Both the position numbers and the translations under genes were made by a program. The notes under the pieces were generated by a model that saw nothing but the letters and a program-made list of their open reading frames with translations, did no database searches and was not told the DNA's origin. Shown in pieces: positions 1 through 64,000 of a DNA stretch of 64,000 bases (position 1 is its first letter; each line of letters opens with the position of its first letter). The stretch spans positions 134,314,242-134,378,241 of the forward strand of contig NC_133123.1 in assembly GCF_033568475.1 (NCBI RefSeq), in the 5' to 3' direction. Source of the stretch: Henckelia pumila (Eukaryota; Streptophyta; Magnoliopsida; Lamiales; Gesneriaceae).

Positions 1-24
1 TTTCCAGTATCTTATCGCAAAGAC

Positions 25-646
25 ATGGGTGCTGAATTTTCCAATCTGAACCAGGGGAATTTAAATGTTGAAGAATATGTTGCACAGTTTTCTACCTTGC
101 TACGTTTTGCTCCACATGTTGCTGATAGTGATGAGGCAATGGCTGATCAGTTCATTAATGGACTGAATTCTGATGTGTTTACTTTGGTGAACACGGGGAG
201 ACCGAATACTTTTGCTGATGCGATTGATCAAGCAAAGGGAGCAGAGGCTGGATTACTTAGACAGCGGAGAACATCAATTGTCTCACAGCCACAACAATAA
301 GCTCAGTTTCAATCTCCATTCCCCAGATATGAGAGCGGAAGCAGCAACAATGGGAGGAAAAAAGTTTCTGAAAGCTCAAGGGAAACAGTTCAAGAAAACA
401 GAGAGTAGTTTCCCCAGTTCTAGTGGAAGACAGGTGAGTTCCAATTATACCGGTGTGTATTGTAATCGATGTGGAGGAAGACATCAGACTGAGCAATGCC
501 AAGGAGTCTCTGGTATTTGCAACATATGTCGTCAGCCAGGCCATTTCGCAAGAGTGTGTCCCCAGCGAGACTCTCAAAGATCACAAGGTATGGAGTCTTC
601 GAAATCTGAGACTCAGTCAGAAAGCCAAACCTCAGATGATGTTTAG
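25..646 (+). pseudogene. gag region of gypsy element A
   Basis: This encodes a retrotransposon gag core followed by a basic, Gln/Ser-rich linker and two CCHC-type zinc knuckles near the C-terminal side (CNRCGG... and CNICRQPGHFARVC). It belongs to the fossil element A and is part of a broken copy. Family assignment rests on the zinc knuckles, the gag core and the position upstream of a decayed pol. Confidence 0.75.
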
Positions 647-2783
647 CAGGTAATTGTTCTATTGCCTAGTTTTATATTGCGAGATACCTATCCTTCGCAT
701 ATGTTCTGTTTGAGCACTTTGTCATGTTGCCTGCATTACCTCTGAGCCATTATGTTCTGTAGTTGTGATCTCTTTACTTAGGAGGGGAGGTCTTATTTCT
801 GTCAGAGTTGTCAGGAAAGGTATACTACAGTTTGAAGGTAATGTGAGAGATAGAGACTGTATTGTGCTTGATTTGTCAGATTATGACTGAATTATCGGTT
901 TAGATATGTTAACCAAGTACAAGGATTTCGTAGATTGATTCAGAAAGTATGAGATTCAGAACTGAATTGATAAAAGGATGGGAATTCTACGATAAGAGTT
1001 TGAAATTTTGAATTTCTTTGATATCTATCTATCTATTTGTGAATTGATGATTACAGAAAGAGCAAGGGAATTCTTTATTATACAACAGATATGATGAAAG
1101 CTAGTCCAAAATTGACTAATCTATCAATGGTTAGGTAATTACTGATATGTTCCAGATGAAATTCTTGGATTACTTCCAGTCTGTGAGATGGACTTCGATA
1201 TGTAACTGATGTCAGGTATCTTATTGACTTTGAAAGTATCTTTTAGAATGGCACCAACAGAACTGCAAGAATTGAAAGAAATACAGACCAATGAGATTTT
1301 GGGCTAATGATCAGAAATTGAATAAGGCCACAATGATGACTTGCTATTGTTTGCCTTGACTAGCTGATTGATTTGAGCAGTTACAGAATTTATCGATTCT
1401 AACAGATGAGAAATGAATGCAGATGAGAAATGAATGCAGATGTGATAGAATTCTTGGTTCTAAAGCTTAGACTATCAATTAATTAGACTGAGCGAGATCA
1501 ATTGAATGCTTTATGAACATATTTGTAGTTCAGAATCGAAAGAAGATTAAATTCCGTTGAATTTTATTCTGAAAACTATCTATATTGGTATGAGATTGTG
1601 GTATCATATTTGATAGTTCTTAGAGATAGCATGATATGTTGTATTTGACGTTATACAATATGATGAAATAGCTAGAATCTATACAAGAAATGTTATTCCT
1701 TGCTATGAAAAATTTCCAAAAGGGTTTGCTTCTGGAATTGATATGACTCGATGATGTTGCAAAGATGTTGAAATCTAATGTGTCAGAGTACCATTTTGAG
1801 TTGTATGGTACTGATGCGCTATTGATCGTTTTGAGTTTGCGATTTACCTAAGTAGATTTCGACAAATAAACGAATATGCAATATTGGTTATGCTACGGAT
1901 AGGAGAAGATAGCTGTAAAAGAAGTTAATGACATGATGAGATGTCAGGAAGTATTAAAAATCTATTGTCGAGTTAGAGACTTTAGATTTATTTGATAGAC
2001 TGTGGCATCGATTGCCAGATATTTTTGAGTAATTGGTTGTATGTGATTTCATTCTACCATCCTCTTATCGATGGATTGTCTGAATTGACTATCCAAAAGT
2101 TGAGGAGATGCTCAGAATCCTAATACCTGATTTGGTATTAGCTGACTAATATTGCCACTTGGAGATGGTAATTTCTGGAACAGCTATCAGATTTTTTTTT
2201 ATGTGTCGCAATGAAGGTAGAGAACGAGAAGCTTTTTCAGAACAGAATGAAGATAGTTGATGATCGAGAAGCAAAACATACGCAGATTAGACACCGATTT
2301 TGTGCTTTGAACAGGGAGATTGAGTATGTTTGCAAATTCTTTGATTTCGAATGTATTGTTTGATTTAACAAGCGACGACTATTATCTCCGAGAATTGTTG
2401 AATCCGATGAAACTTCTGAAGAAGTAGGAAATCTTGTCTGTCGACTTTTATTTCCTCCATTTATATCTGATATTCGCGACATATTAGAATGAGACTGCTT
2501 ATGTACTTCAGTCAGATGAAATTAAGTTTGACGAGACATTAATCTATGTCGAGCAAATGATATGACTATTTGATGAGGAAGAAAAGCAACTCAGATTTGA
2601 ATCAGTGGATTCGTCGTAGAACTGAAGAAGTTATTGAGAAGATGAATCTGATATGAGACAGTGTTATTCTGAGTTATTCTCCTGATCTGAGTTCTTATTC
2701 AGTATTTCTCTTATTCCTTATCTTATGTGTGTATCGATTGCAAGAGATTTCGAGGACGAAATCCGATCTTAGAGGGGGAGAAT

Positions 2784-5375
2784 TGTAAGGCCCGGGATTA
2801 TTTGATTTAATCCAAAATTAATTAATTTTAATCCGAGTATATTTAATTTGAGAATTTTGGAGTTTTGAATTAAATTCTAATATTCTTAAATTATTTAGGA
2901 TTAAAATTAAATTAAAAAGATTTGCCGAGGACCGATTTGCAATTAAGCAAGACTTGAGGGGCCAAAGTGCAAATATGGAAAATTGACTTGGACACTTGTC
3001 TGAATATGAGTTTATACGTGTAGCATGTATGTATCTTCAGAATTATTATCTTCTTCAGCCAATAAATCGAAAACCTCAGCTCCAAGTCCATTCTCCATTT
3101 TAAAAACTTGATAACTTTTGCTTCGGTTGTCCGAATTCAATTCCGAAAAGAGTTCCGGACTCCTCGCAAGAAGGACTATCTATTGATGTAAGTATTGTAG
3201 AGATTTATTGTGTTTCGAAATTGAGTGATGGGGCAGGAATTAGAGTTGAGCATGATTATGAGTTCTTGAGCTTCTATGTTGATTATATCGACGGTAGATT
3301 GAAGAACGAGCGTGGTTTTCTTTCTATATAAATATCCAGCCATTATTTCGAAATTCTTACCATCTGATTATGTTGGTATATGTTATATTATTGCTGATAT
3401 GGTATGGTGATGAAGTTGATATGAATGTTAGAATTGATAGAAGTTAGTTTCGGTTACCGAGTTTGTACCGTTACTCCGCCGGTTTAGAATTTAAAACTGT
3501 TTTGATGGCTTATGATGGAATTGTGGATGAAGTGAGTTCTTGCTGATGTTATGAGTTATTTTTGCTGTGTTTTCAGTTTTGAAAACAGGGGGATCGAACT
3601 CAAACCTTCAGCTTCGAACCGGGATCGAATGGGGCCAAGATTTATGAAGTTGAGCCTTGAAAATCAAGTAGTGTTTGAGCAGATTTTTTATACAAGGTTA
3701 TGTTGTATGGCTTGACGAGATTTGGGAGCAGATTTTGATAGCCTTGAAGAGCTTGAAACCAAGACAAGAAAGGTATAAACCAACATCGAACCACGGGATA
3801 TATAACTCGAGTTAGATTGACTTGAGTTTCCCTAAACCACATACTTATTTGTTTCTTGTTGGAATTGATTTATTTTCAAGTCCATAGATATATGTTCTTG
3901 ATTGTTTAATTGATAGATGAATTGTATGAGATAGATGATGGCATAGATAGATAAGTCTATTGCCTTTCCTTGCTAGATTAGCTTGTCTCTTGTAGGTGGC
4001 TTAGATTAATGCTTCTAGAATTGGTTGCATCTTGATAAGCCACTAGATCTTAAAGAGTTGAAGGCGGATGTGCCATGTCTTAGGAAGGCAGATGTGCCAA
4101 ATTACCGAATGTTTGGACTTGTATCGATATGCGTAGGAGTAGATCGACTCCTATGACCAAAGATCGATATAGTGGACCAAAGTTTTTGAATAAGAACGTA
4201 CCGCCACCTCGAATGGGAGAGTAGGTGGGAGATTTGTTGCGTTCTTATTCAAACCGGGATCCCTAGATGAGAGTTGAGAAAATAGTCAAGTCTTGGTCTA
4301 GAGTTAAGACTAAGAGTCAAGATCAAGAAGTCATACAAAAACAAAAGTAGAGTCAAGACTAAGACACTACTTAGATTTGATAGATGACTTTGTGTGGCTG
4401 AATATGTTATGCTTTGAATATAGCATGTTTTTGTGCTACGCTTTGATTTATAGCATGCTTTTGTTATATGCTTTGAATTATAGCATGTATTGTGGTTCAT
4501 GAATATTTTTATGAATTAATTATGATAGTAATTACACTTGAACTTGATAGCATGCTATATGTTGCTTATACTGGGAAATGTATTTCTCACCGGAGATATC
4601 CGGCTGTTGTTGTGTTTGTATGTGTGCATGACAACAGGTAGTTCGGGATCAGGACAGAAGCGAGCATGAAGAACAGAGATTGAGAGTTAGAGTGGAGATC
4701 CGAGTTTAGATGTTCATTGTGCTGTCAATGTTTAGTGTAAACACTAGAGGCATGATTATGTTGTAGCTACCTTTGCCAAGACTTGTTGTACATGATTGAA
4801 TGGAAGTTCTTTGATGTAATATGTTGATATTGTATCTTAATCTCTCTTGCTTGATATAAGAGGTTAGTTTGAGCTTAACTTAGTAGCTTTGTCATGATTT
4901 TGTGCTACCAACTTATATTATGTTAAGTTTCATGCTAGAAATGATCTACAAGATAGAATGTGTATTGATACTAGCTTATGTGCATGTAAAGACTTGTATG
5001 AGTTGAAGCTAGATGATCAATGAGTGAAAGAACCTGTGTTGACAGCAAAATGGCATTTGTTGAGGTTTCTGGAAATGAGCCCGCTCGATCGGGTGATTAT
5101 CACCGATCGAGCGAGGCCCTTATATTGGAAACAGTGAGTGAGCATTTTGGGCTCGCTCGATCGGTGAAGATTAACCGATCGAGCGAGGCCAAAATATTTC
5201 CAACCCGAGAAGTTGGCTTCAGGGCTCGCTCGATCGGGTGTTTTTCACCGATCGAGCGAGGTGCTCTATTTAAAAAAAAAATTGTTTATTTTATTTAGTC
5301 TTTGATGATTGACTAATTATTATGATTATTTGGTTAATTGTATTGAAATGAGAGATTAGTACTCGGATCCTCACA
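2784..5375 (+). repeat. 3' LTR of gypsy element A (about 2.6 kb)
   Basis: It begins TGTAAGGCCCGGG directly after a G-rich polypurine tract and ends GGATCCTCACA. Blocks in its second half match the LTR of element B: a CACCTCGA...GAGTAGGT block near 4200 against one near 9040, and the block around 4570-4640 (TTCTCACCG...CAACAGG) against 9225-9297. The last 300 bp carry three CGATCG-containing hairpins. An LTR above 2 kb agrees with the Tekay/Del clade. No coding region is seen in it. Confidence 0.8.
5082..5258 (+). repeat. Three CGCTCGATCGG hairpins in LTR A
   Basis: Three inverted repeats lie at about 5082-5113, 5154-5185 and 5227-5258. Each has the arm CGCTCGATCGG, a 6-10 base AT-rich loop and the arm CCGATCGAGCG. 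Spacers between hairpins are 40-41 bp and are not repeats of each other. An A-rich run follows the last hairpin. The same design occurs in LTR B. Confidence 0.85.
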
Positions 5376-5376
5376 G

Positions 5377-7743
5377 TATCTTTCAGCGTTATTTAGATGA
5401 GTTCGTCATTATCTTTATCGATGATATTCTTATCTACTCAAAGAACCGTACTGACCATGCAGAGCACTTGAGGACCGTACTGCAGATTTTGCGAGTTGAG
5501 CAGTTGTTTGCCAAGTTGTCTAAGTGTGAATTTTGGTTGGATCGAGTTGTCTTCCTCGGTCACATCATTTTTGGAGATGGGATTTATGTCGATCCCAACA
5601 AGATTGAAGCGGTTATGAATTGGCCTAGACCGACATCAGTACCTGAGATCCAAAGCTTCATGGGTTTAGCTGGTTATTATCGCCGATTCATCGAGGGTTT
5701 CTCGTCTATTGCCAAGCCTATTACCCAGCTGACTCGGAAGAATGCGCCTTTGTCTGGACTTCAGATTGTGAGGCTAGTTTTGTTGATCTGAAGAGGAGAC
5801 TGACCAGCGCTCCGATTCTTTCTATTCCGAAGGGTACTGGAGGTTTCACAGTCTATTGTGATGCTTCTAACCAAGGCTTGGGTTGTGTTCTTATGCAGCA
5901 TAAGCATGTGATAGCGTATGCATCAAGGTAGCTGAAACCGCATGAGACTCGTTATCCGGTGCATGATCTGGAGCTAGATGCGATCGTTTTTGCTCTGAAG
6001 ATCTGGCGTCACTATCTTTATGGTGAGTCTTTCGAGATCTTTTCTGATCATAAGAGTCTTAAGTACTTGTTTTTGCAAGCAGAACTGAATATGAGACAGA
6101 GAAGATGGTTAGATCTCTTGAAGGATTTCGACTGTGAAATCAAGTATTATCCGGGAAAGTCTAATGCAGTTGCAGATGCCTTGAGCCGAAAGCTTTGTTC
6201 TCTATCTCTTTCGACTATCGGTGTTTCTCAGTTGATCGATGATTGTTGCACTTCTGGTTTAGAGTTTGAAACAGATAGAAAGACTATCAGAGTGTTTGCT
6301 ATTCAAGCCGAGCCGGAGTTGTTTGTTGCGATCATAGAAGCACAGAAGTCTGAGCCGAGCATTCAGGTTTCAGTAGAGAAAGTCAGATCTGGGCATCAGT
6401 CTGAATTCCAGGTTAGAGATGATGTTTTGTTTGTGAATAACCGTATTGTTGTGCCTGATATTTCGGAGTTGAGACAGCGTATTCTCCGAGAGGCTCATTG
6501 CAGTCGGTTCAGTGTTTATCCTGGAGGTCGTAAATTGTACAACGATCTGAAGAACCAGTTCTGGTGGAAGAGAATGAAGAGCGATGTTGTGAGGTTTGTA
6601 TCTCGGTGTTTGAACTGTCAGCAAGTGAAAGCAGAACGGAAGCGACCGGGTGGTCTATTGCACAATCTATCTATTCCTAAATGGAAATGGGATCATATTT
6701 CTATGGATTTCGTCACGAAGCTATCGCGATCTGTTCGGAGATGCGATGCTATTTGGGTAATGATCGACCGATTGATGAAGTTTGCATGTTTTATTCCGTA
6801 CAGGATGATGTATCGTCACGATCAGATGGCTGAGTTGTATGCTAGCAATGTTGTGAGATTGCATGGGGTGCCGAAGTCGATCGTTTCAGACAGAGACCCT
6901 AGATTCACTTCACACTTCTGGCACAGTTTGCAGGAGGCACTTGGTACTCGATTGCATCTGAGTACATCTTATCATCCTCAGACCGATGGACAGTCAGAGC
7001 GGACTATCCAGACGTTAGAGGATATGCTTCGAGCAGTAGTGCTAGACTTTGGCACTAGTTGGCAGGATTCTTTGCCTCTTGTTGAGTTTTCTTACAACAA
7101 CAGCTTCCAAGCGAGTATCGGTATGGCGCCTTTTGAGACATTGTACGGTAAGAAATGCCGATCTCCGTTGTTTTGGGATGATTTTTCCGAGTCACCAGAT
7201 TTGGGACCGGATATGCTTAGAGATATGGCAGAGCAAGTTAAGATCATTCAGACCAGAATGAAGTCAGCTCAAGATAGACAGGCGAAGTATGCGAATGTCA
7301 GACGTAGACCTCTGAGTTTCGAGCAGGGAGACCGTGTATTCCTTAAGATTTCTCCGTTCAGAGGCACTGTCAGATTCGGTAAGAGAGGGAAGTTATCTCC
7401 GAGATTCATCGGTTCGTATGAGATTCTCGAGAAGTTAGGCGATCTTGCCTACAGACTTGCACTTCCTCCGTCTTTATCTGGTATTCACGACGTTTTTCAC
7501 GTCTCTGTGCTGCAAAATTATCATCCAGATCCTTCTCATATCCTTCAGCCTGACGAAGCCGAGTTAGATGAGACTCTGAGCTACTTTGAACGACCGATTC
7601 AGATCCTTGATCGAAAAGAGAAACAGCTTAAAACCAAGTTGATTCCATTGATGACAGTGCAGTGGAGCCGTCACGGCGTCGAGGAAGCAACTTGGGAGAC
7701 AGAATCTGACGTGAGACAGCGATTTCCCGAGTTATTCGGATGA
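5377..7743 (+). pseudogene. pol region (RT, RNase H, integrase, chromodomain) of gypsy element B
   Basis: The order RT - RNase H - integrase is diagnostic of Ty3/gypsy. Recognisable blocks are the RT aspartates (FIDDIL), the RNase H start ([19 protein letters not shown]), the integrase zinc finger (HCSR...CLNCQQVK), the integrase core (SVSDRDPRF-like, then [14 protein letters not shown]) and a tail with [12 protein letters not shown] typical of a chromodomain. The chromodomain and the long LTR place it in the Tekay/Del chromoviruses. It is a broken copy with a few breaks. Confidence 0.85.
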
Positions 7744-7841
7744 CGTAAGTTCTTCTTACTGTCTTTAGTTATTTATTCTTTCTTATGAGTTGTGGTTCTC
7801 GTTGATTTCGAGGACGAAATCTCTTCTTAGTGGGGGAGAAT

Positions 7842-9924
7842 TGTAACGCCCCATTTTTATCTTAAATGAGTTTATTGGAGTTAATCGGAGATTGCAGAGT
7901 TCAAGAGCCGACTTGATTTTGATCAGGGTCCTCTTTGCAAAATTTGGATTTTTCAGGGACTAAAACGCAATTATCGGTTTTTATAGATATTTATAAGGCT
8001 TTTGGACCCATTCTCTTCTCCATCACCCCTATTGCATCGCCTCCCTCCATTGAAGACGATTATTTGAGCCTCCAAGCTTTCTGAATTCAGTCCGAACTCG
8101 ATCCGGCTGTTGGAATTTATTTCTGAAGGCAGATTATCGATCACTGCAGCGAGAGCTCCGTTATATCGTAAGTTTTTCTACGATCAGATACATTCTAGTT
8201 TTTGGATGTTGTTAGAATCGTTTGAGATTTGAGTATGTTGTTATCGACGGAGTTCTGATCGTTTATTATTTGTCGATTTTGAAATAGAGCGTCGTTCGGA
8301 TTTGTTATGATTTTTGGAAAGCCATTTTCGAAAATGTGGGTTTTGAGATTTTTTGGACTTGCCTTGTTATGGTAGTTTTAGCTTTGATTCGTATTGATAT
8401 CGGTATTGAACTGCTATCTGCGTTTCCGGTTTGTTCAGTTTATAGCCGTTATGCCGTCGGTTTGAGTTTTGAGATTTTGAACCATTTGAGTTGTTGTACT
8501 TTGGGCTTTGAGTTGTTCGATGTTGTTGATCATCTTTTGTATCTGAACAGTTTCGTTTAGAGTTGTCAAGCCCGGAGTTAGCAGCATTGGTCGTCGAGAT
8601 TTGGACGAAGAACGGTAAAGAGATTTACCTTGAACCGCAGTTGTTGTTTAGATTGTTTAGTGTTTGATACAATCTTTTGGTTGTAGCTTATCCAGAGTTG
8701 GAACTACTGCATTGAAAGGTAAAAGTAGTCATCGTTAGCGGGATAGCATACTCGGGACAGTTGGTTCTCGAGTTTCCCTTTCAAATCACATACTTGCATC
8801 AATACTTGTTCTAGCATGTGGAACTCGTATTTTGTCAATTGATTGATTTTTTATTATGTGGCTTATGTTTATATTTTGTTATGCATTCATCTTGAGCCAA
8901 CTTTGATTTCAGCGGGCAGAACCGCCCTTTTTGTTTAGACGTTTAGAAACTATGATTGAGTGGTCTAGGTCGTAGACATCTCTCCTGGTGCTAGCATACT
9001 CATTATAGTTGCTCAAAGTCTAGGGGAGTGGGATACGTGGCACCACCTCGATTGGTAGAGTCGGTGAGTCGTTACGTGATCTCATCCTCGGGATCCCAAA
9101 AGCACAGCATCAATCCCTCGTTTATCAGAATTGATATCTCGTTTTAAAGACATGCATTTCATTACGTTGATATCGATTATGTGTTGCCTTGATAGCATGT
9201 TGTTTATATATTACTTTTATGTTGCTTTTACTGGAAATGTCATTCTCACCGTTTATCCGGTTGTTGCTTTGTTTTGTATGTGTACTTGGCAACAGGTGGG
9301 GCAGGATCAAGCCAGCGTAGGCCTGGATAACAACAAGAGGGAGAGCTAGTAGTGAGACTCGGTTTAGAAGTCGTGCCAGCATGTCTACCTAGTGATATTG
9401 GAACATGTTTAGATATCGAACTTCGTTGTTATGTTGTATTGATTATGCGAGCTTTTGTTTAAACTTTGTCGTTGCATATTCCATAACTTTGAGCGGTTCA
9501 GCAGCCCTAAAACGTTATGTATTAATTGGAAAAAGTTTGATTGCAATGCATGGATTTGAATTGATTGTTTGGAGTTGAGTTTCAGCTAGTTTTCTACTGT
9601 TCTTTTTCTCTGATTCTGTCACCGCTCGATCGGCAAGATATTACCGATCGAGCGATGGCAATTTACGCCTTTCTCTGTTTTTGCATTTAGTTGACCACTC
9701 GATCGGTAAGATCTTATCGATCGAGCGGCGCTGGTTTTACTCGAGCAGAGAACGAGTAATTTTTGGCTCGCTCGATCGGTAGGATCTTACCGATCGAGCG
9801 GAGCACTGTTCACTTCAAAAAAAAAAAGAAATTTTTTTTTTCTTTTATTGATTTTAATCTTGGATCTTGATTGTCTTATTGTTGTTTAATCCCGAAATTA
9901 GTTGTTTAGAACCGAGGTCTCACA
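7842..9924 (+). repeat. 3' LTR of gypsy element B (about 2.1 kb)
   Basis: It starts TGTAACGCCCC after the G-rich tract TGGGGGAGAAT and ends GGTCTCACA. Directly after it the sequence turns into leucyl-tRNA synthetase coding sequence on the minus strand. Several blocks are shared with LTR A, so A and B are sister subfamilies. Three hairpins sit in the last 300 bp. Confidence 0.85.
9623..9800 (+). repeat. Three CGCTCGATCGG hairpins in LTR B
   Basis: Inverted repeats lie at about 9623-9654, 9696-9728 and 9769-9800, with arms matching CGCTCGATCGG / CCGATCGAGCG (the middle one slightly diverged) and loops holding AAGATATTA- or AGGATCTTA-like bases. Number, spacing and position near the LTR end match LTR A, although the sequence between the hairpins differs. 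Confidence 0.85.
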
Positions 9925-10204
9925 GGTATGATCTCGAATGGATCCACCCATCCGTCCTTCACACCGTGCTTGGCTCTTAATCCTGGCTTCGCTTTCAAAT
10001 CACGGAGGGCCATGTAGTCATCCGGAGAATCACTAGGAACACTAGCAACAATTCCTGTGCCCATGTTCATGAGAACCGTCGACATGGGCAAAGCATATAT
10101 AGTATCATAAAACGCTAAAGGGGATTTTAAAGCAAGACCAATTAGATCTCGACCAGTCAACTCAACCAAACAAGTTGGCTTCTCTGGAAAACGGGACAGC
10201 TTTT
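9925..10204 (-). pseudogene. Leucyl-tRNA synthetase, cytosolic: editing-domain exon piece between two retrotransposons
   Basis: On the minus strand this encodes about 92 residues of the CP1 editing domain of cytosolic leucyl-tRNA synthetase, with LTGRDLIGLALKSP, then GTGIVASVPSDSPDDY and VDPFEIIP. It continues in frame with the piece at 15222-16247 once the copia element and one copy of its CTTTT target duplication are set aside. At 9925 the coding sequence stops at the end of gypsy LTR B. The rest of the editing domain, the KMSKS loop and the anticodon-binding domain are not in the window. The coding sequence itself shows no decay, so the interruption is recent. This copy cannot make a normal enzyme, so a working copy elsewhere (or another allele) is expected. 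Confidence 0.9.
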
Positions 10205-10666
10205 TGTTGGGTTTGAATAGTCAAATGGTAGGTGTCAATTGGTGGCAGCAAGTGTTGGAAAATGAGACAACACTCATTACACTTGTGCGTACAAAAATGA
10301 AGGGAAATTCAATTGAGAATTTTCCTTCACATTTATAACCGAGAGATTGCACCTATAAATAGGTGCATTCTCTTGGAATGAAAAGCATCCTATCTCAAGT
10401 TCATTTCTCTGATTCTTGAGTTCTTCTCTTTTCCTAATTAATTCTATATATATTTGTGAGATAGGTTTTCTCCTGTATTAAGAGAGTGAGTGTCTCTTTG
10501 GAAACACAGAGAGAGGTTGTAATTCTCCAAATATTATAGTGAAATCTTTTGGTCTTGCCCGTGGTTTTTACCCTAATATTTTTGGGGGTTTTCCACGTAA
10601 ATCTTGGTGTCTATTTTATTTAATTTCCATAGTTTCTATCTCGTGATGCCGCACCTGGGACCAACA
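10205..10666 (+). repeat. 5' LTR of the copia element
   Basis: The 462-bp LTR runs from TGTTGGGTTTGAATAG to GGGACCAACA. It contains a TATA-like box CTATAAATAG at about 10352-10361, likely the element's promoter. It is nearly identical to the LTR at 14775-15221. Confidence 0.95.
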
Positions 10667-10717
10667 AATGGTATCAGAGCCTTGGCATAAAATTTCTTAA
10701 AATTTTGAGTATGCTCT

Positions 10718-13700
10718 GTGGTTGTAGCTGTGACTGATCTTCCACATCAGAAAAGATTTTTTGAAGATTTTATAAGGCAGGATTATTGTAGTCAAGATGA
10801 CGGCAAAATACGAGATAGAAAAGTTCAATGGGAGAAATTTTTGCTGTGGAAATTGAAGGTGCAAGCAATTCTAACAAAGGAGCGTTTCTTGGCAGCTATT
10901 GGAGATAGACCGGCGGATGTCATGGACGATCAAAAGTGGAATGAGATGAATCACAATGTTGTTGCCAATTTGCACTTGGCGATAGCGGATGAAGTTTTGT
11001 CAAGTATCTCGGAAATAAAAAGCGCAAGAGTTATTTGGGATACTCTGACAAAATTGTACGAGGTCAAGTCACTACACAATAAGATTTTCCTAAAGAGAAA
11101 GCTTTATACTCTTCGGATGGCGGAATCCTCATCGATGACCAACCATATCAATACACTGAATACTCTATTTTCCCGGCTCACGTCTATGGGGCATAAAATA
11201 GAGGAAAAAGAACGTGCGGAGCTTCTACTTCAAAGTCTACCAGATTCATACGATCAGCTCATCATCAATGTTACCAACAATGTTCTTTCGGATAATTTAA
11301 ATTTTGACGACGTCTTAACTGCGGTTCTTGGAGAAGAGAGTCGTCGAAGGAACAAGGAAGATAGGTTGGCAACGTCGAAGCAAGCAGAGGCTTTACCAAT
11401 GACGAGAGGAAGATTGACGGAGCGTGACTCCAGTGGGAGCCACAGATATGGTAGATCAAAGTCAAGAAGTAAGAAGAAGAATATTTACTGTTTTAAATGT
11501 GGCGGTAAAGGGCACTTCAAGAGAGAGTGTACGAAGAGCATCGAAAAGGGATCTCAAGGAAATGTGGCCAGTACTTCAGGAAGTGGTGAAATATTATTCA
11601 GCGAAGCAGCAACGGTTGTGGAAGGCAGACACAAATTTTGTGATGCATGGATTATGGATTCAGGAGCGACGTGGCATATGACGTCAAGGAGAGAATGGTT
11701 CGACCAGTATGAACCAGTCTCAGGAGGATCTGTATTCATGGGAAACGATCATGCCTTGGAAATCGCTGGGGTTGGTACCATTAAAATCAAAATGTTTGAT
11801 GGTACTATTCGCACCATACAGGAGGTACGACATGTGAAGGGCCTGACAAAAAATCTTTTGTCTTTGGGGCAATTGGATGATATTGGGTGCAAAACTCGTA
11901 TTGAGAAAGGGATCATAAAAATTGTGAAAGGCGCGTTTGTGGTTATGAAGGCGAAAAAGGTTGCTGCAAATCTGTATGTATTGTTGGGGAAAACACACAA
12001 AGAGGCGGAACTAGCTGTTGCATCAATTGGTTCGGGAGAAGAATCAACAGTGTTGTGGCATAGAAAGCTTGGACATATGTCAGAACGAGGAATGAAGATT
12101 CTCTCAGAACGAAAGCTGTTGCCAGGGCTTACAAAAGTGATTCTACCCTTTTGTGAGCATTGTGTTACCAGTAAACAACACAGATTGAAGTTTGGCACAT
12201 CTACTGCCAAAAGCAAAGGCATATTGGAGCTGATTCATTCTGATGTTTGGCAAGCACCGGTGGTGTCCCTAGGAAGAGCGAGATACATTGTCTCGTTTAT
12301 TGATGATTTCTCTAGGAGATGTTGGGTGTATCCAATCAAGAAGAAGTCAGATGTTTTCGAAGTCTTCAAAGTTTTCAAAGCGCGGGTTGAACTTGATTCT
12401 GATAAGAAAATCAAGTGTTTGAGGACTGACAATGGAGGAGAATATACCAGTGATGAATTTGATGCATTCTGTCAGCATGAGGGCATCAAAAGACAGTTCA
12501 CGACGGCTTACACGCCTCAGCAGAATGGAGTGGCGGAGCGGATGAACATAACGTTTTTGGACCAAACAAGGGTCATGTTGAGTACTGCGGGTCTACCAAA
12601 GTCATTTTGGGCAGAAGCAGTCAAAACCGCTTCTTATATCATCAATCGTTCTCCTTCAGTGGCGATTGATTTGAAGACTCCAATGGAGGTGTGGACTGGC
12701 AAGCCAGCTAATTATTCTCGGTTACATACATTTGGAAGTCCGGTGTACGTGTTGTACAATGAACAAGAAAGATCAAAGTTGGATTCCAAATCCAGAAAGT
12801 GTATCTTCTTGGGCTATGCTGATGGAGTAAAGGGGTTTCGCTTGTGGGATCCTACTGTCCACAAGCTTATCATCAGCAGAGATGTTATCTTCGAGGAAGA
12901 TAAAGTGAAGGGAGACAAAGGCACACTGAATTCAAAAACTACTATCATTCAGGTGGAAAACAAGACAGACGAAGATCAAGTTTCTTGTGAAGCAGTACCA
13001 GAGCACGAGGAACAAGAACCAGTTGAGTCAGAGGTTTCCAAAGTGAGGCAGTCAACTCGAGAGAGAAGACCACCAGGTTGGCTTTCAGATTATGTCACTG
13101 AAAGCAACATTGCATATTGTCTATTAACAGAGGATGGTGAGCCATCGAGTTTCCATGAGGCTACTCAAAGCTCGGATGTATCCCTGTGGATGACAGCGAT
13201 GCAGGAAGAATTGGAAGCATTGGACAGGAACAAAACTTGGGATCTTGTTACACTACCACGAGGGAGGAAAGCTATCGGTAACAGATGGGTCTATAAGATC
13301 AAGCGTGATGGCAATAACCAAGTGGAGCGGTATCGTGCAAGATTGGTTGTCAAAGGGTATGCTCAGAAAGAAGGAATTGACTTCAATGAGATATTTTCTC
13401 CTGTGGTTCGGCTTTCAACAGTCAGGATAGTATTAGCAATGTGTGCGGTGTTTGACCTACATCTAGAACAGCTAGATGTGAAAACGGCATTTCTTCATGG
13501 CGATCTTGAAGAAGAAATTTATATGCTCCAGCCAGAAGGTTTTGCAGAAAAAGGCAAAGATAACTTGGTTTGCAGGTTGAAAAAATCTCTGTACGGTCTC
13601 AAACAGGCACCGAGGTGTTGGTACAAGAGATTTGATTCCTATATCATGAGCCTTGGGTACAACAGACTCAGTGCAGACCCTTGTACGTATTTCAAGAGGT

Positions 13701-14698
13701 CTGATGATGATGATTATATCATTTTGCTGTTGTACGTGGACGACATGTTGGTAGCAGGCCCCAACAAAGATCGGGTCCAAGAATTGAAGGCACAGTTGGC
13801 TAGGGAATTTGATATGAAGGATTTGGGACCAGCAAACAAGATTCTAGGGATGCAAGTTCACCGAGACAGAAGTAAAAGGAAGATTTGGCTTTTCCAGAAA
13901 AATTATTTGAAGAAAGTCTTGCAGCGCTTCAACATGCAAGATAGTAAGCCAGTTTCAACCCCTCTTCCTATTAACTTCAAGTTATCTTCTGAGATGTGTC
14001 CTAGCAGTGAAGCAGAGAAGATGGAGATGTCTCGAGTATCGTATGCATCAGCAGTGGGAAGTTTAATGTTCGCTATGATTTGTACTAGACCAGACATTGC
14101 ACAAGCAGTGGGAGCAGTCAGTCGGTATATGGCGAATCCTGGACAAGAGCATTGGAGCACGGTTAAGAGGATCCTTAGATATATTAAGGGTACCTCGGAT
14201 GCTGCATTATGTTTTGGAGGATCTGATTTTACACTCAGGGGCTATGTGGATTCAGACTACGCAGGTGATCCAGATAAGAGAAAATCTACTACTGGTTATG
14301 TGTTTACAGTTGCAGGAGGTGCAGTCAGCTGGATTTCAAAACTGCAAACAGTTGTGGCATTATCTACAACGGAGGCAGAATACATGGCAGCTACTCAAGC
14401 TTGCAAAGAGGCAATATGGATTAAAAGGTTATTGGAGGAGCTTGGGCACAAACAAGAAAAGATTCCTCTGTTTTGTGACAGTCAGAGTGCCTTGCACATT
14501 GCAAGGAATCCAGCCTTTCATTCCAGGACTAAACACATTGGAGTACAATTTCACTTTGTACGGGAAGTAGTAGAGGAAGAAAGTGTGGACATGCTGAAGA
14601 TCCATACGAAGGATAACTTAGCTGATTTTCTGACCAAGCCAGTGAATAATGATAAGTTCGAATGGTGTAGATCCTCAAATGGCCTAGCAGAAACGTAA
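10718..14698 (+). CDS. gag-pol polyprotein of the Ty1/copia element
   Basis: A single long frame of about 1,326 codons carries, in order, a UBN2-type gag domain, a CCHC zinc knuckle (CFKCGGKGHFKREC), an aspartic protease (DSGATWHM), a GAG-pre-integrase segment (LWHRKLGHMS), an integrase core (HSDVWQ..., then TDNGGEYTS and TPQQNGVAERMN), a reverse transcriptase (RARLVVKGYAQKEGIDF, YVDDM) and RNase H (YVDSDYAGD, STTEAEYMA, DSQSA). Integrase before RT is diagnostic of Ty1/copia. Wording throughout resembles the tobacco Tnt1/Tork group. It is described here as part of an old-virus-like element; whether it is expressed cannot be told from sequence. Confidence 0.9.
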   Translation: MVVAVTDLPHQKRFFEDFIRQDYCSQDDGKIRDRKVQWEKFLLWKLKVQAILTKERFLAAIGDRPADVMDDQKWNEMNHNVVANLHLAIADEVLSSISEIKSARVIWDTLTKLYEVKSLHNKIFLKRKLYTLRMAESSSMTNHINTLNTLFSRLTSMGHKIEEKERAELLLQSLPDSYDQLIINVTNNVLSDNLNFDDVLTAVLGEESRRRNKEDRLATSKQAEALPMTRGRLTERDSSGSHRYGRSKSRSKKKNIYCFKCGGKGHFKRECTKSIEKGSQGNVASTSGSGEILFSEAATVVEGRHKFCDAWIMDSGATWHMTSRREWFDQYEPVSGGSVFMGNDHALEIAGVGTIKIKMFDGTIRTIQEVRHVKGLTKNLLSLGQLDDIGCKTRIEKGIIKIVKGAFVVMKAKKVAANLYVLLGKTHKEAELAVASIGSGEESTVLWHRKLGHMSERGMKILSERKLLPGLTKVILPFCEHCVTSKQHRLKFGTSTAKSKGILELIHSDVWQAPVVSLGRARYIVSFIDDFSRRCWVYPIKKKSDVFEVFKVFKARVELDSDKKIKCLRTDNGGEYTSDEFDAFCQHEGIKRQFTTAYTPQQNGVAERMNITFLDQTRVMLSTAGLPKSFWAEAVKTASYIINRSPSVAIDLKTPMEVWTGKPANYSRLHTFGSPVYVLYNEQERSKLDSKSRKCIFLGYADGVKGFRLWDPTVHKLIISRDVIFEEDKVKGDKGTLNSKTTIIQVENKTDEDQVSCEAVPEHEEQEPVESEVSKVRQSTRERRPPGWLSDYVTESNIAYCLLTEDGEPSSFHEATQSSDVSLWMTAMQEELEALDRNKTWDLVTLPRGRKAIGNRWVYKIKRDGNNQVERYRARLVVKGYAQKEGIDFNEIFSPVVRLSTVRIVLAMCAVFDLHLEQLDVKTAFLHGDLEEEIYMLQPEGFAEKGKDNLVCRLKKSLYGLKQAPRCWYKRFDSYIMSLGYNRLSADPCTYFKRSDDDDYIILLLYVDDMLVAGPNKDRVQELKAQLAREFDMKDLGPANKILGMQVHRDRSKRKIWLFQKNYLKKVLQRFNMQDSKPVSTPLPINFKLSSEMCPSSEAEKMEMSRVSYASAVGSLMFAMICTRPDIAQAVGAVSRYMANPGQEHWSTVKRILRYIKGTSDAALCFGGSDFTLRGYVDSDYAGDPDKRKSTTGYVFTVAGGAVSWISKLQTVVALSTTEAEYMAATQACKEAIWIKRLLEELGHKQEKIPLFCDSQSALHIARNPAFHSRTKHIGVQFHFVREVVEEESVDMLKIHTKDNLADFLTKPVNNDKFEWCRSSNGLAET

Positions 14699-14774
14699 GC
14701 AGCAGGAAATGGCAAGATTGAAAGGACGTGTGGAGACGTGTTTGATTCTCAATCAAATCTCCAAGTGGGAGAAA

Positions 14775-15221
14775 TGTTGGGTTTGAATAGTCAAATGGTA
14801 GGTGGCAATTGGTGGCAGCAAGTGTTGGAAAATGAGACAACACTCATTACACTTGTGCGTACAAAAATGAAGGAAAATACTTCACATTTATAACCGAGAG
14901 ATTGCACCTATAAATAGGTGCATTCTCTTGGAATGAAAAGCATCCTATCTCAAGTTCATTTCTCTGATTCTTGAGTTCTTCTCTTTTCCTAATTAATTCT
15001 ATATATATTTGTGAGATAGGTTTTCTCATGTATTAAGAGAGTGAGTGTCTCTTTGGAAACACAGAGAGAGGTTGTAATTCTCCAAATATTATAGTGAAAT
15101 CTTTTGGTCTTGCCCGTGGTTTTTACCCTAATATTTTTGGGGGTTTTCCACGTAAATCTTGGTGTCTATTTTATTTAATTTCCATAGTTTCTATCTCGTG
15201 ATGCCGCACCTGGGACCAACA
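14775..15221 (+). repeat. 3' LTR of the copia element
   Basis: The 447-bp LTR nearly duplicates 10205-10666, with the same ends (TGTTGGG ... CCAACA). The target duplication CTTTT follows at once (15222-15226), and then leucyl-tRNA synthetase coding sequence resumes on the minus strand. Confidence 0.95.
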
Positions 15222-16247
15222 CTTTTGATACGCCAAATTTAGAGCAGCCCTTCTTGTTAAGATGAACACTTGAGTGTCATCGATTTCAAAAGCTCCATAC
15301 TTTCCATCAGGCAATACCCAACAATTGGTTTGGCCATACATAGTTTCTGGTCTCAATGTAGCGGCTGCAAGGTACACCTTCTTTCCCTCCAAAACACTCA
15401 TCTTGGAAGGGAAAGGTGTGATGACTTCCATTTTTATGAGAGTGTATTCCTGCGGGCGAACATTTTCCCCCGAAGCCCGATCATGATCCGCACATGGTTG
15501 GCCATCCAAAGGTGAATATATAGTATATTTCAAGTCTTTAACAATCTTACCCATTGCTTTCAGTTTCCTCATTTGCCACCGCACAAACGAATCGAAATGT
15601 GGATTCATTTCAGTTGTGATAAATGAGCGCCTCCAATCACATCCTAGCCCAAAAGCCTTCAAGTCCTCTACTGCCAGTGGAGGAAAAATGGTCAGCCAAT
15701 GATACGGATCCGTGAACTTTGCTATCTCCTCATTAGACAAACCATAACTCTGCATTATCTCCCATTGGTACTTGATACCACCAGATTTAGCCGCAGTTTT
15801 TGATTTCTTACCTCTAAAACTACCACCTGGTTGAGATAGATTCCCTTCCCTTTCACCCTCTGGCTCACCTCTTTCTTCCTCTCTTACAATTGGAAAATTG
15901 GGTGGGCTTCCAAACATATGAATCTCCCTGGAAAGCTTATCAGCTGATGCCTTGATAGGCATCCCGGTACAATGAAAAGCAAAAGGCAAGAGCACGTTTA
16001 CTCCCCTCAATCTATGATAGGCGGCAGCAAATTCAAGTTTCGATAAAGAAAAGGCATGACCCAAATGGAGATAACCATTCATATACGGGGACGGGAAGTT
16101 GCCAAAGAACTTTTCGCCTGGCTTGGGTGGCGAGTCCATTGCATCGGCCCGAAACACATCACCATCTTCCCACCACTTCTGCACTTGTGACTCAATTTCT
16201 AGAAGCCTATCCCTCGGAGCAAAGCTTTTTCCTGTTTCTTCTGCCAT
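15222..16247 (-). pseudogene. Leucyl-tRNA synthetase, cytosolic: N-terminal exon, interrupted by a copia element
   Basis: Reading on the minus strand from the ATG at 16247, 342 codons encode the N-terminus of a class I leucyl-tRNA synthetase of the plant cytosolic type. Visible are NFPSPYMNGYLHLGHAFSLSK with the ATP-binding HIGH-type motif HLGH at residues 61-64, CTGMPIKASADKL, and the start of the CP1 editing domain with TLRPETMYGQTN from about residue 297. The ATG after a 5' UTR intron is chosen because the codons upstream show no homology. The enzyme charges tRNA-Leu in the cytosol, and the full family length is about 1,090 aa. The frame is undamaged up to the copia target duplication, then resumes at 10199. 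The gene is therefore an intact sequence split by insertions, not an old pseudogene. Confidence 0.92.
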
Positions 16248-16830
16248 ATTGTCACCAGCAGTCGTACAAAAGCTGGGGTGAGGAGAAAAATAAAAGTAAG
16301 TGGGATACAAAGAAATTGTCTGAACCGATTACTCGATACATCTGCTACTACGTTGATACGAATCCTATATGAAGTTTTTGTGAATCACTAACATAATATA
16401 CATATCGAAGTTGGTCAAATACAGAAGGCACAAATCATAAACTCAATTAAGCTCACGGTTTCTTCAACTGATATTTGTATTCACAAGCTGCGGCTTTTAA
16501 ACAAATACCAAAACTAACATGTAAGTCGTTGTTTTTCAGCTAAATAACAACAAAATCTTAGTCAACTGACACATAAAAAACGATTAGAAACTGACCCAGA
16601 ATCAACTTCAACACCTGATTCTCCAAATCATAAACCAACATGATAAAGCAAACCAAAATAAAATCTTTCTATAAAGCCACAGAACAGAAAACATACCTTA
16701 GTTTGTTGAAATTGAATACTGGAATTGCTGCCAGAATATCAACCTGATGAGCAGCAGCAGCGATGAGTCTCCGTAAACTAGAAGATGCCACAGATTGTAA
16801 GAAGCGATATCTAGGAAAAATGAAAGTTTC
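16248..16830 (-). promoter_or_regulatory. 5' UTR and UTR intron of the leucyl-tRNA synthetase gene
   Basis: A short UTR stretch (16248-16272) is preceded on the minus strand by CCTCACCCCAG, a good acceptor. A donor AAG/GTATGT lies at 16697/16696, so a UTR intron of about 424 bp is inferred (16273-16696). The upstream exon, beginning somewhere above 16697 and possibly near 16830, contains no ATG on the minus strand. The 5' end is not determined. Confidence 0.6.
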
Positions 16831-17498
16831 AATTCAGAAACAGCGGATTATGTCGAACTATTTTCCTTTCTGACATTTCAAATCTGGTGTGGTCGGATTC
16901 TATGACCAAACTATCAACTATAATAACGGTCAAAAGATTAAAGACTATACAAGTTGACTTCTGGTTATCTCTTTTACACTCGGATCACTAAAAAAAAATT
17001 TAATTTTTCGCCTCTAGCTACCGTTTTTTCCAACACTTGACTTCTTCATGAGATATAAATTTAATCATTACTTGAAAACACTCCCTTGCTTGATTAATTA
17101 TCGTCCACTTATTAACTTCTGTTTAAATGTATATATTTTGCTTTACTGATGTAAAAACACTTTAGATAATGAATCCATTCAATATTCTCCGTATTCTTGA
17201 GTGAAGAAGTAAATCAAAGCGCATTTCTTGTATGACACGTTCTAGAGTTATAGCATACATTCAAAAGGTGGGGCCATTACCAACTGGGCAATTTAATTTT
17301 TGGGTCCAATTTCAAAGTCATCCCTTGGCCAACTTTATTTGCTTCTGCGTAGTTCTATGCACAAGCCGAGTCGTTTATAACTTTACACATATGGGCGTGG
17401 GCTGAGAGACTCAATAGCCTTGCAAAACTTAAACTTGGCTACATTTTCTAAGTGACAATAACAGGTCGGGAATCCAAAAGCAATAGAGCTTCTTAAGA
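16831..17498. other. Intergenic region, LeuRS promoter side and 3' flank of the Myb-like gene
   Basis: About 670 bp of AT-rich sequence without a supported coding region. It must hold the promoter of the leucyl-tRNA synthetase copy and the 3' UTR of the Myb/SANT-like gene, but no specific element can be named with confidence. Confidence 0.5.
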
Positions 17499-18743
17499 CT
17501 AAGGTTGATCAGCTAATAACAAATTAATCATCACAGCTCTAGCGTTATCTGGAAGGCTGAAGAAAAGCTCCATATCTGGAGTTCTGTTGACAAGAAGCCT
17601 TGCAGCTATAATCCTGTCTCTCATGCTGAGTCCGGGAATGTTAGAGAGAGCAGCAAACACTTCTTTCCTAGCATTTGAAACATCATGCTCGTGCCCTCTT
17701 CTTTCTGCTATTTCATCAAGTTTTGAATTTACCGTTTCACAGAAAACAGCAATGGCCTCGACTAAAGCACCAGAATTGTTACTTGAAACCTTTCTTTTCT
17801 TTGGAGGTTGCTTCTTTTCGGTGCCGCTATCTTGTGAATGACACACAGATAACTCATTTTCGTCATCGATCCCCTCGGCATCAGGATAACCAAATTCTAC
17901 TGCTGTTTTTTTCCCTTCATCCGTACCAACGGTATCTGTTTTTATTTCTTGATCAGCTTCAGCAAGATCTTCAACATTTTCTCTTGTAACAGGAATATCG
18001 CTGCCATATATTTGACACCAATCTTCATAAAATGGCCAAGACTTGTATCTCATTGTACGAGCACTGTTATCGACCTGAAAAATGTTGCGTGGGATATGTC
18101 AAAGCAAGTAACAGAAACAACTACTCAAATTATTAAAAGAGCAGCAATCTACAGATTCAGGGACGACCTAAAGTAAGATAATATATGAATGTCAATAAAT
18201 CCTAAATCAAGCCAAAAAATGATCAATTTTTTCACCGCCTAGTAAAGTAACAAGATGGGGAGAGAATACAGAGATAAAAAAGCAAATCAAACCATCATGA
18301 TTGAAAAATAAGGCCCCGGTCTCCTAAAAAAAAACACAATCTCCTACTTTCAATACACGTACAGAAACGATTTTAAAATATACCTTCAGATATAAATCCC
18401 AGGCATCATCTTGAGCCTTAACCATTTTCTCTTTTGCATTCCAACTAAAACCCCTTAGTGCAAGCATGCATGTCAGTGATGCATGATATTTCTTCCAAAC
18501 GTGCAGCTTGGAATTTATATGAGGCTGGGCCCTGAGGTCAGTGCCAGGGAATGCTTTGAGCATCACGCGTTCAAGTACAATCAAGTAGCCGGTTTTGAAG
18601 CCATTTTCACTTTTCCACCCATTGGCTATGATATCTTTTAGTGCGGAAATCAAAACTTCTTCTTCTTTTACTGACCAACATCGCCGGCTTTTGTCCCTTT
18701 TTCTTCCCTGCCCTTGCATTTGTTTGTTTGGTGTTGGCTCCAT
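17499..18743 (-). CDS. Myb/SANT-like DNA-binding domain protein (LIMYB / At2g29880-like)
   Basis: Two coding exons (18743-18384 and 18074-17499), joined in phase 0 with GT-AG borders, give 311 aa. Residues about 15-115 form a Myb/SANT-like domain with CWSVKEEEVLISALKDI, then KTGYLIVLERVMLKAFP, INSKLHVWKKYHASL and DDAWDLYLK. This is the plant family that includes L10-interacting MYB proteins and relatives of Harbinger transposon Myb proteins. After SWPFYEDWCQIYG comes an acidic linker, a basic PPKKRKV stretch that resembles a nuclear localisation signal (around residue 207), and a C-terminal helical region ending in NRTPDMELFFSLPD. Binding DNA or a protein partner in the nucleus is inferred from the family. 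The target is unknown. Confidence 0.85.
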
Positions 18744-20941
18744 TTCTATAGCATTAATTGCAAGGAATTATAGTTCAAGTTACCCAGTCATGATAGAAAC
18801 AAATGTTGCAGGGAGGGTGAGACATGGAAGGTCAAAAGTTTGGTCTGAAAGCTAACACTTTTCAACCTAGATTTGCTTGTCAAAAAGTAAACATTTTCTA
18901 AAATGGAATGCATCGATGTCCATCTGTTGGATAAAAACTTGGGTCTTACGTAATGAATCATTTTGATGAAGATACATCTCTCCATATGTAATATAAGTAC
19001 TTGTGGAGAACAAATAAATCAAATATGGAATTCAAATAAGTAGACCTGGAAATAAAAAAATTGGCAGCCATTTTGTGAGACAAAATGTGCTTGTCGCTTA
19101 TACTTGTAAAATATATATCCTTTTAGAGATACAGTTGGCTTGGAGAATTAAACCCAAATAATATAAACCCTTCTACTCTCAATTCAAAGTCTACTCTCAC
19201 TTAAATTGTTTGAACAACCACTCAGTCCAAAACCATGGATAAGCTCAAGTGTAGCTCCTTATGATACTGGTTTTGATCTTATGCAGACTTTGCAAAATCT
19301 TACAACATTAAAGAAACATTAGATTGAAGCGAGAAAACAATTGGAACAAAGGGACATCAAACCACTGCTACAAAACATGCCTTTGTCCAAACATGTTGAA
19401 AGATTTTATAGGTCTGGCTCGATCCCTTCAAGATATCGATTGACCAAAATCCATGCAAACACATTCTTTCCCCGCTTCGATCATTCTTAGTCAGCCAAAT
19501 TCTAATAATCCAAATCACATGATCCATACATTGCAATTGTGTACCGACACAACACCAAGACCATCTGAATTATAAATTTTCAACTACTTGACTGGATTAA
19601 ATTTGCAACCAAAACAACACGCATATGAAATTTACACAGAAAATCACAGAAAACAATTTCCACCTTATTGAGAAAAAAATGTAAACCAAAGAAGAAGAAG
19701 TAAAGACCACTCTTCCAATTGCACGAGAAAACACAGTTCCAACCCAGATAAACAAAACAAAACAAATCGCGTAGCAAATAACAACAAAGTAAAATAAAAT
19801 TAGGGCAACTATAGTTCGATTAGAAGCTGGAAACACACCCATAAACAAAAAAAAATATGAATAAATACTAATAATAAGGTACGATCCACAAATTACTGAT
19901 TTTTATGACAAAATCCTTCGTGAGATCGGGGTAGAAGAGAAGCTTAATGTACCTGCCCCGCTCGCATTAGGTGAGCAGTTTAGCTGAAGCCAGCTGAAGA
20001 AATTAATAAATTATCATGCTTCACTCAAAATTGCAAGTTTTAGCTCTTAAAAAAACTTTAATAATTTTTAAAAATACCAAAAAATTAAACCATATAAAAA
20101 ATGATTTTGAGTACAATTACAATCTGGAATCAAAAGTAGCAAAAAAAAATTTAACTAAAAAATCATTCAAATTTTATATCAGTACATATTTGTTGTATAT
20201 ATAATAATAAATAAAACTTTTAAAAATAATCTCAAAAGATATTATAGTACACGTGTGAATTAAAGAGCAGCATGTATTCAAAGCTCATAACACGTGTGAT
20301 AAGCGGAGGCAACCGGCCTTTGCATGGAGATGACTCGGATTATCCTTTGCACACTAAATTTACACGTTTAACCCTCTCTCATTTTTTTTTTAAAAAAAAC
20401 ATTGTCTTTAATTATTACTCTTTTTTAATTCTTTTTTACTCTATTATACAGATATAACTCGTTGCTTCCATGTAAATGAAACACATTTATACTTAAAATT
20501 ACCTTTAGATTTTTTAGAAAATGATATACTGTTTTTAAAAAATCAAACAAAAATGACCTAAAATTATCCAAGTGTCTTCAGGCCATAGATAAAATCCTTT
20601 TTTGTTTAACAGCGAATAAAACCTTAATTCCGCATCACATGAAATGTAATTGAAGCACACAGTTGTCTACATGCAATTTTTGTTTCTATTCATTAAATAT
20701 ATTTAATATTAATGATTTTATAAGTTAAATGAAAAAAAATCTAATTACATAATAATATTTAATTATATAGTAAAAATATTAATACATTAGATATATTCGA
20801 TTTCTACATCATAATATGCCAAATGATATATATTTCAACAAAATCAACATTTGAATATAAAAAAGAAGCTTAAAAAAAAGAAAGTAGAAAATTATTATAA
20901 TGAAATGAGATTGCTAGGGAGGGGCATAATAGAGAGATATA
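18744..20941. other. Intergenic region upstream of the Myb-like gene
   Basis: About 2.2 kb of AT-rich DNA. A possible 5' UTR exon of the Myb-like gene lies near 19945-19990 on the minus strand, ending GAGCGGGGCAG before a GTACAT donor, but no matching acceptor was fixed, so this is weak. From 20016 to 20930 the sequence is A/T-rich and apparently non-coding. Open frames there look like chance. Confidence 0.4.
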
Positions 20942-21137
20942 GGCCCCGTTTGAATTTGGTAGATATTTTTAAAAAAAAGCACTTTTTTAAGTTATAATTT
21001 TTGGTTTTTGAAAAAACTCTAATTTTGACTTAAAAAGTGCTTATTTAAGCGCTTTTCTGGTCAACCAAACATTTTATTAAATAAAAAACACTTAAAAAAG
21101 TGTTTTTTTTTTCTGGCTTTTGAAACCAAACGGGACC
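20942..21137. mobile_element. MITE (non-autonomous DNA transposon), 196 bp, 115 bp upstream of the protease gene
   Basis: Terminal inverted repeats are GGCCCCGTTTG at the left and CAAACGGGACC at the right, with internal inverted segments built of AAAAGCACTTTTTTAAG-like words. ATA flanks both sides, which could be a 3-bp target duplication as in PIF/Harbinger (Tourist-like) MITEs; an 8-bp hAT duplication is not evident. The superfamily is therefore only a suggestion. Confidence 0.8.
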
Positions 21138-21251
21138 ATAATAAGCTCACATTCAACCTTTGACTGACTACACCTCACCACCGCCATTAATAATTTCTTT
21201 AAAATTCAGCAAAACCAGTAAACAGAGAGGCGGAGCTGATAAGGTACAGCT

Positions 21252-22929
<1,678 letters not shown>

Positions 22930-23152
22930 TAAACTGTCCCTTATAACTTTGTGCTGTTGCCTCTCATACTTTGTGGTGATTAATAAATGTTTTATCATAC
23001 AATTTCATTTGATCAATCAACGTTATTCACCGACAAATTAGCAATCTTTCGCCTTATGTTAATCAAATGATTGTATATTTGGAGTTGTGTGATTATTAAT
23101 GTGTAGGTTTTTTTAAGAGACCTGTCAATTACAATTAGGCCGATTATATTTA

Positions 23153-23335
23153 GGGTAATGTTATATATACACGGAGTTTTATACGTTGGTTACATAATGC
23201 ATTTGAAATTACATGATTATCCTTACATTTTATTAAGAATTTTTTTAAAAAAATGCATGTAGGATAATCATGTAATTTCAAATGCATCGTGTAACTCAAC
23301 GTGTAATACTCTGTGTATATGTAGCATTATTTTTA
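23153..23335. mobile_element. Foldback MITE with about 70-bp inverted arms
   Basis: The left arm (23156-23225, from TAATGTTATATATACAC to CATGATTATCCT) is repeated inverted at about 23262-23329 (AGGATAATCATG... to GTAGCATTA), with about 85-90% identity by eye. Between them is an AT-rich centre of about 40 bp. Such near-complete hairpins are typical of MITEs. The superfamily is not assigned. Confidence 0.8.
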
Positions 23336-23792
23336 TATTTATAATGAAAAATATTTCAAAAGGGAATATGATTCGGTTTTTGTTAATTTTAAATGATGTG
23401 CATATTGCCACCTGAAAATTTAAAATCACATGTCAAATAACTTGCCACTGGAAACTTCAAATTAATTGAAGCCAAGAAACTTTTAAATTAGGTGGGCCTA
23501 ACAAATTGCTAGGAGACACTCCTGACCCATCACGTGAATCATGAACAAAATGGCTCGCCCACCCGAAGTCCCCGCTTTTAATAATAGATGATAGATGATA
23601 ATTCTTTTCTAAATAATTAAAATTTTAAATTTATATATATATATATATATAATTAACTTTTTCCCCTAAAACGGTGCCGACTTTTAACCTCAATATTTTT
23701 GGGTTTTGTCACTGTGAGAATATAATTTTTCGTTGACAACTAGTTAAAGTTTTACATCACATATAATAATATTCAAATTATAAATTTTAAGG

Positions 23793-24147
23793 CATTTTTT
23801 TGGGTTTTGGGTTGACTTCATTTAATGGGTCTCCGAAGCACATATATTTCCAAAAAGTATATTTTCCGTGAGGCGGATTGCTTATATCTAAAGTTAGTTA
23901 ATTGAAAATAATATTTTTAAAATAAAACATAATATTTTTTTAGAGTCGGGTGAAATAAAAAAAATTCTCACAAAATTACCTTTTTAAAAAAAATTCTCGC
24001 AAAATTAAATAATGAAATCGCGTTACGAGAATTTCTGTGAAATATATACCAACTAAGCAGTTTTATGAAACATTTTTTTTTTGTTTTGGGTTGACTTCAT
24101 TTAATGGTCTCCGGAGCACATATATTTAATATTTCGAAAAAGTATAT
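23793..24147 (+). repeat. Direct repeat pair about 75 bp each, 277 bp apart
   Basis: The block TTTTGGGTTGACTTCATTTA, followed by ATGG(G)TCTCCG and AGCACATATATTT, occurs at 23793-23868 and again at 24070-24147. It is followed both times by a degenerate AAAAAGTATAT tail. The intervening sequence is AT-rich and unremarkable. It may be a local duplication or two ends of a degraded element. Confidence 0.7.
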
Positions 24148-24381
24148 ATATATATATTTTTTCCCATTTCATATTTTTGGAGAAATTAAATTAAAATATA
24201 TATATATACAAGCAGATTATTTATGATCTTTCTAAGAGGTTGCATTGCACTGACTCGGGTCATGGAATCTCGCAGACAGAATCGGGAAATTTTACAAAAA
24301 ATGATACGATAAGAGCAAGGAGAAAAAGACATTGCATTTGCTCCCACCTTCCACACACAATAATGTTCGTGCCCCTCTCCC

Positions 24382-24389
24382 TATATATA
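24382..24389 (+). promoter_or_regulatory. TATA box of the DUF4050-type gene
   Basis: TATATATAG lies in a pyrimidine-rich stretch, about 60 bp before the uORF start and 80 bp before a strong splice donor. Transcription would start near 24410-24420. Confidence 0.6.
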
Positions 24390-24409
24390 GACCCTTCTCG
24401 CTTGAAAGG

Positions 24410-24461
24410 GCTCTCTCTTCTCCTCTTTATTTGGCTTCCTATGGAGCAAAGCCCACCGAAG
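24410..24461 (+). promoter_or_regulatory. 5' UTR exon 1 of the DUF4050-type gene, with uORF start
   Basis: The exon ends at the donor AAG/GTATGC (24461/24462). It holds ATGGAGCAAAGCCCACCGAAG from 24441. When spliced to the acceptor GTCTAG/GTCGATTAG (exon 2 from 26187), this reading frame becomes MEQSPPKVD and stops, giving a 9-codon upstream ORF that spans the intron. The UTR intron (24462-26186) is about 1.7 kb. The 5' end is inferred from the TATA box only. Confidence 0.6.
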
Positions 24462-26243
24462 GTATGCCATTTTCTTTCTTTCTTTCGTTTTGTTTTATTT
24501 GGCTTTTATTTTTTTTTTATTCGTCCTTGTGTTTTTTATGCTTATACTTGCATTTCCGTTGTCCCTTTTCTTGTTTTTTTTTTCCTGTGGTTTTATTTAT
24601 TTATTTATTGTGTGTGTTTGTTGGAAGTTGTGATCGTTTTGACGGTTTTAGTTGGTGACATGGAAAGGGATTGGAGATTGTGGGAGAGGCTCAATGGGTT
24701 GTGTGTGTTTTTGGTTTCCTGAAATTTGTTTTTGACTATAGGAATGGAATATAAATATTATACTTTGGAGGAAAAGGTGTAGTTTTGATCATGTGCCTGT
24801 CATGATTTAAGGGATTTCTTAAGAATACAACTTTGAAATGCATCAGATCGTCTTGTTTCACAGATACTATATGGAAGGTGTCTGAAGTCATTGCTGGTTT
24901 GGTTATAGCGACGGAATACAGAGGGATTTTCAGCCCCCCTCCCTCCAATTCTAGTAGTAAAAATTTATGTTTAGCATCGAAGATATCTAGATTTTGGAAT
25001 AATGTACATGACTCAACTTTTGACCTAAGTTCTGGCTCCAACCCTGTTGCTTATGATTGTGGGGATTTTATATGAAAATGGGTAGTAAGAATACTCTAAA
25101 TCTATTATCTTTGTAAATGTGCAGTTGATTTTATCATCTCCACGCATACTTTACATTTTGGGTAAATGGTTGAGATGTGAGTGCTAGAAATTCTAATGGT
25201 TTTGTCTTTATGAAACAAGAGCATGAGGCAATACATTTTTACATGGTTCATGGCTTCAATTTAAGAGGAATGGCTGAGTTTTAAGACAGAATCTGAGGTT
25301 CTCTGATTTTGTTAAGGCTGCTCCTTAACTCGGTTTATTTTAGTGGAAAATAAATTTTTAAATTGATGGGATGGTGTTACATGATACAGGGCATCGGTGG
25401 GTAATGATCCTAGGAGGCACGATAATATTTCTTTACCTGTAGTAACTATAGGCCCCTCAAGTGAAAATCTTTTGTCTCACTTGAGAAAGAAAAAATATTA
25501 GCATGTTTTATCATGAAATGAACAAGCGTTTCATGGGGACTTTCTTTTCTATAACTATTGCCACCAGCTTAAAATTCTTAATGTCCCCATGTTTTCACTG
25601 AAATATGTACCACAAAAGTTTCCAATTGAAAACCAAGAGTGCTAAATTCTGTGGGGCTTCTACGGATCAATTAAAACTAGGGTTTTAGTTTCAAAGGAAT
25701 TTACAATAGTGATTACAACTTCCGACCATTTAAACAACATGCATGCTTTTTAGTTGAATGGATGACTTTAAAGAAACCTCTGTCTAGTTTTGACTCTGAA
25801 CTGAACACATATAACATCTTATCATGAGAAAGTAATTCATTTTCAGTTTGTCGTCATGTTTACAGGATTCACTTTCTGGAGAGTATCAATGGAAATTTAT
25901 TTGTATCGAGTTTGTTTTTGCTAGTTACAACTTTTTTATGTCTTGGAAAATAATGTTTCAGAGATCAGAAACTTTCATTCGTACGAGCTTATATTAAACT
26001 AACAGTTGATTTCTACACATTTTTGTAATTGTTAAATTCTACTTTCGATGTGAAACAAATTAACTCTAGAGTCTCTCTGTTTTTTGTCCACCCCAAAATT
26101 TGTTATTTTACTTGGCTTTACAAGCCATGTGTTGGTCAGCCAATATGATTCTTAATATCAGTTGGATTACCTGTGCTCCTGTCTAGGTCGATTAGGAAGG
26201 AAATCAAATTATCGCAGACAATTTCCTTTCATCTTGAAGGGGG

Positions 26244-27576
26244 ATGTTATTGAGTCAAGATATGATGGAAGTTGGTACTAGAACATCCCACTCCAATGAG
26301 AAGAGACCTTTGGCAAATTCTACACCTGCCAATCAACCAAAAATGCCAGTGGAGAAAAATATGAATTCGTCTGTGTTTGTCAATCATGGTGAGTCTATAA
26401 TGGTAGCTTTTTTTGTTTAAAGAGTAGAAAGCAACACAATCTAAAGAAATATCCATCTTGTTTCACTTTCCTTGCTCGTCCTTCTTTGTTTAAACACATG
26501 GAAATAGAATGTATAGATTATTCTCGAGATTATCTTTGGAAAAGTTGGAAACGTGAACTTCTCTTTTGGGTACTAGATGATCGATGATTCATTTATATTC
26601 GGTGGGTTCAATTTTTCATTTATCGTAATCGCAATTCTGTTGCTTTTTTGTTTCTTTTGTTGAATAGAGATGAAAGTTAAAAAAAAATCTGCCTCTTTTC
26701 CTGGTTTGACAAACTGTGTAGAGACTAAAAATTGAGAAACCGGTGGTATAAGGCATATAATGTGTGCATGTTATATAGCTGCAATTGCATGGGCTGAGAA
26801 CAGAAGAAAGTGGACTGGAGATTTATCTCAGAAACCTAAAAGGATACCGAAGGATCCAATTATAAGGTAAACTCAATATTTCTTCTCCCAAATGTTTGAA
26901 CCCATGTCATATATGGCTGATTCAAGTTTGACTGTTTCACCAGATTTTGAATGGCATGTCATATGTGACTTTTGCATGTCAGTAGCATTAACATTCTAAA
27001 AATGAAATTAATTTTCTTATTGGCACTTCAGGTGCAATAGTAATTGAAGAATGACAGGGCACCTTTTCTAGTATATGCTCATGAAGATCATCAAGCAAGT
27101 CTTTGGTTCAAAATAGTTGAGATTTGTTGTATTAAAACATTTTAACTGGAAAGGTTGTCAGAATTCCATTTTGTGATACCATGAATTTTCAGTTTCTTGT
27201 GGTTCAAAAATCGCGGTGGACTCTTACTCAGTGTTTTTGCTCTTGCAGCTGGTCCATGACCTATGAAGACTTACTCTCCACCAACGACCCTTTCTCAGAG
27301 CCAATCCCCTTAACTGTAAGTTACCTTGGCACAGACACCATCAAATTCATTTGAGAATTTTACGTGCACATTTACTCATCACCTACCTCAGGTGATACAC
27401 TTTGATCAACTTTTACCTCTCTTCCATCCATTTGAGTGTTGCTCTAATTATGGCTGCATAATTATTTGATTCACATAGGGAAAACGTTCCATTGATGAAT
27501 TGCATATCCATGTATTTTGCAGGAGATGGTCGACTTTTTGGTTGATATCTGGCAAGATGAGGACCTTTTTGACTAG
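26244..27576 (+). CDS. DUF4050-type small protein of unknown function
   Basis: Four coding exons (26244-26388, 26779-26866, 27249-27315, 27523-27576) with matching phases give 117 aa. The start is fixed by an in-frame TGA at 26235, just upstream of the ATG. The N-terminal 48 residues are variable and polar (GTRTSHSNEKRPLANSTP). The conserved DUF4050 part runs from AAIAWAENRRKWTGD through KDPIISWSMTYEDLLST and DPFSEPIPL to EMVDFLVDIWQDEDLFD at the C-terminus. The family is plant-wide and has no established biochemical role; no catalytic motif, signal peptide or membrane segment is seen. A cytosolic or nuclear location is only a guess. A long UTR intron and a uORF suggest regulation after transcription. 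Confidence 0.85.
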
Positions 27577-28499
27577 TTAATCTTGAACTAGTTGAAATTA
27601 TTTCGAGGAAGTATTTACTTGGAAAGCAAATGTGGATATTGTTCAAGAAATGACTTTTTGCACTCCCTTGTGCCTGCCCTTCATGTATCCAAGAACGAAA
27701 TATAGACGAGCATCAGGGCCGATTCAGCTGTATTTTCAGGTTCTTGTTGTAACATTATTTGCTTAGGTCAGGCTTGTAACCTAATATTGTAACATAGTAG
27801 CTAGTACGCCTTCTTAAAATTTAGAAGAGCTAACTACTTGATTTGTTTGAATAGAAATCGTAGCTGGTAAATGGTAAATTGTTTATCAAGAAAATGAATC
27901 ACATTTTGATTTATTTTTAAGCGTTGAAAGGGTAAAGGGCATGACTTTAGCACTTCATATCATACATGTTACCTTCTACAATCAGACTTTTCAAAACTTG
28001 TAGAATTTTACTTGTGTTGCAACTATTTTCTCCATTCGATTTTTGACCTCTGAAAAATCAACATATCTTGTGCATTGCTATATTTTAACCACTATTTAAC
28101 AGTGTAGAATGTGCATAGGATGCTCATAGGTACATCCAGGTTAAAACACTTCTGACACTTGAGAAGTTGTAGGCCACAAAAACAAATGTAGAATTCTAAA
28201 AGAAAACACATTCAGGGACTGTGTGTATATATACGCCTTCATTGCCACATGAACTTCACTATCACCTTGGCGTCGTCCATGGGAATTTCAGGGTGATGAA
28301 AGGTTTCCATGCAAACCATCATCGGTGCACATTCCATCTCCGCAAGAACTTAAATGGCCAGAATTCTAATCCCCAAAGAGTTCACAATCAAACCTCTGCT
28401 TGCTGGAACGATCAGCAGATTAAGATGATTTTATGCAAGAATGTAGGTTTGTTGGTCTGGAAAAATTCCATGATCTTCATTTCATTACTGGCGTATTTA
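27577..28499. other. Convergent intergenic region, 3' flanks of DUF4050 gene and SVR1
   Basis: About 920 bp containing the two 3' UTRs. The stretch at 28200-28500 has an open frame on the plus strand without recognisable homology or codon bias, and it probably is the 3' UTR of SVR1 read on the wrong strand. Nothing else was seen. Confidence 0.5.
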
Positions 28500-31400
28500 T
28501 CAACTTTTCCAGCCCAATGCTCTTAGGTTAGCTGCGGTAAGTTCCATATGATTCCCTAAACTGACCCAGGAGTCGGGGTAACATAATATTAGGACTCGAG
28601 AAAATACAGATCAGACATGGAAAAGAACATAGTTTAGAACAGGATGAGTAGAACTTACGTGAGATCTGGAAGCCTGAAACCACCTATTCGTACACGTTTC
28701 AGAGCATGAATCTGCAACAAGGAAATACGATTATCACTGTTAGGAATGTCCGTCGCTTAATCGGAAAAGCATATAGAAACAAATAAAAACCACTTTGCTA
28801 CCCACGTCAAATGTAATCAGCTCGGAAAATGGCAAGAAGACTAGGATGATAAGATAATGTGTTTGTGACCATACTTCACAATGGTCTAGCGAGCAATAAC
28901 CGCTACGTGTACAAATATAATGCTCAATTTTTTTTTGATTTTATGATAACCGAAACACAACATCACGATCCTTGTGCCACCTCATGAATATCAACATAGC
29001 ACAACAAAAGCGATTGTGTTGTTTCTCCAAATAATTGCTTTAACTTGAGACTTGTGATGATCAAACTGGTGACCTTAAATATGATACTAACTACCAAACA
29101 ACCTCTTGCTGCTAATATCAAAATTATAGTTGATGATAAAATCGCGATTCAAATCTTTGAACCGTAAATCTGTCCCATGTACCTGAAGTCCAGCATTTTT
29201 AACAAGTTCTCGAACTTCGTGGTTTCTTCCCTCATGAACCTGCAAAGTGAAAGGGACAAAAGTTTACCTTTCATCATGATTTAAGAGCAAAAGCTAAAAA
29301 CAGACAGCTTATTCAGTGTGTTTGACATGCCAAGATCTTGGTGGACTTAGAGAACTGATCAAACCCAAGCTTCTGTTATTCCTTTGATTGACGCATAGGC
29401 AAAGGGAAAAGTGAATAGGCATTTTGCAAGGATGCCAATATATACAGTCTAATACCGCTGTTCTTACTGTTGAGCTACCTCACAATTAACTTTTCACCAA
29501 TTCGTCGTGAAAAAATATTTGAATCTCTTAACAAAAATTAGGCAAACTACACGTACCATAATTCAAAAACAATAAGCATTGTTAATCACTCGAGGGATGC
29601 TCGTTCCAGTTATGAAAATATTAAGACGCCAACAGGAGAAATAACGTAAGACAATTGACTGCAAGTATGTAAACAGGAGATCTACAGATATCTACTGGAG
29701 CGTACATGTAAAATACAAATACTAAATAGTAAACAATTGAAAATCAAGAGCAAAATTCCTCTTTTGATAATTAACTTATCTTTCAGATATTTTGCCAAGC
29801 ATGAGTTCTTGGGCAGATTAATTGCATAGCAGCTGAATATAGAAAATGTATCTCACAGAAAATAATGTGTTTTCACCCATGACGCACAAAAGATGAGGAA
29901 AAAAGGAGGATTGATTACAAAGCAGCAAGATGAAGAAATATAATATGAAATGGAAGAATACCACAATGCGAAGTCGAGGCCTTTTAATGTCAGGCTGTTG
30001 GGGCAGTTGCTCCACCACGTCTGGTGTGCATTGGACACCATCTATGACAGTTCCCTCGCTGATGGCTAATAAATGCTTCTTATGGACCTCACCATCAATA
30101 GTTGTAATGTATCTGCAATCAACAAAATTATATGTACAAGCTTCATTCATTTGATAACAAGCCACTGATCTGCCCTGGAGAAATCAAGAGACAAGGTGAA
30201 ATAAGAAAATTAAAGTAAATCTTACTCCTTGGATAAATTAGATGAAGGGTGTGAAATCTTTTGAGCAAATTCACCTGTAACACCACATAAACCATCACTG
30301 CCACATACTTGATTCATCATACCAAAGCCGATAGACAATGTGTAATCCATCAATTATTCATATGAGATTATTCAAATAACTATACCATCATTTGTCACAA
30401 TAATCAACCCAGTCGTGGCAACATCAAGGCGACCAACTGTAAAGAGTCGTGGCTTTGGAAGCCCAGGATTTCTTTTATTCTGACAAAAAAGAAGAAGACA
30501 TTCAAAGCCACTAAAAATTGTCCAAAAGAAACAGTTCACGTGACATCAAGTCCCTAAAATATTAACAATTTGAGCAATCTCTCGTACCCAACTATTCATA
30601 TAATCATCAAATAGAGAAATCACAGACTTTGTCTCCTTCTCTCCTGTCGAACATATGTAACTGCAAATAATTTTATTTTTGCATCAGTTCACCAGTAAAC
30701 TTATGAAGCTAAATTCTAGTGTGAGAAGTGAGACATGTAGATGACAAACCCTTTTGGCTTGTTCAAGGCAAGATAAACCTTGGGAGGTAGTTTCTTAGCC
30801 AGACGGCTCCCATTCACATATATCACATCTTGACCAGGATCAACTCTAGTCTGCTCACAAGATCAGTATTCAGAATCAAATGCACACCATAGTTTGTCCA
30901 TACACAATTTGACAACTTAATAACCAGAATCCAGATAATATGAGATGCCAAAATATTTCATTGGATTATTACAAAACGGATTATGGAGCCAAATATATGT
31001 AACTTTTTCAGATTCCGCTCACATCGACTTTAGACTGACCTGGGGTGTGTTGCAGACAGAACCATTGACAGTCACCTTCCCTTGAAAAATCAGCTCTTCG
31101 CTACTTCTCCTCGATGCAACTACCAAATTTTCATGCCGTAAACGAAGTTAAAAAAACTAGATCATAAGTCTTAACGTCTTTAACAGCATGACATATCACT
31201 TCGCACACCTATCATAACCAATAAGAGAAATCCCAAAGGCTGAAAAAATTGTGCAAAATCTAATGAAATTCGGAGGTCTATATGGAATGTTAGGAGCTTC
31301 ATAACAACAAAGAAACCTTTCTGCTAAAAAATTCATCAGTAATCTTTTATATTTTATTTGAATTATGTAATTTTCATCGAGTCCGACAGTCCAAAGATTT

Positions 31401-32305
31401 TTGTCATCTAAGTGCTTTCAATCAATTAGCTCTAAGGGTACAAAATGAACCAAGTATTTTCACAAGCAACAAGACTCAGGCTCGATTGCTGCCAAGCTTG
31501 AGCTTAGGCTAACATAACATCATTCAAAAGCTCGAGAGTGGCTCATGAGGTTCTTAATCTTGTTAATGTTTTTTTGTATATAAAATATGTATGCCTAATA
31601 TTTGAACTATTAACAATCAATTAAGTATATCCCCTATCCAATATTTTCCAGCTTTAAAAATCATACAATATCGTTTCATATATAATTCGCAATGCAATTA
31701 CATCGAAGCTTAAACTTTGAACCATATTCACAACCAATTGAGGACATGAGCGAAGCAACTTACTGTGCAGAAAGCACAATGTATAGCACTGGACGCGACA
31801 AAATAAATTTACTCTTACCTCCTGCAGCTGCAAGAACCTTTGCCAGTCTCTGCGGAGGCTCGCGAAACCTCTCATTATAAAACCTGCGAGCCGCCTTAGA
31901 ATACTTCGGCGGCACAGATGACTGCTTCACTTGGTCACCACTTTTAACATCACCACCACCGACTTTTTTCTTCTTCTTCTGGGTTTTCGTTTCCGCCATA
32001 GCACGAAGATAATGCTCCGGCGGCGTCGTCTGGAGGGCGAGGTTTCCATTCTCGTCTCTGACAATCCATGGGATATATAGCTGTTCTCCGAGCTCTGAAA
32101 TAAACGATCCCGGTGGGTCCGAGTCAGCCCCGGGAGTTACCGGCAGCTGGGTAATGGGTTTGGGTTTGGGTGGGGCGAAGGTGATGTTGAATTCAGAAGA
32201 GAGAGAGGAAGTGACAAGGGTGCAGAAGCGGCGGCGTGGGAAGACGGTGGGTTTGGAAATGCGGAGGGTTGTGAACGCGGCGGCTGCAGCAGCTACCGCC
32301 GCCAT
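28500..32305 (-). CDS. SVR1: Chloroplast rRNA pseudouridine synthase SVR1 (RsuA/RluB family)
   Basis: Ten exons close into 401 aa: 32305-31819, 31119-31040, 30850-30750, 30660-30588, 30479-30386, 30274-30226, 30112-29962, 29239-29183, 28711-28659, 28560-28500. An Ala/Ser/Arg-rich plastid transit peptide (about 1-40) is followed by a variable region with a KKKKK run. An S4 RNA-binding domain then begins at PQRLAKVLAAAGVASRRS, about residues 152-200. The catalytic domain carries GRLDVATTGLIIVTND, with the nucleophilic Asp near residue 266, then VHEGRNHEVRELVKNAG and LKRVRIGGFRLP. The end NLRALGWKS matches the family. In Arabidopsis SVR1 is required for normal plastid rRNA processing and suppresses var2 variegation. 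The start codon is only 129 bp from a copia LTR that now separates it from AMI1. Confidence 0.95.
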
Positions 32306-32392
32306 TAGCGGTTATCTTGGCAACGGACTAACGCTGCAGATATAGTAAAAATTAATTAAATTATATAGATATCTAGACGATGATATATAATA

Positions 32393-32396
<4 letters not shown>

Positions 32397-32434
<38 letters not shown>
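32397..32434. repeat. TA microsatellite at a copia insertion site
   Basis: About 19 TA units directly precede the left LTR of the copia element. ATATATAT also follows the right LTR from 38631, so the element inserted into a TA tract and the exact target duplication cannot be delimited. Confidence 0.85.
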
Positions 32435-32440
<6 letters not shown>

Positions 32441-32653
32441 GAAAAGTAAAAATTTATGGTAAAAACTAAAAACTCTAAAACTCAAAATATATATCAAATC
32501 AAATACTTATAAAATCTTCTGAGGTCTATTTATAGATACTCAATTGAGAAATGTCCAAAAATAAATATGGCATCCATTACATAATCAAAAATTAAAATAT
32601 CATCACATCACCATCACAATAATTTTCAATCTAATTTTAATATATAATTTCCA
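32435..32653 (-). repeat. 3' LTR of the SVR1-AMI1 copia element
   Basis: In plus-strand view it begins TGTTGTGAAAAG and ends TTTCCA, matching 38382-38630. It carries AAATTTATGGTAAAAACTAA and AATTGAGAAATGTCC blocks common to both copies. Confidence 0.85.
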
Positions 32654-33007
32654 ATACTCCTCCTTGTGATGATGATCGTGATATTACGTGTTTGTATACT
32701 GCCTCGTTAAAAACCTTACTAGGAAAAACTTAGTGGGATAAAAACCATAGCAAGAAAAAAAGAGTGCAGCCACGTAAACTCCCCCTCATGTTAATACGAT
32801 CGATTCTTCACATACGCTGTAGATTTCGCATCCCAATATTATATATATGCTTTCTGAATATTGCCGTAGGAAGCGCCTTTGTGAAGAGATCTAATGAGTT
32901 CTCACTTGATTGAATGTAACAGATATCAATATCTGTATTCTTCTCAAGCTCTTGAGTGTATGCAAAGAACTTTGGGGGATATGTTTTGTTCTGTCACTTT
33001 TGATGTA

Positions 33008-36000
33008 TCATTCTTTTATTTGAGCAATACATGCAGCATTATCTTCATACAGCGTCACATGATTCTTGTTTACTGATAATCCACAAGAAGTTTGGATATG
33101 TTGTGTCATTGATTTTAGCCAAACACATTCACGGCTTGCTTCATGTAGCGCAATAATCTCGGCGTGATTTGATGAAATTGTTACTAGTGTTTGTTTCTGT
33201 GAACGCCAAGAAATTGTTGTGCCTCCACGAGTAAATACATATCCGGTTTGGGAACGTGGTTTTATGTGGATCAGATAAATATCCAGCATCATCATAACCA
33301 ATGATACTTTGATTGGTGTCTTTTGAGTACAAAAGTCTCAAATCAGTCGTTTCTCGTAGATAACGGAATATATGTTTAATTCCATTCCAGTGCCTCTTTG
33401 TTGGATATGAACTGAATCTTGCTAATAAATTTACAGCAAAAGATATATCAGGTCTAGTGCAATTTGCAAGATACATAAGGGCACCAATGGCACTTAGATA
33501 TGGTACTTTTTGACCAAGAATAACTTCATCATCTTCACATGGACGAAATGGATCCTTTTCTATGTTTAATGATCTTACAACCATTGGAGTACTTAATGAA
33601 TTTGATTTATCCATATTAAAACGTTTAAGGATCTTTTATGTATAATTTGCCTGGTGAACAAAAATTCCACATTTTTTTTGTTCAATTTGCAAACCCAAGC
33701 AATACTTGGTTTTCCCAAGATCCTTCATTTCGAATTCTTCTTTCAAGTATAACATCTTGAATTTCTTTATTCGTTCCAATGATATTTAAATCATCAACAT
33801 ATACAGCAATAATTACACATCTGGATGTTGTTTTCTTGATGAAAACACAAGGGCATATTGGATCATTTACATATCCTTTTTCATCAAGTGCTCACTTAGC
33901 CGATTATACCACATTCGGTCAGATTGCCTCAACCCATATAATGATCTTTGCAATTTTATAGAATAAAATTCTCTGGGTTTTGAACTTTTGTGCTTCAGAC
34001 ATCTTAAATCCTTCAGGGATTTTCATGTATATATCACTATCAAGTGATCCATATAAGTAAGCTGTAACAACATCCATAAGACACATTTTCAAATTTTCAG
34101 GCACGACCAAACTAATCAAATATCGAAACGTAATTGCATCCATAACAGGAGAATACGTTTCTTCATAATCAATTCCAGACCTTTAAGAAAAACCTTGTGC
34201 AACAAGTCTAGCTTTAGATCTTGCTATTTCATTTTTCTCATTTCGCTTTCGAATAAAAACCCATCTGTATCCAACAGGTTTTACACCTTTAGGTGTGAGG
34301 ACTATAGGTCCAAAACATTACGTTTATTTAGCGAATCCAATTCAACCTGGATGACATCTTTTCATTTGGCCCAATCATGACGAATTTTACATTCACCAAA
34401 AGATTTTGGTTCATGATCCTCATTTTCATTTATGATGTCACATGTCACATTATAACAAAATATCTCATCAATATCTTCTATATCTTTTCGGTTCCATATT
34501 TTTTCAGTATTAATATAATTGATAGAGATTTCACGATTCTTGTCAGTTTGTGGTTCTGACAGAATATTTTCATCATTAGGTGTTTCTTCTGGAACACCAT
34601 TTTCTATTTTATGATCATCGTGTTTCTCTATTCCTTTTCTTTTTCGAGGATTTTTATCCTTGGAACCGACTGGCCTTCCACGCTTCAAGCATTTTATGAC
34701 ATCATGAGTGTCTTCAATTTGTTTTTTTTGAATTTCAATTCGAGCAGGGGCATTTACAGCATGTATATATGATTTTGTTACCCCTTTTGTGTCTGCAAAT
34801 GCATCTGGCATTTGATTTGCAATTCTTTGCAAGTGTACAATTTGTTGTACATTTTTCTCACATTGTTTGGTTCTTGGATCCAAATGTAACAATGATGGTA
34901 CATACCATGTGATTTTCTTTTCGTTGTGTTTCTTTTCTCCCCCTAACATTGGGAAGATTTCTTCATTAAAATGACAATCAGCACGTGCTGTAAACACATC
35001 GCCTGTCTGAGGCTCAAGATATCGAATGATTGATGGGCTATCATAACCGATATAAATACCGATTTTTCTTTGAGGACCCATTTTTGATCGTAGAGGTGGT
35101 GCAATAGGCACATACACCATACATCCAAAAATTTTTAGATGAGAAATATTTGGTTCTTTACCAAATGCAAGTTGCAATGGGGAGAATTTATGATATGCAA
35201 TTGGTCTGATGCGAATTAATGCCGCAGCATGTAAAATTTCATGTCCCCATATAGAAATAGGGAGTTTTGTTCTCATAATCATTGGTCTAGCAATCAGTTG
35301 TAGACGTTTAATCAATGATTCAGCTAATCCATTATGTGTATGAACATGAGCAACAGGATATTCAACAGTAATTCCCATTGACATACAATAGTCATTGAAA
35401 GTTTGGGAAGTAAATTCTCCAGCATTATCAAGTCTTATTTTCTTGATTGTATTATCGGGAAATTGATTCCGCAATTTTATTATTTGAGCCATTAATCTTG
35501 CAAATGCCTCATTCCGAGTTGACAATAAGCATACATGTGACCATCTACTGGAGGCATCGATCAATACCATAAAATATCGAAATGGTCCACATGGTGGATG
35601 AATTGGCCCACAAATATCACCCTGAATACGTTCAAGAAATATGAGTGATTCTGCTTGGATTTTAGTTGGTGATGGTCTTATAATAAGTTTTCCAAGAGAA
35701 CATGCTTTACATTGAAACTTATTATTCTGAAAGATCTTCTGGTCTTTCAATGGATGACCATGTGTATTTTCAATAATTCTTCGCATCATTATTGAACCAG
35801 GATGTCCCAATCGATCATGCCAATTGGTTAATATTGAAGAATTATTAACCACCATATTTGATTCGATTGACCTTATATGTGTATAATGCAATCCAGTAGG
35901 GAGCATTGATAATTTTTCAACCACATATTTCTTTCCTGATTTATATGTGGTAAGACACATATATTTCTGATTTCCATCAGTTATCGTCTCAGTATCATAT

Positions 36001-36344
36001 CCATGAGAATATATGTCATTAAAACTCAACAAATTTTTTTTCGATTGTGGTGAATATAAAACATCATTTATCCGAAATTTTGTACCATTTGGTAACAAAA
36101 ATTGTGCTTTACCACAACCTTCAATCAAGCCTACAGGACCTGATATGGTATTCACCATTGTTTTTGTTGGTTTTATTTCCATGAAATATTTTTCTTCTCG
36201 CAGAATAGTGTGCGTTGTACCACTATCCGATATACAAATTTCCATGATATTATTTTCATATTTTCTCATAGCATTTTCCATATCAAACTTCACAAAAATG
36301 CAATAAAGAAAAATTAAGTACAATACAAATGCAAAATATAACAT
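33008..36344 (-). pseudogene. pol region (protease, integrase, RT, RNase H) of the SVR1-AMI1 copia element
   Basis: Read on the minus strand the parts appear in the order protease (SDSGTTHTIL), GAG-pre-integrase (NWHDRLGHPGS), integrase core (GDICGPIHPP, then RLDNAGEFTSQ), RT fragments (DVVTAYLYGSLDSDIYMKIPEGF), and RNase H with a KPRSQTGYVF-like motif near 33250. This is a Ty1/copia order. It is a broken copy with several breaks. Confidence 0.85.
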
Positions 36345-36406
36345 GCTTTATAATACAAGAATGCATGAAAAATACAAATTTGTTACAATCTAGTCCCACC
36401 AATCTT

Positions 36407-37288
36407 TTAATCAATGTCTTCGAAATCATTCAAAAAATCTGCAGCATTGAAACTAGTTGAACCAATTAAATGGTCATTATTTTCAATAAAATTGGTATCT
36501 TTTCTTTTCCCCTTTGTCGATTCTTTATAGAGCTTACATAGGTGCTCAGGGGTTCGACAAATATGTGACCAATGTCCTGGAGTGCCACATCTATAACAAA
36601 CACTCTCAGATCTTTTTAAGTGATTTTCATTTTCACTCGTATTTTCATGCTGCCTTTTTGGTGGGTGGTTCGTGAAGTTCTTTTGAGATGAGTTATTGAA
36701 ATAACTATCTCGATTATTTTCATATCCATGGCCACGACCACGACCGCGATAATTTTTACGTTCACGTCCACGCCCACTTCCTCGACCTCGTCCACGACCA
36801 AAATATTGTCTATGCCTTTGATTTTGGTTTTCATTTTTAATTACGACATTTGCTTCTAGAAATGCCGTTGAACCAGTGGGTCGAGATTGATGATTTTTTA
36901 CTAACAATTCGTTGTTCTTTTCCGCCACAAGAAGACATGCGATGAGTTCAGAATATCTCAAAAATCCACACACTCTATACTGTTGTTGTAGAGTTATATT
37001 TGATGCGTGGAATGTGGAAAATATTTTTTCAAGCATTTCCATCTCAATAACAACATGCCCACAAAATTTCAATTGCGAGACTATTCGATACATCGCAGAA
37101 TTGTAATCACTGACTTTTTTAAAGTCTTGGAATCTCAACGTATTCCATTCATCACGGGCGGTCGGGAGTATAACTTCCCTTATATGCTCAAATCTTTCTT
37201 TCAGCCCTTTCCATAAAATCACTGGGTCTTTTTCTGTGAGATACTCATATTTCAATCCTTCATCAAGATGTCTACGTAAGAAAATCAT
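36407..37288 (-). pseudogene. gag region of the SVR1-AMI1 copia element
   Basis: A UBN2-type gag domain (KDPVILWKGLKERFEH...) is followed by an Arg/Gly-rich stretch (GRGRGRGSGRGRERKNYRGR) and a zinc knuckle CYRCGTPGHWSHIC. It belongs to the fossil element on the minus strand. Confidence 0.85.
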
Positions 37289-37868
37289 AGACTTTGTCTT
37301 TTCTTGTGAGGATGATATATTATTTTATTTGATGGTATCACTTAGACCCAATGACTCAAGATGCATCTCTACATCGAGAGTCCATGACATATAATTCTTT
37401 CCAGTGATATCGAGCGCAACGAATTCAATCTTTGCCAAATTTGACATGGTGGTACTAGAAAAATAACAATGTATTTTATTAGTTAATTTTTATTAGTACG
37501 ACAATACAAAATAATGGAATAACGAAGATTACAAGTGTGTGTACAAATAAAAAAAAAGTATGTGGTGGAAAATCGCTGGTGAGTACAAGACTCGTGAGCA
37601 TGATGATCATAGTCGTTATGAAAAATAGTCTTATAAATGCCATCATCTTCATCTTCGAAAAATCGAGGAGAAATTATTTAGAGAGAAAGAGTGAATTTGG
37701 TGTGATTGAAAATGAGTTTGAGTGAACATATTTATAGGGCAAAAACTAGTCGTTTGTTACCGTTGGGGGTAAGAAAAAATCGAGTTGTGTTGAATAAAAA
37801 TTTGTGATAATTATGTGATGCATATAATGATAATCATAATTAAATATACGCAATAAAATATATATCAT

Positions 37869-38096
37869 ATCACGTTATTATAAGGTCAGTGTCATAGACA
37901 ACCTCTTATATAATAACATGAAATTATACAAATATAATTAGACAATAAAATTATATAAGCAGTAATGTATAATCATATCACGTTATTATAAGGTCGGTGT
38001 CATAGACAACCTCTTATATAATAACATGAAATTATACAAATATAATTACACAATAAAATTATATAAGCAATAATGTATAATCATATCACGTTATTA
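37869..38096 (-). repeat. 108-bp tandem repeat, about 2.1 copies, in the copia leader
   Basis: Two nearly identical units start at 37869 and 37977, and a third begins at 38085 but is cut short. Each unit has ATCACGTTATTATAAGGTC, then GTGTCATAGACAACCTC, then a TTATATAATAACATG palindrome-like segment. The repeat lies between the 5' LTR and gag. Confidence 0.9.
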
Positions 38097-38381
38097 TTTA
38101 AAAATCTTAGAGGCTTTTATACTTGCCGTATCCCTTACTGGGAGTGTGGGATGTTGTCTTAACATCCTCCCAGGATTTATAACAAGTTTTTTTAAAAAAT
38201 TATTATTATTATTATTTTTTATCATGTCTGATAATAACATGATATTATATATTAAATATATACACAACAAACAAATAAACAATAAAATAAATATACTTAC
38301 TTGTTAAATATTCTTGTCTTCTCTTTGTGTTTTGGAGCATCGAAAATTATAGAGAACCTTCGAGCGAGCGTGCTGAGAACG

Positions 38382-38630
38382 TGTTGTAAAAAGTAAAAAT
38401 TTATGGTAAAAATTAAAAACTCTAAAACTCAATATATATCAAACCAAACACTTATAAAATCTTCTCTCTAAACTTATGTTATTTCTTCACAAATGTTGAG
38501 GTCTATTTATAGATTCTCAATTGAGAAATGTCCAAAAATAAATATGTCATCCATTACATAATCAAAAATTAAAATATCATCACATCACCATCACAATAAT
38601 TTTCAATCTAATTTTAATATATAATTTCCA
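38382..38630 (-). repeat. 5' LTR of the SVR1-AMI1 copia element
   Basis: It is about 249 bp, begins TGTTGTAAAAAG in plus-strand view and ends TTTCCA, followed by the TA-rich target. It is only about 130 bp from the AMI1 start codon. Confidence 0.85.
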
Positions 38631-38762
38631 ATATATATATCATTATTTCAATAAACGTTTATTTATTTTTTTAACACTATTTTTAGGTTCAAAAATCATT
38701 TTTCAACTGGATAAGATATATATTAATTACAAGATAGTACTACAGAGAGAACAGAGAATAGA

Positions 38763-41700
38763 ATGGCGAAAAACCCATCAACAAGATCGGATTTTGGAGC
38801 TTTCATGGAGAAGTTTACCCTGCTTCCACACCCTTCACCCCATCAACTTCCTCTGAGTGGCCTTACTTTTGCTGTCAAAGACATGTCAGTTTCTTCCTCG
38901 TACCGTAACAATCCGATTCCCTTTTTTTTTTTGGTTAGATAAAATCAAAATAAATCGGTAGTAGATTGTCAGATTAATATGCATTTATGCATTCAGGGAT
39001 AAAAAGTTATATTTTTGAAGATATGGATTCATCTGAATACATATTTGTTGAAATTTTATGTGCATTTACAAAAAACAAAAAAAAAAAGTTTTCAGTTTCT
39101 GGTGACCTCTGGTTTCTTGATGGAGATATCCTTCAATCATCTTTACCCGTTAGTGTTACAGCCATGCCGGGGGAAAGCACTCCAGTGGTCTCGAAAACTT
39201 TTCGAGTTCCAATTATAATTGCTAATAATTTCACGCCTCTCCAAATTCAAGTTATTTTGCTCCTTCATTTCTCATTCTTTTTTTATCATCTTTTTTGCAT
39301 CTGTTGATATTTGGATCATGTGATTTATGAATTTGATGATAAAGGTAAAATTGCATTGCGGCAGATTTGATGTGGAGGGATATGTGACCGGTTTCGGGAA
39401 TCCGGATTGGGTTCGGACACATTCTGCTGCTACGTCAACTGCACCTGCGATTATGGAGCTGCTGAATGCAGGTGCCAAGTGTGTTGGTAAAACAGTGATG
39501 GATGAAATGGCTTACAGGTTTGATCATATCATGTTCTTATCATTACGAGCCTTTAGATATTCTACGTACTTGGGATAACCTTTTATCAGTTTATGTTAAC
39601 TCCAAATGTTTAGCTGCATCCGAGGAAATTTGGGTTAAATATATGCTGCATCAGGTGAAATACACCCTATAACCACATTAACCATTGTTTCATCGATATA
39701 TGGTATGTCGCCCATTGATACAAAATATAGCATGGTACTGATATGACCCAATGGTTTATGGCACAAGGGTTGTATTTCACCTGGTGTGGTATAGATTTCG
39801 CCGTAGATTTGAAGGTAGAATCCACTTTTCTTGGCAGCATAAATGGAGAAAATATACATTATGGGACCCCAGTCAATCCACGTGCTGAAGATCGAGTACC
39901 TGGAGGATCATCCAGTGGATCTGCTGTTGCAGTTGGTGCCATGCTTGTAGATTTCTCCTTGGGTAAATTTTCTTAGTAAGAAAAGGACTTTCTGAAAATT
40001 ATCCTTGTCTCAATTGGAACAATCCACTTGCTATAGGTACTGACACTGGAGGAAGTGTTAGAGTTCCTGCATCATATTGTGGAATTTATGGTTTCCGACC
40101 ATCTCATGGCATCATTTCAGCTTCTGGAGTTATACCAATGGCCCAAAGCTTTGATACAGTTGGTAAGCATTCATAGAATCATGCTGATAAAATATTTGTA
40201 AGTAGATTTCCCATAGAAAATTTCTCTCAGGCTGGTTTGCTAGAGATCCCGTGATATTGAGTCGAGTGGGGAAGATTTTATTGCGACTGAAAGATGATGA
40301 TCACGCAAAACTTGGTCGTGTTATAGTCGCAGAAGATTGTTTCAAACTTCTGAGCATTCCAAGCAACCAACTCACAGAAGTTCTCATAAGCTCTGTACAA
40401 AAGATACATGAAAGTACGTTCAATATTCTGTTATCTTAAATGCTCTTTTTACAATCAATCCTAAACTTACACACAACTTGGAAACAACCCAAAAAAAAAA
40501 GAGAAAAACAACGCTTCTAGAATATTGCTATTTGCACTTTCAGGATTAAAGTTTTCATGGAAGTACCTTGTTCCATGTAGATCATACCATAGAATACACA
40601 TCTCTGGGAAGCTTCATTGAAGCCAACGTCCCCATCTTAAAGCATTTTATGGATGCTGAAACTAAAAATCAAGACTACAACATACCCTCATTGGCAGTAC
40701 TTTCAAGGGCGATGCGATTGCTTCAAAGGTTCATTTGCTATGATTCACAAGTTCTCTTTTTGTCAAAATTATGATTTTAAGCTCGCTCCTACATCTAATC
40801 GAGAATCTTTTCTTGAATCAGGCATGAATTCAAGGAAAATCACGGTGAATGGGTAAATTCGGTTAAGCCTGATTTAGGCCCTGGAATATCAGAGCGCGTT
40901 TGGGAAGCCATCAGAGCAACAGATGACGGTATTGACATATGCTATTCATTGAAGACTGAACTGCGTGCTGCTCTCAGTTCACTACTAGGGGTACTTACTT
41001 TCATGCTTGTCCATGCGTCGCACAACTCCCTTTCCTTGCATGATTTAATACCGATTTGGGTCATATTCATCTAAAATGTTCTTAGTTTTGTTCGAAGTCA
41101 GGATTGTGAAACATACAAGCACTAAAACATATCCCGTCAATGAGATTATTTTGAATGCTCATAGCTATATTATATGTCTCTGCACAATCAATTGTCTAGT
41201 ATAATGTTACAGGTCCAAATGGAGTCACAAAGTTAGCATCTTTTTTGCTTCTTTAGCAGAGTATTTTGCTGCAACAATCGAAGTATAAGTCATTGCATGT
41301 TCAGTTTCTGCAATTCTGGGATTTCGAACAGTCTTAATAAAATTTATCTTGCTGTATCAGTCTCTTACATGCACCGTGTCCACGACCGTCAGGCCATTAA
41401 CACCCTGCCGTCCCTTATGAAAATTACATCATTTTTGTTTACAATGCTTCTGAAAAAATGTGACTTCCATGCCACCGGATTCATCCCTAATGGACCCACA
41501 GGAATTCGGCATCCTTGCAATGCCCACAGTTCCAGGGCCTCCACCAAAACTACAAACAGAGGCAAACACATTGGAAACATTTCGGGCCAAGGCTTTTAGC
41601 TTGTTAGCTGTAGCTGGAGTATCTGGATTTTGTCAGGTCTCTTTCTTTCTTTCTTTTATTCTTTTATTTGATAATGAATATTATCCAAGAGTATTGAGAA

Positions 41701-41834
41701 CAATTTTGAATATGTATGAACAGGTGAGCATACCACTAGGCATGTATGATGGTTTACCGGTAGCCGTTTCTTTGCTGGCAAATCATGGTTCTGATGGATT
41801 CTTACTCAAATTTGTTGAGCGTATATATTCATAA
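38763..41834 (+). CDS. AMI1: Amidase 1 (indole-3-acetamide hydrolase, amidase-signature family)
   Basis: Nine exons give 423 aa against 425 in Arabidopsis: 38763-38884, 39365-39517, 39838-39962, 40037-40162, 40231-40413, 40581-40728, 40822-40990, 41502-41636, 41724-41834. The amidase-signature triad is complete: Lys39 in FAVKDIFDVEG, Ser116 in [12 protein letters not shown] and Ser140 in [16 protein letters not shown]. The tail [12 protein letters not shown] ... [13 protein letters not shown] fits AMI1. AMI1 hydrolyses indole-3-acetamide to the auxin IAA in the cytosol. The exon 6 start (acceptor CCATGTAG at 40580) was chosen over an upstream acceptor because only it keeps the frame and the family length. 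The first exon begins 132 bp after the copia LTR. Confidence 0.93.
39650..39786. mobile_element. Foldback element in AMI1 intron 2
   Basis: The left arm TCAGGTGAAATACACCC ... AACCATTG (from 39651) is matched inverted by CAATGGTTTATGGCAC ... GTATTTCACCTGG (to 39784). The sequence in the middle also pairs in part, so the whole unit of about 137 bp can fold as a hairpin. This is typical of MITEs. Outer direct repeats were not resolved. Confidence 0.65.
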
Positions 41835-42371
41835 AATTCTTTAGAATTTTACATTAGGATATTGTTTTAAAGTTGTAATCAAATATGGATTGCATATAAA
41901 TGTAAACTTTTTGTCACTAAACTAATCCTTAAAGATTGCAGATCATTCAGTTTCGTTTTCCATATGTATAATGTATGTGCTAGATTTATGATTTGGTCAA
42001 ACAATTTCTTTTCTATTTATCATATTTTCCACATTTATTTATTTAAGATTATTTCATTTGAGATAGTTTAGGATAATGTTTAAAATTGAGGGGTTCGTGT
42101 ATCAAAATATTTGTCAAAACATTACATAACATTGTACCCAAAGTAACTTGGACATAACAGTTGATAACACTATATGACACAGCAACAAGTAGTGATTGAT
42201 GAATCAATATTTACATTTTACATCCACAGAGAGGGTGTATCGAATTCAAAATCGTAATTTCCTTTCTCCTGAATTTTAAACAAATGAAGCATCTAATTCA
42301 ATCATTCAAATAAAGCTCATAAAAATTAGTATTTACGGCCACAGGAACGTGTGCAGATACACCACCACTTC
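41835..42371. other. Convergent intergenic region, AMI1 and OTU gene 3' ends
   Basis: About 540 bp that must contain both 3' UTRs. AT-rich; no further feature is seen. Confidence 0.5.
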
Positions 42372-44875
42372 TCAATTGCTCTTCTTCTTCTTGCCCTCTT
42401 CTTCTCCAGGCAATTCTGCAAACAAAGAAACATACAACTTAGGCACAAGGACATGGTAAATCATGAAAATATGAGATAAATATTGTTTCAGTTTCTGTGC
42501 ATACGACTTGTAAACTACCATATAGAATTGGAAACCATTGGTTTTATCTTTTTGTTAAGACTGTTCCGAAACCACCTAGAAATAGAATTTTGAAAGCGTA
42601 CTTGTATTTTTGTACAAACTTTTTCTTTTTTACACGAGTTTCTACATTTGATTTAGCTAACAAGAGAGACAATAAGTTTTACCTCCCATCGGATAGATTG
42701 AGTTATAGTGCACTTCAGCCCAGAAGCTCAAGAATATAACTGCATGAAAAACACAGATAACTTTCAAACTCAAAGAATGTTCCAAAATGCCATTAAGGAT
42801 GCATTATCTATCCACTTAGACAGCAGACAAAAATGCAGAAAGCAAAGGGGTGCTTCTATGTCATGAAATATAATCGATAAACTGGTCAAGTATCACATAT
42901 ACAAAGCTTTTCATGTAAACGAGGTTAAAAACGAACAAAACTCACTTCTATTTGATTTCTGAGTTCGTGGAAGTATCTCAATATAGCATGTATCCTTGAA
43001 TGATGTAATAATAAAAATCTTTACTCCATACTGCCATAGAAAATTAAAATTCACTTGTCAATAAGCATTAAAATAACACTGCAAAGAAATGGAGAAAGGA
43101 AATATAATGATACCCTATCTGCAGCAGCCTGTAATGTGATATTATCACCCCATTCCCCAGATCTGGAACCAGATAAGATTGATTTAGGATACGAACACCA
43201 TTTAAGGAAGAAAACACATTAGCATGTTGAGAAAGTAACAGATTTTTATTATACTTGCTCATTTTCTTCAAGTATTCGTCATAAGTCATCGGAACGTAAT
43301 TTTCGTATAACTCGGGCTTTGACTTCAGCTGACATTTGGCATGAAAGAACAGATTAGTTACAATATGGAAAAGGGGATGTCAACAAACATAAATGGCTGA
43401 ATTTTCAATAATAAATTAAAACTGGTCTGTGCTAGCATAAAATTGTTAACAGACCTGATTGATTACTTGTTCTCTCACAAATTTGTGATGCTCTGGAGCT
43501 CTGTATATTTGATCCGACAATGACCGGAACTGCAGAAAGAGTTAACGTGCGCTTAAGTAAACATGAAATTATCACGGGGTAAAAGTCAGTTTTTTTTTTT
43601 TTTTGAAGTTGTATTGATTTTTACGGTCATAGTTTATTCTTAGTCGATGGGAAGCATTAATTTCACAAATATTATTCAGAAAACAAATAAAGTGAACGAG
43701 TAAATATTTGAATAATGACACAGTGATAGGTTCTAAACAGGACAATCAGAATGGCGAGGAATGTAGTGTAGTCCTTCAAGCCACAGGCTGAAAATGTACT
43801 AAATTTTCATAATCTAATCTTTGTGGCAGGACTCTGAAACAATAATTTGCAGTAATGTTTAATACCACAACATTTTCAAATGAGGGAAAGTAGATAGTTC
43901 GCCAACCTGGCAATTTCCATCTCCCAAAATTTTTAGCTCAACAAGGTCATACAACTGCAATCTGATGCACACAATGAAAAATAGGTGTCAAAGAAATATG
44001 CACAGTATAAAACAAATGCCCGAGAACGATGACAGGAGTCGAATGAAATCTCAGATATTTTATAACATCGTGATTTATTTACATATATGGAAAATAAATA
44101 GAACAAAAGTGTGGAATAGAAGATTGGAGTGACTTTCATTACCTGTTAAGCAGCCTTTGATGATCTGACGTGGCTTCATCAATAGATGGTATTTCTCCAT
44201 TAATTTTAGGAACATGCTGCAACAAAGACATGCTTGACATAAATTTCACGTATATTTTAGCTACCAAGGAAATTTTTTGGCTAAATTTGAGAACAAGCAT
44301 GGCAAACGCACAGGAACAGCAGACATGTGATTCAGCCTTTTTCCCACTTCACCATCAAGGATTGACTCATCTTCTATCTTGGGAGATATATCTAAATTAT
44401 CAGCGCCAACTGATAGTTCAGCAAAGTCAGATAAAATCACTTCCTTCTTGCACGCCTCTTCTGGCTTACGACGATACTCTGCATAGTACGGATTAGCAGT
44501 GAACTGAAAGAGAAGTAAAATTTAAATAATTGAAACAAAAGGGGGAAAAAGGGCTTTTTCATTACCAGAATTCATGTGCCAATCTTGATCAAGAACAGAC
44601 ACTTGAATCTGTTGCTGCAAGGATGATGTTGCAGATGCCTCTGCGGCAGCAAATCTTGAGAATTCTTCCTGAAGTGCATGAGCAATAACTTCATCATTTT
44701 CGACAACAGAATCTTTTGGGCCACAAAAACCTTCTTTTACAGACTCAGTGCGCGAAAAGTCGTCCTCGATGAAAATAACAATTTCTGAAGCACCGTGATT
44801 CATAAAAGAAATATTGACAAGGTGAGGCCCCCACCGAACAGCTTCGGGATCTGGCTCATTTGCCATCATCTTCAT
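42372..44875 (-). CDS. OTU-domain deubiquitinase (plant OTU9/OTU12-like)
   Basis: Ten exons give 329 aa: 44875-44566, 44478-44312, 44216-44143, 43961-43907, 43529-43455, 43328-43255, 43162-43114, 43030-42946, 42739-42683, 42415-42372. The N-terminal third is acidic and includes VENDEVIAHALQEEFSRFA, a segment typical of this plant subgroup. The OTU cysteine protease core holds Asp198 and Cys201 in LGDGNCQFRSL, then SGEWGDNITLQAAAD, TSFKDTCYIEILP and the catalytic His307 in FWAEVHYNSIYP. The protein ends in a Lys-rich tail. It should cleave ubiquitin chains; the linkage preference cannot be read from sequence. The start of exon 2 is uncertain: a stronger-looking acceptor 25 nt upstream would break the frame. 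Confidence 0.88.
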
Positions 44876-46540
44876 GGGTAGGATCTAAAAAATAAAAGAA
44901 GCAATCACTTTGACAATTTTTTAACACATTTTTCTGGCAACAAAAGAATATTTTCTAGAATGGTGATAATATCCATCTTCTTGCTGGAAATCATGCATAT
45001 TTAGATCAAACTGTTTTGTTAAATATTTTAAATACCTAAAACCACGTTAAAAAAAATAACAATAATATCAGAAAGTTTATTGACTACTTCAACCGAGTTA
45101 TTTTAATGAAAACTTGCATTTTGAGCATCATAAGTCCACACAACTTAGGAAGGCCATGAAAGTGAAAATAAGTAATCACACAACGTCAAGAAAATTAAAT
45201 TTGCACCCGACTATGTAGTTGAACTTTTAAAATATCAAAAACCTTTTCGTCAACTCAGAAATTCATTACTTCCCCGCTTCAGATTTGAATGTAAGAGAAT
45301 GATTTCACATAGATTCATAGAAGAGACTAAAGAGAAAATCAACTGCTCCACCACTTGAAATTAGTTGGGCACTGGAAATTCTGCATATCGAATATACAAA
45401 TTTGACTATTTTGCTACAGCTGCTAGAAAAATCACATTAGTTACTTGTACGTGAAAAGTTTGTCTACTCAAGGATCAAAAGAGTACATCTAGATATCTTA
45501 AAAGCATTTCCGAACTTTTTCTTCCAAAATAATGATTTGATGACAGGTTTCCTTTTACTAAAGAACGGTAAAATATCAGTTTTCCGTATTCAAGAAAGCA
45601 CCTTTATACACCTGTAATCCATACATTAAATCGAAAGAACACATCGGCAACCATCGAGGGCTGGGCTTAAAATTATTTCACAGAGCAGACATTCAGTTGT
45701 GTGGAATGATTAAACAATGGAGATACAATTGCTCCCTCTTCCCTCCCTCTGAGATAAATACAAATTGTGGCAGGAGTGCTCAAAAAGATTACAAAGATCC
45801 CCTAATTGATGAGCCAATATTTTACTCTCCATGTCATGATTAAATTATGCATAGCACTCAAGAAAAGTTACTTTTGACCGGGGGTGAATCCAAGCATTTA
45901 TTCAAGTCAGATTTCAAGTAACATTCGGATGATGACATTCGAATTTTAAAACAATCACGAGTAAAATGGCGAATGATTAAAGTAGAAATAAACTCTTCAG
46001 AATCAATACTTCTTCAATTCAAACCGAAAATGGCGAATGATTAAAGTAGAAAACATCAATATTTTGAAACTCAATCCTAACTGCCCCAAATTGCTTACAA
46101 GTTCTTAATCAAAAGCAAAATATTTAGAAAAATTTTCCAACAAAGATCATCAACAACTACAAAACATGTGCAGAGCCGAGAAAATTTACAACCAAAATGC
46201 ATCCCTCCTGCCAAAGCAACTCAAATTTGCAAAAAAACACAAAATTCGTGATTTGTAACCTGTTAAATCCTGACTCAAAAGAACAGCCCAATAAAAAAAA
46301 AAAAACAATATTGACCAAATACCAACCAAACAAGAAAAACAACATTTTCAGCCAATATAAGCAATCAGCAACTACAGAAAACCAAACGTAACTCATTTAT
46401 TATGTTCCTGGAACAAAACCCAATGAGTATGCTTCGACTTACATGCGATGCGAGTAAATGCATGCCAACCTATGTATCTGCCTCTTGTTTGCTCAGTTCA
46501 GCTAGTGGAATTACCCCCAGAATCTTGGTTTGATTGCCGA
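44876..46540 (-). promoter_or_regulatory. 5' UTR and 1.56-kb UTR intron of the OTU gene
   Basis: Nine UTR bases (44876-44884) are preceded on the minus strand by the acceptor TTTTTTAG. A consensus donor CGCAT/GTAAGT lies at 46443/46442, so a UTR intron of 44885-46442 is inferred. The first exon would lie above 46443, ending somewhere near 46540. Within the intron a 25-bp word AAAATGGCGAATGATTAAAG occurs twice (45963 and 46027). No coding region is supported. Confidence 0.6.
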
Positions 46541-49500
46541 AGGCTATCAGATTACGCAAATGGAAGGACCTTGAAACGGGCCACCAAAAAACCCGGGACC
46601 ATATAGCCGCCAATGAAGCGATTTTCTGAAAATCTGTTTACACTTGGATCCCGCATATAACACGTGGCCTTTCAAAGATTGACCCACCCCCAAAACCGTC
46701 ACATTTATATATTCGATAAATTAAATTTTATTATTAATTGTTAAAAGACTATGGATTTGTTTTATAAAATTCGCAGGAGAATGGGTGTAGGATATCTTCC
46801 ACAACCTCTTTCAAGAACTCGGTCCAACCGCAATATCGTACACACTCTTATACTAATGGAGCGTGAACACATTAACGAGTTATTTAATTATAAAAATAAT
46901 TGGTGGTACGAGAAGTTTAACATATAATGATGAAACCAAGGTGGGACTGATACTTGATGGATTTGAACCAACTTAATTCAAAAACTAAGAAAAAATTGTC
47001 CAAATTCTTATATAAAAAATCAAAAAAAAAAATTATCAACCAACGTAAGACATGTTACATTAATTAATAATAATAATAATAATTAATAAATATTCAAGTT
47101 ATTAGCTATTGATTAACATTATTTATTTTTGGCACCGTGTCCATAAAAAATTTGGATACTAAGGTAGTATTTGCAAACTCTCACTTATTTTTAGAGGTTG
47201 CAAACATTATCTAAAATTTGGGAGAAAAGATTGTTTTATTATTATTTTATTTATTATTATATAATTATTATTAACTCTCATTCCTTGTGTCAATCGAACC
47301 ACGAACACTATAATCGAATCGTGCATATCTTTTATTAGACGATAAATTATAAATGTTAGCGCTTTCCATACGTCTGTGTGTTTATCAAATTATCATATTA
47401 AAAAATAATTTATGATGAAATTTTTATTTTTAAAAAAAATTAGAAATCAATTATTTCATGTAGGTAATATATGTGAGAGTTATTTTTTGAATTTTAAATT
47501 AAAATATGTCACACATGAAGTATGAAAATGGTGGGAAAGTTGTATGAAAAAAAATTGAAATTGTTAAAAATATATTTATTTATTTGATAGGGTTATTTTT
47601 GGAAGTTCACTTAGAAATACCAAAAATTAGATACTATAATATAACATGCTATTGCTTTATTAATAGTAATACATATGGTAATTTGTATTCACTTTTCTTG
47701 TGCTTCATGTTTTTTGCATTCATTTTCTTTACATGTTATAATATCATATTTGATATAAATATAGTTCTAAAAAAAACATTTGATACACACATATATATAT
47801 ACATAAATGTCAAATACATAAAATGAGAGGAGTGTGAATGTAGATGACCCGATAAATATATATTTAAGGGTAGCGTGCATGTTGAGATATATATGCTGAT
47901 CTAAAATCAATAAAATTGTGTTTGAAATTGATTTCAATTTCATGAATTTCAAATATTTTTTATTTAAAAAATATGACAAATTCACTCATTAAATGACAAA
48001 TGTTTATAAATATCATTTCATGTTAACTATGGCGGATTTCAAGTACACTCAATAATTATATTTTGCATTGACAATATAAACAAACAAAAAATTAATTTAA
48101 GATCTAATTAATCATTTCATATGTGACAATAAAACTATAATTATCTCCAAAGTGACAGAAGGAGCTAGGATAGCTGGTAGCATTTATCTATGATGTTGGA
48201 ATTCAACCATGGATTGCCAAAGTGACAGAAGGAGCTAGGATAGCTGGTAGCATTTATCTATGATGTTGGAATTCAACCATGGATTGCCAGGCACCTGAGT
48301 GATAGCTTTAGCCCGACCCATTAACTTTACGAAGCCTAATGGGCTTTATGGTTTATGCGACCCAAGTGAAGTGGCAAATTTGGACCATTTTTTAGCATAG
48401 CATTTTAGAATTTAGAGTATAAAATCAACAGCTTGCAATTTGTTAATTCTTCCTACTTATAGGAAATATGAACACACGGCACTTATTTTTAACTAAGTTC
48501 GTAATACTACATTGGGTGTCGAGAAGGGTATTTATATTTCTTTATATAAATATATATAACAATTAACAACACAAAATTCTTATCAGACAATTTTATATGT
48601 CAATTTCATGATCCAAATATTTTAATTGAGATGATCGATGAATTTTTTTATTATTATTATTATCAAAAGCATTATTGTACACTCGAGTTATAGATTGAGT
48701 CAACTTGTCTCAGACTCTCCAAATATAAATTCGCGAAACTGTTTCATATGAGAACTGCTCATATAACATACAATGTATGATATAATAAAATTATATACAT
48801 GATAAAAATTTGAATAAAATTATATACACTATATATTCAAATAAATATTCGAACATTGTCTTTACGATTTCAAATAAATTAGTCTATTCGCATAGTTGAC
48901 TTCGATATTACACATGCTTTAGGGTATTCTTTCTCAAATCTCCATTGTATTTCCTATCCACTCAAAAATAAATAATAATACCCTAGTTTCCAAATATTAA
49001 ATCGAAGACGTGCAGTGCAAATCATCACAACTCTTGTAATATACACATCTAATAGTTATATAAACACATACTGACATATATTTAATGTCGAATTTAAAAT
49101 TTCAAAATTAATTTGGACAAAGGAAGTTCATATCCAACATAATGAAATTATTGAATTTAGTGCGAGTGTACTATTTTTATACTAATATTTTAGCACCTTA
49201 TACTATATATATATGTATATGAAAAAATGATTTTATTATGAGTTTTGGGTCAACTTTATTAATAAATTCAATTTTCACATTCATTAACGTATTGACATAA
49301 GTTTCGGGCGGCCATATGCACATGGCCGTTGCCACTGCTTTTAATTAAGGGAACAAATAGTCAATTAGTTAACATCTCCTTGTTAGTGTTATCTAGACCA
49401 CATCGAGGGGCACAAAAGGCATTACATTATAAGATCGGGATGTTTCATTATCCATAATTCCATTTAGTGTTAGCATTATGATTTGATTAATATTTGCATA

Positions 49501-50701
49501 GACATCAATCATTTTAAATCCATTAAGTATCGAAATTTCACTCCCATACATTATTTCAACGGTCGATTATATTCCCCGGTGAGATAATTATAAAGACTCC
49601 ACGAGCCAAAACGTCAAGACAGTTTCATACTCGTTTTCTTGAAAATAAAAATAAAAATAGAATTCAAGAATTGAAATCATGTACCTAGTTTGGGGACCCT
49701 TTATCACAAACTGCTTTGCGATGAGCATAACTAAAATTCTTGTTTTTGTTTGCCGATAGTGAATTAAAATATTTTATTTTTGTGTTTGTAGTTGAAATGA
49801 AAGTTATTAATGTCTGTAATTGAAAGCATCATCGGACGGCACAAAAAGAGACAAGAGAAAATTGCCTTTTGTCCTCGTGCCGGCATGTCGTCGCTAACTA
49901 AGACTTGGTCCCGCTTGACTCCATCCCCACCTACAGTGCCCTTCCCTCCAATTTTAGCAATTACCAAGAAAACGAACACTTTCTTTTCACTTTTGATCAA
50001 ACTTTGTCACGAATGTGATAGATAAAATTCAACTAGTTAACATGCACGATCATAATCATTTCACATAAAGAATTGGGTATTGGTTGATTACACATCTTTG
50101 TCTCGTTTAATATAGTTCTATTTACGTAAATGTTTAGATAATCCACTATATTGAAAACACAACATCGAATGTTATGCACTTTTCAACAAGAAGATCGTCG
50201 CATCTTGCAGACTTCACATAATATGAGACAAATTTAAAAAAATCATCAACTAATCATCTTATATAAAAAATGTACAACATAATGTTCTGTGTTTCCGACT
50301 ACAAATAGATAATACAAACCTGCTGAGTTAAAGAATGCACAGATGAAAGTGGCAAATATATCATATTCCTTCAAAGTATAATTTTGAATAAATACTTTAT
50401 ACTTGTGTACATTATACAGTAAATCTCAAGTAAGTTATTATTAATATTATAATAAGTTATTATTAATATTATTTATTGCCTTGTTGGCAATAAACCGGCA
50501 TAGGAACACCAACTTGCAGGCAAACCAATTCCAACTGTTGAGCTTTCAAGAACTCTTCCCATATATCACGTTACAGTCTGGCTAGCCAAGAGATTCCAAA
50601 ACATTACAATAAGTAGCGATAGAAAAAATATTTCCACCATCTCCATTGGGAATCGCCCACGAATTTGAGTTGTTTTCAGCTTCTTCATTGGCAAAATAAT
50701 T
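46541..50701. other. Gene-poor intergenic region
   Basis: About 4.1 kb, AT-rich with many poly-A, poly-T and TA runs. It contains an exact 70-bp tandem duplication (48147-48286). No protein homology, RNA gene or complete transposon was recognised. The last few hundred bases must contain the ABCG promoter. Confidence 0.5.
48147..48286. repeat. Exact 70-bp tandem duplication
   Basis: Two identical 70-bp units, 48147-48216 and 48217-48286, start CCAAAGTGACAGAAGGAGC and end CAACCATGGATTG. They are relatively GC-richer than their surroundings. The lack of any difference points to a very recent duplication or an assembly artefact. Confidence 0.95.
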
Positions 50702-53700
50702 ATGAGCAGAAGGAAGCTGGGTTCATCCACGTTGTTTGCTTCCTTTGCCTGTATTGTGCTGCTCCGGTCAGCTTTCCTGCAGTTGGTGCGCTGTCAAGTG
50801 GGCGAATTCAGTCCACCCATCCCAGCAAATCTTGATTTCGTGACACGATTAGCGTACAATGGGCTCAATAATCTCACCTCTGATATTCTCTCCAGTAAAC
50901 TTATTCAAGACTACAGCTTTTGCATTGAGGACCCGTAGGTGTTTCGATTCTCGCTTCCAACTTTGTTCATATATATTTCAATAAGATCCTGAAATCTTTG
51001 GTTCTTGTGTGTGGTGGGGGATTTCCATAAAATGCTCAAATTTGCAAAAAAAAAATAAAAAAATAAAAATGGATTGATATTTAATAATCTCGCGATTTTA
51101 TTTTATTATTCCATATGTTTCAAGAAAATGACGAAACGAACATTTATTTTATTTTATTTTAGGGGTGTTATTTGGGTTGGTGGTGGGTTTTAGAGATGAT
51201 AAATTTTTTTTATCAGAAAGTGTAACATGTTAATTTATATTATGTACTCTTGTGTAGGGAAGCTGAATGGAACACAGCTTTTAATTTTTCTTCAGATTTG
51301 AGTTTTGTAGCTGCTTGCCTGGCCAAAACTGGAGGTAATTATACGGAGCACCATGTCCCTTTTTTGTTGAAAAACTCATTAGAAAGACAGGACAGTTGTA
51401 GATGGATTCACTTGTTTTTCACTGTAAACTAATGACATGTATGGACGTGAATTCTAGATTGTTGAATACAATGTCAAATTTGAAAGAGACGGGACCTAGG
51501 ATTGTGGGATAGAAAGATCCAGAATTTGTTGCAAATATCAGGCGATCTTATGCAAGTAAAAAAAATTCCAACACAAAGTACAAGTTGTTATTGAAACGTT
51601 TTCCATCCTAACATGGTAGGATTCTATTCACGACACACGCATAGCGTGAATAGAATCAAAGTATGGAGTCAATTTGATATGGAATTGACTTAAAGTTGCT
51701 ATATTTTGACTTCCTCTTTTCAGACAGGGTAAATTTTTAGACTAACACCACCAAATATGGATTATATATCAAATATACGACCTTTATAAATTGCATACTT
51801 TCAAATCTATTCAGCTTTTAATTTAGCACTTCTATTTTTTAACCTGTTAGTTTTTCAACCACAGATGTTACTCCAAGATTATGTAATGCGGCAGAGATGG
51901 GACTTTACTTTAATAGCTTGCAGAGTGGTTGGAATCACATTAAGCCTAATAGGAACTGTAACTCTACACATTGGGTTGCTGGTTGCGAGCCAGGATGGGC
52001 TTGTAGCACTGGCTCTGACGAGCCTCTCAACTTGAACAACTCTCGTCAAGTACCTGCGAGACAATCTGATTGCCAGTCTTGCTGTGAAGGTTTCTTCTGT
52101 CCATATGGTATCACTTGCATGATGCGTAAGTTATCAAAAAAACTTTTAACTTAAATTTATCGAGTTAGTTCTATATTTGAACCTGCATATAGTCTTGTCA
52201 CGGTGTTCTATATGAGTCTGTTCCAAAGAATTAAAAAGCTTTTTTTAATTTTTATTTTTTAATATAATAAGCCTTACAAAACTATTGATCAGCATTAGTG
52301 TGACTCATCATGCATTGAGGTTTTAAGTATCATTGTCTTTCAGTATTTGATAAAGACATCCTTACTATTTTTTTATTCAATTGAAGCATGTCCATTGGGT
52401 TCCTACTGTCCACTTGCTACCCTCAATCCTAATACAGGAATGTGTGCACCGTAAGTACGATTTATACATGTGATGATGCTTCTTTAAATTTAGTGTTTTT
52501 CCACCATATAATGTGTATAACATATTCATTAGTAGGAATCTACAGATATTCTTACAAACCACCATCAGGAAATTCAAGTCACACTTGTGGTGGTGCAAAT
52601 GTGTGGACAGATGCTCATTCAAGTAATGAGTTATTTTGTTCGGCGGGTTCCTATTGCCCCTCAAGTACTGAGACAAAGCCTTGCAGCAGTGGGTACTGAT
52701 TTCTATATCAAAAACTGTCAAAATACGATTTTTTTTGTTGGTTTGAATTTTTCTAGATTTCAATTTTAATTGCACCACTTTACTTCAATTAAGATACTTG
52801 TTTTCCAACTTTCAGGAATTACTGTCCAATGGGTTCTACGGATGAGAAACGTAAGTTTCGAGTAAATGCACACCATATGTCTCTTTCTTTCTCGCTCTTT
52901 CTCTGTTCTTGGCTTGCCATAGTTGTATGTGAAAAGCTTGTATTGGAACAGATCATTAACAACTGGGTTCTTACTGTTAAAATTATTTATTGTTCTGACA
53001 TTATTCAACCCATCTTAATGGACATTATCTCAGGATGCTTCAGGTTGACTACATGCAATGCCAAAACAGAAAGTCAAGATATTCATGCGTACGGCATTAT
53101 GCTAATTGTAAGTAAACTCAAATTTCACAGTGTTCCCAAGTTCTCTTAACATGTATTATATTGATTAGAAAACGTATAGGATAATGTATCCTCACTAATG
53201 TGGCCCGCAATGTTTTTACTCACATCTTGAGTATAGGATAAGTATCCTCACTAATGTGACCTGTAATGTTTTTACTCACATCTTGAGTATCTTGTTTTGG
53301 TAGTGTTTCAGACAGCTTCTAAGAAGCAATTTTTAGCGTTTTATTCACAAAATTTTGTTAAGGAAAAACTGAGAAGTGCTTCCTAGAAACTTTCTCAAAC
53401 ACTTGATTGTCTTCGGGATAGTTGATAAATCATAACTAACTAACTAATACTGCAGGCTGCACTAAGTACCCTTCTGATCATAATATATAACTGCTCCGAC
53501 CAAATTCTTACCACAAGAGAAAGAAGATATGCCAAATCCAGAGAAGCAGCAGCACGAACTGTAAGGGAGAAGACACGAGCACGTGCGAGGTGGAAAGCTG
53601 CTAAAGAAGCTGCCAAAAAGCATTCTCAAGAGTTTCGGTCTCAATTTTCTGGCAGATTTTCTAAGAAGAATCTTCCAAATTCTGATCAAGTTAAAATTTT

Positions 53701-56700
53701 GAATCAAACAGAAAGTGAAACTATGCGCGATCCGTATCCATCTTTGTCAACCACTCCATCTCAAGCTAAGAAAACCGAACCCGTCCATCTTATGAACATG
53801 ATATATGAAATTGAAGGTGATCCCACTAATTTTGAGAGTTTTGATCTAGAGTCTAGAGAAGTGAATGGCAAGAAAATAATCTCGAAAGAAAAGGATATTC
53901 ATACTCATAGTCAGATTTTCAAGTACGCTTACGCACAACTAGAGAAAGAGAAAGCTCAGCAGCAGCACAACAAGGACCTTACATTCTCCGGTGTCATTTC
54001 AATGGCAATGAACAAAGAGCCTACCAAAAGGCCTCTAATTGAGATTTCTTTTAGAGACTTAACTGTCACTCTAAAAGGCAAACATAGAGATCTTTTGAGG
54101 TCCGTTACGGGGAAGATAAGACCTGGTCGAATCACTGCTATTATGGGCCCATCTGGTGCTGGAAAAACGACATTTCTTTCAGCTCTTGCAGGAAAAGCAG
54201 TTGGATGCACAGTAAGCGGAATGATATTCATAAATGGGAAGGCTATATCTATTCATTCTTATAGAAAAATAATCGGTTTTGTGCCGCAAGATGATATTGT
54301 ACATGGGAATTTGACTGTGGAAGAGAATCTATGGTTTAGTGCAAGATGCAGGTATGCAATTTTTTGTACCGAACACTTTATAGATGCAGCCTCAGGGGGC
54401 AGGGTATGTGGACAGGACCCGAACGTGACAATTGATCTACAACTTTTTAAAATGTTATTGATATAAATTAAATGCAACATTTTTTTTAATGCTTTCACTT
54501 AGGGTAGTTGGTCGGAAAGGCATGCAATCGATTAAATAATGGGCTCATGAACATTCACTAGTTTGGTGGTTGTACACAGATATCACAATCTAGACCTTTA
54601 TTTGATAGTAGAATGTGGCATGTGGAACTTTTTTTATGACAAAGTAGGATGAAAACATAATTATCCTTGCAATTAAATCTTCATAAACTTTTCAGGTTCC
54701 TGATCCTTGCTTGCCCTATTTCCCTCTTGTACTAATGAATCTTTTCATTACAAAATGCAACGACATTTACATTTTAAAAATTGTAAAGACTGTCTGCAGA
54801 TTTACGAAAGCCGGACAAGGTTCTTATTGTTGAGCGTGTCATTGATGCCTTGGGATTACAGGCAATACGGGGTTCATTAGTTGGAACAGTGGAGAAACGT
54901 GGTATCTCTGGAGGTCAGAGAAAACGAGTAAATGTTGGTCTGGAGTTAGTAATGGAACCGTCATTATTATTCTTGGATGAACCAACTTCGGGGTTGGATA
55001 GCTCATCATCTCAACTTCTTCTAAGAGCACTTCGACGAGAAGCTCTGGAAGGGGTTAATATCTGCATGGTTGTCCATCAACCAAGGTAACAGCAACAACC
55101 TATGTCATTCTTTGGGCTTTTGAAAAGAGCTGATCGTGGCTAATATATGTAGCTAAACATTGCTATTTTTGTTTGTGAGTGCACTTATTGTTAAAAATTA
55201 CAGAACTAGTGGCATTTATATGAATAACGGTAAATCAAAATTTTGCATTTAGTAGTAGATAACTACTAAAAATCTACCTACATTATTTGTATCCCACAGA
55301 TTGATTAAATTCACGATGATGTTTTGAGGAAGGATGAGAGAAATTTGTGAAAAAATTGGTTTTCTAGGAAGGAGAATAATTCATATTTACAATCTTTCTA
55401 CATAGGGACAATCACACCCAACTTCCCTGTTTATCTCAATCCACTCAACTATGGATGTAATAACCAATCTCACATCGGATCGTGTGAGATGTATGAATGG
55501 GTTTATAAGGCTACATAATGGATTTCTGTAATACTTTTGGTTTACCATATTCATAGAATTTGGGTAGACATAAACTGCTAGTGTAGTCCATTGTTTGAAA
55601 TCTTGCTTGTGGAGACACATGAGCATAAGGCTTGACAAAGTGGCATAAAAAATGGTTGTTAGGGGGAACAACAAGAGCCAAGTGCTGTGTGGACAGTGTT
55701 CTACCTTCGTGGAAACTATCTCTAAAATTTCGGCGCTGGTGGATTGATGTGTTAAGCTACAATAAGGGCATTGTGTAGCTCCCCAATAGCATTGAATTGT
55801 GGAAGTGGTGCCACAGGATAATAAATTGAATCAACTATTTCTGAAAAGCAAAATAAATTAATTATTTGTGAATCCCATAATGTAGAATCTCACTTGCACG
55901 AGCTTATAGTCCAGGGTGTGACAGAAGTTGTCTATGAACCGTGACTAATGCATTCAACCATGCCATCCAACATTATCCAACACTCATAAGTAGAACAATT
56001 TTTGTAAGGGACTGTTTTTGGAATATGCCCGGTATCTAGTTCCTATTTACTGGAATTTTTGGATGTTTTGTTGAAGGGATTCTAGTATTTTTCTCAAGGA
56101 CAAGTCTTTGAATTGATACTTCCTTTTGCTTTCTTGTCGCAGCTATACATTGTTCAAGATGTTTGATGATTTAATACTTTTGGCAAAAGGAGGTTTTACT
56201 GTCTATCACGGACCTGTAAAAGATGTTGAAGATTATTTTTCAAGTCTTGGCATCAATATACCAGACCGTATTAACCCTCCAGATTACTTCATTGATATTT
56301 TGGAGGGAATGGTTAAAACTAGCTCAAGTTCAGGCGTGAGTTATACAGAACTTCCTGTTAGATGGATGCTACATAATGGTTATCCAGTGCCCCCAGATCT
56401 GAGAAAATATGCCGGACCCGGTACATCCCCGATGAATGGTGATCATGGTCATGAGATCCCTGGTTCTGTGACGGAGGAGCAATCGTTTGCTGGGGAAGTA
56501 TGGCAAGATGTTAAATGCAATGTGGAGCGGCAGCGTGACATGATACGGCACAACTTCCTTAGGTCGACTGACTTGTCTCATCGAAGAACCCCAAGTACTT
56601 TTGTGCAATACAAGTATTTCCTTGGAAGGTACATGATTTTAAAGATGATCTTGATCAGAAATGTCATTTGACCTAATTTTAGTTGCTGTTTGAGAAGGAA

Positions 56701-58052
56701 TGAAAACAAAAATGGATTTTTTATTTTTGTTTTGTTTTTGTTTTGTTTTTTTATATATGATTATGAACACATATCATAGATGGTAAATAAAGAGAATACA
56801 AAATATGCTGGGCATTCCCACCGATCACAAAAATGGGATCTGTTGGTCATATAGCTGGGGGTTATTTTATATGTTGATATTCTTAAATTAGTTGCTTTTT
56901 CTCCCCACAACACAAAATCATTTATTTAGTTTTTCTAATCTCATTTTATCTCAGGGTCGGTAAGCAACGGCTGCGAGAAGCTAAAACGCAAGCAGTAGAC
57001 TATCTCATCCTGTTAATTGCTGGTGCATGCTTGGGATCACTGACCAAGGCAAATGATATGACCTTTGGATTTGGTGCTTATACATATACAATAATTGCTG
57101 TTTGTAAGTTCTTAAATTTTTGGGCTCACTTATACTATTTTAACTAATTGTTCATCTTTTTATGTACCAACATGGACATTTCTTGACCCCTGTTCAAAAG
57201 CTACAAAAAAATTTTCACTTCCTTCTCATGACATGACTTGCTCAACATTCACCTACTCTATCTGTGGTTCTCATTCTTGCTTCAAGGTTTCTAACTTGTC
57301 AAATTTCAGCTTTATTGTGCAAGATCGCGGCTTTAAGATCATTTTCTCTCGACAAATTACAATACTGGAGGGAGAGTGCTTCTGGCATTAGTAGCCTAGC
57401 CCATTTTGTGTCCAAAGACACCGTCGACCTATTCAATACCCTGATAAAACCTGTGGTCTATCTTTCAATGTTTTACTTCTTCAGCAATCCAAGATCTTCC
57501 TTTGCATATAACTACGTCGTCTTGCTCTGCCTTGTTTACTGTGTTACTGGTATTGGCTATGTGCTGGCCATCTTTCTTGAACCTGGTCCCTCTCAGCTGG
57601 TAAATTGATTGCTCTATCTGAATAACTATTATCATTATAGTTTGATTTTCCATAAGAATGACGAATTCAACAATTCATGCAGTGCTCGGTATTACTTCCT
57701 GTCGTTTTGACTCTCATCTCGACTCAGACGAATGGGAGCAAATTCGTGAAAATTTTAGCAGATTTTTGTTATCCAAAGTGGGCTTTAGAAGCATTTGTTA
57801 TCGCAAATGCAGAACGGTAGGTTGCAACATCTACTAGTGTCCTTGATTTTATGATATTTAGACTAGCTTTTCTTACTTGTATGTTTGAATTTCAGGTACT
57901 ATGGTGTGTGGCTATTAACCCGTTGTGGTTCATTACTCAAGTATGGGTACAATGTTCATCATTGGATTCTTCGTTTATTCACACTAATTCTTGCTGGCAT
58001 AATCTGTCGTGCCATCGCTTTCATTGGTATGGTAACACTCCAAAAAAAGTGA
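50702..58052 (+). CDS. ABC transporter G family, half-size, ABCG24/ABCG28-like with Cys-rich N-terminal domain
   Basis: Fourteen exons give 1,099 aa, against about 1,110 in ABCG24/28: 50702-50934, 51258-51334, 51865-52125, 52387-52450, 52546-52692, 52816-52850, 53034-53107, 53456-54351, 54789-55085, 56143-56628, 56955-57103, 57310-57599, 57683-57816, 57896-58052. A signal peptide (1-31) leads into an extracellular Cys-rich domain (about 80-290; [25 protein letters not shown]). One membrane helix follows near 290-312, then a basic linker and a single nucleotide-binding domain. That domain has Walker [10 protein letters not shown] (about 528), signature GISGGQRKR (about 635) and Walker B LLFLDEP (about 656). 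The C-terminal membrane domain starts near residue 870. It is a plasma-membrane or secretory-pathway exporter by family; Arabidopsis ABCG28 acts at pollen-tube tips and root hairs. The substrate is unknown. A polyadenylation signal lies at 58200. Confidence 0.93.
53175..53287 (+). repeat. 56/57-bp imperfect tandem duplication in ABCG intron 7
   Basis: The unit TATAGGATAA(T)GTATCC ... CACATCTTGAG occurs at 53175-53231 and 53232-53287, with a few substitutions between copies. It lies inside the intron 53108-53455 and does not touch the splice sites. Confidence 0.9.
55086..56142 (+). other. ABCG intron 9 with a possible inserted short element
   Basis: This 1.06-kb intron is longer than its neighbours. 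The stretch beginning near 55450 with TGTAATAACCAATCTCACAT resembles the starts of small non-coding LTR-type (TRIM-like) or MITE insertions in plants. No matching second end was found, so it is only a suspicion. Confidence 0.3.
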
Positions 58053-59652
58053 GTCGAAGCATTGAGCATTTTGGGCTGATCTTCAGTGTTTTTTGGTTAA
58101 ATAATTTTCATCTACCTCCTTTGCAAAAACCAAATGTTGATGAATTTGATAGACCTGCATAAGAACGTACATTCATGTTAAGAGACGATACATACTGTAA
58201 ATAAAACCAACTGCTTCAAGTGATGGATTAACTGGTTGCCGCAAAATTGATCCGTGGAGGCAATGTTTATCAACAGCAGCACACCCCAAGCCAAGCCACA
58301 AGACTGGACTGGACCTAAACGGTTCGACTATCGTGTATGGATGAGCTTATGATAGATGACAATGTGAAAGTTGAAATTATAATTTTGTAGGATTATACTA
58401 TTTGAGACTAGAATTATTTTTTTCCTGATAAAGATCACGTTTTCTCGGTTTAGATACGTATGATTTTTATGTTTTTTTTTTCCCGCTTTAGACACAAAAT
58501 TGATGATCACTCATTTAAAAAAAAAATATTTTGTTGATCACACATTCACACTTTGACTTTTCATACTTTCAAATTAAGAGGAGGTCTCGGTCCGAATGAA
58601 AACTAATATTTTTAATATGAAAAATAATAATTTTTAATGAATCAGTCGAGAATAGGAAATCCGTTATATTTTCTCATTAGAATTTTTGTGTTCCGTCCAA
58701 ATTTGTCCAAGGTTCAAGGTGAAAGAACAACGAAGTAGACAGCAATGAATGGAGGTAGAGTAATTGCGTTGATCCATATTACTATAAAGTCATCCTACTT
58801 TTGACGTGCAATGGCCTATAAACTGTAATGGGCTTATGATTTATATTCAGACAAAACACAAGTGATGTAGTGATGATATATCAATCCACCAAGGTCACCC
58901 CAACCAGACGTACTGTAGTGTTTGGACAAAAAGCACTCTCAATTTTTTCTTTACAAAATTTTAAAATTTTGTTAAAAAAAAAAATTAAGAAATGCTTATC
59001 AGAAGCTCTCTCAAAAACTAATATGTTGTCAATCCTGGAAAAATGCAGAAAACGTAACACAAGACTGGAAGTATTCTCACCAAGGAAGATGAAAGTGATC
59101 ATCGAAACTAAAGATAAATTTATCTACACTAACTGAACAATCAAATTCATTACAACCAACGATCTTCTAAAGAAGAATCAGTTGAATATTCACGTTATTT
59201 TCCTCTTCTTTCCTACAAAATCCTGTGTTCAGGCAAAAAAAAAAAAACAGAGTAAGAAAAAGTCGTCCTGTATGTTACACTGTAAAGTAACACCACATTC
59301 ATCTTCCTAGCAGCATGATTGAGGCACGAAACTGGGACTACCGTGGATGTTTTTCCAAAAGCAAGAGCCAAAGCTCGGTTGAAATGCTTCTAACGAGCCC
59401 ATTTCTGATTTGACAAGATAATTGAACTGGAACAGTGCAACGATTTTGTACTGTGAAAGGCCATATCAATTGAGATTCGGGAGCTCTAGCAGGAAACTAT
59501 CCCACCCCTGTAAATCATACTTCATGGTGAGCTACCACCCATCTAATAATGTAAGTTTAAACTTTCGGAAATGCTTGTGTGATTAGATGTATCATACACA
59601 AAAGAGAGAAAAGAGGGACATTACCCAAATAGATGTCAGTATCAGGAGGTTT
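58053..59652. other. Convergent intergenic region, ABCG and GET3B 3' ends
   Basis: About 1.6 kb with both 3' UTRs. The segment near 58915-59030 (GTGTTTGGACAAAAAGCACT ... AGAAGCTCTCTCAAAAAC) resembles a stretch in ABCG intron 7 near 53303-53403 and may be a degraded MITE. The open frame over it is judged to be chance. Confidence 0.45.
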
Positions 59653-62600
59653 TCATTTCCAAACAGCTTCCCCAAGAAACTGAAGAGCAGGAACACCTCT
59701 GATTTCTACATCAACGAGAGGCGCCTGGACCAGTTTCAAGCTAGAGAGCTCTGGATCGTTCTGAATAATGCCTAAAGCTCGTGTTTGATCCTGAAAAATG
59801 TAGACTGTTTATTTAATATGACACGATAAGTGGTCAAAAGAAGGGCAAACTGCTACCAATTTTCATAGCATACAAACATGCCCAAGCTGGGGAAGCAAAA
59901 AAGGGGGCTTTCTAAATAAACGAAACAAGTTCAATTTCTAAACAAACTTTTAGCGAGTACGCAATTAGTCCTGCACTCATCAATCAAGCTACAATCATAA
60001 GTTAAGAGTTACAAGTTTAATTTCGCGAACGAATGCTCAGAGAGCACATATTTACTCTTCTGTACTAATCAATCGAGCTACAATCATAAGTTCGAGGTCA
60101 TAAGTTCGAGGTTGCTGAAGGACAAATTGTTATAACAGTTAAACATTTGAATACAGCTGAACTGAATAGCAAAGGACGAACTCAAATTCAATTCCTTAAA
60201 ACATGCATTAGCATGAGTCACGACTCCTACCATAGAGATTACCGTAAAAAAGAAAGTTAAAAGTTTTTCATACCTTTCTCTTCATTGCGCAGAACTTGCA
60301 GTCAGAGGCAGACGGAGGAAGAATTTGGTTGACAACTAGCCTCTTGACTGGAACACTTTCTTTCTTCAAGGACGCACATAATCTTGATGATTCACTGATG
60401 GCCATCACCTAAACCACAGCAACTTTGGTTTAATTTTTATTTTTTAGTACAATTTAGGGGAGGGATATTCTAACGTGGCTTTATACCCATGCCTCTCCCT
60501 TGATTAGAAAAGATTAATAGAAAAAATGTGTTTCGCTACCCATTAAATTCACAAAACACATGATTTTGTTTTCTGTAGGATAAAAAGTTTAACATAATTC
60601 TTTACAGATTTTTCACAGCATTAGTACAAAACTTCCGAATATGTTTAAGCCTGTCAATACCGTGGGAATTGTTACAATGACAAACTCTGTTGAGTTGGTG
60701 TCACGGAAAAGCTCTCTCACTTTTATCATTCTCTCCCTTAATTTCTCCAATTTGTCAGCCTGGAAAACAAAGGCTGAAATCAGCAATTCAACATAATAGA
60801 CAGCATGTTGGGAGCATTTAAACAAATCGAGCTTACAGCATCTTGCCGGTTTTCTTCCTGGACAAAGAGAGATTTTATGGCCGAAGTAGCTGAAGTTATT
60901 TTCTGCCTCAACTGTAACAAGCATGAACCATAAAAATCTAAAAGCTGGTAAATAAAAGAGGTGGAAAATAGCTTAATGCTGTGTTTTCTGCTGTAAGTGC
61001 ATCTAGTTTTTTCCCCACTGGGAACAAACTACATACATTATAATTAAGGCCAACCTAAATAATTTTACCTTCAAAATCTTTCCGATAGAAGCATCCAAAA
61101 AGTCTGGCAATGACAAGAGGCGCAATGTATGACCCTGTAGCATAGCCACTCAGTATGAATAATTTTTTGTCAGAATAATAAAATGAACTGAAATCTTGTC
61201 TCTCTTACCGTGGGGGCGGTATCAAACACTATTCGAGTAAACATATTGTACTCTGCTGATTCAAGAAATTGAATAACCTGGCAAGTATTTATTGAATTAG
61301 CAACTATTCAGAGAAAAAAAATGTAAAACCTATCAAAATCAGCAACACTTTATAATTTAAAATAATACATGCCTTTGAAATTGCAATAGCTTCATCTAGA
61401 CCAGGAGGCGGTGTATCCAGCAACTCTCCAAGCTTTAGTTCCCCAAGCTATTCCCACAGAAATTGTGAAGTTAATAAACCACCAGAGGAATGAAATGAAG
61501 CAAGGATTTTTTTCCTTTGTTCTTGAGAATGCTTCAAACCAAAAGTGCATTTGATATAGAAGCTGCTCTTATAAAATGCTCTTCTTTATAAACAATTAAA
61601 GTTGGATCAGATTTTTATTTTGTTTAAATAAATGCTAAGAAAAACAAAATCAGAAAATGTGACTTTTCGAGCTTCCTCTTGAGATTCTCTTTAAAAAATA
61701 AAAAAAATAAAAAAACACTCTGTTACATTATTAAATAAGAAAACATAAAACACCTTCTGTTTTATTTTTTAAAGTAACATATATGAACTGTTTTCTCAAA
61801 CTAAATGCTTCTTTAACCAAACTCGGCATAAGTAATAGCCTTGGATAAAACGTTGAAACAACTACTCTTATCCAGCAAGATTGATAAGAATGAATGACAT
61901 GTGAAAAGGCATTGCCTTTGTCCATCAATTCAAAGGTGCAAATTCAACAGCACCTAGAACTGTAGTTCATCAATGAGTAATGCATTCGCAAAACTAGACT
62001 TAAAGATTAAATGAATTCTTTTAAAAAAATGTACGTCTGAAGTAGGAAAAAGGCACCCATTTTTTTTTAAATGTAAAAGCACCCATTTCAAGAAACTGAC
62101 AATATAAGAACAAGTGGCGATTTGGCAAGGTAAAAATTTGTAAAGCTATAATCCATCCAAAATGCATTATAAGTATTCAACCACAAATAACATTTTTAAG
62201 TTTTAAAAAATATCATAGCAGTTCGTTTCCATAACCAAGTCTCTAACATAGATCAAATAACATTTTTAAGTTTTAAAAAATATCATAGCAGTTCGTTTCC
62301 ATAACCAAGTCTCTAACATAGATATTAAACTTTATGGATGAGCAACATGTCACATACATATTTATTGAATTATCAGGTTGAACGAACTGCAGAGCATCAT
62401 TATGACCAGGGTCACGGATTACCTGATCTGCAATAATACCAAGCCCCATTCCATCCATGAAATCTTTTACCCCACTTCCACCATTTTTCTGACTGACGTT
62501 TCGAAATTCTTCCCTCGCTTTTTCAGGGTTTATCTGCCACAGCAATGCATTCAATTTTTGCTAATTGTGCACAAGACTAAAAGGATCTTCTCAAAAAGAA

Positions 62601-63996
62601 CTGTAGTTTATCAAGATTTATCATAGCTAGAGAAAACTACTCCTCTCACCTCAAGGGCAAAAAGTGGAGAAATGGGACCCTCAACAGGTACTAACGTCCC
62701 GCCAGTTAAATCCTGAAAACGAAGTCCAAAAAAATTCACATTCAAAACCTCAGCGATGAAATCCTGCTGTTTTGAGATAAATATGAACACTTATAACCTG
62801 GGCGAAGGAATCACTCAAGGAATGTGCAGGATCAGTTGAAACCACTAGGGTGGGATGACCATTATTTGCAAATTTAACAGCAAGTGATGCAGCACAGCTC
62901 GTCTTTCCAACTCCTCCTTTTCCACCAAGCATGTAATATTTGCGTTGTGTTCCAGAGACCATTTCGTCAAAGCCAGCAACAGATTCCGTGGGAGCAGCAA
63001 CTGATCTAACTGCCAAAATATAATTTAAGTGATAAGCGGCTGTACCCCCTCAATTAACCAAAAAGGAAACACTGGCATGTTATAAATGACCAAGATTATT
63101 CCAACCTGTTTCACAATTCCAGCCTTTTTACTTTCTACACCGAATCACATCTAATAGCTTTTTCAAACACTCTTTTAGCTAATTACTTCACCTAAAACTC
63201 CCTCCAACGATTTAAGGGATAAAACTAAATGGAATACGATCACTTAGTCCTTTGTCATGAAACCCACTTATCTGCAGCTTTCAACCTTCTTCATGTTTAT
63301 AAGCTAAACTACTTCCATTAAACAAATTTTCTGTAGAATAACGTAAATTTAACCAAATACATAACTAATTCCATCGACTCAGTAAAAATGTCCGGTTGCT
63401 ACGCAGAATTCCCCAATTCAAGTTACCACGAAATGGATTTGAAGCAATATATTTTATTTTAAATCCATCATTTCAAATTAGTTGACTGTTTGGATGTACA
63501 AAATTCAATTCGACTCGGTATCATTTCAGTAGTCTACCCATGATCCATCTATCAAATTCTTCCCAGTTCCCAAAATCAAATTCATCCAGCCAAGGGCGGC
63601 CTTAACATTCTTGGCTCAACCACATAGCAGTATTGCTAGTAGTATTCATCAATTCAAGAAACCTTTTTGGGCCATCCCAGTGAAAGATAACCAAAAATAT
63701 GTACATAAACTCCTTAATATTACTCCATACAGCAAGAGAAACAAAGACAAATAAACTCATTACACAGTACACACTACCAATACACAACAAAAATGGAAAT
63801 TCATCGACAACCCATATGCAATCCAATAAAGAAACAATAATTTTTCACCTTGAAAATTTCCCCGGGGCATCTTTCCGGCAATAGAGATAGTCACAAAGCT
63901 CGAGCTACCACTTGACTTGAATTTCGAGAAAGATGCAAGACGGGGTGTCTTGAATAAGTGAGAATGACGATAATAATAGCTAACCATAATCGCCAT
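59653..63996 (-). CDS. GET3B: ATPase GET3B, plastid-targeted (ArsA/GET3 family)
   Basis: Eleven exons give 396 aa: 63996-63849, 63009-62798, 62712-62650, 62533-62423, 61447-61373, 61277-61209, 61134-61069, 60911-60837, 60759-60661, 60408-60274, 59790-59653. Residues 1 to about 50 are Ser/Lys/Arg-rich and acid-poor, as in plastid transit peptides. The ATPase holds the deviant P-loop [10 protein letters not shown] (78-87), [38 protein letters not shown], and the CKFC zinc-type cysteine pair (Cys343, Cys346). Family knowledge: GET3 dimers capture tail-anchored membrane proteins, and the plant GET3B clade acts in the chloroplast stroma. All internal introns fall between codons except the first. 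Intron 5 has a GC-AG border. The start is the only upstream ATG before the window edge, four bases away; an upstream alternative cannot be excluded. Confidence 0.94.
62184..62323. repeat. Exact 70-bp tandem duplication in GET3B intron 4
   Basis: Two identical 70-bp units (62184-62253 and 62254-62323) start CAAATAACATTTTTAAG and end CTCTAACATAGAT. They lie in the intron between exons 4 and 5 and show no difference between copies. Confidence 0.95.
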
Positions 63997-64000
63997 AGGC

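Follow-up and report, generated by a model that had tools for sequence, protein, structure and literature searches.

A second cytosolic-type leucyl-tRNA synthetase gene of Henckelia pumila, split by transposons of three classes

The window analyzed here is a 64,000-nucleotide stretch of Henckelia pumila DNA (C4:134314242-134378241, i.e., on the contig that we call C4), and it holds two pieces of a coding exon for a leucyl-tRNA synthetase (LeuRS), designated A and B, with a Ty1/copia element between them (Table 1). Both pieces are open and in register with an intact LeuRS gene on another large contig (C2): 300 of the 342 residues of piece A are identical to the C2 protein (87.7%; 84% identity to the C2 gene at the DNA level), as are 69/91 residues of piece B (75.8%), which corresponds to C2 codons 347-437. 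Identity of this order over 342 and 91 codons excludes a chance match. Piece A bears the sequence HLGH, which we take to be a "HIGH-type" motif (this name, and that of the KMSKS motif considered below, are presumed from general usage). The first-pass annotation of this DNA had described a LeuRS exon cut by a copia element with an intact 5-bp target duplication and, further on, by the end of a gypsy nest, with exon pieces that keep their frame and conserved motifs. We recovered each of these features: CTTTT stands at both flanks of the copia element, the gypsy 3' LTR ends exactly where its target copy begins (9924/9925), and both the reading frame and HLGH are retained. The first five bases of the interval assigned to piece A are themselves the copia target duplication.

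Table 1. Features of the split LeuRS locus (window positions unless a contig is given)
Feature	Position	Strand	Details
LeuRS piece A	15222-16247	(-)	ATG + 342 open codons, codons 1-342
LeuRS piece B	9925-10204	(-)	91 whole codons at 9927-10199, editing-domain region
LeuRS frame running into copia LTR	15171-15221	(-)	16 more codons + stop
Predicted 5' UTR intron of broken LeuRS gene	16273-16696	(-)	GTATG...CAG, 424 bp
Ty1/copia element	10205-15221	(+)	5017 bp; LTRs 10205-10666 and 14775-15221
Copia target-site duplication, left copy	10200-10204		CTTTT
Copia target-site duplication, right copy	15222-15226		CTTTT
Outer Ty3/gypsy element, right part	1-9924	(+)	whole C4:134306174-134324165; 3' LTR 7842-9924
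Gypsy target-site duplication, right copy	9925-9929		GGTAT
Gypsy target-site duplication, left copy	C4:134306169-134306173		GGTGT, outside window; one base differs from right copy
Nested second LTR element, right part	1-5375	(+)	whole C4:134310769-134319616; 3' LTR 2784-5375
CACTA-ended insert	C4:134284458-134305597		21,140 bp; CACTA...TAGTG ends

The same annotation had called the exon otherwise undamaged and hit twice, a description that does not extend to the whole gene, the remainder of which lies to the left of the window. A genome search with the C2 protein yielded five matches, namely the C2 gene and four C4 pieces (A-D), the latter collinear, in order and all on the (-) strand over ~47 kb (C4:134283138-134330488). 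In the DNA alignment, piece A covers C2 coding bases 1-1038, piece B 1039-1313, piece C 1314-1884 and piece D everything onward to the natural end, so that the four pieces jointly span the C2 coding sequence from the ATG and the outline of the gene is complete. Three insertions split the exon: the copia element, the gypsy element (with a second LTR element inside it) and, left of the window, a 21.1-kb CACTA-ended DNA transposon, and a target duplication is present at every junction (CTTTT/CTTTT, GGTGT/GGTAT and CTT/CTT). As to other damage, piece C has a TGA where the C2 gene encodes W593, this being the one in-frame stop in 1061 codons of an otherwise open frame. Piece D carries a 21-bp in-frame deletion that leaves KMS in place and removes the following seven residues, such that the KMSKS signature is cut; the C4 copy thus retains HLGH and lacks an entire KMSKS, whereas the C2 protein has both. 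Further on in piece D, a 36-bp stretch is absent. At the protein level the two copies differ in length at five places, all of which keep the frame (C4 is shorter by 4, 7 and 12 residues, and longer by 1 twice). Near the 3' end of piece D, the DNA alignment contains a single pair of one-base gaps, opposite in direction, where the protein alignment is gapless; the pair reflects a misalignment or else two changes that compensate each other. The term "undamaged" therefore holds only for the two pieces in the window, as the other damage lies outside it.

The three inserted elements were then characterized by their structure. The copia element has a pair of LTRs (462 and 447 bp, with 4/447 substitutions and one 15-bp indel; K2P 0.0090), a 5-bp target duplication and a 1329-codon open frame encoding gag, integrase and RVT_2 domains, in which the integrase lies ahead of the reverse transcriptase (RT). 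A genome search with its LTR gave 40 scored matches, the best 40 of 609 candidates. In the gypsy element, the LTRs differ at 59/2073 bases and by two indels (K2P 0.0291), the target duplication has one mismatch, and gag, protease, RT, RNase H and integrase zinc-binding domains score above the Pfam cut-offs, with matches to the integrase core and chromo domain below them. Its RVT domain (stretch L014:2695-3792) precedes the integrase ORF (window 5932-7743), and the nested element, which has a target duplication of GTATC and LTRs differing at 44/2586 bases (K2P 0.0172), sits between the two. In their LTR pairs, 5-bp duplications and domain sets, these elements resemble known Ty1/copia and Ty3/gypsy elements.

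The third insert resembles known CACTA (EnSpm) transposons in its CACTA/TAGTG ends, its 3-bp target duplication (CTT) and its dense subterminal repeats. When its right end was used as a query, 15 of 126 matches ended exactly at the last base of the insert (query base 598), two ended at 599 and, apart from the locus itself, three ended at 601. It differs from known CACTA transposons in its ORFs, which encode DUF1985, Ulp1 protease and MULE transposase domains, with no CACTA transposase domain in the 6 ORFs scanned. Inverted repeats that would mark a nested MULE were looked for in the 21-kb insert, and none were found.

The first-pass annotation had started from the premise, in line with general knowledge, that cytosolic LeuRS is essential, and had expected the broken copy to be backed by a working paralog or by a second allele, or the window to be one haplotype of a heterozygous or polyploid genome. 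A candidate for such a paralog is present: our search of the genome (884.7 Mb in 133 contigs) uncovered an intact, full-length gene at C2:105833602-105836856, with a single coding exon of 1085 amino acids and no inner stop. A second assembled allele was not among the matches scored, of which there were two for piece A, its own locus and C2:105835819-105836856. Nor was a third LeuRS gene found in the 884.7 Mb among the matches scored, i.e., the best candidates. The class of the enzyme was read from Pfam and PDB matches. The C2 protein contains catalytic, anticodon-binding and RBD_LARS1 domains, and matches the PDB chains named 'Leucine--tRNA ligase, cytoplasmic' with 1186 bits over residues 7-1061, as compared to 497 and 492 bits for other chains (presumably of archaeal type) and 47-53 bits for chains of 877-880 residues (presumably bacterial). 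The C2 gene is hence of the eukaryotic cytosolic (LARS1) rather than the bacterial type; it shares its domains with cytosolic LeuRS (chain 6lpf, which we take to be human), and the C4 pieces match the C2 gene. Where the C4 copy departs from this type is in being interrupted and in its cut KMSKS loop. The C2 copy is presumably expressed and sufficient to supply the enzyme.

Upstream of the ATG, the first-pass annotation had noted a splice-ready 5' UTR, which is borne out by the C2 paralog: the same donor and acceptor contexts precede its ATG, in a layout that differs in having a much shorter intron (~83 bp). Because the splice contexts match, we predict a 5' UTR intron for each copy. Origin as a retrocopy is rejected, given that this predicted layout is retained in both. 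The open frame starting at the C4 ATG amounts to 358 residues and ends inside the copia LTR; judging from the sequence, a spliced C4 transcript could encode at most these 358 residues.

The surroundings of the two copies were compared using ORFs of at least 40 aa in ~69 kb of C4 and 72.5 kb of C2. Besides LeuRS, they share copia-type ORFs, a 1.9-kb repeat (at one C4 position and two C2 positions) and a single 150-bp stretch of matching DNA, and no shared neighbor genes were evident within these ~70 kb per locus. A protease-type exon neighboring the C4 copy had no match beside C2:105.8 Mb, and a neighboring small protein had no second match. A neighboring ABC transporter exon likewise had none beside C2:105.8 Mb, its best two C2 matches (both 56%) lying at 108.05 Mb and 139.8 Mb.

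To gauge constraint, the C4 and C2 copies were compared over 1060 codons, giving Ks 0.726, Ka 0.106 and Ka/Ks 0.145 (bootstrap 0.12-0.18). By piece, Ka/Ks was lowest in A (0.106), followed by C (0.137), D (0.158) and B (0.256, CI 0.14-0.46). Neutral evolution since the gypsy insertion would predict 1.8 stops, and a branch length of 0.1 would predict 12, compared to the one observed. This stop count and Ka/Ks together speak against a long-dead pseudogene. Long silencing by methylation is expected to cause loss of CG dinucleotides; decay of this kind is not seen, the C4 copy being richer in CG than the C2 copy (109 vs 79). As an outgroup for relative rates we used the cytoplasmic LeuRS of the PDB (presumably human), a search for a LeuRS outgroup in prokaryote contigs having confirmed none. 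At the 194 residues that differ between the copies, the outgroup matches C2 at 50, C4 at 34 and neither copy at 96, while at the other 14 it lacks a residue. The excess of change on the C4 side is non-significant (50 vs 34, p=0.10); the test, which so distant an outgroup makes weak, leans toward more change in C4. Assuming rates of 1.3e-8 and 7e-9 substitutions per site and year, the LTRs date the copia element to 0.35-0.64 My, the gypsy element to 1.1-2.1 My and the nested element to 0.66-1.2 My. The CACTA-ended insert, which carries no such clock, would presumably have arrived recently as well. A Ka/Ks of 0.145, a single stop and no loss of CG lead us to conclude that selection probably maintained the C4 copy through most of its existence and that its death was probably recent, close in time to the insertions.

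Taken together, we consider it highly probable (about 0.9) that the C4 copy is a non-processed duplicate of LeuRS, long kept and recently killed in place, its exon split by transposons: a functional-looking paralog lies elsewhere, and the coding frame is disrupted. In the sequence of events that we propose, a cytosolic-type plant LeuRS gene, with its 5' UTR intron, would have been duplicated anciently at the DNA level, and purifying selection would then have acted on both copies during most of the elapsed time. Transposons of three classes would recently have entered the single coding exon of the C4 copy, the gypsy element later receiving another LTR element, and the exon would thereby have been split into the four pieces, still collinear, that now extend over 47 kb. 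The C2 copy, which retains its full frame, would presumably provide the enzyme, and the C4 copy would make none. We infer that it was the insertions that killed the gene, and not the stop or the deletion.

The chief alternative places death before the insertions: the C4 copy may already have been dead, or have been a non-catalytic relative with a cut KMSKS loop, when relaxed constraint let the transposons in. The in-frame loss of 21 bp from the KMSKS loop and the stop at W593 could both predate the insertions, in which case the transposons may have struck a gene in the course of dying; the slightly higher number of changes on C4 and the raised Ka/Ks of piece B point the same way. A long dead period is opposed by the overall Ka/Ks, by the presence of only one stop and by the frame being open elsewhere, and we regard this alternative as a real possibility, at roughly one chance in three. 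It differs from the preferred reading in the order of events alone. It is unlikely, at perhaps one chance in eight, that long selection had made the C4 gene a second LeuRS with a role of its own (e.g., supplying mitochondria, or acting non-catalytically with the cut KMSKS loop), a role lost only recently through transposons; were this so, individuals or sister species with an unbroken gene may still exist. We find it improbable that the insertions sit on one haplotype only, or are an assembly artefact, and that an intact C4 allele exists. The young copia LTRs would suit a polymorphic insertion, yet the target duplications and LTR pairs agree at the junctions, the 18 sequence stretches examined contain no N, and the matches scored across the genome include no third LeuRS gene. 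Also improbable is a still-expressed N-terminal piece whose truncated product of 358 residues retains some function. The ATG and the UTR intron are still there, as is an open frame of 358 codons, and piece A has the lowest Ka/Ks; yet such a protein would lack the KMSKS loop, the anticodon-binding part and the bulk of the editing part, and the copia insertion (K2P 0.009) is too young for the constraint on piece A to stem from life after it.

Under the favored reading, the C4 copy resembles other transposon-broken, non-processed plant pseudogenes in having an intact paralog, in its exon and UTR-intron layout and in a frame split with target duplications. What sets it apart is that three transposon classes meet in one coding exon, with little other decay. 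The locus is a fresh example of a familiar process and not new in kind: a well-resolved case in which a duplicated housekeeping gene was recently lost, and a clear example of ordinary duplicate loss, where transposon clocks can bracket the death of the gene and an intact paralog allows the constraint that preceded it to be measured. In all other respects, it represents ordinary decay in a repeat-rich genome. The literature searched, by subject and not by locus, named no such LeuRS copy. Yu et al. 2020 (PMC7775554) describe pseudogenes as rare or transient when plants lose duplicates, which makes a case at an early stage useful. A spare cytosolic LeuRS is also unsurprising, given that angiosperm cytosolic aminoacyl-tRNA synthetase families exceed the organellar ones in size by 30%, as reported for 13 species with whole genomes (PMC10098043). 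According to the same source, the cytosolic LeuRS of Arabidopsis is localized to mitochondria as well.

Lastly, within the copia element, the likely ATG of gag (10797, located by eye) sits in a frame other than the 1329-codon one, and that other frame closes after 19 residues.

The 21-kb insert, one of three insertions splitting the leucyl-tRNA synthetase (LeuRS) copy on contig C4, is an element with hallmarks of mixed kind, as it combines the termini and subterminal repeats of a CACTA element with a MULE transposase ORF, alongside ORFs for DUF1985 and a Ulp1 protease. Either a MULE is nested within a CACTA element, or a MULE was captured by the element. Also left of the window, two similar small ORFs were observed at C4:134265062 (L009) and C4:134275548 (L010), contained in a duplicated stretch of 0.9 kb (82% identity); we take them to resemble self-incompatibility S1-type proteins (putative).

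Features in and left of the window (window coordinates unless prefixed C4)
Feature	Position	Strand	Hallmarks
21-kb insert (loci L011-L013, left of window)	C4:134284458-134305597		CACTA ends, subterminal repeats
Papain-type cysteine protease, likely first exon	21243-21806	plus	I29 propeptide
Second copia-type element, broken	33141-37324	minus	zinc knuckle
ABC transporter exons	53444-56671	plus	ABC_tran, ABC2_membrane_7

Relatives of the first ABC transporter exon in the window lie at C4:43.19 Mb (67%) and, on the contig bearing the intact LeuRS paralog, at C2:108.05 Mb (56%). The top-scoring relative of the protease exon elsewhere shares just 45% identity. The ORFs of the second copia-type element match gag and integrase weakly, and their frames are interrupted. 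At 5076-5271 and 9617-9813, the LTRs of two distinct LTR elements share repeated palindromic motifs of the form CGCTCGATCGG...CCGATCGAGCG (D2 and I1).
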